A model generated the notes under the pieces. The model saw only the letters and a program-made list of their open reading frames with translations, made no database searches and was not told the origin of the DNA. DNA of 44,278 bases from a virus, in the IMG/VR virus record IMGVR_UViG_3300021424_000080, positions 1-44,278 of that record. The stretch is one strand, 5' to 3'. The translations under genes were made by a program, and so were the position numbers. The first letter of the stretch is position 1, and every line of letters begins with the position of its first letter. Positions 1 through 44,278 of this stretch are shown here, piece after piece.

Positions 1-3000
1 TCAGCAGCTGGTTGTTCAGTAGGTTCGACTTCTTCAGAAACAGGGGCTTCTGGAGCAGCAGGGGCTTGAGCTTGTCCTGCATTAATTGCAGCTTCTATTT
101 TATCTGCTGCTTCACCAATGTAGAACACTGTAGCTGCGTCAATATCATTCAATCCTTCTGTTGCTGTAGGATATTTCTTTCTAGCAACTGCCATCTTAGC
201 AGGAACATTAGCAAACTTCTGAATTGTTTCTGCATTAGTCTCTGGAGAAATTGTGTCAATTTCTATTTCACCAGTTGGTAGAATGTTAGCCTTAAAAGTA
301 AAATCACCACCAAACATAGGAATGGTGTTCACACCACCATCATTAAGACTGACAGTAAATTCTTCTCCTTCTTTGTTAGTCAACTTCACTACAACAGGAA
401 CGTCAGATTCAATTACATCAGATGGTTTTGTTGATGCTCCTGACTTAGAGGGTTTAGGAGGCTCTTGTTCTTTCTCACTTGGTACATATCCTTCATCACC
501 AGTCTCAAAGTTGACTAGTGTAGCATACTTACCTGCAAACGCATAAGGTTGTGCGGCTGTTGGATTTGCAATAGTTACAAATGGAATATCAGATACAGCT
601 CTGTCTTTTCCAGACACAAGGTAGGACTGATAGTTCTTCCATTCTCTTTCCTGTAGCTTTCCATCTTCAAAGAAGTATTCAAAGAATGAACTTTCACTTC
701 GCAATGTTTTAGCATTTGCAGAGTGATACATTTCAGAAAGCTGTTCAATAATCTCTTGTTCTTTGGAGGCTAGTTCTGAGAACTTAAATGTTTGTTTACC
801 AAGCTTAACAGCAAGGTTATCTAAATCAAACCATATCTGATTATCTTTTAGCTCTCCTTTAGGATTTTTTAAATTAAGAACGTTATTTATAAATAGCAGC
901 TCGTTAGTGTTAAACTTAGGAGCTTTTCCTTCACTAGCATCTTTCTCAAGTCTTGTTACAGCAGACTTGATAACCTCATACATTGTAGTGGCTTTTTTCT
1001 TACCAAGCTTGTTGTTGTTTAGATATTGAAGAAGGTCTCCACTTTGAATGTAGACATATCCCTTTTTAGAATTTACAATTCTACCATTGTGTTGAATAGT
1101 ATCAGTGGTAACAACATTAACAAGTCCTGGGATGGTTGCTATTGCAGTTTCATCAACTAGATTGCTAGTGACAGCATTCTTCTTATATACGTCACCCTCC
1201 TTTTGAGAAACAGGAATACCTGCTGAGATTCTGAATTCGAGAGTTGGAGGAACTGTAGAAGGCTTCATTAGCTCTACACGTCTGTTTCTCCAAACTTGCG
1301 CAAATCTTACAAAACTATCTTTCTCGTCTTTTCTATATCTATCATTTCCTCTACTATTAGTGATGGATGTGCTAGGCATAGTTTGAAATACCACCTTACC
1401 AAGATCAACTTGTTGACCCACCTCACCAATGCGTTTTCCATCTTGATCTACAAAGTATCGCTTCTTACCATCAAGCTCAACAAACACCATTCCTACAAAT
1501 CCATTGTCCTTATTCGTGACTTTGGTTTCAAAAGCAGCTTTATCAGCATCAATTTGTTCTTGTGTCATTTTAAATGACAAAGCTGTAACACCAGACAAGC
1601 CAAGAGATTCTTCTTGGTTGTATGTGAATACAATTGCTCTAAGTTTATTTCTATTCTTAAACTTTCTAGCGTTATTCAAGAACACTCTTGATCTAACTAC
1701 ATGAGGTTGAGACTTTGTAAGATCTTCAAATTCTTCAGACTCTGTAGTACTAGAGTCAAAGAATTCTACAGCAGCTTTCATCTTACCAGTTTCACCTGTG
1801 TCAACTCTTTCTCCAGCATCTTCTGGAAGAGTGCCTACAGGGAATGTTTGGCTAGCAGAGATTTCTTCTTGTTGTTTGTCAAGAGAAGATTTAGCTTCTT
1901 TGATTCTGTCAGCTATTTCTTTTGCTTTAGCTTGTTTCTCAAGAAGATCTTTAGCAAGTCTGTTAAATCTGTTTAATACAGCTTTGGTGAATTTTTGATC
2001 ACCAATGGAGTTTACATATTCAAGTTTATTTAAACCTTCTGCTGGCTTCTGAAAAACATCTCTGAATGCAGGATATTCAAACACCTCATCAATAGACTGA
2101 TTTAATATATCCTCAAGCTCTTGAGATGTATTGTCTTCTTCAGTGATGTTGTATGTTTTAAATTCTAAGGGTGGGAGAAATACTTCTCTGCCATCAGGAA
2201 GTCTCACCTCAAACTCACCACCCAGTGTTTCAGAAAGTATTGTAATCTTAGGAGCAAGAACTAGTTTACCATTATCAAGTCTAATAGGCTCAGCTAGAGA
2301 ATACTCTTGGCCCACTTGAAATGGTTTACTTACACTTTTTCTACCTTCTTTCTGAGTCACCTCAACAGTTCCCATCTCACGAACTCTTTCAGATGTACTA
2401 ACATAGCTGTAGTTCAATGGCTTCTGTTTAATATCATTGTATTGGTTTATGAAGAGTTTTCTTCTCAATGACAATTCAATAACATCAGAAAGAGATCTTT
2501 TTAAATCATCTTTAACATCATTAGTAACGTCCATTGCGTTAATCTGATCCAAAGCTTCTTTTACAGACTCTTTATTTGGTTTGTTGTTTTCAAGAATTTC
2601 CTGTAAGATGTTAACAGTTGGTATGTTAGCTTTTGCAAGCTCAGCATTCACAGCTGGTATTCTTAGAGAATAATCATCAATCTTACTTGCTGCATAAACA
2701 AGTTTGTCGACTACTATAGGAGAATATTTTCTAAGTGGATTACCTTTTGCATCCTTTACAACATTTCCCTCTTCATCAGTTTGTACTTCACCTGCATAGT
2801 TGAGATTAATGTTTTCGTAATGTTTATCAACAGCCTTAGCAGTATTTTCTAGATTACCAATTCTTTGTATGAATTGTTCTTTGGTTTCTCCATCAAATGC
2901 AATACCCGCACTCTGTAACTCTTCGAATCCACCCATAAGAGCCTGCTGCTTATAGTAGTCAAGCTCGTTATAGACACTGTCCATCTTACCATACTTAGCA

Positions 3001-4610
3001 CGAGGCATCAAGTAGGATAGTGTAAAATCTTTCTCGTAATCTTTTTCTGAAAGAATATCATTGTTCTCTATTGCTTGTTGTCTCATTGATTGAGAACCTA
3101 TACCAATAGCCATGAAGTCTGCTTGTTCTTTCAAAGCAGAATCAATATTTCTCTTGTTTAATTCTTGTATAGCTATAGCTGTATTCCTAGCTTTGACTCC
3201 ACCTCTACCAGTGAGACCTTCTCTATAAATAGACATAGGTGCCTGCTGAATGCCTCCAGCAAGAGAGCCAATAATTATACTTTCAATGCCTTCTTTTGTA
3301 CTTAGAGTTTTATCAATGCCTTCTCCAAATACATTTCCCATAGCACCATAGACAGTTTCTAGGAATGTACCAAGCTCTTCTTTATTCTTGTATGCTCTGT
3401 CAAAATAATCATCAACTCCTGTGGCAATAGCAAACTGCATCCCTTCTTCAAAAGCTTCTGTTGGAGAAACTAAGAATCTACTAAGACCTGTTGCAGTGTC
3501 AACTAATTTTCCAAATCTTGTTTTTGGAAGCTGTTCAGCAAATTCCTTTCCTAACCCTTCTTGTGCAATTTTATTTATGTATGCTTTCTCAACTTTTCTA
3601 GAAGAACCTAAGATTTTAGGAAGTTGAATGTAGTTTGATCCTGTAAGAAGAATAGTGCCCATTCCCCATACATAATTACCTATTTTTTCAGCAAAAGCAT
3701 TTATCTCATTAAGGTCTTCTCCCTCTGGGGCATATCCAAATTTATTCTTATATTCTTGTATAGCAGAATTTCTGAACTCATTCATCTTCTGAAGAGCTTC
3801 AATCGAAGATTCTCCAAAAGTACCCATTGCAGAAGTTAAGAATCTATCACCATTATTTCTTATAATGTCTTTAGTACCTTGTGAAAGGTTTGCTAATGTA
3901 TTCTCTATTGCAGATAGTTTTTGTGTCTTAGGTACAATCTGCATAGCCTTCTCGATATTAGCAGCAGCTTCCATTCCTTTACCTGCTCTAACAAGACTAT
4001 TTGCTTGCCCTATTAATTTAAAAACTTTTGTCCAAGCAGCACCTCCATAAATTGAACCTATACCATAACCAATATTTTTAAAAACCTTGTCTCCCCAAAA
4101 GTTTGCTGTATACCAGTTATCTGGAGACCACCATTCAGCATCTTGTTCTGCTTTAGTATAATAGTTTGGTAAATAATCCTCCATACCAGACTGGGCTTGA
4201 TCCATAAGTCTTGTAACAGGATTGTCATAAAGATTTGAAAACTTTAATGTAGAAGCTGCTGATCCAATTCCGTAAAGTAAACCTGCTGTACCAGAAACAA
4301 ATGATGTTGCTGCAAGACCAACCATTTTACCAAGACCATTTCTATACTGATCAAAAGTAGATTGCTGTTGAGCAGCCATCTCTTCATAGTCAGTGAATGG
4401 TCTAGTTTCTTCAAATCTCTTACCAGTGTAGAAAGAAGATGTTGGGATAGGAGCAACACTAGTTGACTGGTTCTGCTTCATTATTCCTAGAAACATATCT
4501 CTAGGGGAAGGAGAATTTCCAGGAATTTGATTACCAGGATTTTGTAAAGTACCAGGCGATGGAATGGGTTGATTCACCCCTCCAAGATTTACAATTCTTT
4601 CTTCTTCCAT
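1..4610 (-). CDS. Giant virion cargo/ejection protein, C-terminus beyond window
   Basis: The frame is open from an ATG at 4610 to the left edge: 1536 complete codons with no stop, so the protein is partial. The start lies 5 bases after the stop of the 922-residue gene. The N-terminus is Pro/Gly/Asn-rich. About residues 94-122 form a glycine-rich hydrophobic stretch (VGLAATSF, GLLYGIGS), and Trp-rich and glycine-rich segments (WWSPDNW, NFWGDKV, YGIGSIYGG) follow. The middle is helical and charged with a probable coiled coil (KAKEIADRIKEAKSSLDKQ). The visible end is a Pro/Glu/Ala-rich linker, so another domain probably follows. I see no polymerase or nuclease motif. Size, place at the end of the late operon and the hydrophobic segment suggest an internal virion protein of the crAss-like cargo type. 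In those phages virion RNA polymerase genes often lie nearby, but that cannot be seen here. Confidence 0.8.
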   Translation of the reverse strand, partial: MEEERIVNLGGVNQPIPSPGTLQNPGNQIPGNSPSPRDMFLGIMKQNQSTSVAPIPTSSFYTGKRFEETRPFTDYEEMAAQQQSTFDQYRNGLGKMVGLAATSFVSGTAGLLYGIGSAASTLKFSNLYDNPVTRLMDQAQSGMEDYLPNYYTKAEQDAEWWSPDNWYTANFWGDKVFKNIGYGIGSIYGGAAWTKVFKLIGQANSLVRAGKGMEAAANIEKAMQIVPKTQKLSAIENTLANLSQGTKDIIRNNGDRFLTSAMGTFGESSIEALQKMNEFRNSAIQEYKNKFGYAPEGEDLNEINAFAEKIGNYVWGMGTILLTGSNYIQLPKILGSSRKVEKAYINKIAQEGLGKEFAEQLPKTRFGKLVDTATGLSRFLVSPTEAFEEGMQFAIATGVDDYFDRAYKNKEELGTFLETVYGAMGNVFGEGIDKTLSTKEGIESIIIGSLAGGIQQAPMSIYREGLTGRGGVKARNTAIAIQELNKRNIDSALKEQADFMAIGIGSQSMRQQAIENNDILSEKDYEKDFTLSYLMPRAKYGKMDSVYNELDYYKQQALMGGFEELQSAGIAFDGETKEQFIQRIGNLENTAKAVDKHYENINLNYAGEVQTDEEGNVVKDAKGNPLRKYSPIVVDKLVYAASKIDDYSLRIPAVNAELAKANIPTVNILQEILENNKPNKESVKEALDQINAMDVTNDVKDDLKRSLSDVIELSLRRKLFINQYNDIKQKPLNYSYVSTSERVREMGTVEVTQKEGRKSVSKPFQVGQEYSLAEPIRLDNGKLVLAPKITILSETLGGEFEVRLPDGREVFLPPLEFKTYNITEEDNTSQELEDILNQSIDEVFEYPAFRDVFQKPAEGLNKLEYVNSIGDQKFTKAVLNRFNRLAKDLLEKQAKAKEIADRIKEAKSSLDKQQEEISASQTFPVGTLPEDAGERVDTGETGKMKAAVEFFDSSTTESEEFEDLTKSQPHVVRSRVFLNNARKFKNRNKLRAIVFTYNQEESLGLSGVTALSFKMTQEQIDADKAAFETKVTNKDNGFVGMVFVELDGKKRYFVDQDGKRIGEVGQQVDLGKVVFQTMPSTSITNSRGNDRYRKDEKDSFVRFAQVWRNRRVELMKPSTVPPTLEFRISAGIPVSQKEGDVYKKNAVTSNLVDETAIATIPGLVNVVTTDTIQHNGRIVNSKKGYVYIQSGDLLQYLNNNKLGKKKATTMYEVIKSAVTRLEKDASEGKAPKFNTNELLFINNVLNLKNPKGELKDNQIWFDLDNLAVKLGKQTFKFSELASKEQEIIEQLSEMYHSANAKTLRSESSFFEYFFEDGKLQEREWKNYQSYLVSGKDRAVSDIPFVTIANPTAAQPYAFAGKYATLVNFETGDEGYVPSEKEQEPPKPSKSGASTKPSDVIESDVPVVVKLTNKEGEEFTVSLNDGGVNTIPMFGGDFTFKANILPTGEIEIDTISPETNAETIQKFANVPAKMAVARKKYPTATEGLNDIDAATVFYIGEAADKIEAAINAGQAQAPAAPEAPVSEEVEPTEQPAA

Positions 4611-4615
4611 TATTA

Positions 4616-7384
4616 CTATTTATTCGAAATTAATGATCTTACAAAGTTGTTGTCCAATGATCTTAATGAATTGTAAATTGTTTCTAGATCTGCTGGAGGC
4701 GTAGTAAAGACATCAGCACTTTTTCCAGTGGCTGGATCTTGTGCGAATATTTTACCATAGTACATACCGTTTGAATTAGTTATGTTTGCCATCACATTAT
4801 ACGGAGAATTTATCAGCATTGGAAAATCTCCTGTTGATTTTTGGAAGTATGAATCTCCAATAATATAAGTATCCTTGTTGTTAGGATTTCCATATGATGT
4901 TTTACCACCTCTAGAGTTAATTCTACTCTGAAGAATCGATACAGAATTACTAACGTAAGGATTGACTAAACCAAATCTAGAAGCTTCGTCTGCTTGGATA
5001 ACCATGCTAGATTTTTTATTACCTTCTCCATAAGCTGTAATCACAAACTGTGATTGTCCGCCACCAGCATCGTATGCTTCAACTTCTAAATTTAAGTCTT
5101 TTGAATCAGTTATACCACCAACTAACGATGAAAAATCATCAAATGTACCACTTGCATTTTGACCAGCTGCTGCATAGGCTCCTGCTAATCTTTTGACATT
5201 ACCTAATATACTTCTATCAGCTTCAGCATTACCAGTGAGTAGTGAAGCTTTCAAATTAGAATTAACATCATAAACATTTCTCAACACTTCAGCTTTTGTA
5301 GAAAGTGCTTGTGAATACTGATCATTATTAATTCCATCAAACACTTTTTCAATTTGTGAAAAGTCAAAGACTGTATCACCAACTGCTGCATTCCAATCAT
5401 CTCTAAATGTTTCAATTGGGGATGCAATTTGTCTAGCAGTTTTACTTATAGCACCTACTATGTTAAACATTCCAGGTGCTCCAAAAAACTCTCCAACTTG
5501 TGAAAGAACATTATTATCTCCAATGTTTGCATTTCTCATTACATAGTCTGCTAGATAAGCCTTTCCATTTCTTTCAAGTCTTTTGTAAGCAGCATCAGCA
5601 GCCTGTATAGCTCCATCATCTATGGTGAAGCCAAATACATGTTTATTCCCACGAGCATATACTCCAAGATCGACAATATCTTCTTTACTTAATTGTACAT
5701 CCTTTCCTCTGAATTTAATTATTTGTGGTTTAATTTCATCACCACTCAATAGTTTCAAAATACTTTGATCAGTCTGAGAAGCAGTCACTGCATCCACTTG
5801 ACTTTTCACCACTCCTAAATCCTCATAACCTTTCTTAGCAGATGTATATGAATTATAAGAAGCTAATAAATCATCTCGAACAATTCCACCTGAACGATTA
5901 ATTTCTTGAACAGCTTTGTTACCCCAAGTAGTTACAAATTCAACATCATCCATTCCTTGTTTCTTAGCATCTTGTTTTAAGATGATGTCAATAGCTTTTT
6001 CTCTGCTATTTCCTGAATCAATTAGTTTTTGGAATCTTGCTTCATTATCACCCATTTGTGAATAAATAGCATCCCATATAAACCCTTTTGATGAAGTTAC
6101 AAAGTTATCAGAAGCTCTGTCATAGTCTTTTTCAAAGGTGGCTACTATATCAAAGTCTGCTGGCATGTTAGAAAGCTCCCAATCTCCACCAGCATTCTTA
6201 ACAGACTGCTGTGCAAGTTCGAGCTCTTTGATCAACATGTTATCTTTATGTTTTTGCTTTTCAAAATCAAGCTGTGTATAAAATTTCTGTCTTTCAAAGG
6301 CTGCTTGTTGCATTTTATAATTAGCTTCCCAACCAGGATTTGACATCTTTTCTTCAATGATGTTTTCGTAACCAAACATAGTTGTGTATCTGTTCCTTAC
6401 ATCATCTTCATGGAAGTAACCTCTCACTGCATCAGGATTTGAATCAGCTGCTTCTTTTAACTTATTATATTGTTCTCTATTTTTAGATATAAAGTTTTCA
6501 ATATTTCTTATTTGATCATCAATTTGTTTTTTCTGTTCATCAGTTGCCCCATTTTTCATAAGAGCAAGTTCAGCAATCTGAAAGTTTTGAGCTTGAATAA
6601 AAGCACTTTCTTGATTGATTATTTTTTGTTTCATCATTTCAGGAGAATACCCTTTATAATTATATTCTCCAGTGATTTGAAGTTGTTTTGAAACTCTTGG
6701 GTTTGAAAATATTTGATCAATAGTTTCTCTAACTTTTTTAGGAAATCTACCTTCTTTCTTCAGCCTAGTCATTATAGGAGAATAGACAGTGTTACCCTTG
6801 TCATCTTTTTGAAAGACTTCATCATAAGTGTAGTTATCTGGCTTTACAGCATCAAAAGTTTCTCTTGCAAATTTATCAATATCAAAAAAAGGATCATATT
6901 TAGAATTGAAAACTATAGGCTTACCTCTCTCATCAAATAGTCCAGCATTGTCATAGGCTGCAAGTTTCTTATTATAAAAGTCTAAGTTATCAGGAGTGAG
7001 CTCACCTTTCTGTCTGGCTTCCTCTATGAGTTTCTCGTTGTTCTTAATGTTTTGTGTAGACTGAACACCAGCAATGAGTATTGGATCTTTCATAATAGTA
7101 CTAGCCATTCCTGCTACAGAGTTTACTAACTGATAGTTAGAAAAGTCTGCTGCTGCAACAGTCTTTAGCTTTGCCCCAAGTTCATTCAGCTTAGATTGCA
7201 ATTGCTGCTTATCTGCATCTCTGTAAAGAGACAGTCCTGCAACTTGATCTATCTGTGATTGGATTCTTTGTATCCCTTGATCGTAGCGTTGTTGCTTCTC
7301 CATACCAACCTGAACCATTGCTTCAACAGGAAGCTGTTGAATGTATGGGTTAAACTGGGGTATTACATCTGTGAATGAAGCCAT
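4616..7384 (-). CDS. Internal virion (cargo) protein, 922 aa, helical
   Basis: Starts at ATG 7384, 28 bases after the 973-residue gene, and ends with TAG. The N-terminus carries FNPYIQQLPVEAM (residues about 11-23) and continues into long amphipathic helices (KQQRYDQGIQRIQSQIDQVAGL). From memory this opening recurs in large virion proteins of Bacteroidota phages; I cannot name a Pfam family. The central part is rich in Lys, Glu and Gln with predicted coiled coils and no transmembrane segment. The C-terminal third is more mixed, with Gly/Ser/Asn-rich turns. It sits between two other giant proteins in the last part of the late operon, which fits a cargo or ejection protein made in moderate amounts. 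There are no catalytic motifs, and the function is inferred from context. Confidence 0.75.
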   Translation of the reverse strand: MASFTDVIPQFNPYIQQLPVEAMVQVGMEKQQRYDQGIQRIQSQIDQVAGLSLYRDADKQQLQSKLNELGAKLKTVAAADFSNYQLVNSVAGMASTIMKDPILIAGVQSTQNIKNNEKLIEEARQKGELTPDNLDFYNKKLAAYDNAGLFDERGKPIVFNSKYDPFFDIDKFARETFDAVKPDNYTYDEVFQKDDKGNTVYSPIMTRLKKEGRFPKKVRETIDQIFSNPRVSKQLQITGEYNYKGYSPEMMKQKIINQESAFIQAQNFQIAELALMKNGATDEQKKQIDDQIRNIENFISKNREQYNKLKEAADSNPDAVRGYFHEDDVRNRYTTMFGYENIIEEKMSNPGWEANYKMQQAAFERQKFYTQLDFEKQKHKDNMLIKELELAQQSVKNAGGDWELSNMPADFDIVATFEKDYDRASDNFVTSSKGFIWDAIYSQMGDNEARFQKLIDSGNSREKAIDIILKQDAKKQGMDDVEFVTTWGNKAVQEINRSGGIVRDDLLASYNSYTSAKKGYEDLGVVKSQVDAVTASQTDQSILKLLSGDEIKPQIIKFRGKDVQLSKEDIVDLGVYARGNKHVFGFTIDDGAIQAADAAYKRLERNGKAYLADYVMRNANIGDNNVLSQVGEFFGAPGMFNIVGAISKTARQIASPIETFRDDWNAAVGDTVFDFSQIEKVFDGINNDQYSQALSTKAEVLRNVYDVNSNLKASLLTGNAEADRSILGNVKRLAGAYAAAGQNASGTFDDFSSLVGGITDSKDLNLEVEAYDAGGGQSQFVITAYGEGNKKSSMVIQADEASRFGLVNPYVSNSVSILQSRINSRGGKTSYGNPNNKDTYIIGDSYFQKSTGDFPMLINSPYNVMANITNSNGMYYGKIFAQDPATGKSADVFTTPPADLETIYNSLRSLDNNFVRSLISNK

Positions 7385-7412
7385 TGTATATTATTTTATC
7401 AAATTTAACAAA

Positions 7413-10334
7413 TTACTTGGTTGCTCTTACAATACCACCATTTCTAATTGTGGTTGTATTGGTTGTTGTAGAACTAGCTCCTGTTGCTTTAGCAGATGCT
7501 AAAGCTAGTTTTTCAGATAGAGCTTTCTGTTGCGCAGGAGTTAAATCATCTATCATGGTATCAAATATTGCAAGAGTATTCATGTTCATTGCTCTGAAAC
7601 GTGGATCAAATCTATAGTTGTAAAGGTTCTCAAATGTTTGAAGAGTTCTATTTTCCAACTGATTCTGCATATACTTAGAAGCAATAGAACTGAGAGCAGC
7701 TTGTGACGTAGCTTTTGTATTAGAAAGAGCTTCTTGTTGTCTGCTGTATTGCTGATCAAAAGCCTGTAGATTGTTAAGATTAGCCTGATTAAGAAGATTT
7801 CTGTTCTCAGCATACACTTTATCCTTTATAGCTTGATTCAATTTGAATTGTTCACCAAGCACTTTTTGATTAGCTTGATATTTCTGAGCATTCAAAGCTG
7901 CTAAAGCAGCTGGGTTGTAACCAAACAATCTTTGAGCAGCTCTGTAATCAGCCTCGTTCTCATTAATAATCTCTTGTAGAGAAATATCAAAAGGAACGTT
8001 TAATTGTGGTTGGATAGTCTGCACTTGTACAGGCTCCACTTGATTTGTTGCAAGAGCAAGCATTTCACCAGCCAATTGACGTGGGTCAAGAGGTTGTGCA
8101 TTACTAGGTCTTAGATAAGGAATAACCTGGTTAAGAAGTGTCATCCAATCAATTTTACCATCTTCAGCTTCTGTTTTTTGAACAGGAGTATTTGCATAAA
8201 TGTATTGTGGATAATTACCAGGTGTTAATTTTCTATTTCTTAATTCCTGTATTGTTGGAGGCAGCTTAGATGCACTTACAGCAACTTCATCAAGATTCAT
8301 ACTTGGATCAACTTCTTCTATAAACAAAGGTTCCAATGCTAATGCATCTCTGTATATCTTATCGCTAATATCTTCATACGTACCTCCAAGTTGTGCCTTT
8401 GCAATAGAGGCTCCTTTCTTAGCTTGTTTCACTTTACCCTTTGCTAAATCATCAGCTACAAGATTGTATTCCTCAGCTGTGTCATTAATAGCAGCCTGTA
8501 GAGAAGCAAGGTCTTGTTTCTTCTTAGCAATGTCTTTGAGCTTCATATTAGCTCCAAGAATATTTGCTTTGTATGATTCAAAAGAAAGTAAATCTTGAGG
8601 TGTAATCACTTCTAAGTTGTCAAGTTTCTCAGTGGACTTTTCTACAATTTTATTCTGCTTCTGTTCAGTCTTGGAAAGTTCAGCAACATAGTTCTTAAAC
8701 TTCTTCCCCTTTGCTTTGTCATCACCAATTAGAGATGCACCAAAGCTTGGTATTTGTAGGTTGCCATATACAGTTAAGCTGCTATCACCATCTGTACCAT
8801 TACGAAGTTGTACAGCTGGTTCTCCTCTTTCCACTTCTACAGGACTATCACCATAAGTGATTCCAATTCCTGTGTTACCTCTTCCATCAGATTCGTCATG
8901 TGACTTTCCTCTGAACATAACAGTTTCTCCACCATTAGGTAGATATGGATTGTAAGACATAGGTTCAGCATATCCACCCCAATGGGTTTCAAGATCACCA
9001 CCCATAGCAAACTTATCTCTTCCTGTGTACATAGCACGTTCACTAGGAGGAGTATAACTTTTCAAATGTCCACCTGCACGCAATGTATCCATAGTTGGAT
9101 CAGGAGCAAATAGTCTTGTCAATGGTATACCTTCAAGTGATGTTGCCACTTGTGGATTTATCATACCACCATCTCTTACATAAGAATAGTTTTGTTGTTG
9201 CAATCCTTGGACACCCTGATTGAAAGCCATTGATGTAATATTTCTATCAATTACACCTCTTGCTTGCTCTGTCTTCTCAGCTTTTCTATCAACAAGATCA
9301 CCAATCTTTTCACCAGCAAACTTACCAATCATTCCTCCTACTGGACCACCAATAATTGTACCTGCTACACTTCCAATACCACCACCCACTCTACTAGCAC
9401 CACTAGGACCATATCCTTTTGGATTCCCAATACGAGAAGTTAGTTGAGAAAGAGCATCTCCTCCTCCTTGTTCTTGGAACTTAGAAATAAAAGTTTTCTC
9501 ACCTGTTGTTTTATTTTTTTGTAAGAAGTTTGGATCTCCCAAATTGGAAAAAAATCCTCCTCCATTAGAAGCAGTTGAAATACCATTCTTAGCTTCTTCT
9601 AAATCTGTATAGATAGTGTTAGGAGCAAACGTGTTTGCTATCTCTGTGCCATTTCTGCTAATTACAGTTCCTACACCATAAATTGGAAAGAACTCTGATC
9701 CAGTGTTTATATTATCTTCTGGTCGAACATATTTTTTTTGAACTTGCTCTGGACGTGTCATAGAAGCTTGAAGAGCAACATCACTAACACCAGCCATTTG
9801 CTGAGCTTCTTTCATGATGTTTTTCTCATCACGCATTTGTTGGATTCCTCCAACTATGTTACCAATGTTCTGAGCAACAGCAGCTGGTCCACCAGCCTTA
9901 CCAATACCTTTATTAATTCCGCCAACAATCTCCTTACCTGTTATAGCTTTTTTTAACTTCTTACCATTCTTGGCACCATCTTCTTTAGAAGCACTGCCTA
10001 AAGCATTTCCTAACTGAGTGAGTGAATCAACAAGTCCTGATTTTTTATTTGCCATCTTCTGCTGTACTTCAAGATTTGCTAAATCCATTGCTTCTTGTTT
10101 ACGCATATCTTGTGTCGATCCAGTGATGAACATATCATTCTGGTCATACAACTGCTGAAAGTTAATTGGTTGAGGATTAAACTGAGGAGCTATACTCCCT
10201 TGAATCATAGCTCCTATTTGAGCTTTCTTCAAAGCTTTCCCATGAACCTTCATAAAAGATTCTTCTGTAGGGAATTTCTTGTAGAATTCCTTCTCAGACT
10301 TAACACCTGCTATCTTTAAAATTTGAGCCTTCAT
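7413..10334 (-). CDS. Cargo/ejection protein, 973 aa, with leader motif and glycine zipper
   Basis: The ATG at 10334 follows the stop of the 1319-residue gene by one base (TGATATG), so the two are probably translationally coupled. Residues 17-33 (FYKKFPTEESFMKVHGK) form a compact basic helical leader that I recall from other Bacteroidota phage virion proteins. Residues about 306-345 contain a glycine zipper (GGGIGSVAG, GGPVGGMIG) that could insert into a membrane. Around residues 465-520 is a Gly-rich module with FRGKSHDESDGRGN and VEVERGEP. The C-terminal half is Gln/Ala/Asn-rich and coiled-coil-like. Small glycine motifs (AQIGAM, AKAQLGGTY, RNGGIVRATK at the very end) are scattered through it. 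The likely role is an internal protein that helps DNA or cargo cross the host envelope. No enzyme signature is visible. Confidence 0.75.
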   Translation of the reverse strand: MKAQILKIAGVKSEKEFYKKFPTEESFMKVHGKALKKAQIGAMIQGSIAPQFNPQPINFQQLYDQNDMFITGSTQDMRKQEAMDLANLEVQQKMANKKSGLVDSLTQLGNALGSASKEDGAKNGKKLKKAITGKEIVGGINKGIGKAGGPAAVAQNIGNIVGGIQQMRDEKNIMKEAQQMAGVSDVALQASMTRPEQVQKKYVRPEDNINTGSEFFPIYGVGTVISRNGTEIANTFAPNTIYTDLEEAKNGISTASNGGGFFSNLGDPNFLQKNKTTGEKTFISKFQEQGGGDALSQLTSRIGNPKGYGPSGASRVGGGIGSVAGTIIGGPVGGMIGKFAGEKIGDLVDRKAEKTEQARGVIDRNITSMAFNQGVQGLQQQNYSYVRDGGMINPQVATSLEGIPLTRLFAPDPTMDTLRAGGHLKSYTPPSERAMYTGRDKFAMGGDLETHWGGYAEPMSYNPYLPNGGETVMFRGKSHDESDGRGNTGIGITYGDSPVEVERGEPAVQLRNGTDGDSSLTVYGNLQIPSFGASLIGDDKAKGKKFKNYVAELSKTEQKQNKIVEKSTEKLDNLEVITPQDLLSFESYKANILGANMKLKDIAKKKQDLASLQAAINDTAEEYNLVADDLAKGKVKQAKKGASIAKAQLGGTYEDISDKIYRDALALEPLFIEEVDPSMNLDEVAVSASKLPPTIQELRNRKLTPGNYPQYIYANTPVQKTEAEDGKIDWMTLLNQVIPYLRPSNAQPLDPRQLAGEMLALATNQVEPVQVQTIQPQLNVPFDISLQEIINENEADYRAAQRLFGYNPAALAALNAQKYQANQKVLGEQFKLNQAIKDKVYAENRNLLNQANLNNLQAFDQQYSRQQEALSNTKATSQAALSSIASKYMQNQLENRTLQTFENLYNYRFDPRFRAMNMNTLAIFDTMIDDLTPAQQKALSEKLALASAKATGASSTTTNTTTIRNGGIVRATK

Positions 10335-10335
10335 A

Positions 10336-13300
10336 TCAGTTGTATTTATCCAGCCAGTTATCCTTGTCTGGGTTATTTGTAAAGTTAAGTAATTGATTTA
10401 GTTTTTTCATGGGGTAGGCATCTAAATCATTGATTCCCAATTCAGCAACAGGAAACTCTGTAACCTTCTTACCCTTGAACTTGTAATTCTTTCCTGGTTG
10501 CATAAGCTTAGTGTCACCAGTGTCAGAGATGCCAAGGAGAGGTTCATACACTCCTTCCATTGTAATGTTGTTGCTTCCTATCTCAACAGGTTGTCCCCAG
10601 TTATCTTGATTCCAATATCCTTGATTATCTTTAATTATACCACCATTTTTTTGTTGGTCAACTGCCTGTGCACCAACAGCTACACCAACTGCTGGAACTG
10701 CCCAGAAATTATTCATTAAGTCAACAAAAGATTTTTTATCTTTTATATACTTTCTCATTCCATAGAAATTATTCTTCTTTGATATTTCGTCAAACATCTC
10801 TGGAGTGAATTGATCTTCAGGAGATAGATTTAGATCAAATCTTGCTTGATCCATTCTGGCTTTTATTTCAGTAGGTTTAGTATAATAAGAAATCCATTTC
10901 TTTTTAGATTTTGATTTAACTTCTTTTATAGTATTAACCCTTTGCACATTATCTTCAAATCCAAAAGGCTTTAATAACATATCTTCTTCAGGGAACGTCA
11001 GTGCTCTTCCATTACGATTTACTAAATGACTTAACTCATGAGTTCTAACTGATTCTAAACCTTTTTTATTAAATGGAAAATACATTGCCCTATTTACATA
11101 TATTTGATCAGGTATTCCATAAGATAAGCCTCCAGTATTTAGAAAATACTCTAAATATTCTTTAAGTCCCTTATCTTTTAAAAGATCTATATATGATTTG
11201 GGTTGATACTGATTTAAGCTTTCTTTAGCATTTTCTATAAAATCATTTGAAAATCTTTTTATTGATCCATCATCAAAATCTCTAAAATTAGCAGAAGAAG
11301 CTATTTTTATTTTTCTCTGTAATGTTTCTGGATGTTCATACCATCTTTTACTCCAATCTAGACCTGATTGAGTTTTTAAATTAGCTGGATTAATTCCTCG
11401 AAATAATTCTCCAAAACTTGATTGTGTTGCTTTAGCTCCTAGTTGAACTGGTTTTCTTAGTAATCCTACTCCACCTGAAATCAGTGAAGGATCAATCATA
11501 GAAAGGCCAACAGATGATTTATTTGCAATAGAAGGATAGCCTCTTAACCAATGAGGTATATTTGCTAGTCTTTGTTCAGCATCTGCTGTTCTAATAAAAT
11601 GACTAAGAGAGCCAGGTCCACGAAATCCTGCTGGCCCAACACCATATCCTACAGTGGGAGTAAAACTTTCTGCTGAATATACCAAGTCTTTTGGCAACAA
11701 AAACTCTCTTTTTGGTGCATAAGAAATATATCCTTGCAATGGATTTTGTGCAACATTAAATTTTGCTGCTTCTGTTGCAGGAAGTCTCATCTTTAATATT
11801 TCAGGAAATCCCTCGTATCCTCTTGTAGTTTGAATAGCAGGATCTGAATAGTAACCTATATCTCCTAAATCTGAACTAAATCCTCTTGCATAACCTGGTG
11901 CTTTTGCAACAGGAGAGTTAAGAATTTGATTGTATTCATATCTCTCCATGAAATCAAGATTATCAAGACCTTTGGATTCAAGTTCGTCTAATCTTCTTAA
12001 TTCAGCTGTTTGTCCTGGTTTTTGAGTTCTAGTTAAAATTACATCTGGCTCTTTTACAGCAAATGGATTTATCTTATAAGTATTTTTTAAAGGAGTTTTA
12101 GTTGTTAGCAATTTCCCAGATGTTCTTAAAGCCTGTTGAACTGGTTGTTTTAATACTGTCATTGCTCCAGTAGCCATACCAAGCGCATCTAACGTATCAA
12201 ATGTTCCTTCCAAGTTTTCTTGACTGAACATTTGTTCTCCTGTTATAGGATTTATTCCATCATTTAATCCATAAACAAGTGGTCCTGTAATTGCAGAAAG
12301 CGGATTTCCAAAACCTGGTGCCACCATTGCAAGATCCAAAATAGTTTTTCCTGTGCCTGTTAATTTTTCAAGAGGATTGTCTGAAAATCTAATAGTTCCT
12401 GGGATTCCAGTAAACTCTGCTCCAGTTTGTTGAAAATTTCTTACAGCACTAGATATATCTTTAGCAGTTTGTCCTTTTTTACCAGTGGTAGCAATAGCTC
12501 TAATTGCTCTTCCTATTGGACCTTTATCGTTGATATATCTCTTCTGTTCATTAGAAAGAGATTGATAGAATGGATATTGTTCATCGTAAGGAGTTACAAC
12601 AATCTCAGGAAGATCGATTGTCTTAATATCCTCTTCGCCATTCTGTGCAGAAGGTATATCTCCACCATATTCTTTTTGAGGAATAGCATCATATACTGTT
12701 TCTGCACCAATAAGACCTAAAAGGGCTTTATTAGCTAACAGGTTCTTGTCAGTCATTTTACCAACCTTTCGAAAAGGTTCTATGTAATTTGTTCTACTCA
12801 AGCTTCCAAAAGCTTGTGGACTTAGAGGATATAATGGCTGACCTGGTTGTAAGTATTTACTGTTTCTTCTAAATGTACTTGATGCAAGTCCTCCAGCTAA
12901 TCCAACACTACCTAAATTGATTGCAGCATCAAGATAATTTCCTTGACGAGAACTCATTGCAGCTTGCACAAGATCTACTCCACTTCCAACAATGTTTCCA
13001 GCTTTTCCAACACCTTGTGCCATTGGATTAGGAATAAAGTTTCCCACCTGCATCAAGTCTGTTGCAATATCAGCAATTGCTAATCCTTCTATAATAAGTT
13101 CTTCCAGAAGACCAGGAGCTTCTCTTAGCTGAGGTAGGCTTTGTAAATATTTTAAACGTTGATATTCAGGACTCATTTTAAGTTCAAGTCCTGCAATTTT
13201 ATCAGCAATACCAGTATCTATATTTGTTGCATCTTTTTTGTACAAGAGATATGGATCGTTTTTTTTAACATTCTTCCCTATCTGTGCAGAAGCTTTTGTC

Positions 13301-14295
13301 TTCTTTGCGTATGGACCATTACTAGGAGCAGCACCAGCTGTACGTGCGTATGTGAATCCTACAGAACCTGGAATAGACATACCACCCATTGCGATTGGAG
13401 CCCCTTCCTCATCTGCAAGAGCAATAGTGTTCATAAGATTGACAAAGTTTTTCTTACCCACTCTATCAGTGAGTCTTTTAAACACTCTGTCTTTTCCAAA
13501 ACTTTGTTTTGCTTTTTCAAAGTCTTCGTCTGTAAACTTTTTTCCTTTTGTAATATCATAGATGCCTTTGTCGTACATCATGAATCGAAGAGCACCTAAA
13601 TCAGCTTTTGCTTCATCTGGTTTTTGTAAATGGATGTAGTCTTCAAGAGCTCTTATACTAGCTTCTCTTTCTTTAGATCCTTGTACACCAGACAATACAG
13701 GTTCTGCCATAGGAAGCATTGACTTCTTAAATATCTCCTGCTCTTTATCACTCATCAAATGTCTATTTGCTCCAGCAATGTGTGCAAGCTCATGAGCTAG
13801 AATAGCTTCTTTGCTTGTGCCAACATAATCAGAAGGATTGATGTTGACATAAGAAGGACTTCCATAACCTCCAGGCTTTGCTTCAGATGGTTGTCTTGTG
13901 CTATATGTAATAGGAGTCATTTCTTCTAAAGAACCTAATATAGATTCTCTCGAAGCTGCTGCACTAGGCATATATCCACCTCGGATGATTAAATCTTCTC
14001 CTGAAGAATACCCTGTAAGGAGTTGTCTTTTTGCATATTCAGGACTTTGAATCCATGCTTTATAAAACTCTGCTGGATCTTTTGTTGTTAAATATGGAAC
14101 AGTGGGAGTTGGTTGAACACCCTGCATAGTTTGTTGCATGAGAAGATTACCACCTTTTTGAAACTGTCCTCCCCATGCAGGGGAATAGTTTCTTCCCTTT
14201 GTGTTATATCCTAAGCCAACAAAATCTTCAGAAAGGCTAACGTTTGAATCATTAGCGTTGTCTGCTTTACCAAAGTTATCTAACCATCCTTTCAT
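10336..14295 (-). CDS. Cargo protein, 1319 aa, with two HExxH zinc-metallopeptidase cores
   Basis: The N-terminal leader contains MKGWLDNFGKADNAND and GRNYSPAWGGQFQKGG (ending at residue 49). The first peptidase core has HELAH at residues 168-172 and a downstream EAKADLGALRF whose E228 is the expected third zinc ligand. The second has HELSH at 1086-1090 and TEIKARMDQAR with E1143. A helix with HExxH followed 55-60 residues later by a Glu in an ExxA-type helix is the gluzincin layout. The middle has glycine-rich, weakly hydrophobic stretches (about 651-708) and an unclassified region at 800-860 (YARGFSSDLG). The C-terminus has NGGIIKDNQGYWNQDNW and LLGISDTGDTKLM, a module I recall from related phage proteins. 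Position and size suggest a virion cargo enzyme that acts on host peptides, peptidoglycan crosslinks or virion precursors. The substrate is unknown. Confidence 0.8.
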   Translation of the reverse strand: MKGWLDNFGKADNANDSNVSLSEDFVGLGYNTKGRNYSPAWGGQFQKGGNLLMQQTMQGVQPTPTVPYLTTKDPAEFYKAWIQSPEYAKRQLLTGYSSGEDLIIRGGYMPSAAASRESILGSLEEMTPITYSTRQPSEAKPGGYGSPSYVNINPSDYVGTSKEAILAHELAHIAGANRHLMSDKEQEIFKKSMLPMAEPVLSGVQGSKEREASIRALEDYIHLQKPDEAKADLGALRFMMYDKGIYDITKGKKFTDEDFEKAKQSFGKDRVFKRLTDRVGKKNFVNLMNTIALADEEGAPIAMGGMSIPGSVGFTYARTAGAAPSNGPYAKKTKASAQIGKNVKKNDPYLLYKKDATNIDTGIADKIAGLELKMSPEYQRLKYLQSLPQLREAPGLLEELIIEGLAIADIATDLMQVGNFIPNPMAQGVGKAGNIVGSGVDLVQAAMSSRQGNYLDAAINLGSVGLAGGLASSTFRRNSKYLQPGQPLYPLSPQAFGSLSRTNYIEPFRKVGKMTDKNLLANKALLGLIGAETVYDAIPQKEYGGDIPSAQNGEEDIKTIDLPEIVVTPYDEQYPFYQSLSNEQKRYINDKGPIGRAIRAIATTGKKGQTAKDISSAVRNFQQTGAEFTGIPGTIRFSDNPLEKLTGTGKTILDLAMVAPGFGNPLSAITGPLVYGLNDGINPITGEQMFSQENLEGTFDTLDALGMATGAMTVLKQPVQQALRTSGKLLTTKTPLKNTYKINPFAVKEPDVILTRTQKPGQTAELRRLDELESKGLDNLDFMERYEYNQILNSPVAKAPGYARGFSSDLGDIGYYSDPAIQTTRGYEGFPEILKMRLPATEAAKFNVAQNPLQGYISYAPKREFLLPKDLVYSAESFTPTVGYGVGPAGFRGPGSLSHFIRTADAEQRLANIPHWLRGYPSIANKSSVGLSMIDPSLISGGVGLLRKPVQLGAKATQSSFGELFRGINPANLKTQSGLDWSKRWYEHPETLQRKIKIASSANFRDFDDGSIKRFSNDFIENAKESLNQYQPKSYIDLLKDKGLKEYLEYFLNTGGLSYGIPDQIYVNRAMYFPFNKKGLESVRTHELSHLVNRNGRALTFPEEDMLLKPFGFEDNVQRVNTIKEVKSKSKKKWISYYTKPTEIKARMDQARFDLNLSPEDQFTPEMFDEISKKNNFYGMRKYIKDKKSFVDLMNNFWAVPAVGVAVGAQAVDQQKNGGIIKDNQGYWNQDNWGQPVEIGSNNITMEGVYEPLLGISDTGDTKLMQPGKNYKFKGKKVTEFPVAELGINDLDAYPMKKLNQLLNFTNNPDKDNWLDKYN

Positions 14296-14296
14296 A

Positions 14297-15163
14297 TTAC
14301 TTGTAAGAGATTTCTGCTGGTGCTATAATGAATTGACTTACTAAATGAGCATCTGATCGATTGTCAAGAATGTGTCTTATTTTCAATTCTTTTGCTCTAA
14401 GAGGTTCTTTCTTAAATGATCTTGCTCCATAGTCCATATTGATTTGATTCACTTCTTTATCGAGAGAAAGTGATTGACATGTTCTCACAAACAGAGGAAC
14501 AGATTTATCCTTCACTACAGACCAGAATGTGTTATACTGATAGAAGTTATCACTCTTTGTGAAAGTGATTGTCTTGCTATTAGTATTCAATATAGGATAT
14601 TGTAGATAGGAATTCAAATTGTTGATTGGTTTTGGTACAAGCTCAAGTATACCAGTGGACTGTTGTCCGTTGTATAGAACAGCTTTGTTAAACCAAGCAT
14701 TGTCAAGTTCTATCCTTGATACATCATTACTCACACCATAAGGATCAGTAAAATATTTATACACCTTGGTGTAATCTTTTACATTCTGGAGTATTTCATC
14801 TTGATATTGATATGCAAAAGGATATTCAATAATATATGGTTCTATATGTCCATAGAAGGTGTTGTAGATAGTATGATCATTAAGGTGTCTCCATAAACAT
14901 GCTGTTTGGATAGTTTCTACAGGAGTGTTTTGATACTCATCTTCTGTAATAGTTGTAACAGCAAATGATTTTTGATAAGCACACTTTCCTTCAGAAGTAA
15001 TTGTAATTAAGTCAACATCATCATCTACAATATAGCTAATGCCTGTAGACACTTGTTCAAGTGTTACACCAGAAGCAATAACATTCCCATACGCATCTGT
15101 GATGGTGAAAGGCCCTGAGTTAGGGCCTGTCTTGGTTAGCTTTATTGTAATAGTCTTTGACAT
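14297..15163 (-). CDS. Tail protein, companion of the 1824-aa tail protein
   Basis: 288 residues, beginning 16 bases after the stop of the 1824-residue gene and ending one base before the ATG of the 1319-residue gene. The first 75 residues look like a small beta-sandwich (TITIKLTKTGPNSGPFTITD, then ITITSEGKC). The rest is rich in Tyr, Phe, Asn and Trp (FYGHIEPYIIEYPFAY, DNFYQYNTFWSVV) and ends in a Lys/Arg-rich segment with KIRHILDNRSDAHL. I recall near-identical segments in crAss-like tail proteins, where they lie beside or at the C-terminus of the long muzzle-type protein. This gene may therefore be a split-off part of that protein. No enzymatic motif is visible. Confidence 0.75.
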   Translation of the reverse strand: MSKTITIKLTKTGPNSGPFTITDAYGNVIASGVTLEQVSTGISYIVDDDVDLITITSEGKCAYQKSFAVTTITEDEYQNTPVETIQTACLWRHLNDHTIYNTFYGHIEPYIIEYPFAYQYQDEILQNVKDYTKVYKYFTDPYGVSNDVSRIELDNAWFNKAVLYNGQQSTGILELVPKPINNLNSYLQYPILNTNSKTITFTKSDNFYQYNTFWSVVKDKSVPLFVRTCQSLSLDKEVNQINMDYGARSFKKEPLRAKELKIRHILDNRSDAHLVSQFIIAPAEISYK

Positions 15164-15179
15164 GTGGATTTATTTAATT

Positions 15180-18100
15180 TTAAGATGGAGATATTGTAGT
15201 TGTAGTGGTTGTCGCCACACAACATTCACTAATACTTCCTGATACAGGTGTTACAACAGCGTAGTCAAATGTTGGACTTGTAATCTCACCACATGTAGGT
15301 GGAGCTTCACACTGTACATCACTTGTAGCAATCAATACATTACCAGTAGTTCCTGAAGGTATAAATGTAGTTTGTGTTGAAGCATCGCTATAATGTGTAG
15401 TTACATTTATATCAAATGGAGCTGGTATTTGAGTTCCACCACAACCATCATAAAACTTTATAAACGTATCTGTTGTACTTGCAAAGAAGCCAGGACAATC
15501 AAAACATTCACCAGGAGCACTTTGTACACTTTCTATTACATAACAATGTGGACTAACTGTAGTAGTTGTAGTGGTGGTTGGAGATGGACTTTCAGTAGTG
15601 GTAGTAGTAGTAGTTGGCTCTAATGTAGTGGTTGTTGTAGTGGTGGTTGAAGTTGTAGGTGGAGGTGGACTACAATCACACTCTGGATTAAGACAACCAA
15701 TGCCTTGAGCAAAGAACCCACAATCATCACTTATCACTTCAGTTACACATGCGGTGAAGCATAGTCCCTCATCTTGTGATGGAATGTTAAGAGTGATAGT
15801 TGCACCATTCTCATCTTTATAAACAAACGTACATCCACCAAACGGTGCAGAATCTAACTTATAACACTCAGCTGTAGGAGCAGGTGTTGTAGTAGTTGTT
15901 GTTGTAGGAGATGGTGTTGTAGTTGTGGTAGTTGTAGAACTTGTACTACTAGTAGTGGTAGTGGTAGTTGGCTCTCCTGTGGTAGTAGTGGTTGTTGTAG
16001 TTGGTTCAGCTGTGGTAGTTGTAGTGGTAGTAGAACTTGTACTAGTAGTTGTACTAGTTGTAGACGTACTAGTAGTCGTACTAGTTGACGTTGTGCTTGT
16101 TGTAGACGTACTTGTTGTAGACGTAGATGATGTAGTGGTGGTTGTTGGATTTGGAACCAATAAACCCACTAGGAAATCAAAGTCTTCACAGCAATTGTTT
16201 TGTCCTGAATAGAAGAAGTTGTTCTCAGCAACATACCAGTTTGGAATATAGCTATGGAAACTTATCCAACTCTTTGTATTCATATTGAAAGACAATGTCC
16301 ATGATACATTACAGAAGTATTGCTCATCACTTACATTGATGTATTGTCTGATGGTTAGTCCATTGACAACATTATTAATGTAGAACTCTTGCTCCACTGG
16401 ATCATATAGAATGTTATTTGACCTTGGTGCATAATCAAGCTTAGTGATAATCACTCTGTCATATACAGCATCATAAACACCATGAAGTCCTATTCCTTTG
16501 AAGTGGTTGTCAATATTCACTTCTGGAAAACTCTTATATATCATGAATGGTAGATGCTCAACAAAGAATCTATTCATCCCTGATCCAAATCCAGACAAAT
16601 CAACAGCTTCTGTTCCTTTAATATTTCTATCATTTCCCTGTATCAAGAACACTTGTCCACGCTTAGCATCCACTGTAACTTGACCTTGTGGGATCTTTAA
16701 CAACATCTTATGCTGACTTCCTACATATCCAAGATCAGTTTCTGCAAAGTCAACAGGAGGTGCTCCTCTAAACAATAGTGGATTACCTACATAAGCAGCT
16801 TGAGGATTGCTTGTATCAATAGTCAAAAGATTATTGTACATCAATGTCTTATTCTCAAATCTTGCAAGAATAGCTCTGTTCTGAATACCATCAAGAGCCA
16901 CTAGATTTCCATAGTTCTGTGGGAAATCAAAATAAGAAATAGCTCTGTAAATGAGCCAGTTGTTCACTCTGTTGTCAGCATCGATGTTTTGTGCATCAGA
17001 ATAGATGGCTCTGAATGGATAGTTTGTATAACAGAACTTCTCTTCCCAATCAGGAGGTAGATGAGTGAATGTATTCTCTCTGTTTTGCTTTGAGAATGTT
17101 GTATTGTAATAGTAGGTGTTGTCCTGTGCAATAGGCACAAAGCTCTGTTGAACCCAGTCATCTGGAATGTCTGTACTAACATGTGGCCAGAAGTCTCCTT
17201 CTCTATTATTGAATGCTTGTCTTAAATCTAGATTGTAAGAGCTTTCGCAATAGAAGTTTGGAATACCATAGGCAAACAAATAGAAGTAACCATCATAATA
17301 TGTAATAGTGGAACTTGGTGTCACTCCACCAGGACCACCTGGAGGGAACGTTGTACTAGTGGTAGTGGTGGTAGATGTAGATACAATCACATCTGTTCCA
17401 ACATCATTAGGACAATCAAAATTATGTGCCTTGTAAGAAATGATGTTTGCCATCACTCCTTGTCCAGGAATGCTGTAGTTCTCGAGAATTGATCTAGCAG
17501 AATGCCAGTATCTAGGATAGGCAACGTTACCTATCTCATCATAGAAGATGTCGCTATCATCAGGAGCATTCACCCTATTGTCAATAAAGAATGGAAGCTT
17601 AGTCTTGAATGCAAATCTGCTAATGAATGTATCACCACCAAACACTGTAGTGATTGGGTTAGGTGAATTAATTATGTATTGATAACCTGTATCAATTGTT
17701 TCATATGAATAGATTTGTCCCCACTGATTAACAATGGAGTTTTTCAATGATGCATAATATGAAACAACCTGTATCGGTTCTTCTTTAGCTGGTGTTGCAC
17801 AATTTCCTATTTCTGAAATAGTGAATCTTGATCTATCTGTAACAATACTTGTAATACCAGAAAGCATGTTAGGACTTCTGTCAGGATAAGGAAGAACTGT
17901 AGTGTCTATGTTTGTTTTCATATACACAGAGCTTTCTCTGTTCCAGTTATTGATAGGAAGATCATCTCCTACAGCCTGAACACCAGGGATCAAATATCTT
18001 GCTATGTCAAGTTCTCTTTGTTTGATTCCTTGATTATCAGGAACACCTACGCCATAGTTGTAATCAGCAATAGAGTTAAAAGAGTAAGCATAATTCTTTC

Positions 18101-20654
18101 TAGTAATGCCATTGATATAAATAGTTAAATAAGACTGATACGCAGTGAACATAGCTGTTGCACTGAAAGGGGTAGTGATACCACCCAGTTTTGCAGAACT
18201 ATCAAGAGCAGCCTTCTGAGCAGCTTCAGAAAGGAGTTTGTATTTGGCATTATCTTTCACTTCTACAAAGTGAGCTTTGCCAGTGCCAAACATTACACTT
18301 TCTAGCTTAAGAATATCTGCTAGGAATGGTTGACCAAATGATGTTTCTGGAGAGTTGAAGATTTGTCTATATCTATTCTCATCTGTAAAGCCATCTAGTA
18401 GTGTTGTACCACCACAATCTACTCCAGATCTCACTTGTCTGATTCTTCTTATTTGAGCATCAGCACAACTTGCTGTACATATCACTTCTGTACCAGCAAC
18501 CACTTCAACAATGTCAGCTGTATCACCAACGCTTAAAACAGTTGGTCCTAAGAATCTATCATCATAAGATGCTGTAAATGTTGCACCAAAAGGAGCATCC
18601 AATTCATAAACATCATAGTCAGCATATCCAACTTCTCCTCCACCAATAATAAATCTTGGCTTACCAACAGAGCAAATAACATCATCTTGTATAGATGTGT
18701 AGTCTTTGTAGACAGCTTTGTTGTTCTCGCAAGAATAATATTGAATTCTTGCTAATGGAGAACCATCAATTGGATTAGTGCCAAGACTAGTGACGTAAAC
18801 ATCAAAAGGTTTACACTCGCTTTGGTAAGCGTTGTTGGTTGTTGTTAAGAATGGATCTTCGTTAAGATCGTTATAAGGATAGTTGGGGAAGTAGAAGGAT
18901 TGTTCTTCTCTACTATATTCGCCAACGTTTCTAAGCATTCCCTTAGCAACAATAGACTTGTTAACACTTCTATCACCACGTACAATCTTAAATCCTACAA
19001 TGTCAGCTTTTTGATCATCTGTAAGATTTGATGTTTGAATAAGAGTTAAGATTTGTGTAGGATCAATCTTCACACCAATAGGAAACACAGCATCATTGCC
19101 CATCACCATAGCTTGTGGTGTTGAGAAATTTTTACTCTGATATATTGGAGAGATGTTTACATCTGGGAACTTGTGGTGCCTGATTTTTTGTCCTGCAAGG
19201 TCTCCCCACACGTCTGTATTGCATGGGTATTCTTCAACAGATTCCCAATAGGCAAATTGACCAAATTGATATGGTCCTTTGTAAGCATCATTACTTGAAT
19301 ATTCTGGAGAGAATCCTGTGACAGAAGCTGTGTTATAAATCTTCCAATATGGTGAATCATGTGTAACTGGGTCAGGGTTTCCTATAAAGTCTGGATCTGT
19401 ATCAGGAATTCTTGGGAGCAATTGCTCATACGCTGTAATTGCTCTTCCTGGAATATGGAATCCATCTGTTTGTTTTCCATTTTTTAGTAGGAAAACAATC
19501 TCAAAAGCATACACTTCATCACGAAGATATCCTCTAAGATTCGTTGCGTTTATTTCGTTTGCATAGTTTTCTGTTGGAGGAATTCTCCAAGTTTCCCACT
19601 GAAGAGTGATGTTGTTAGCAACTTGTTGATAATTGATTCTATCAATAGATGTTAACTGATCCCACACAAGAACATCCTGAACAGCTGTCAAGTCTTGAGC
19701 AATTTCATAGAATGGAAACTTCTCAAAGATGTCTTGTATTACAAGGTTGATTGTAGACTGACCTGTATAGGTGATTTGCTGATTATTGTTATCAATAAAG
19801 TATGTACCAACCAAATCAACAGATGTTACACCATTGATAGTTTTAATTACAGCTAGATTGAAATATTCAAACTGTCCAGATACATCAAGGTTATCAACAT
19901 TCACAACAATCGACTTTCCTACAGGATAGTTGAAGTTGGGAGTGGTGACAAACTCATCAGCAATAGGTGTTGGATTGGTAACTGAATAATAAGAAGTGAA
20001 TGGATTGCCAGATGGATCAGAATACTGTACAGCAAACTGATATGTACCAGCAAGTAGATTACCTCCACTGATAACATCAACTATTGTTAATTCAGGAATG
20101 TTGAAATTAGGCTGAAGCTTGAGTTGATTACAATCAAGATCATCTGTGTATACAGGACTGCATAGTGCAGTGCCAGATTTAAGAATCTTAGGAATGTCAT
20201 CAATGTCTAGATATCTTCTAGGATTGTAGCCATCTGTCCAATAGATTTCTGTATTACAATTGGTAATTCTATGGACAACTTTATGTATTGGGTAATTGAT
20301 ATTAAAGTTTAGGCAAGGAGCATTAACAAGGACACGATATTCACAATCGTTGTTGTCCATATATCCTATTTGACTATCACCTGTAGAAGGGTTAGTGATG
20401 AAGAATATATGTTTGTTTTTCTCTATAATGAAGTGTTCACCTATAAGCACAAAACCTTCAGGGAAACGAATACACAATTCGTTACCAGGTTCGTTCTGAT
20501 AGTTTACAGAATTGGAATCAAAGTTTTCAACAGCAGCGTTAAGAGCATAAGTTAGTCTACCCTTCTGAATTTGATTCAGGGACTGATCTAAGTTCAGTCC
20601 TGTAGTGGCATTATTATACTCCTGTTTAACGTTACCTTCTCCTTGCTCAGCCAT
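15180..20654 (-). CDS. Very long tail protein (crAss-like muzzle/stabilization type), 1824 aa
   Basis: The N-terminus (GLNLDQSLNQIQKGRLTYAL) and the repeating Tyr/Asn/Asp-rich beta strands over the first 1500 residues resemble the long tail-tip 'muzzle' proteins of crAss-like phages. That is a family resemblance from memory. Short Thr linkers begin around 1087-1105. Residues about 1504-1590 are almost pure Thr/Ser with single Pro, Glu or Gly residues. A cysteine-rich domain follows (CYKLDSAPFGGC, ECDCSPPPP), a second Thr tract lies at about 1664-1704, then another cysteine-containing domain, and the protein ends in TTTTTTISPS. The body probably closes or lines the tail tube, and the C-terminal knobs on linkers could be displayed for host contact. 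It follows the 324-residue connector by 5 bases and precedes its 288-residue companion. Confidence 0.8.
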   Translation of the reverse strand: MAEQGEGNVKQEYNNATTGLNLDQSLNQIQKGRLTYALNAAVENFDSNSVNYQNEPGNELCIRFPEGFVLIGEHFIIEKNKHIFFITNPSTGDSQIGYMDNNDCEYRVLVNAPCLNFNINYPIHKVVHRITNCNTEIYWTDGYNPRRYLDIDDIPKILKSGTALCSPVYTDDLDCNQLKLQPNFNIPELTIVDVISGGNLLAGTYQFAVQYSDPSGNPFTSYYSVTNPTPIADEFVTTPNFNYPVGKSIVVNVDNLDVSGQFEYFNLAVIKTINGVTSVDLVGTYFIDNNNQQITYTGQSTINLVIQDIFEKFPFYEIAQDLTAVQDVLVWDQLTSIDRINYQQVANNITLQWETWRIPPTENYANEINATNLRGYLRDEVYAFEIVFLLKNGKQTDGFHIPGRAITAYEQLLPRIPDTDPDFIGNPDPVTHDSPYWKIYNTASVTGFSPEYSSNDAYKGPYQFGQFAYWESVEEYPCNTDVWGDLAGQKIRHHKFPDVNISPIYQSKNFSTPQAMVMGNDAVFPIGVKIDPTQILTLIQTSNLTDDQKADIVGFKIVRGDRSVNKSIVAKGMLRNVGEYSREEQSFYFPNYPYNDLNEDPFLTTTNNAYQSECKPFDVYVTSLGTNPIDGSPLARIQYYSCENNKAVYKDYTSIQDDVICSVGKPRFIIGGGEVGYADYDVYELDAPFGATFTASYDDRFLGPTVLSVGDTADIVEVVAGTEVICTASCADAQIRRIRQVRSGVDCGGTTLLDGFTDENRYRQIFNSPETSFGQPFLADILKLESVMFGTGKAHFVEVKDNAKYKLLSEAAQKAALDSSAKLGGITTPFSATAMFTAYQSYLTIYINGITRKNYAYSFNSIADYNYGVGVPDNQGIKQRELDIARYLIPGVQAVGDDLPINNWNRESSVYMKTNIDTTVLPYPDRSPNMLSGITSIVTDRSRFTISEIGNCATPAKEEPIQVVSYYASLKNSIVNQWGQIYSYETIDTGYQYIINSPNPITTVFGGDTFISRFAFKTKLPFFIDNRVNAPDDSDIFYDEIGNVAYPRYWHSARSILENYSIPGQGVMANIISYKAHNFDCPNDVGTDVIVSTSTTTTTSTTFPPGGPGGVTPSSTITYYDGYFYLFAYGIPNFYCESSYNLDLRQAFNNREGDFWPHVSTDIPDDWVQQSFVPIAQDNTYYYNTTFSKQNRENTFTHLPPDWEEKFCYTNYPFRAIYSDAQNIDADNRVNNWLIYRAISYFDFPQNYGNLVALDGIQNRAILARFENKTLMYNNLLTIDTSNPQAAYVGNPLLFRGAPPVDFAETDLGYVGSQHKMLLKIPQGQVTVDAKRGQVFLIQGNDRNIKGTEAVDLSGFGSGMNRFFVEHLPFMIYKSFPEVNIDNHFKGIGLHGVYDAVYDRVIITKLDYAPRSNNILYDPVEQEFYINNVVNGLTIRQYINVSDEQYFCNVSWTLSFNMNTKSWISFHSYIPNWYVAENNFFYSGQNNCCEDFDFLVGLLVPNPTTTTTSSTSTTSTSTTSTTSTSTTTSTSTTSTTTSTSSTTTTTTTAEPTTTTTTTTGEPTTTTTTSSTSSTTTTTTTPSPTTTTTTTPAPTAECYKLDSAPFGGCTFVYKDENGATITLNIPSQDEGLCFTACVTEVISDDCGFFAQGIGCLNPECDCSPPPPTTSTTTTTTTTLEPTTTTTTTESPSPTTTTTTTVSPHCYVIESVQSAPGECFDCPGFFASTTDTFIKFYDGCGGTQIPAPFDINVTTHYSDASTQTTFIPSGTTGNVLIATSDVQCEAPPTCGEITSPTFDYAVVTPVSGSISECCVATTTTTTISPS
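15885..16145 (-). repeat. Thr/Ser-codon tract inside the 1824-aa tail gene
   Basis: About 260 bases made of ACT, ACA, ACC, AGT and TCT codons (minus strand). The codons are mixed, so the DNA is only an imperfect repeat, with short units such as TGTACTAGT recurring on the plus strand. It encodes an extended Thr/Ser linker. A second, shorter tract lies at about 15545-15665. Confidence 0.85.
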
Positions 20655-20659
20655 AGGTA

Positions 20660-21634
20660 TTAATTATTTCTTCTTCTTCCGTAACGATTTGTTCTGTTAG
20701 GAAGCTCATACATACCAAATTTATTCAATTGTTGTCTTATTCTACGCTGCTTAGTCCATACATCTTGCTTCTTAATCTCGATGTCAGCCATGATGAATGC
20801 TTCGTCAGAGAGTTGTTTGTAGTATGCAAGTTTTTGTTGAAGCTGATTAAATGTTTCATCGTTGGTTTGATTGACAAGCATCTCAAACACTTTGTATTTG
20901 ATGAAGTGTTCTAAATACTCTCTAATACGATAATTGTCAGGAATAAGCTGGTTTCCAACGCTGTCGTAATCTTGAGCATAGAAAATGAGATGGACAATAC
21001 CATTTCTGAAATTCGTGACAAATTTATTGTCTCTGATATCAAATGAGTCATAAGTGGATGAGCCTGGTGTAAAGTTATTCAATGGGGCAACTCCTTGTCC
21101 ATACATCTCCCAGTTCTCTGTATAGTTTACATCACATTGCTGTCTTGCAGAGATGTTTCCTGGCTTAAGAAGATACATTCTTTGGTAGGACATTGCCACC
21201 TGATTATTTGTCTTGTAGACAGTTTGCATGAACTCAGGCATACAAGATCCATCACATCCTACATTTCCACAGCAAGGACTTGGAATAGCGCAGTCTGTAG
21301 TGATGGGACTCACTTGTATTGTAGTTTGTGTTGCTGCTTGAGAATAGAATGAATTAGCTGTTTGATATGGAAATCCATTGACAGCTGTGCACATCCATGC
21401 TTCTCTAACAGCATAGAAGTTGTCTGGAAGTCTTGCCTCAAAGTTATCAACATACAGAGGAGTCTCAGATATGACATATGTAGCTCTACCCAACTTTCTA
21501 AGACATTTGTCTAGATAGGTGGGGAACAACAAATCATCTACAGCACCTGTATCAAAGTAGCTTTTTAGCTCTTCTTTGACAGTTGCATAGATTGGATCTG
21601 GGCTTACGAAGTTAAATTTATAATAATAGCTCAT
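20660..21634 (-). CDS. Tail collar/ring (head-tail connector) protein, 324 aa
   Basis: Begins 2 bases after the stop of the 159-residue gene. The first 100 residues are helical and contain LPDNFYAVREAWMC, a pattern I associate with gatekeeper or ring proteins that stack under the portal. A cysteine-rich insertion (CAIPSPCCGNVGCDGSC) interrupts the fold at about residues 115-131. The second half has DSFDIRDNKFVTNFRNGIVH and a long helical segment (LEHFIKYKVFEMLVNQ), and ends in a basic tail (GRRRNN). Its place just before the long tail protein supports a tail adaptor or ring role. The assignment to a specific crAss-like ring protein is inferred. Confidence 0.7.
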   Translation of the reverse strand: MSYYYKFNFVSPDPIYATVKEELKSYFDTGAVDDLLFPTYLDKCLRKLGRATYVISETPLYVDNFEARLPDNFYAVREAWMCTAVNGFPYQTANSFYSQAATQTTIQVSPITTDCAIPSPCCGNVGCDGSCMPEFMQTVYKTNNQVAMSYQRMYLLKPGNISARQQCDVNYTENWEMYGQGVAPLNNFTPGSSTYDSFDIRDNKFVTNFRNGIVHLIFYAQDYDSVGNQLIPDNYRIREYLEHFIKYKVFEMLVNQTNDETFNQLQQKLAYYKQLSDEAFIMADIEIKKQDVWTKQRRIRQQLNKFGMYELPNRTNRYGRRRNN

Positions 21635-21636
21635 TT

Positions 21637-22116
21637 CTAGTTAAGATTCCATGTTGCATAAATGTGTTGATACTTTTCATCAGACTTAATATACTTTGTA
21701 ATCAATCTGGAATTATCCCTTGTAGGTTTAAATGTCCAGAAGTTAGAAAACTTAAATCTACATGATCTTCTAAACCACTTCCAACCAAAGAAATATCCTT
21801 CAGTGTGGTAGTTAAAGTTATAGATGTATTTTCCTTTCTCTTTAGTTTTTTTCCAGTCAACTGGTAGATTGATGTATTCTTTACCATCCACCACTGTAAC
21901 CTTCACTCTTTTCTTTTTATTTATTGCAAACTCTCCTAAGCCATTTGGAAGTTTTATCTTCTCTCCTGTCTCAAGAATATGTTCAGCAAACATTCTATTA
22001 AACCCATAGACAATCTTCTTCCATTCTTCGAAAGAGATGTCTATTTCAGGTTTTTCACTCTTGAAATTTTTGTAGTTTTCTTTTGAGGCACTTCGCCAGT
22101 CTTTTGCTACTCTCAT
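21637..22116 (-). CDS. Conserved late protein with HU/IHF-like segment, 159 aa
   Basis: ATG at 22116 overlaps the stop of the preceding gene (ATGA), so the two are probably translationally coupled. Residues about 40-75 (FNRMFAEHILETGEKIKLPN, then GLGEFAINKKKR) resemble the HU/IHF pattern of a helix followed by a beta strand with a Gly-x-Gly-x-Phe-like turn and basic residues. The C-terminal part is aromatic and basic (WKWFRRSCRFKF). crAss-like late modules often carry small IHF-like genes next to tail genes, which fits. It could bind DNA at the portal vertex or be a structural protein that has kept only the fold. The length is greater than that of HU (about 90 residues). Confidence 0.6.
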   Translation of the reverse strand: MRVAKDWRSASKENYKNFKSEKPEIDISFEEWKKIVYGFNRMFAEHILETGEKIKLPNGLGEFAINKKKRVKVTVVDGKEYINLPVDWKKTKEKGKYIYNFNYHTEGYFFGWKWFRRSCRFKFSNFWTFKPTRDNSRLITKYIKSDEKYQHIYATWNLN

Positions 22117-22841
22117 CTAAACTGTGGTGAGTTTGGTGATTGACCATCAATTCCATCATCAGTCATGTCAGTTTTCAAATTGAAATAGCTCTGAAGAAGC
22201 TTCTGTGAGGTGAGATCAAGCACTTGCTTCTCTAAATATCCTGGAAGAGCAAACTCCTTGTCAAGAGGATTCTGACACAGTTGATCAGTTGTATAGCTTG
22301 GAGTTCCACATCCACACTCTGGATACATGATGCTGTTAGGCACGTCTTCTTCAAACAGAGCTACAAACCTAACAGCTTGTAATGCTGGATTGCTAACATA
22401 AAGATAACCATTTGAAATCCAGAAATACTCTTCTTTTTTGATAACAGGAAGTTTTAATAGATTAAGATAACGATTGACAGTTATCTCCTTCATCTTCTTC
22501 CCCTGTCCAGACATTGCATTTATTGAATAAACACCTTGAATAACGTATTGATAATTTCCTTCAGATATTCTAGGAAGTTGATATTTTGATCTAGCGACAG
22601 AACAAGGATCTGCATAATCACAGCATTCTGAGATGGGCACCTCACACATCTCAAGACATGGGATGGTTGTAAAAAGTGTATCTGTTGCCCAGAGTTTTCT
22701 TAGATTGGTTTCTCTCTTTATCAACAATAATGCATTATTTCTCACCTCAGACGCAATTGCTCTGTCTGTAATGAGACTATCTGTTGATATGATCTTGTGC
22801 GTTGCTCGCACGTCAGATACTAATTTTCTTAATGTTGACAT
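22113..22841 (-). CDS. Head-tail connector-like protein, 242 aa
   Basis: The frame stays open upstream to a TTG at 22877, but the ATG at 22841 is preferred because it is a normal start and the protein then begins with MSTLRKLVSDVRATHK, which I recall as the opening of the family. The sequence includes CLEMCEVPISECCDYADPC, KYQLPRISEGNYQYVI and a C-terminal YLEKQVLDLTSQKL helix. That last pattern matches the C-terminus of the 243-residue protein at 32799-33530, so both may be connector or ring subunits. It is the first gene after the terminator at 22903-22927, and its last bases overlap the next start. The structural role is inferred from position. Confidence 0.7.
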   Translation of the reverse strand: MSTLRKLVSDVRATHKIISTDSLITDRAIASEVRNNALLLIKRETNLRKLWATDTLFTTIPCLEMCEVPISECCDYADPCSVARSKYQLPRISEGNYQYVIQGVYSINAMSGQGKKMKEITVNRYLNLLKLPVIKKEEYFWISNGYLYVSNPALQAVRFVALFEEDVPNSIMYPECGCGTPSYTTDQLCQNPLDKEFALPGYLEKQVLDLTSQKLLQSYFNLKTDMTDDGIDGQSPNSPQFR

Positions 22842-22874
22842 TTTGTGTTCCTGATTTTCAGAGTTATATGTACT

Positions 22875-22882
22875 CAAATTTA
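22875..22882 (-). promoter_or_regulatory. Possible -7 promoter box before the tail block
   Basis: On the minus strand this reads TAAATTTG, matching the Bacteroidota -7 consensus TAnnTTTG. It lies just downstream of a strong terminator and about 35 bases before the ATG at 22841, where a new promoter would make sense. No TTTG or TTG box sits at the usual 17-23 base distance, so the evidence is weak. Confidence 0.35.
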
Positions 22883-22892
22883 ATCATTTTTC

Positions 22893-22927
22893 CAAATAAA
22901 AACTCCCAGACACAAAATGCCTGGGAG
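22893..22927 (-). terminator. Rho-independent terminator after the appendage block
   Basis: On the minus strand CTCCCAG (22927-22921), an 11-base loop, CTGGGAG (22909-22903) and then TTTTTATTT. The 7-bp GC-rich stem plus T-tract lies 55 bases after the 117-residue gene and before the connector gene, so it closes the appendage transcript. Confidence 0.85.
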
Positions 22928-22981
22928 AAACCCTACAAAACCAATAAAGTAGAGTTTATTTAATTGGATGTAAAATTGGTT

Positions 22982-23335
22982 TTATTCTGCAACCACAGAA
23001 GTGGTTGTTGTACTAGTTGTTGGCACCCCTGTTGTTGTGCTAGTTGTAGTTGGGACAGGAGGTACATAGTCACCTGTAATCGTAAGATTGAGTTGTTGAG
23101 CAACCCAGTCCCACGCGTAGGAGTCAACCTCCCACTGAGTGTATGCTTCGCCTGTCATGCTCAAGTTTCCTTGTGCTAACTGAGGACCAACTGCTAAGTC
23201 TACAGTTTCAGCAAACAGCTGATAGTAGAATACTGCACTTGTTCCTAGTGTTACATTAATAGCGTAAGCATTTAATATCTTCGCTTCTTGTACTGTTCCA
23301 TTGTCCCAAATGGATACTGGTTCAATTGTTTTCAT
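22982..23335 (-). CDS. Small fibre-associated protein with Thr-rich tail, 117 aa
   Basis: ATG at 23335 overlaps the stop of the 1836-residue fibre gene (ATGA). The first 90 residues (MKTIEPVSIWDNGTVQEAKI, FYYQLF, GNLSMTGEAYTQWEVD, WDWVAQQLNLTI) look like a compact beta-rich domain that I recall downstream of fibre genes in related phages. The C-terminus is a Thr/Ser linker (TTTSTTTGVPTTSTTTT) that ends without a following domain. Coupled translation right after the fibre suggests a fibre partner, an assembly factor or a cap. No enzymatic motif is seen. Confidence 0.7.
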   Translation of the reverse strand: MKTIEPVSIWDNGTVQEAKILNAYAINVTLGTSAVFYYQLFAETVDLAVGPQLAQGNLSMTGEAYTQWEVDSYAWDWVAQQLNLTITGDYVPPVPTTTSTTTGVPTTSTTTTSVVAE

Positions 23336-26300
23336 CGTATTTTTTCGTTTAGTTCTTGTATTGCTTTAATAAGTATTGGTACTAGTTTAGAGTAATCAAC
23401 TCCCTGCATATCTTCAGCGTCCTTACTACCTGTTACAGCGTAGTTTATTACTTCCTGTAACTCGTGTGCAAGAACACCATAAGACCTTGTCTTGTCAGAC
23501 TTCCATTCAAAGTCATAAGGCTTGATTCTGCTTAGCAAATCTAGTCCATTAAAGTCTTTGATGTCCTGCTTTAGTCTATAGTCTGATGATGTATTGTAAG
23601 CAGTGTCAGTTCCATCAGTTGAGATTGACCCTACAAAGCTACCATTATAACTGAATCTTATGATTGAACCTGTCACTCCACTTAATCCTACAACCATTGC
23701 TGTAGATGTACTGCTCTTTATAAACTGTGCATTACCTGCAACATTCAATGTATAGCCTGCATCGGTAGTTGTACCCATTAATATGTTTCCACCTGAAGTA
23801 ATTCGCATTCTTATAGACCCACTAGTTTCAAATGTTTGATGATTGTAATTTGAAAATAGTAATGGTGAACTGTTCCATGTTCTAATAACTCCAGTGGTCC
23901 CATCATAACCAATCTGCAAAGATCCAACGCTTGTGGTAGTTGGATTTGATAATCCTGTACTTGTTATTCCACCAGCAACGTGTAGTTGGTCTATAGGGTC
24001 ATTAGTGCCCATTCCAATTCTACCGTTAAAAGCAATTCTCATTCTTTCAGTACCAGCCATTGGATATACATCACCTGCACTATAAGACGTTGTGCTCGTA
24101 TGGAATGTAATGCCTTCTGAATAGTACATCTTAATCATTGAGCTGTACCATCCGCTATTTACAACATTGACTTGGTTAGCAACAGAAGCACTTGCTCTTA
24201 AGTTGTGACCAAGTATGCCCATTGCACCACTGATAGTTTGGCTATAGAAGTTGTAACCCCCAACATTCAAACCTTGATTTCCTGAAAATATAGATTCATC
24301 AAAATAACCTACTCCATTTACTCGTAATCTTGACCCAATATCCGTTGTCGTTCCAATCAAGACGTTGCCAGGAGAACCTCCAGTTATTGTCATTGTAGGA
24401 GTTGACCCACTATTTGCAAAAAAATTAAAATTATTTCCATTGTATTGTATAAATCCATTGGAACTTGTAGAATTTATAAATGACAAATCTACATAAGATA
24501 TACTTGACTGAAATCTACCAATTGTTCCAGAGCCATTTACATGAAACAATGTACCAGGACTACTCGTCCCAATCCCAACGTTACCACTACTACCTACATA
24601 GACATCATATGTTATACCAGTTACATCTTTAATATCACTCGTACCAACTCTAACAATTCCAAAATCTTGTCCTGCTATACGAGAAATAACGGCTTCATGG
24701 CCTCCATATTTCATGAAACCTATTCGTTTTTCACCTTGAGCGTCTACTATTAATCCAGAGGCTTCACCATTTATATAAACATTTCCAGAGTCTACATGGA
24801 GTTTTTCTGTTGGTGATGTAGTACCTATACCAACACTACCAGCATTAAAACTCATATATCTATCAGCACTTGTACCATCACCTATTGCTCCATAAGTTCC
24901 ATTAGCACTAAGTTTTAACATTGTAGTAGTACCATTAACAAGAGAAAGAGCGGGTCTATTTGCAACTATAGATGAAATTGTAATACCATTATCTGCGCCT
25001 CTTACTTCTAATTTATCATTTATTGTTGTAGTACCTATACCAACACTACCTCCTGAGGTGATGCGGAGGCGTCCAACATCATTTGTGCCTATATCTAAAT
25101 AGTGATTTGTGCTTGTTCCAATAAATCCACCAGCAGCATTATTTATATAATTTACAATACTTGCACTTCTATTTGAATTGCTTATAAATACTCCACAAAC
25201 AGCAGAAGTATTTTGAGAACGAACATCTATCATGCCGCTTTCAGAACCAAAATTAAATGGATTATTAGTATTAATACCTACTAACCCCCCACTCGTGATG
25301 CGCATTCGTTCGGCAAGAGTCCCAGTATTACTAGTATAGAATTCTAACGAACCAGAATTATCGGCACCTCCTCTTGAGCTTTCTATCCCTGCAACATAAT
25401 TAGTCTTGTGATAAAACGCCAATGAAGCAAACGTACTATCCGCAGTTCGAGCTCCCTGTATATTTAACGCTCCACGAACATTACCAGAGACCCCAGCAGA
25501 TATGCTTAATTGTTTAAACCCTGCTTGTATGCTTGGACTAATCGTTCCAATGCCGACGTCGCCACCCGAAGTGATGCGCATTCGTTCGGTGTTGTTTGTA
25601 CCAAATGCCAATGCTCTAGCTCCACGACCATTTATACCAAAAGTATCATTTCCACCGCTACCAAATATCTGCTGAGAAGTTCCTATATCTGCAATAGTTG
25701 TATTGTTTGTACCCCAAACAATGTATCCTCCATTCGCATTGTTAGAATTAAATTCGCCAATTTGTCCTGCTGAATCTGTTACTCTTAGAAAAGGTGTAGT
25801 CACACTACTGCTGAAGGTAGCTGTCCCTGTGGAGGCGATGGTTAGTCTTGGATTAGCCCCTCCCGTTGCAAAAATTAAATTAGCAGTTGACCTTATTGCA
25901 AAATTAGTAACCCCACCATTGGTAACACCTTCCGCATTACCAATCATTCCAATGTTAGTACCTGAATTTTGTATTAAAATTACAGGCCCATCTGTGTTTG
26001 TACTATTAATAGTAAAAGAATTTTGCGCTGTACTACTAAAGGTCGCTGCGCCTGTAGCTCTAGTGAGAGTTAAAGCATTGTTAGAAGTTCCATAACTATA
26101 AAATACTAAATTACCAGTAGAGCCACCATTGGCTATTTGCCAATCAAGTGTATTATCTTTTGTTAGTAATATACCACCATCTTGTGTAGAATTTTTATTA
26201 AGCCATAAATAATATGCTGTTGAAGAATTTGCCCAGTTAAATCTAAAGTTACCACCTTCAACTTGTAATCTTGAACCTGCATCTGAGGTTGTTCCAATCA

Positions 26301-28842
26301 AGACGTTGCCACCTGATGTGATGCGCATTCGTTCGGTTGCATTGGTTCTAAATGCTAAATCAACATTATTTGCTGGCCCAATTAAAGCAATTCCAGTTCC
26401 ACTTGGCTCCAAGTTTATTTGAGCATTTGTATTTCCAGATAATGCTTGGATGTTTAACTGAGATAGAGTATTAGAAACAATATGTAAAGGATTTGTCGGA
26501 CTATTCGTCCCAATTCCAACGTTGCCGCCTGAGGTTATGCGCATTCGTTCTGAACCGCTTGTTTCAAATACTAATGGTAACGCTCTTTGCTCACTTATTC
26601 TTGATTCTGAAGCAATTGAATAAAAATAAGCAGATATTGTTCCATTTACTTTAGTTGTATATCCTCCGCCATTTGCTCCATCAGTTGTAAGAAAAGAATA
26701 TCCTGTTGCGGTTGTCGGGGAATTAGTGTTAATACCAATAGCATTAGTTCCCTCATACATAATAGAATTCCCAATCGTAGATGCTCCCGTAAACTTAGGC
26801 AAGTAGTTAGTAGTGCCTGTTCCTGTAATTTGATTAACAGGTGTTGTTCCAGAAGAACCTGATGTTCCACTAGTTCCATTGTTTCCATTAGCACCAGATG
26901 TTCCGCTTGTACCACTAGAGCCTGTTGTGCCAGAGGTTCCAGACGTAGCAGACGTACCGCTAGTACCAGAGGTTCCACCTGTACCATTAGTGGCAGATGT
27001 TCCGCTGGTTCCGCTTGAGCCAGAAGTGCCTGTAGTGCCTGACGTACCAGATGAGCCACTGGTGCCAGTGGTACCGCTAGTTCCACTAGTACCTCCTGTC
27101 CCATCTGTAGCAGATGTTCCTGATGTCCCTGAAGAGCCTGATGTCCCTGTAGTTCCAGAAGTGCCTGAACTACCGCTAGTTCCTGTAGTGCCACTGGTTC
27201 CACTAGAACCACTCGTTCCAGTGGTACCTGATGTTCCTGACGAACCATCACCACCTGTAGCACCATCAAGATTCACTTGCCATGCACTGTATGTACCAGA
27301 GCCAGTGAGTCTAAACACTACAAAGCTTAGAACACCAGTTAATGGATCGTATGATGTTACTTCTGCCTCGTTGTGGTTATTTGCATCGTAAGCAATAATG
27401 ATAGACTGACCCACTGTATAGTTCAGTCCTAATCCCACTGTAATAGTTCCAGTGTTTCCCGCTGCTTGAAGTGTATATGTTGAACTGGATGACGTAGCAA
27501 ATCTATCACCAGACAAGCCAGAAGATCCAGAAGTACCAGTGGTTCCACTAGTGCCTGAAGATCCGCTTGTCCCAGTGGTACCGCTAGTGCCTGAGGAACC
27601 GCTAGTTCCTGTTGTACCACTACTTCCGCTAGTACCACTGGTGCCATCTAAACCTGTAGTTCCACTGGTTCCACTACTACCACTAGTTCCTGTCGTTCCG
27701 CTTGTACCAGAACTACCACTTGTTCCTGTGGTTCCAGAAGTACCTGAAGTACCAGTGGTACCGCTTGATCCAGATGTTCCAGTGCTTCCACTAGTGCCAC
27801 TACTGCCGCTTGTACCTGTTGTTCCGCTAGTACCAGACGTACCAGCAGTTCCGCTAGTTCCTGTTGTACCAGAACTTCCTGAACTTCCACTTGTACCTGT
27901 AGTACCAGAACTACCACTAGTTCCAGATGTTCCAGTGGTTCCACTTGTTCCGTTTGATCCATTAGCACCACTTGTCCCACTTGTTCCGCTGGTTCCTCGT
28001 GTACCTGAAGTACCAGAAGTTCCTGCTGAACCTGTGCTACCAGACGTACCACTTGTTCCAGCTGTACCACTTGTACCTGCTGGACCTGGGACATAGCCTA
28101 GAATGGCATATATATCAAGATCTGTAATAGGGCTAGCTGCTGTAACTAGTCCTTTTGAATTTACAGAAAACTTCAGAGGAGTGATTGCTGGATATGGATT
28201 AGCATTTGCATTTTGTAATGTCAGTGTTATTGTGCTTTGTGTAAAGCCTGTACCAACAACATCTCCTGTAAATGAGATGGCTTGTGGAGACACTACTAAT
28301 GGTGTTGTTGTAAGACTTGTTACAAGTCCTTTAGCGTTCACCGTCACCACTGGAATCAGTTGTCCAGCACCAAATGTTCCTGGGTTTATATTGACAGTGT
28401 TTAATGTAAATGCTACAGCACCAGGTCCTGTTGCTACACCATCTCCAGAGAGGGCTGTAATATAGTTTCCTGGAGGTTGGAAAGATGATGAATCTAGTGT
28501 TCCATCACCCTTGACAAACTGCGAAGATGTTCCTCCTGTGGTGATGTGTTTTGCAGCCTTGAGGTTGCCTGTAAACTCAAGTGTGAAATTACCACCAATA
28601 GTTGTGTTTTGAATTAAGCTACCACCTAATTGGACAGGTTGGTTGAGAGCTGTTTGTACTATACCATTGTTAAAAATATAACCTATGCCAGAGTTTACAA
28701 AAGCCTGATTGATCTTCTGTATAACAAGCTGTAAATTGTCATTAGTCTGTACACCAATGTATAATAAATCTTCCCCCTCATAAAATACACAGGAAGATGA
28801 TAACAGAAGAGGACATGGGCTGGCTCCGCATATAGAACTCAT
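23332..28842 (-). CDS. Tail fibre/tailspike, collagen-like tracts and C-terminal S74 intramolecular chaperone, 1836 aa
   Basis: The N-terminus has a cysteine-rich anchor (CGASPCPL, SSCVFYEGEDLLYIG). Beta-rich repeats (residues about 90-245) follow, then a Gly-Thr-Ser/Gly-Ser-Ser triplet tract at about 251-442. A separate domain of about 90 residues (YTLQAAGNTGTITVG, FRLTGSGTYSAWQVN) comes next, then a second triplet tract at about 530-663. The shaft (670-1740) carries about ten copies of a unit with RMRITSGG and VGIGT. The C-terminus has SSDYRLKQDI at about 1752-1761, the signature of the peptidase S74 chaperone of endosialidase, in which self-cleavage occurs before the Ser of SDxRLK and releases a trimerization chaperone of about 84 residues. 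It is the main candidate for receptor binding. Confidence 0.9.
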   Translation of the reverse strand: MSSICGASPCPLLLSSSCVFYEGEDLLYIGVQTNDNLQLVIQKINQAFVNSGIGYIFNNGIVQTALNQPVQLGGSLIQNTTIGGNFTLEFTGNLKAAKHITTGGTSSQFVKGDGTLDSSSFQPPGNYITALSGDGVATGPGAVAFTLNTVNINPGTFGAGQLIPVVTVNAKGLVTSLTTTPLVVSPQAISFTGDVVGTGFTQSTITLTLQNANANPYPAITPLKFSVNSKGLVTAASPITDLDIYAILGYVPGPAGTSGTAGTSGTSGSTGSAGTSGTSGTRGTSGTSGTSGANGSNGTSGTTGTSGTSGSSGTTGTSGSSGSSGTTGTSGTAGTSGTSGTTGTSGSSGTSGSTGTSGSSGTTGTSGTSGTTGTSGSSGTSGTTGTSGSSGTSGTTGLDGTSGTSGSSGTTGTSGSSGTSGTTGTSGSSGTSGTTGTSGSSGLSGDRFATSSSSTYTLQAAGNTGTITVGLGLNYTVGQSIIIAYDANNHNEAEVTSYDPLTGVLSFVVFRLTGSGTYSAWQVNLDGATGGDGSSGTSGTTGTSGSSGTSGTTGTSGSSGTSGTTGTSGSSGTSGTSATDGTGGTSGTSGTTGTSGSSGTSGTTGTSGSSGTSGTSATNGTGGTSGTSGTSATSGTSGTTGSSGTSGTSGANGNNGTSGTSGSSGTTPVNQITGTGTTNYLPKFTGASTIGNSIMYEGTNAIGINTNSPTTATGYSFLTTDGANGGGYTTKVNGTISAYFYSIASESRISEQRALPLVFETSGSERMRITSGGNVGIGTNSPTNPLHIVSNTLSQLNIQALSGNTNAQINLEPSGTGIALIGPANNVDLAFRTNATERMRITSGGNVLIGTTSDAGSRLQVEGGNFRFNWANSSTAYYLWLNKNSTQDGGILLTKDNTLDWQIANGGSTGNLVFYSYGTSNNALTLTRATGAATFSSTAQNSFTINSTNTDGPVILIQNSGTNIGMIGNAEGVTNGGVTNFAIRSTANLIFATGGANPRLTIASTGTATFSSSVTTPFLRVTDSAGQIGEFNSNNANGGYIVWGTNNTTIADIGTSQQIFGSGGNDTFGINGRGARALAFGTNNTERMRITSGGDVGIGTISPSIQAGFKQLSISAGVSGNVRGALNIQGARTADSTFASLAFYHKTNYVAGIESSRGGADNSGSLEFYTSNTGTLAERMRITSGGLVGINTNNPFNFGSESGMIDVRSQNTSAVCGVFISNSNRSASIVNYINNAAGGFIGTSTNHYLDIGTNDVGRLRITSGGSVGIGTTTINDKLEVRGADNGITISSIVANRPALSLVNGTTTMLKLSANGTYGAIGDGTSADRYMSFNAGSVGIGTTSPTEKLHVDSGNVYINGEASGLIVDAQGEKRIGFMKYGGHEAVISRIAGQDFGIVRVGTSDIKDVTGITYDVYVGSSGNVGIGTSSPGTLFHVNGSGTIGRFQSSISYVDLSFINSTSSNGFIQYNGNNFNFFANSGSTPTMTITGGSPGNVLIGTTTDIGSRLRVNGVGYFDESIFSGNQGLNVGGYNFYSQTISGAMGILGHNLRASASVANQVNVVNSGWYSSMIKMYYSEGITFHTSTTSYSAGDVYPMAGTERMRIAFNGRIGMGTNDPIDQLHVAGGITSTGLSNPTTTSVGSLQIGYDGTTGVIRTWNSSPLLFSNYNHQTFETSGSIRMRITSGGNILMGTTTDAGYTLNVAGNAQFIKSSTSTAMVVGLSGVTGSIIRFSYNGSFVGSISTDGTDTAYNTSSDYRLKQDIKDFNGLDLLSRIKPYDFEWKSDKTRSYGVLAHELQEVINYAVTGSKDAEDMQGVDYSKLVPILIKAIQELNEKIR
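26850..28092 (-). repeat. Collagen-like Gly-x-y coding repeats in the fibre gene
   Basis: Two coding tracts (about 27518-28092 and 26850-27255) repeat 9-base Gly-Thr-Ser, Gly-Ser-Ser and Gly-Thr-Thr codon triplets. They are separated by a unique region of about 260 bases. Synonymous codons vary strongly between units, which limits perfect DNA identity. Long open frames on the opposite strand here are by-products of the repeat. Confidence 0.9.
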
Positions 28843-28866
28843 AAGCTTGGTTATTTAATTGTATTA

Positions 28867-29391
28867 TTAGCAAGAAGTTGCTGCACTCAATACACCACCA
28901 CTTGATACTGTCCACTTAGTACTCAAATTGGTTATGTAAATATAACCACTATAAGTAGTTGTTAGACCAGTGTTAGTATATAAAACTACACCATTTGCTA
29001 GTGTAGGAACAGAGGTGTACAATGGAGACAACAATACAGCTGATGTACAAGGGCTAGAAATATTCACCAGTCCTCCTAAATACCAAGTGTAATATCCAGG
29101 TCCTGTAGTGGTCGTACTTGTAGTGCTGGTTGTACTAGTTGTTGGACCAGCTGATGTACTGGTTGTAGTGGTTGTAGGTGGCGTTGGAGAAATTTGTTGC
29201 TCTATTAAAGAAATAGCATAGTCAATTTTTTCTAACACAGTGGTGAGGTCATCGCAACTTTGGATGCCTGTTCCTGCTAGGTTTGGACCTATATATTTTA
29301 TGTTTTCAGAAGAAACAAATTTACATTGTTCACCACTGCAACCACAAGGACCTAAAGATCCACATCCTGGGCAATTAGCATTAAATGGCAT
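28867..29391 (-). CDS. Appendage protein: Cys-rich anchor, Thr linker, C-terminal domain, 174 aa
   Basis: An upstream in-frame start (29427) exists, but it lies inside the preceding gene. The ATG at 29391, 4 bases after that gene's stop, is preferred and gives MPFNANCPGCGSLG. The N-terminal anchor has CPGCGSLGPCGC, then EQCKFVSSENIKYIGPNL and a helix. This is the same layout as the two neighbouring appendage proteins. A Thr/Ser linker follows (TTTTTSTSAGPTTSTTSTTS). The C-terminal domain of about 70 residues has WYLGGLVNISSPC, LYTNTGLTTTYSGYIY and a terminal Cys, a module type I recall at fibre tips in Bacteroidota phages. It is probably a short fibre or decoration attached through the shared anchor. 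Confidence 0.75.
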   Translation of the reverse strand: MPFNANCPGCGSLGPCGCSGEQCKFVSSENIKYIGPNLAGTGIQSCDDLTTVLEKIDYAISLIEQQISPTPPTTTTTSTSAGPTTSTTSTTSTTTTGPGYYTWYLGGLVNISSPCTSAVLLSPLYTSVPTLANGVVLYTNTGLTTTYSGYIYITNLSTKWTVSSGGVLSAATSC

Positions 29392-29395
29392 AGTT

Positions 29396-30523
29396 TTATG
29401 GGATATACATGATATAATAAGCACCAATTGTAGGCTGGATATTGCTATGGCTCAATCCTCCACCTGTTGCATCAATAACTACACTAGTTGTGACACTCAC
29501 TGTAGCATTGCTAGTTGGTCCAAGATCGGCACTTCCAGATGTACTCTTAAGTCTGTATGAGAAGTTGTTACTTCCATCAAACTCAGTATCTAGAGGGCTA
29601 GTGCTAGTGAGGTCACCAATATTAATACCATCTTTAGCAATAAAGTGTGAGTGTGGAGCAGCTGTTGATGTAGCTGTTGCTGTGTGAGTGTGAGCAGGAA
29701 TTTGATTAGCTGTCAGAGTGACGTTATTCAATCCCTGCACACTATTCAATGAATAGCTTGGGTTACCTGGTGTTGAAGGATTGACAACAGAACTCATTGG
29801 TATTGTACCAACCATGCTTCCATCTGTAGTTCCTACAGCAACACGTCCTCTCTTGTCTGGTGTACCATTGCTTCCATTACACAAATACACATTTGCAAAC
29901 AAACCAGATCCTGCTCCTGTAACATCAAAACCTGCAATAGAGCCATAGTATTCATACGCAACGTATGGTACCATTTTATTCTTGTAAAGGTTGGATGGAG
30001 CAATGCTATTCAAATAAGCTTGAATAAGCGTATTCAAATCAGCAAGCTGAACATAATTGGTTGTTACATCAAGTTCTAGTGCTGCCAAGTCAGCTGCTGT
30101 AGAGCAAAGCTTATTGATAGCTGCTTGAAGGATGTCATGTGTATCAGACGATGCTGTTACACCTGTAAGACATCCAATTGTGTAATTAGCGTTAAGGGTG
30201 GTGAGGGTTGATTCAATTGCTGTAACACTGGTTTTTAAAGAGCAAATTGATTTGATCAGTGCTGAGATTACATTATTTAGTGTTATGTCGCCAGACACTG
30301 GAAGAAAACCACTCACCAATGCGCACAGGTCAGCTGGTTTAATGACAGGAATAATGCCATTACCAGTAGACAAATCTATGATGAATGTTGTAATTTTTAA
30401 TTCAACATCAGCAAGACTGTCACCATTGGAAATATCAAGAGCAGGAATATTATATCCTGTATATTTTACACACTGATCAGATATAATTTCAGTGCATCCA
30501 TTGAAGCAATTAGAGCAGGCCAT
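29396..30523 (-). CDS. Tail-collar domain fibre protein, 375 aa
   Basis: The N-terminal module (MACSNCFNGCTEIISDQCVK, then YTGYNIPALDI) matches the anchors of the next two appendage genes. A helical stem follows (residues about 60-180). The C-terminal half is a phage tail collar domain: AYEYYGSIAGF near 185, TPDKRGRVAVG at about 221-231, ANQIPAHTHT at about 271-281, a second His pair (PHSHF), and the closing SNIQPTIGAYYIMYI. In this family the His residues can bind metal in the fibre tip. The gene starts one base after the 88-residue gene and ends 4 bases before the next. It is probably a short tail fibre. Confidence 0.85.
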   Translation of the reverse strand: MACSNCFNGCTEIISDQCVKYTGYNIPALDISNGDSLADVELKITTFIIDLSTGNGIIPVIKPADLCALVSGFLPVSGDITLNNVISALIKSICSLKTSVTAIESTLTTLNANYTIGCLTGVTASSDTHDILQAAINKLCSTAADLAALELDVTTNYVQLADLNTLIQAYLNSIAPSNLYKNKMVPYVAYEYYGSIAGFDVTGAGSGLFANVYLCNGSNGTPDKRGRVAVGTTDGSMVGTIPMSSVVNPSTPGNPSYSLNSVQGLNNVTLTANQIPAHTHTATATSTAAPHSHFIAKDGINIGDLTSTSPLDTEFDGSNNFSYRLKSTSGSADLGPTSNATVSVTTSVVIDATGGGLSHSNIQPTIGAYYIMYIP

Positions 30524-30790
30524 TTATTTATATTTTAGAAGTTTTACTTTACTAGCTATTTGACAAACGCTATACATTTTAGCGTAATCTGGGTTACAAT
30601 ACTTATATGTCAAGATTCTTCTGTAGTTAAGAAGATCTATCATCGTTGTGTATGGAACTGGCATATTAAGCGCAAACACAGTGTTATTGTACAGATTCTT
30701 TGCCACTTCTGCAATCTTGCACTCTATATCAGCCAGCAAATCAGGAATTTCACCACATTCAGAACACGAAGTTAATCTAGGTTGTAACAT
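30524..30790 (-). CDS. Small conserved late protein, 88 aa
   Basis: A longer frame starting at 30862 would overlap the cysteine-rich small gene upstream. The ATG at 30790, two bases after that gene's TAA, gives a cleaner product beginning MLQPRLTSCSECGE. The protein has one CxxC, a central helix (LLADIECKIAEVAKNLYN) and a Tyr/Lys-rich C-terminus. It lies in the appendage block between the 43-residue protein and the collar fibre. The function is unknown; an adaptor or chaperone is possible. Confidence 0.65.
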   Translation of the reverse strand: MLQPRLTSCSECGEIPDLLADIECKIAEVAKNLYNNTVFALNMPVPYTTMIDLLNYRRILTYKYCNPDYAKMYSVCQIASKVKLLKYK

Positions 30791-30792
30791 AT

Positions 30793-30924
30793 TTATTGAT
30801 TTTGAGGAGTGGGTGGTTGAACTGTGATTGATTCTTTTTTCTTCTGTGCACAGAAAGCACACAATCCATTTTTAAGATTGCATCCACATCCTACACTTGC
30901 TCCACAGCTTGAACACTTTGCCAT
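30793..30924 (-). CDS. 43-residue cysteine-rich (zinc-ribbon-like) protein
   Basis: A short gene that fills what would otherwise be a gap. ATG at 30924 is one base after the TAA of the 188-residue gene, and it ends in TAA at 30793. Cysteines at residues 4, 7, 13, 15, 22 and 25 (CSSCG, CGC, CAFC) could hold a zinc ion. The rest is a Lys-rich stretch and a Pro/Gln tail (TVQPPTPQNQ). The tight packing on both sides supports expression. The cysteine spacing recalls the cysteine-rich anchors of the nearby appendage proteins. The function is unknown. Confidence 0.7.
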   Translation of the reverse strand: MAKCSSCGASVGCGCNLKNGLCAFCAQKKKESITVQPPTPQNQ

Positions 30925-30925
30925 A

Positions 30926-31492
30926 TTAGTAATACGTTGTTACTGTTGCGTAATTGTTTCCTGAACATCCACAGTTGTTTCTTATGAAGTTGTTCAGCAT
31001 TTTATCAGCTTGAAGATACAATTTATTTGCTTCAACTGCTGCACAATTATTTGCAGCTGCTATAGCTCCATTGATGAAGAATGATATAGTTGTAAGCTCC
31101 ACCTTAGATTGTGTCTTAATTGCTCTGTCACACTCCATCATGTCAAGCTTCATAAATGCCTCATCAAACTTCTCTTGAAGTCTTTCAGTACGCATGATAG
31201 TTTTCTCAACAAAGTTTACGTTTGCTGGTGCCACTGAATACTTTAGATAATAGATTCCATCAGGAAGAGGATCATTACCAAGTGGATTGATTCCCAAGTT
31301 TGAAGTGGTAAAGACATTCAAATCATTCACTACAAATGGAAGGTTCACTATTCCAAAGTTTGGAACATTTATCTCAATAGATGGAGATGTAACATTTGGT
31401 GGGGTAGTTGGATAGATAGACGCATCAGCAACAGCCAATGTTAGCGTGTTGTATGTTGGAACTACGAGAATATCTAGTTTCAGAGTTGGCAT
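30926..31492 (-). CDS. Conserved structural protein, 188 aa
   Basis: The N-terminal half is beta-rich (MPTLKLDILVVPTYNTLTLA, PDGIYYLKYSV) and the second half is helical (LQEKFDEAFMKLDMMECDRA, ending with NNFIRNNCGCSGNNY). I recall this two-part layout from late genes of related phages, without a named function. It starts 16 bases after the terminator stem, so its message probably comes from read-through of the abundant 395-residue gene transcript. It is possibly a connector, or the adaptor that holds the appendages. Confidence 0.7.
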   Translation of the reverse strand: MPTLKLDILVVPTYNTLTLAVADASIYPTTPPNVTSPSIEINVPNFGIVNLPFVVNDLNVFTTSNLGINPLGNDPLPDGIYYLKYSVAPANVNFVEKTIMRTERLQEKFDEAFMKLDMMECDRAIKTQSKVELTTISFFINGAIAAANNCAAVEANKLYLQADKMLNNFIRNNCGCSGNNYATVTTYY

Positions 31493-31494
31493 GG

Positions 31495-31551
31495 GAGTTA
31501 TAAAGAAAATGCCAGAGGATTTTGAGAACTAATCCTCTCACCCTCTGGCAT
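31495..31551 (-). terminator. Terminator after the abundant 395-aa virion protein
   Basis: On the minus strand ATGCCAGAGG (31551-31542), a 23-base loop and CCTCTGGCAT (31518-31509), then TTTCTTTATAAC. The 10-bp perfect stem is followed by only a moderate T-tract, and the next ATG is 16 bases further on. It is therefore probably a partial terminator that lowers expression downstream. Confidence 0.7.
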
Positions 31552-31587
31552 AGGTTATAGAAATTTTAACTTACCTCTATCCCCTGA

Positions 31588-32775
31588 TTATGGAATCAGA
31601 GTGGTTGTGCTAGTAGTTGTACTAGTTGAGCTAGAGCTAGTAGTGGTGGTAGTAGTGATACAAGCATTGTTATCAAGTACAGTACCAAGAGCAGCCTCAA
31701 GAACAGCCTCAACAGCAGCAGCAATACCAGCGTTACCTGGAGTGGCAGCGTTAGGAACAGCAATAATAACCAAGCTATCCTCATAAATGTAGTCACCCCA
31801 CTGATAAGCAGAACGATCAAACTGATTGAACTTAATGTAGTAGGAGTCATAAATAACACCAGTGCTTACATAACTTTCAAAGTTCTCGTTGTAACCATTC
31901 ATTCTGTACAAGTGCTTCAAGTAACCTGCTTGATAGCTGTAGAAGTTTTTCTCAAGTTGAGCAATTTCTTCAGCAGTACCAGTTGGATAAGAAGCTCTCT
32001 GTACAACAACAGGGTTAGCAACGATATCGCAGTTATCCGCTACAATGAAGTCAGCAGTAGTAGCTGGACCTTGGTATACGAATGTTCTGAAGTACATTCT
32101 GTCATACTCCCAAGGGAATGCAGCAATATCGCAAGGCTGGCCATATTTGGTAAGAGGCTTACCAGAGATACGAAGAACAGCACTAGAGTTGTTACCAATT
32201 CTCTGGAATGTATAGAAATCAGAGAAAGTGATATTGTCAGGGTTGTTACCAGGAGCTGCAAGGTTTAGTTGGAAGATGAACTGATCGATCAACGCAGGAA
32301 CGTTAACATCAGCGCAAGGATCAGCACCACAATCGCAGCAAGGAGCTTGTACAGTTACTGAACGAGTGAAACCGTTAAAGTACAAGGTGTCAAGGTAGCT
32401 AGAATGAGCTCTTAGAGTAAGAGTCACAACTTCTCCACACTGTACATTCCAGTTACCTACATCAGTAATTTGGACAGCAGGAGTACCGCAACCTGATACT
32501 TTGTACCATTCAGTTACGTTAGAAGAGCAACCAGAACCAGATGGGCAACCCTTGATTTTATCAGAACGCTTAGAGCCTTGTAGGTAGGTGTTTTGTCTAC
32601 CTTGAGCTACATAGAAGTATGGAGCAGCAGCAATGTTACCAGCTGTAGCCACACTGTAGTCGTTTCTGAAGAAACCAACTTGACCAGCAGTTAGATTTTG
32701 AGTAGAACCAGAGCTAGGGAGCGATGTTTGCCCTACTGGAACTACAAAAAGGGTGGTTAATGAGAAATCAGCCAT
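31588..32775 (-). CDS. Abundant virion protein with Thr-rich C-terminal tail, 395 aa
   Basis: Preceded by an A-rich leader (AATAAACAAA) also found before the capsid gene, and followed by a terminator, as expected for a highly expressed gene. Codon use looks more C-ending than in neighbours, as in the capsid gene. The sequence has a Gly/Ser/Thr-rich N-terminus (MADFSLTTLFVVPVG), cysteine clusters (CPSGSGCSS, APCCDCGADPCADV) and beta-rich middle parts (DRMYFRTFVYQGPA). It ends in CITTTTTTSSSSTSTTT plus a short tail. Candidates are a tail-tube, head-decoration or head-fibre protein. I recall close relatives in uncultured Bacteroidota phages but no proven function. Confidence 0.75.
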   Translation of the reverse strand: MADFSLTTLFVVPVGQTSLPSSGSTQNLTAGQVGFFRNDYSVATAGNIAAAPYFYVAQGRQNTYLQGSKRSDKIKGCPSGSGCSSNVTEWYKVSGCGTPAVQITDVGNWNVQCGEVVTLTLRAHSSYLDTLYFNGFTRSVTVQAPCCDCGADPCADVNVPALIDQFIFQLNLAAPGNNPDNITFSDFYTFQRIGNNSSAVLRISGKPLTKYGQPCDIAAFPWEYDRMYFRTFVYQGPATTADFIVADNCDIVANPVVVQRASYPTGTAEEIAQLEKNFYSYQAGYLKHLYRMNGYNENFESYVSTGVIYDSYYIKFNQFDRSAYQWGDYIYEDSLVIIAVPNAATPGNAGIAAAVEAVLEAALGTVLDNNACITTTTTTSSSSTSTTTSTTTLIP

Positions 32776-32798
32776 TTTTTTGTGTTTTTTAAGTTTGT

Positions 32799-33530
32799 TT
32801 ATTCATTTGTTTGTATTCTGAACTGCGCACTTTGTACAGCAGATGCATTCTCTGTATACATTGCAAGGTTTTGGACAGTTAAATCAACTAACTCATCTTC
32901 TAGGTATTCTTCAAGTTCGCAATTAACATCTGTAGATGGTTGACCATCGAACCTGACATAACCTGCCTTATCAATGTAGATTGGATATCTCATATAAGAG
33001 ATGTATATGTCACTAGGAGTGAACGTCCCATCTGTGAATATACTAATTTCATCTGAGGAGAGGAAATTAAATGTCTCTTGATATTCGAAAGATGGCTTAT
33101 AGTGAACGTTGTTCAATAAGAACTGCAAATCACCATGTTTTGCCAAATCTTTGTTTATCCATATTTGTCGATCCTTGCACACTCCCTTGTCAGCTAAAAC
33201 ATAACTGTCAATGTAGAACATGTACTTTGGATTTAGTTTATCAATATCTGCTGCCCACTGATTTAGTGTTTGATTTTTCAAGTAGAGGTTTAACTTACCA
33301 TTATTATAACTAATGACAAGTCTTTGTAGGTCTTCATAACGCTTCTTAAAAGAGTCAAGACCCATTCCACTAATAACACTAAATCCATCAACCTTTTGTT
33401 TGATGAGCTTTATTTGAGCTTCGTTAAGCGCAAGTATTTTATCTTCGAGTTGAATCTGCTGATGCTCATTGGTCGATAGTTTATTTAGTTTTTGATCAAT
33501 CTTATATAATAAACTATCTACAGGTATCAT
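32799..33530 (-). CDS. Head-tail connector-like protein, 243 aa
   Basis: ATG at 33530 overlaps the stop of the preceding gene (ATGA). A helical N-terminus (LLYKIDQKLNKLS, LEDKILALNEAQIKLIKQKV) leads into a domain with NQWAADIDKLNPKYMFYIDS. The C-terminus YLEDELVDLTVQNLAMY shares its pattern with the 242-residue protein at 22113-22841. Late position after capsid genes fits an adaptor that docks below the portal. The role is inferred. Confidence 0.65.
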   Translation of the reverse strand: MIPVDSLLYKIDQKLNKLSTNEHQQIQLEDKILALNEAQIKLIKQKVDGFSVISGMGLDSFKKRYEDLQRLVISYNNGKLNLYLKNQTLNQWAADIDKLNPKYMFYIDSYVLADKGVCKDRQIWINKDLAKHGDLQFLLNNVHYKPSFEYQETFNFLSSDEISIFTDGTFTPSDIYISYMRYPIYIDKAGYVRFDGQPSTDVNCELEEYLEDELVDLTVQNLAMYTENASAVQSAQFRIQTNE

Positions 33531-34498
33531 ACAGAAGCGAGTTTCTTAGATTTCAACTTTTGTTCTAGGGTGATTAGTTCATCTTGATTATCATCGTTAG
33601 CCAAGAACTTCACCAATTCATCTTCATCTTTTGCCACTTCATATTCACCTTCAAAGACACGTCCACTGGACTTAACTCTGTACACTGAATGTGCGATGGC
33701 TTGTTTAACCAAATCTTTAATATGGAGTAGGTTTTCTTTCATGTCTGCAAATCTGTTAAACACTTCGATTGTTGACAATCCTTGGTATTTACCAGACTTG
33801 AATTCAGTCTGTTTAAGAATGTTATCCACTTGGTTGTATACAAATTCTTCTTTAGAATCTTCTGTAACTGGAAGTCCTAGAAGTCTTGCCACTTTTCTCT
33901 TCTTTTCAGGAGTCATTGAATCAAACTTAGCAATCGCCTTGTTGATCAACTGTTTCTTCTTAAACACTACAGCATTTTCGATATCATCATCTACAACGTA
34001 GAATTGTGTATCTGCTGGATAGTCACCTCTTTCCCATGCTTGATAAGAACTAGCAATAGTTGGATGAACTCTCAACCAAGAGAAAGCAAGTTCTTGAAAT
34101 GGAATAGATAGGTCAAAATAATTATCACCATCTAGAAGCTTAACTGGTTGAACATGTCCTGTGTCATCTGTAGACTTAGACATACTATAATTCCAGAAAG
34201 AAGCTCTTGGTCCAAGATCCATTCCTCCTAGAGCATTTTCAAGTTTCTCTCTCAATGTCTTCACACGTTCAATCTCAATTTCACGTTCTGTGGAATCTGA
34301 AATTCTTTTGATGTAAGCAGCGTCAGCATCTAAGCCTGTTCTATATCTTCCATCAAGCTCCTTGTAAGGATATTTAAAAACTCCAGTTCCTGGAATTCTT
34401 GTTAATCCTTTCTGTGACAATCCTCCTTGCATGGTTTGCATACCAGCACTGTTGTACTCCTTTTTAATCGTGGAGATTTTTCCAAGTTTATTACCCAT
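33527..34498 (-). CDS. Conserved capsid-proximal protein, 323 aa
   Basis: First gene after the major capsid gene. Its ATG at 34498 carries the leader motif ACAAACCAAT plus AACTACATAT shared with the scaffold-like gene. The N-terminus is basic and Gly-rich (GLSQKGLTRIPGTGVFKYPY), followed by charged helices (REIEIERVKTLREKLENALG), DLGPRASFWNYSMS and FKSGKYQGLSTIEVF. The C-terminus is acidic then lysine-rich. I recall this family downstream of crAss-like capsid genes. It may be a head completion or portal-vertex protein. No enzymatic motif is visible. Confidence 0.7.
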   Translation of the reverse strand: MGNKLGKISTIKKEYNSAGMQTMQGGLSQKGLTRIPGTGVFKYPYKELDGRYRTGLDADAAYIKRISDSTEREIEIERVKTLREKLENALGGMDLGPRASFWNYSMSKSTDDTGHVQPVKLLDGDNYFDLSIPFQELAFSWLRVHPTIASSYQAWERGDYPADTQFYVVDDDIENAVVFKKKQLINKAIAKFDSMTPEKKRKVARLLGLPVTEDSKEEFVYNQVDNILKQTEFKSGKYQGLSTIEVFNRFADMKENLLHIKDLVKQAIAHSVYRVKSSGRVFEGEYEVAKDEDELVKFLANDDNQDELITLEQKLKSKKLASV

Positions 34499-34629
34499 AT
34501 GTAGTTGATTTGTATTGGTTTGTTTTTGCAGAGTGTGCCAATCAAATGGCTAGGCTCACTGACCCACACTCTGTTTTGAAACGTTTTCACGTCAATCCTA
34601 GAGGACTACCCAAGGAAGGGTGTATAAAG
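34499..34629 (-). other. Structured leader between capsid terminator and the 323-aa gene
   Basis: No gene is seen here. On the minus strand the stretch contains a 9-bp inverted repeat CAGAGTGTG/CACACTCTG (34573-34565 and 34537-34529) with a GCCA/TGGC hairpin in its loop, an ACGT-GAAA-ACGT hairpin with a GNRA-type tetraloop, and an ACCC/GGGT hairpin. It could be a processed or regulatory leader RNA. No tRNA consensus (no T-loop box) is present. Confidence 0.4.
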
Positions 34630-34656
34630 CTCCCCCCATGAAACATGAGGGGAGAT
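34624..34656 (-). terminator. Terminator after the major capsid gene
   Basis: On the minus strand CTCCCC (34654-34649), one mismatch, CATG, loop TTT, CATG, and GGGGAG (34635-34630), followed by CTTTATA. The stem sits 9 bases after the capsid stop. The T-tract is weak, so termination may be partial, which would give more capsid than downstream proteins. Confidence 0.65.
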
Positions 34657-34662
34657 TTTATA

Positions 34663-36216
34663 TTAGAACTGTGGAATTTCTTCGATTAGAACAGTTCTTG
34701 ACAAGTCTTCGATGAATACATCGCATCTGTCTTGCATCCAGATCTCATAGCCTGGGAATTTGTTGGCAGAAGACATACCCTGAGACTTAGCAAAGCCTAA
34801 GTGGTGTCTACGTCCATCGATATATCCCCAAGTCATAGAAGGAGCACCTTTCATTCTCACCTCACGAATGTTGTTGACCATAGAGCCATCAGACATTGGA
34901 GACACATCAAATACCATGAACACTGGCGTACTCTTCTTGTTCTGTCCAAATTCCAAGTTGGATTGAGGAAGATCAAGTTCTTTCAAGTGGATAAGTTCCA
35001 CACGACCAGTTTCACGAGTAACCATTGCATCGAATGCAAAGTTGTAAGTGATGTGCTGTCCTTCTCCTTGCAGATATCTGTTTCCAGAATCTGCCACGAA
35101 GCTAAGGCCAGAGTTCAATGCATCAGCTTTCAAAGCCTGCTGGAACACGTCAAAGCCAGCTTCGTTAGTGTACATTTTCACTCTTCTGTCCTTAACATCC
35201 ACACGTCTGTAGAACAAGTCTCCAAACACAGAACGAATAAGGTTTGCAGAGAATTCTCCACGATTGTATTGTACCAAGTTACCATTGTTACGCATTCTGT
35301 GGTAAACACCAGCAGATACACGCTTCAATTCTTGCTTAGATCCATTAGTTTTTACAGTGCCAGGCTTAGACCAAATCATACGCTTCACCTTAAGTTCAAG
35401 CATTGACTTTCTAAGTAGGAATTCTACAAATGGCTCCCACTTAACATCGTTACGAGTTAGAGGAAGTTGGTTTCTGCGCTGAGGAGCGTACACCAAGATG
35501 TCAAGAGCTTTGCCAGAAGCATCTCTCAGAGTCTTGTCATCAGCCCATGCAGTGATTTGGTGTTCGAAACCATATCCAGAACCAAGAGATTCGAACATAG
35601 TGATTTTCTCACCAAGTCTTGGCAAACCAAGAAGGTCTTGATCAAATTCACCAATTGCAGCATCAATCAATTCAAGTTCGATACCAATTTGCAAGAATGT
35701 AGGGCTTACGAAGTCCACGATTGGGTTATCAGAAACCAATGTGAAGCTGTAAAGGAATCCTGCATTCCAAGGAACTGGGTCCTTAATCACATACCATCTT
35801 GGACCATACTGACGAGAACCTACAGAAACGATAGCGTTCTTAGAGAATTCGTTAGTGTCCAATACCACCTGAAACTCCTGACCATCGATACCTGGCTTAC
35901 TCAACTCAGCAGTGGAGCTAGGGACGTCAATGATTTTAGGAAATTTGTAAGGAACCTGTACTTCCCACTTCCAAGAATCGCTGTTGTTGTCGATGTAGTA
36001 AGGAGTGGACTTGTTGATCATATCAAGGAAGTCGTTGCTGTACAATGAGCTCTGAGTGTACAAGGAGATGATCTTCTTGTCATAGTCAGCTGGCTCAGTG
36101 GAGTGAAACGACTCCAAGTGATTTGAATCAGTTAGCTTTCCTACAGCACGTTTGTCCATTGACGCAACACGAGCATAGGTAAAGCCTGTTAAACCTGGGA
36201 TTGTTTGAATTGCCAT
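34663..36216 (-). CDS. Major capsid protein (HK97 fold expected), 517 aa
   Basis: Size, place after the scaffold-like gene, A-rich leader, own terminator and favoured codon use all fit the major capsid protein. The sequence begins MAIQTIPGLTGFTYARVASM. A charged N-terminal helical region is followed by GSRQYGPRWYVIKDPVPWN, a basic stretch (LLRKSMLELKVKRMIWSKPG), and a C-terminus with WGYIDGRRHHLGF and SSANKFPGYEIWM. The length (about 500 residues) and these C-terminal motifs fit crAss-like capsid proteins. The HK97 fold is known for that family and is not visible directly here. I see no long N-terminal delta domain. Confidence 0.85.
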   Translation of the reverse strand: MAIQTIPGLTGFTYARVASMDKRAVGKLTDSNHLESFHSTEPADYDKKIISLYTQSSLYSNDFLDMINKSTPYYIDNNSDSWKWEVQVPYKFPKIIDVPSSTAELSKPGIDGQEFQVVLDTNEFSKNAIVSVGSRQYGPRWYVIKDPVPWNAGFLYSFTLVSDNPIVDFVSPTFLQIGIELELIDAAIGEFDQDLLGLPRLGEKITMFESLGSGYGFEHQITAWADDKTLRDASGKALDILVYAPQRRNQLPLTRNDVKWEPFVEFLLRKSMLELKVKRMIWSKPGTVKTNGSKQELKRVSAGVYHRMRNNGNLVQYNRGEFSANLIRSVFGDLFYRRVDVKDRRVKMYTNEAGFDVFQQALKADALNSGLSFVADSGNRYLQGEGQHITYNFAFDAMVTRETGRVELIHLKELDLPQSNLEFGQNKKSTPVFMVFDVSPMSDGSMVNNIREVRMKGAPSMTWGYIDGRRHHLGFAKSQGMSSANKFPGYEIWMQDRCDVFIEDLSRTVLIEEIPQF

Positions 36217-36239
36217 TGTTTTAGACTTTGTTTATTAAT

Positions 36240-37478
36240 TTATAAGAACCATGAGTTCGCTTTTCCAGGATTGCCACCAGAAGCAGGTTTTTTACTTGTC
36301 TGCCTTGCAACTTCCTCAAATAACTGGGTTGACTTTTTAGTCACCCCTGTTCTTTGTATGGTAGATAATGTAGGATCTTTTTCTAAAATCTTAAGAAGAA
36401 GTCCCACCTTAACTTTCATAGCGTGGTTCTCAGGTCTCTTAAGTTCCAGGATAGTCTTGTCAAAATCTGTCAGGGTTTCACCTGAAGGAGTTTTGTACTT
36501 GTCTACCAAAAGGAAGTCTTGTAGTTCTGATGCCAATTTGGGGTTTAATGGAATTCCATCAAACTCCTTTGTTTTCAATTTGTCTTGGAGGACAGACTGA
36601 ACGTTTTGTATATATTGATTTCGAATCATTGCTTTTTGCTGAAGTTGTTGCTCAGCTTGTTGCTCCATTTGTTGCAACTTCACTGCCTCCTTCTTGACAA
36701 GCACTTTGTGATGCTTGCTAGCAACTGTTTCTAAATCACCATAGTTTCTAAGCCTTTCAACTTCTGTTGTGATGTCTTCATCGTCAAATCCTTGATCTGA
36801 CAATGCTTGTTTTATCACTCTCACTTGGTTGTCTTCATTGGAAAGATCCAACTCAGCAAAGCTTATCACATTGTTGTATACACCAAAATAATCTTTAGGG
36901 TTTACACCCTTTACAAATATGGCATCAAACGCTTTTTGGTAATCTTCTCCAAACTGCCCAATGAAGTTGTCAACAATTTCTATTGCACCTTTTTTCTTTT
37001 CTGCATTAAACTTCTCCAGAAATTGTTCTGGTGTTTCAATAACTGTATCCTCCTCATCATCGTCCTTTGTGAAAACACCAAGTTTGAAAAGGTCTTTGGA
37101 GAGAGAAACAAATGGGGACTCTCGTACATCTTCATCATCAGCTTCTTCAGCTTGCGCTTCTGGTTTAGCTGGTGCTACAACGTCTTCATTTTCCTCATCT
37201 TCTTCATCGTCTCCAAGAAAGTTTTTCAAAACATCTTGAGGAGTGGTCTCTTCACCATCTAGTTTTTGTACAACTTCTTTACCTTTTGAAACTTCTGGTT
37301 TTTTAGGGGCTTGGGGTTCTTCAGCTGTCTTTACAATTGCCTCTAGTTTGTCAGGATCTTCTGTAGAAGTTTCTGGAGAGAACAAATCATTCAATAGCTC
37401 TGTACTACCAATTCCCATTCCCAACGTTTCTTCGATACCAAAGTTACCAAGTGATGGAGTGTCTAGGTTGTCTGCCAT
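36240..37478 (-). CDS. Scaffold-like protein, 412 aa
   Basis: Lies directly before the capsid gene (23-base gap). The first 150 residues are very acidic (GDDEEDEENEDVVAPAK), the middle has a Gln-rich coiled coil (LQQMEQQAEQQLQQKAM at about residues 263-285), and the C-terminus is basic (TSKKPASGGNPGKANSW). An acidic N-terminus, a coiled coil and a basic capsid-binding tail are typical of scaffolding proteins. Its ATG follows a promoter-like region and the leader motif shared with the 323-residue gene. No protease motif is visible, so a separate maturation protease, if any, is elsewhere. Confidence 0.75.
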   Translation of the reverse strand: MADNLDTPSLGNFGIEETLGMGIGSTELLNDLFSPETSTEDPDKLEAIVKTAEEPQAPKKPEVSKGKEVVQKLDGEETTPQDVLKNFLGDDEEDEENEDVVAPAKPEAQAEEADDEDVRESPFVSLSKDLFKLGVFTKDDDEEDTVIETPEQFLEKFNAEKKKGAIEIVDNFIGQFGEDYQKAFDAIFVKGVNPKDYFGVYNNVISFAELDLSNEDNQVRVIKQALSDQGFDDEDITTEVERLRNYGDLETVASKHHKVLVKKEAVKLQQMEQQAEQQLQQKAMIRNQYIQNVQSVLQDKLKTKEFDGIPLNPKLASELQDFLLVDKYKTPSGETLTDFDKTILELKRPENHAMKVKVGLLLKILEKDPTLSTIQRTGVTKKSTQLFEEVARQTSKKPASGGNPGKANSWFL

Positions 37479-37513
37479 ATATGTAGTTAATTATCTGATT
37501 GGTTTGTATGATA

Positions 37514-37544
37514 TAAATGTACTTTCGTTTATAAAATAATCAAA
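37514..37544 (-). promoter_or_regulatory. Promoter before the scaffold and capsid genes
   Basis: Minus strand TTTG (37544-37541), 19 bases, TACATTTA (37521-37514), which differs from the Bacteroidota -7 consensus TAnnTTTG only at the last base. Transcription would start near 37507, about 29 bases before the ATG at 37478. The -33 box lies inside one copy of a direct repeat. Confidence 0.5.
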
Positions 37545-37559
37545 TAAGAAATAATCAAA
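37534..37559 (-). repeat. Two perfect 11-bp direct repeats, 15 bases apart
   Basis: AAATAATCAAA (plus strand) at 37534-37544 and 37549-37559. The second copy in the direction of minus-strand transcription contains the putative -33 box, so the pair may be an operator or a duplicated promoter element. Confidence 0.6.
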
Positions 37560-37611
37560 ATTGTTGTTTTTTTGACACGTATAGCATTAAGTATACTTTT
37601 TCTACTATTTT

Positions 37612-40206
37612 TTATTTCTTATTGTTTTTTGATGCTCTATTAGAAGCATTTATTTTAGCCACTTCTACATCATTCTTCATATTCTCTCTAGCAACATTAA
37701 GCTTTTCTTTTTCAAGTTGCATCTTCTGCATCGCTTGTAGATTTTTAGATTGAATATCCTGCATCTTTAATTGATAGTCTTGCGCTGCTTTAGACTGTTG
37801 CATAGATAGATTTGATATCTCTAATATATCAGGAGTGCCTGATTCATCAACATCTTGTATTGCAGCTTCACCTCTTGCAGAAGCATTAATAAGAGCAATT
37901 TCTTTCTTATTAATTCTATCAAGTTCTTGTTGATAGTTTTGATTAGCAAGCTCTTCTTGTTTCTGTTGCTGTTGAGCCTGTATTTGAGCAGCTGCAATTT
38001 GTTGTTGCTGCTGAAGCTGCTGTTGTTGAATCTCTAGTTGTTGATCTTGTAGTTGTTGTTGTCTATCTTTTAGAGTTTTGAATGTCTTCTTCATTTCTCT
38101 CATAGACTTAGTAGAATACAACTCAATTACATCATATAGTGTGCCACCATTCTGAATGACAGCCTGAGACAACTGACGCAACTCGTTGAACATTTGTGTA
38201 TCTTCTGGTCTGTTTGTTACAAACACTTTCAAATCACGTAGTTTCAAATCATTACCATTCACTTGTATAAATGCAGATTCTCCTTCTGCTGTAATATATG
38301 ACAATGTAGACATAGGCTTAGCACTTTCTACATATTGAGCAGCATCTACAATAGCTTGATATAGTTGACCAAGAACATACTCATGTGCAACAAATAGAGG
38401 CTCTGTCTGAGCGTATGACTGACTGACAGCTGTATTCACACCTGTAGCAGATTCACTGGCCTGTATGCTTCCTAAACGCTGTCTAGACATTCCTATTAGC
38501 TCCCAACATTCGTTCTTTAGCTGTAGAGCAAGATTATATCTAGATTGAATTTCACCAGTTCTTGTAAGATCTATATTTCTTGCAATTGTGGTGTTAGATA
38601 CAGCAGCTTTTGTATTCTCTGGGCTGTCATCATCAAATATAATACCACGCTCTCTTGCTTCCATTTCCCAGATGTCTAATGCATCTTGATCATCACCATC
38701 TTTTAATCTAGGAACACGTCTAATATTTACAGAAGCTACGTTACCAATTTCTTTTTCTAGTAGTTTATACAGCTGATTCATACAAATGTTATACAACACT
38801 TGGAATGGCTTCATTAAATCCACTAGTGATTTGGCTTCTGTGTTCTTCACCTCAAATGTAGTGCCTATAATAGGACAATAGTTAAGGATTTTTAGAGGTT
38901 TAATATGATAGATGTCTGGACCAATCTTAGTTCCTTGATACCACTGGTTAATCCATCCCCATTCTAAAGAAATCTGTGTAGGAATAGTGTTTGATTTGTA
39001 ATTTTCATCAACTAGAACAGTTTGCTCATTGCCCACTTCGTCAGTGTATATAAGTTTACCAATCTTTCTTTTAGAAATCCAATATGCTCTAACAACAACG
39101 TATTTGTATCCAAATGAAGACACGTTAGATGTCAAGCCTAAGAAGTCTTTCAGTCCATCATTGTTTTCTTTCATCTCACTTTCAATCATCATTCTTGTTT
39201 GTAGGACAAGGGGATCGAATGTGTCGTATTGAATAGAGTCAATACCATCAGCAGCATTAGGATTTCCTAGGTTGGATTCACGAACGTTGATTAGTCCATA
39301 ATCTTGTAAGGAGCTTCTTAAGTGATTGATTTCTTCTTTGGTGAGATCAGGGATGCTTTCAATAATTTCTGAAAGTTCCATAACTTGGACAGTACCAGCA
39401 GCATACGCTCCTTGGTTTCTTCCTGTAGGATCAGAAATCCACTTTCTATCTGGTGTTGTTAAGAACCATGTATTCTTTGGGTTGGCCACTTCTATATTGA
39501 AACCAAGCTTAGAGTTGTCTTCATAGATGTGATAGAACTCTCTGGCAGAAATAAGCATGTCTCTAAATGCATCTTCACTCTTCTCTTTAAGATTGAATTC
39601 TGCTTTCTGACATGTTAAAATGTGGTTGGCCCACTTCTCTGCCACAGATGTGTAGGAGTCTAGCTGATCCTTCACTTGCTCCATTGTAATTTGTTCTAGC
39701 TGCTCTTCGTCAATTTCTTGACCCTGCATAGCTAGCTTCTGAATAATGTTCTGTCTGGCTTGAGAAATAATAAATTCTTGCAGAATATCTGTCTTGAATT
39801 GTAACTCTTCAGACTGGCTATCATCATCAAATGCCTTTACACGAAATGTATCTGGACGCTTAGATATTTCGCCTACAAGCTCATTGATTGGTGTTGTTAC
39901 AATAGAATAATGTTTTACATAAGCAGGAAGTCCTAAATCTCCCTGTAGCACTTCTGTAAATGATTTCACATCTGGCTCTTGATAAAAGTCCTCCATTCGC
40001 AGGATGCCTTTTACAAGGTCATAGTTTTTGACAAATGTGTCACGATTCTTCATGTATTCTGCATACGACTTGTTTGCAAAATAATCCATCGTGTTTTTCA
40101 CCCAACTCTCGTCCTGCTTCTCTTTCTCTGTCTTAAATTGATCAGGGAAAATGTTAAGATAGGCATATCGTATGGTTGCGTCCTTTGTATATCTAATGAT
40201 TGCCAT
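37612..40206 (-). CDS. Portal protein, 864 aa
   Basis: Starts at ATG 40206, overlapping the TAA of the terminase by one base (TAATG). Position directly after the large terminase and the size fit the long portal proteins of crAss-like phages. The body has typical portal helices and a central NLALQLKNECWELIGMSRQR region with an Ala/Ser-rich ESATGVNTAVSQSYAQTEP that may form the stem and tunnel. Residues about 713-775 are extremely Gln-rich (QQQLEIQ and QLQQQQQIAAAQIQAQQQ runs), a likely coiled-coil crown projecting into the head. The C-terminus continues in charged helices ending in KNNKK. The portal gates DNA packaging and anchors the tail. Confidence 0.85.
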   Translation of the reverse strand: MAIIRYTKDATIRYAYLNIFPDQFKTEKEKQDESWVKNTMDYFANKSYAEYMKNRDTFVKNYDLVKGILRMEDFYQEPDVKSFTEVLQGDLGLPAYVKHYSIVTTPINELVGEISKRPDTFRVKAFDDDSQSEELQFKTDILQEFIISQARQNIIQKLAMQGQEIDEEQLEQITMEQVKDQLDSYTSVAEKWANHILTCQKAEFNLKEKSEDAFRDMLISAREFYHIYEDNSKLGFNIEVANPKNTWFLTTPDRKWISDPTGRNQGAYAAGTVQVMELSEIIESIPDLTKEEINHLRSSLQDYGLINVRESNLGNPNAADGIDSIQYDTFDPLVLQTRMMIESEMKENNDGLKDFLGLTSNVSSFGYKYVVVRAYWISKRKIGKLIYTDEVGNEQTVLVDENYKSNTIPTQISLEWGWINQWYQGTKIGPDIYHIKPLKILNYCPIIGTTFEVKNTEAKSLVDLMKPFQVLYNICMNQLYKLLEKEIGNVASVNIRRVPRLKDGDDQDALDIWEMEARERGIIFDDDSPENTKAAVSNTTIARNIDLTRTGEIQSRYNLALQLKNECWELIGMSRQRLGSIQASESATGVNTAVSQSYAQTEPLFVAHEYVLGQLYQAIVDAAQYVESAKPMSTLSYITAEGESAFIQVNGNDLKLRDLKVFVTNRPEDTQMFNELRQLSQAVIQNGGTLYDVIELYSTKSMREMKKTFKTLKDRQQQLQDQQLEIQQQQLQQQQQIAAAQIQAQQQQKQEELANQNYQQELDRINKKEIALINASARGEAAIQDVDESGTPDILEISNLSMQQSKAAQDYQLKMQDIQSKNLQAMQKMQLEKEKLNVARENMKNDVEVAKINASNRASKNNKK

Positions 40207-42230
40207 TATGAAAATAATTTATTTTTTCTCGTATTGAACATATTTCTAGAGCTGCTGAATAGCGTATTACTCTTTAATTTCTTACTGTACAGCGACTTCA
40301 CTCTGTCATCATTTGTTCCTCCAATTCTTCCAAATATGGGGTCCATCTTAAGTGCCTGAGCTATAGCTAGTTCTGCTGCTACAATCCTATCGAAGTTTCC
40401 TTCGTCATTGTATTGTATAATTTCTTCAAGAAGCATGGGATCAAATATCTTGCTCACTCCTGCTATCTCTTTAGTTACATTTCCTTCATCATCCTTTTCT
40501 GAATAAATAACATCCTCCATATATCTCTTTAGACATGTATGTAGATAGTCAATTATTTTTTGGGCTGATCTGTGAATTCCATATTCTCGTTTTACAGTGG
40601 TGTTTGGAATCACTTCTAACAACCATTGTGGCTGCTTCTCAAGGTAATGTGCATCGCCCTTGCTTTTCATGTATTCGATGAACGAAATGTCATCATTTTC
40701 ACAAAGAGCCCTAGCGTTGTAATATTTAATTAGCAATCTAGCCTGTTCTTCCCAGGTTTCCTTCTTATCAGGTCTTGCACAATACGAAGCTACGAACATA
40801 TCCTGATATTTCTCACCAGTGAGATCATGCATTCTCTTGTAAATATACACAGAACCTAGTGAAGTTGAATACTTTGCCTGCCCTTGTCTATAGGGGTCAA
40901 CTCCTGCAACGTATAATCCATAAGGAGGATTCTCTATAGGAAACTCATATATCACTATAGGAGCGTCTTTTGCATCTGTACTCTTGAGAGGAAAGTTTGT
41001 AATTGGCATTCTGTCTGTAAACTCATGACCAATTTTTCCTTCATCATTAAATAATATAATAGGTGTGCCAGTTCTTTCGTTCTGTAGCAATCTCACCTTT
41101 TGTCTCTTAGCAGCTTCTATGTCAAAGATGTTAGTGTCTTCGTTCAAGAATATGTCGTCCACCTTCTGTGGATAATACATCTTTTCTTTGAGAAATGCAA
41201 CTCTATCGCCAGCTTTCTTGAGTCGTTCAAGATTATCGTTGGTAATTTGGTTAGCTTTCTCCTCATTAGACACTAGCATTTGTACGTTATGCAGATCACT
41301 AGTGGATGAAACATTAAGATAGCTTCCTAATGTAGAAGCTTCTTTGGCTTCCATTCTGTATTTGTTGGAAATAAACAAGCCATGCACACGTCTAGTGTCC
41401 TCATCATTGTTGTATGTCAAGAAGTTGTAATTGTCAACATCAAACATTAATGACTTAGCATCCATAAACCTCTTCATATCACCCCCTGTACCTGTAAGAA
41501 TAGGAGAACATCCCCATCCAAATGGTGTTGTAAAGCCAGGAACAGCAGCCTGTAAGCCTCTTAAGAAAGATCCTTTACCAATCTCGTCAATAATTAGTTT
41601 ACGTGGCTTTGTACCAGCAATAGCTTCTTCGTTATTGCCCTCATCAAGGTTACGTATTAGAATTTGTGAGAAGGGAATACGCTCTCCTCCCTTTGTTTTA
41701 ATACCTAACGTCACTTGATTCTTCCAATTATCTTCTACACGCTGCCATATGAAATATTCTGGAAGGAAGTTTAAGCCTTTGTCAAGCTTGTCTGTAATAA
41801 GCTTAATATCTGGGGCATTCAAGCCAGCAATTACGTTCTGTGAGTTCTCATCAAACGTAGCTCCCCATGCAATATAGCTTGCTTCTAAAACAGACTTAGC
41901 AAAACGTCTAATTCCCAAAATAACCAACCCACGCTTTTCAGCATGGGCTCTATCTATTTCATTTGTCACTAACCATTCGTTGTCTCTGAGAGAGGGATTT
42001 GCATATTGTTGATAGATGCGTCCTCTATCATCCATCACATCCACTTCTGTATGCCATAGATTGAGGTGCCAATACAAGAATGGATTAATAAACACACCAT
42101 CCATCATAAATCCATCAAGGCACAGCTTCTTATGAAACTCAAAGAAAGCTTTGTATTCTTGTGAACTCTTATCAGGAAGGCGTGTTTGATTAATCAGCCA
42201 TTCACTATATTTTACATTCTCTAGATTCAT
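40206..42230 (-). CDS. terL: Terminase large subunit (ATPase and nuclease), 674 aa
   Basis: The ATPase has a Walker A-like GIRRFAKS (residues 106-113), Walker B KLIIDE (211-216) with the catalytic Glu at 216, and a motif III-like PILTGTGG (243-250). The nuclease begins around VAGVDPYRQG with metal-binding D445, and ALCENDD (E511) is the likely second acid. The order is the usual one for TerL: N-terminal translocation motor, C-terminal RNase H-like nuclease. The start overlaps the stop of the small upstream gene (ATGA) and the end overlaps the portal start. It works with the portal to package DNA into proheads and cut it. Confidence 0.93.
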   Translation of the reverse strand: MNLENVKYSEWLINQTRLPDKSSQEYKAFFEFHKKLCLDGFMMDGVFINPFLYWHLNLWHTEVDVMDDRGRIYQQYANPSLRDNEWLVTNEIDRAHAEKRGLVILGIRRFAKSVLEASYIAWGATFDENSQNVIAGLNAPDIKLITDKLDKGLNFLPEYFIWQRVEDNWKNQVTLGIKTKGGERIPFSQILIRNLDEGNNEEAIAGTKPRKLIIDEIGKGSFLRGLQAAVPGFTTPFGWGCSPILTGTGGDMKRFMDAKSLMFDVDNYNFLTYNNDEDTRRVHGLFISNKYRMEAKEASTLGSYLNVSSTSDLHNVQMLVSNEEKANQITNDNLERLKKAGDRVAFLKEKMYYPQKVDDIFLNEDTNIFDIEAAKRQKVRLLQNERTGTPIILFNDEGKIGHEFTDRMPITNFPLKSTDAKDAPIVIYEFPIENPPYGLYVAGVDPYRQGQAKYSTSLGSVYIYKRMHDLTGEKYQDMFVASYCARPDKKETWEEQARLLIKYYNARALCENDDISFIEYMKSKGDAHYLEKQPQWLLEVIPNTTVKREYGIHRSAQKIIDYLHTCLKRYMEDVIYSEKDDEGNVTKEIAGVSKIFDPMLLEEIIQYNDEGNFDRIVAAELAIAQALKMDPIFGRIGGTNDDRVKSLYSKKLKSNTLFSSSRNMFNTRKNKLFS

Positions 42231-42559
42231 CGTCTACCCTTAAGAAAATCTTCAGCCATAGAGCCAAGCTCACCACTACCACGTATTTCAATCTTTGATT
42301 CTTCCTTCTCTCTGAGCTTATCCACCACCTCAAGCAACGCTAGATAGTTCTTCATTGTCTCTTGGATGAATTTTCCTTGACTCTCAATACTGGCAATCAC
42401 CATAGGCAGCATTCCGCCCTTAGCTGTAGGCTTCCATTCAATCCTATCCTTCAGCTCATGCATAGGATTAGCATCGACATATTGCTTCCAACTGGAGAGC
42501 TGTTGTTCTGCCCAATCAAGCTCTGTATTAACGTATGTTGTCTTCTTTGGAGCAGCCAT
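42227..42559 (-). CDS. Probable terminase small subunit, 110 aa
   Basis: Located directly before terL with a 4-base overlap. The sequence is helical with LDWAEQQLSSWKQYVDANPM, a central KPTAKGGMLPMVIASIESQ and a charged coiled-coil (LLEVVDKLREKEESKIE) before GELGSMAEDFLKGR. I recall this family immediately before large terminases in Bacteroidota phages. No helix-turn-helix is obvious. The small-terminase role is inferred from position, size and coiled coil. Confidence 0.55.
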   Translation of the reverse strand: MAAPKKTTYVNTELDWAEQQLSSWKQYVDANPMHELKDRIEWKPTAKGGMLPMVIASIESQGKFIQETMKNYLALLEVVDKLREKEESKIEIRGSGELGSMAEDFLKGRR

Positions 42560-42563
42560 GTAA

Positions 42564-42758
42564 TTATGTTAATGTTACAATTCCTTGTGCAGCTGTCTTC
42601 AGCTCTAATACACTCACCTGAATGGGACCACTAAGCAGCTCTTGTATTTGCTTGTTAGCAATCTCTTTAGTTTTGTCATCAATACCAGGTGTAGCACACA
42701 ATGCTGCTAATCTCTCAATTACAGTCATTGATTCTTGTCCAATCATTGCTCTATTCAT
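42564..42758 (-). CDS. Small protein of unknown function, 64 aa
   Basis: Overlaps the acidic 89-residue gene by 8 bases and ends 4 bases before the next gene, so it is part of the same operon. The helical sequence includes VIERLAALCATPGIDDKTKE and IANKQIQELLSG. There is no recognised motif. Tight packing supports it being a real gene. Confidence 0.6.
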   Translation of the reverse strand: MNRAMIGQESMTVIERLAALCATPGIDDKTKEIANKQIQELLSGPIQVSVLELKTAAQGIVTLT

Positions 42759-43020
42759 CTATCAAATTGTTTATATCTTCATCAGAAAGTTTAGGGGGAA
42801 CGCTGTCCTCACGAATCTCTTCTTCTAGAAGCTCATCTTCTTGATTAGCTAAATATTCTTCTTGGACAACAATATTAATTGTATCCTGAACATCGTCCTG
42901 CGTTCCTATAATATCTACATAATCAGCTCCTGCTTCATATATATGTGTGAGTGTGTTGATAAGAAATTCCAAATTAATCTTACGAAACCTCACTTCTTTA
43001 CTGTTCTGTCGCTTCGTCAT
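42751..43020 (-). CDS. Acidic protein of unknown function, 89 aa
   Basis: The N-terminus is basic (MTKRQNSKEVRFRKINLEF) and a short alpha/beta unit follows (LTHIYEAGADYVDIIGTQDD, then TINIVVQEEY). The C-terminal 35 residues are strongly acidic (EDELLEEEIREDSVPP). It overlaps the cysteine-rich gene by 23 bases and the next gene by 8 bases. I recall such a family in related phages but no function. A charge-separated adaptor is possible. Confidence 0.6.
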   Translation of the reverse strand: MTKRQNSKEVRFRKINLEFLINTLTHIYEAGADYVDIIGTQDDVQDTINIVVQEEYLANQEDELLEEEIREDSVPPKLSDEDINNLIDE

Positions 43021-43285
43021 ATTCGTCTTCTTGTTCTCTTGTCATAACTGGCATCCACTTATTGAGAGGACACGCACATGACAAGCATTTTGTTTTAGCT
43101 GAAAGTGTACATCCACAACTTGTACAATGTGCATCAGGACGTATTGTCTTGTAATTCTTAGAATGAAACTGACAACTGTCACAAATTGCCATCCTATCTG
43201 CTGAAACTTGATCAATCTGTTCCTTTATTTTTTTTTCTGGAAACAGATTGTTTTTCCAACCTTCGTAAATCTGCGTTAAGCTCAT
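42998..43285 (-). CDS. Cysteine-rich zinc-binding-like protein, 95 aa
   Basis: The N-terminus IYEGWKNNLFPEKKIKEQ is followed by eight cysteines at residues 35, 38, 54, 57, 59, 67, 70 and 72 (CDSC, CTSCGC, CLSCAC) and CPLNKW. The spacing suggests two zinc sites. I recall the same layout in small phage proteins of unknown role (it resembles DUF6171-type proteins, unverified). Starting at ATG 43285 makes it overlap the HU-like gene by 74 bases; the internal ATG at 43192 would avoid that, but it would remove the apparently conserved N-terminus. Confidence 0.65.
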   Translation of the reverse strand: MSLTQIYEGWKNNLFPEKKIKEQIDQVSADRMAICDSCQFHSKNYKTIRPDAHCTSCGCTLSAKTKCLSCACPLNKWMPVMTREQEDEYDEATEQ

Positions 43286-43625
43286 TTATTCTATTGATTA
43301 ATATTTTACGCTTTAATAGCATCTCATCAATTACATCATTCCACTTCTGCACCTTCGCATCACTGTCTGTTGTAACTATTTTATTTCTGAGTGTACGTAT
43401 TTGGCCATCCATAACATCAAGTTTCTTTTGAGCAGCTTTATCATTCCACTTCAGTGTGCCAAGTGCAGAAATCTCTACACTCTTATTCTTCTGTGTTGCA
43501 TTAACAACGCTTTCAAACTGATGCTTCACCACCTCATCAACAATACTTATGTCTATGTTGAGCTGCTTTGCCAATCGCTTGACAAACCAATCTCTATGAG
43601 ACATCGAACTAAGCTTTCCCTCCAT
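43212..43625 (-). CDS. HU/IHF-like DNA-binding protein with coiled coil, 137 aa
   Basis: Residues about 9-60 (DWFVKRLAKQLNIDISIVDE, VVKHQFESVVNA, VEISALGTLKWNDK) match the start of an HU/IHF domain: helix pair, then the strand with an x-Gly-x-Leu/Phe-x turn. The DNA-binding arm of HU seems absent. The C-terminal half is a coiled coil (KILINRINELNADLRRLEKQ) with a basic end (SRKKNKG). ATG 43625 overlaps the winged-helix gene by 17 bases; M8 (ATG 43604) would start 4 bases after that stop and is a reasonable alternative. It may serve DNA packaging, being near the terminase, or regulation. Confidence 0.6.
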   Translation of the reverse strand: MEGKLSSMSHRDWFVKRLAKQLNIDISIVDEVVKHQFESVVNATQKNKSVEISALGTLKWNDKAAQKKLDVMDGQIRTLRNKIVTTDSDAKVQKWNDVIDEMLLKRKILINRINELNADLRRLEKQSVSRKKNKGTD

Positions 43626-43956
43626 GTAAAATCTTTATCTCCAACGTAATGTCATTTGAAAAATCCAACGATATTAGGGGATTAACAACAATCTTTCCAT
43701 CCTTCTTAAGAAGCAAATTACGCTTCTTTAGCTTCGACACCATATTATTCACTGTAGCTCCTGTTGTATCATACACTTGACAAAACTTCTCTCTATTACT
43801 AGGAACAGAAATACTTCCAGAAACAGCAATGAACGACATCAACTGCACTTCTCGCTCTGTAAGCTGTAAATCATTCAATGCAGAAAGAACAGAATAATAC
43901 TTCCCAGACAAATCAATGTCATTCTGCAATTCCTTCTTTAATCGTTGTACAATCAT
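43609..43956 (-). CDS. Winged-helix DNA-binding-like protein, 115 aa
   Basis: First gene of the late operon, 16 bases after the predicted transcription start. The sequence LQLTEREVQLMSFIAVSGSI, REKFCQVYDTTGATVNNMVS and KLKKRNLLLKKDGKIVVNP reads as helix, recognition helix and beta wing, as in MarR-like winged helices. I recall a related family in Bacteroidota phages. It could be the late regulator controlling the divergent promoter region beside it, or a terminase-associated DNA-binding protein. No cofactor-binding domain is present. Confidence 0.65.
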   Translation of the reverse strand: MIVQRLKKELQNDIDLSGKYYSVLSALNDLQLTEREVQLMSFIAVSGSISVPSNREKFCQVYDTTGATVNNMVSKLKKRNLLLKKDGKIVVNPLISLDFSNDITLEIKILHGGKA

Positions 43957-43979
43957 CTGACAATCATATTGGTTTCTAA

Positions 43980-44012
43980 CAAATATAAAACATCCTCCAC
44001 CAAAATAACAAA
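43980..44012 (-). promoter_or_regulatory. Bacteroidota-type promoter of the late operon
   Basis: Minus strand TTTG (44012-44009), 21 bases, TATATTTG (43987-43980), a perfect match to TAnnTTTG. Transcription would start near 43972, leaving a leader of about 16 bases before ATG 43956. It suggests that host RNA polymerase can read this operon. Confidence 0.6.
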
Positions 44013-44080
44013 TTTTATTATTCCTGTTTTTAATTAACCACCCCCACCCATGTGAATAATTGTAAAAAAGCCCCCCACCA

Positions 44081-44095
44081 AAATTTTCAAAATTT
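44081..44095. promoter_or_regulatory. AT palindrome in the divergent region (possible operator)
   Basis: AAATTTT-C-AAAATTT is a 7-bp inverted repeat about a single base, midway between the two divergent genes. It could be bound by a dimeric regulator, but AT-rich DNA produces such repeats by chance. Confidence 0.35.
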
Positions 44096-44157
44096 AAAAA
44101 ACTATTATGTCAATGGGAGGGGAGGTTACATCAGGTTGAAACCCCTTGAGGGTTATG

Positions 44158-44180
44158 GCAGGTTGGGGTGTTCCCCCTGC
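44158..44180 (+). other. GC-rich hairpin upstream of the plus-strand gene
   Basis: GCAGG, two bulged T, GGG, loop, CCC, CCTGC, then TTTGAC. It lies 34 bases before the ATG at 44215. It may be a leader hairpin or an attenuator for the plus-strand transcript. A second small hairpin AACCC/GGGTT lies just before it. Confidence 0.4.
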
Positions 44181-44214
44181 TTTGACACTAACTAAAACCA
44201 AAACACAAACTAAG

Positions 44215-44278
44215 ATGGCAAACGCAATCGAAATCACAGGACCACAAATCTTTCGTCTCAGAGTTCTAGAATCTGGGG
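44215..44278 (+). CDS. Start of a divergent plus-strand gene (partial)
   Basis: ATG at 44215 follows an A-rich leader (AAAACCAAAACACAAACTAAG), like those before the late genes. The frame is open to the right edge for 21 codons (MANAIEITGPQIFRLRVLES). It is too short to identify. It marks the edge of an oppositely transcribed module, probably the early or replication genes. Confidence 0.6.
   Translation, partial: MANAIEITGPQIFRLRVLESG

Follow-up and report, generated by a model that had tools for sequence, protein, structure and literature searches.

crAss-like phages belong to the most abundant phages described so far; to our knowledge, little is established about the role of their cargo proteins on entry. 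In polymorphic toxins, the part that serves delivery is constant and the effector domains are exchangeable. Polyvalent proteins, such as DdrB of phage P1 and the N4 vRNAP, are large, multi-domain proteins that are encoded next to virion genes and have a zincin-like MPTase; according to that account, these MPTases fall into 12 clades and are present in more than one copy in about 8% of the proteins (Iyer et al. 2017, PMC5512222). In phage crAss001, the muzzle gene is followed by the cargo genes C1 (gp45) and C2 (gp46) and then by RNAP genes (PMC10172136).

We analyzed a window of 44 kb (44,278 nucleotides) that constitutes IMG/VR virus record IMGVR_UViG_3300021424_000080. Pfam and PHROGs markers identify it as a Crassvirales genome fragment, with a muzzle protein and a crassvirus major capsid protein both recognized by Pfam. 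One of its genes encodes what we call a rack protein, in which constant modules are separated by slots. The combination of a constant part with exchangeable domains is shared with polymorphic toxins. Unlike in these toxins, the variable domains of the rack are internal, between constant parts, and the gene downstream is not a dedicated immunity gene but a cargo-type gene (the 973-aa gene, found there in 64 loci among the matches listed).

Like polyvalent proteins, the rack protein has virion-gene neighbors and an HExxH motif with a downstream Glu predicted on a following helix, but constant modules in fixed order with empty or filled slots are not described in the available portions of that source (PMC5512222). 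Also unlike the MPTases of polyvalent proteins, the cores of the window match no Pfam MPTase model, MPTase-PolyVal included. The rack protein resembles podovirus ejection proteins (T7 gp14-16, P22 gp7/16/20), between which a lytic domain is swapped in mosaic fashion, whereas neither repeated constant modules with slots nor a metalloprotease is described in the accessible part of the account of those proteins (PMC8954989). The gene neighborhood is similar to that of crAss001 (PMC10172136). However, no gene separates muzzle gp44 from gp45 in crAss001, where the window has a 288-aa gene, and gp45 and gp46 are without HExxH, unlike the rack protein. A single HEAFH occurs at residue 2157 of crAss001 gp47, a putative RNA-polymerase subunit of 2341 aa (L177:10120-17145). 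Within the accessible portions of the openly licensed literature, a non-exhaustive search yielded no description of such a rack.

The rack protein and its genomic setting

The features of the rack gene and of its surroundings are listed in Table 1. In 83 of the 90 loci among the matches listed, the muzzle gene and the 288-aa gene stand before the rack gene. The similarity of the 973-aa neighbor to crAss001 gp45 is weak (probability 29% in hhalign, with E = 6e-4 over 56 columns). Models of defense systems gave no match.

Table 1. Coordinates of the rack gene, its predicted parts and neighboring genes in the window
Feature	Coordinates	Strand	Residues	Evidence or remark
Putative virion cargo protein of modular build ("rack"), ATG start, 1319 aa	10336..14295	minus		ORF; IMG/VR relatives
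Constant module A (header), ...GRNYSPAWGGQF	14143..14295	minus	1-51	Common to all rack proteins
N-type zincin domain, slot A-B	13405..14079	minus	73-297	Alignment A4, AF2, viral fold matches
HELAH, predicted zinc ligands and general base	13780..13794	minus	168-172	H, E, H invariant in 15/15 (members picked by motif)
Glu228 (PDEAKAD), predicted third zinc ligand	13612..13614	minus	228	Invariant in 15/15 (members picked by motif); start of modelled helix 154-170 of domain
Constant module B, IPGSVGFTYAR...AKKTKASAQIG	13276..13392	minus	302-340	HMM E 4.9e-22
Merged slot B-D	10651..13275	minus	341-1215	Slot table; L002 comparison
Further domain	12631..13275	minus	341-555	phmmer: also in L002, L005
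VVTPYDEQYPFYQSL module	11956..12630	minus	556-780	Also inside neighboring cargo gene of L006, L007 (there as about 538-723)
Further domain	11371..11955	minus	781-975	
C-type zincin domain, end of slot B-D	10696..11367	minus	977-1200	Alignments A5, A6; N-type homology; AF2; fold matches
HELSH	11026..11040	minus	1086-1090	H, E, H invariant in 7/7 (members picked by motif)
Glu1143 (PTEIKAR), predicted third zinc ligand	10867..10869	minus	1143	Invariant in 7/7 (members picked by motif)
Constant module D, ITMEGVYEPLLGISDTGD...	10435..10650	minus	1216-1287	HMM E 1.4e-35
Constant tail T, ...LNFTNNPDKDNWLDKYN	10339..10434	minus	1288-1319	Tail seen in relatives
973-aa cargo-type gene, downstream of rack	7413..10334	minus		Downstream neighbor in 64 loci (among the matches listed)
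288-aa gene, between muzzle and rack	14297..15163	minus		Direct upstream neighbor in 83 loci (among the matches listed)
Crassvirus muzzle protein	15180..20654	minus		Pfam crAss_MUZ E 5.9e-33; 5' of rack gene
Crassvirus major capsid protein	34663-36216			Crass_capsid E 1.4e-25
Portal	37612-40206			Pfam / PHROGs
Large terminase	40206-42230			Pfam / PHROGs

Long Thr/Ser-rich stretches (TTTTTSTST) occur in several virion-type proteins of the window, the products of 15180-20654, 22982-23335, 28867-29427 and 31588-32775, and in the first of these, the muzzle, small Cys-containing segments interrupt them. The 1836-aa protein encoded at 23332-28842 has long GTSGTSG collagen-like repeats and a C-terminus that resembles, by eye, an S74-type chaperone domain.

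Relatives of the rack protein were collected in searches with the first ~50 residues, one of which listed the best 80 of 97 loci and another the best 80 of 196. The header searches and the first search gave a set of 93 non-contained proteins, of which 73 are full length. Among the matches listed, a WL-x-Y-type tail ends 71 of the 73 full-length proteins, and all 70 proteins scored with module profiles have the module order A-B-C-D or A-B-D. Slot lengths are sharply bimodal among the same matches: many slots are empty (0 residues for A-B, 2 for B-C and 2-12 for C-D), and others hold up to 1028 residues. The shortest relatives, L032 and L067 (226-229 aa), are nearly bare racks, and multi-domain rack proteins of 1000-1739 aa without any HExxH also exist. 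HExxH motifs are distributed over slots A-B (8), B-C (9), C-D (5), D-T (3) and B-D (2), with one before A, and Pfam supports SLT transglycosylase (3), ART-PolyVal (1) and GNAT (1) as further occupants, again among the matches listed. Judged by these alignments, the rack is built of short constant modules, with intervening slots that are either empty or filled by various predicted enzymes or by unassigned domains. No occurrence of the header module was confirmed in bacterial genome contigs.

The window protein is without module C, which relatives have at the position of its slot B-D (slot table; L002 comparison). Its two zincins occupy separate slots, A-B and B-D, and are its only assigned domains; SLT, ART-PolyVal and GNAT domains occur in other members. 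A domain search with the VVTPYDEQYPFYQSL module returned just a sub-threshold PT-TG match. For residues 781-975, neither Pfam nor a sequence search of the PDB gave a supported match, and an ADP-ribosyltransferase suspected there by eye was rejected on that ground.

Two predicted zincin domains and their counterparts in cultured phages

The first-pass annotation had proposed two gluzincin-like cores in the protein, HELAH at residues 168-172 and HELSH at 1086-1090, with a His-to-Glu spacing of about 55 residues. Both motifs are present in the translation of the minus-strand ORF, and the distances from the second His to Glu228 and Glu1143 are 56 and 53 residues. Across the 73 full-length relatives, the HExxH motif occurs 30 times among the matches listed, versus 0.55 times expected from shuffled sequences, which excludes chance at the level of the family. 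None of the 15 sequences in the N-type alignment (A4) deviates at H, E, H or the downstream Glu, a conservation inflated because the alignment members were picked by motif. These 15 sequences also have an SP-x-Y motif close to the domain N-terminus and an invariant Asn within a C-terminal LMN-x-IA-like motif. The same four positions are invariant in 7/7 sequences of the C-type alignment, which consist of three close C-type sequences and four that are also in the N-type alignment (A6 overlaps A4). Loss of HExxH from close homologs had been named as one observation that would speak against the two cores; the motif is kept in all aligned relatives, which were picked by motif.

The N-type family is homologous to the C-type family (96.9% probability in hhalign, E = 1.3e-10), while three non-zincin segments of the rack protein, used as controls, score 0.07-0.38% in the same profile comparison. 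The first-pass assignment of two gluzincin-type cores, for which a comparison of the cores with each other had been proposed as a check, is supported. The nearest relatives of the C-type core (L033 and L122, obtained from header searches) have 26-27% identity to it and are single modules in other phages. A search of IMG/VR and phage records for C-core relatives found none, and widening the IMG/VR search for the N-core brought up no contigs beyond those found earlier. Membership in M48 was rejected because the Pfam score of the window protein, 17.8 bits, is below the gathering cut-off of 20.3, and M91, DUF2268 and eCIS_core were rejected because every score was under the Pfam cut-off. A PDB sequence search with the N-type profile gave just weak matches.

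The structure predictions that had been suggested as a check gave a confident result for one core and a weak one for the other. The AlphaFold (AF2) model of the N-core is confident (pLDDT 87.4, pTM 0.86); in domain numbering, it has HExxH on helix 90-102 and the Glu on helix 154-170. The C-core model is weak (pLDDT 66.8, pTM 0.70). Few close relatives exist for its alignment, and the intermediate sequences with which this was filled up may bias the model in favor of the N-type fold. When the N-core was compared with the PDB by Foldseek, the leading matches were mostly zinc peptidases, at a non-significant level (best E = 0.069, TM about 0.23). Among viral models, its best matches are virion (structural) proteins of phages phi4:1 (E = 1.1e-7) and phi14:2 (E = 5.3e-4), and phi4:1 (E = 3.8e-2) and phi14:2 (E = 8.6e-3) are on top for the C-core as well. 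Both domains are predicted gluzincin-type zincins, with HExxH and a downstream Glu.

The first-pass annotation had also called the protein virion cargo, and here the cultured phages are informative. phi4:1 gp041 (739 aa) and phi14:2 g070 (593 aa) directly follow the gene at the muzzle position. In phi4:1 this gene, gp042, matches the muzzle profile, whereas g071 of phi14:2 was assigned from gene order alone. MS/MS evidence underlies the annotation of gp041 and g070 as virion proteins (RefSeq "tail protein"), and each has two HExxH cores, which their annotation does not mention. The N-type family strongly matches the second core of gp041 and g070 (99.6%), and the two cores of g070 are themselves related (33% identity, E = 2.4e-4). 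The two proteins are thus like the window protein in zincin family, in number of zincins and in their position adjoining the muzzle. In contrast to the window protein, gp041 has no match to the rack-module profiles, and no rack modules were seen by eye in g070. Because both counterparts have pairs, the zincin pair recurs at this virion position and is not peculiar to the window. By analogy with these MS/MS-annotated double-zincin proteins at the same position, the presence of the window protein in the virion is supported.

Module D also occurs near the N-terminus of two proteins without the header, phi4:1 gp040 (a module-D-like stretch, L087:9065-11752) and a protein of Leptolyngbya phage Lbo-JY46 (L088:15358-16845). 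The L088 record, PP438436, was recorded from the cyanobacterium Leptolyngbya and has a crassvirus-like muzzle (31.5% identity over 79%). A segment of 798 bp has 95% DNA identity between phi14:2 (Crassvirales, L176:27080-27876) and phi4:1 (Lightbulbvirus, L087:24459-25256), which suggests a recent exchange of a virion-gene segment.

Gain and loss of slot contents

Closely related loci differ by whole slot contents. The sequences of L006 and L007 align throughout the region, except that L007 has exactly 1287 bp extra in slot A-B, which contain its N-type zincin. In L070 and L079, the flanks match at 95% and 91% identity, and the difference between the two loci is a zincin-bearing insert in slot B-C. 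L003 and L004 are 97.3% identical up to gene base 1727, after which L004 has a different insert, with HEIEH. In total, 202 locus pairs have a slot filled in one member and empty in the other between conserved flanks, a count of non-independent pairs from a set with near-identical genomes (the sample counts likewise include near-identical relatives). In most of the 202 pairs, the length difference is divisible by three and hence in frame. The same arrangements were recovered in contigs of different samples, an informal argument against assembly artifacts. The VVTPYDEQYPFYQSL module lies instead inside the 973-type cargo gene in L007 (12366-17090) and L006 (13413-18182), so modules also move between adjacent genes.

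Does the pair of zincins in the window reflect a duplication? Among the matches listed, 46 proteins have no zincin, 24 have one and 3 have two, and the numbers expected if slots were filled independently are 48.4, 19.9 and 4.7. The number of doubles does not exceed the prediction for independent filling, and no duplication inside the window gene need be invoked. The nearest relatives of the window protein (L001, L002, L003 and L005) have the N-type core and are without the C-type core. Given this distribution and the fit of the counts, we interpret the pair as related modules that were acquired in two separate events. The first-pass suggestion of an old duplication or of two different substrates is not supported, also in view of the single modules that are the nearest relatives of the C-type core.

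Possible roles of the zincins

The nearly bare racks and the large racks without HExxH indicate that the zincin is dispensable, required neither for assembly nor for a general release of domains. We propose, with a probability that we put at about one half, that the rack protein is a virion-packaged carrier of plug-in effectors, with the two zincins as accessory, host-directed effectors and not as a required capsid-maturation protease. Constant modules A, B, C and D and the tail would form the rack and would serve virion targeting and ejection, and the slots would accept whole domains by recombination. The window phage would thereby carry two distantly related gluzincin-type metallopeptidase domains, in A-B and B-D, together with further domains. 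During infection, the rack protein would exit together with the rest of the cargo, and its zincins, as accessory effectors of an arms race, would cleave host proteins in the envelope or the cytoplasm. We infer zinc binding, catalysis, ejection and host targets of the zincins; the zincins are probably host-directed in view of their dispensability and turnover. Their most likely role is an accessory one, as effectors that act at entry on proteins of the host.

It is possible, although we hold it with somewhat less than even confidence, that the rack is a dedicated platform for cassette exchange. The short modules, conserved at the DNA level, would then be both delivery or docking elements and anchors for recombination, and the cargo would be combinatorial, with two proteases in the present case.

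We consider it unlikely that the zincins act in self-processing, by which they would cut their carrier and neighboring cargo at linker motifs like [KS]AQxG and free the domains. Self-processing has been proposed for the MPTases of polyvalent proteins (PMC5512222), and AQxG is enriched 8.6-fold in rack proteins (171 vs 19.8) and 4-fold in the family of the 973-aa neighbor (245 vs 61.2). No enrichment was found in the muzzle, 288-aa, 922-aa, RNAP-position and 324-aa gene families. However, a large part of the rack signal reflects the homology of module B, with about one SAQNG in each conserved end, and since rack proteins of 1000-1739 aa exist without HExxH, a resident zincin is not the general means of release. 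The processing of other cargo proteins, one of the functions initially suggested for the cores, is weakened by these multi-domain relatives and by the nearly bare racks.

A breach of the envelope, in which the zincins would cut periplasmic or peptidoglycan-linked peptide bonds and open the ejection path alongside lysins, appears to us quite improbable. Transglycosylase (SLT) domains in slots of three relatives and an N-terminal stretch of phi4:1 gp041 that is lysozyme-like by eye are consistent with it, but the cores do not match known peptidoglycan peptidases and most relatives are without HExxH cores. That the domains have degenerated into structural remnants and catalyze nothing, as the strong divergence of the C-type sequences (26-27% identity) could suggest, is very improbable given that all four catalytic positions are invariant across highly divergent members.

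The swappable slots look like a way to exchange the proteins that the phage delivers at infection. A virion protein with such slots points directly to candidate entry effectors that can be tested, and it provides a natural experiment on effector exchange. Because the double zincin occurs in the cultured phages phi14:2 and phi4:1, its function is testable in the laboratory.
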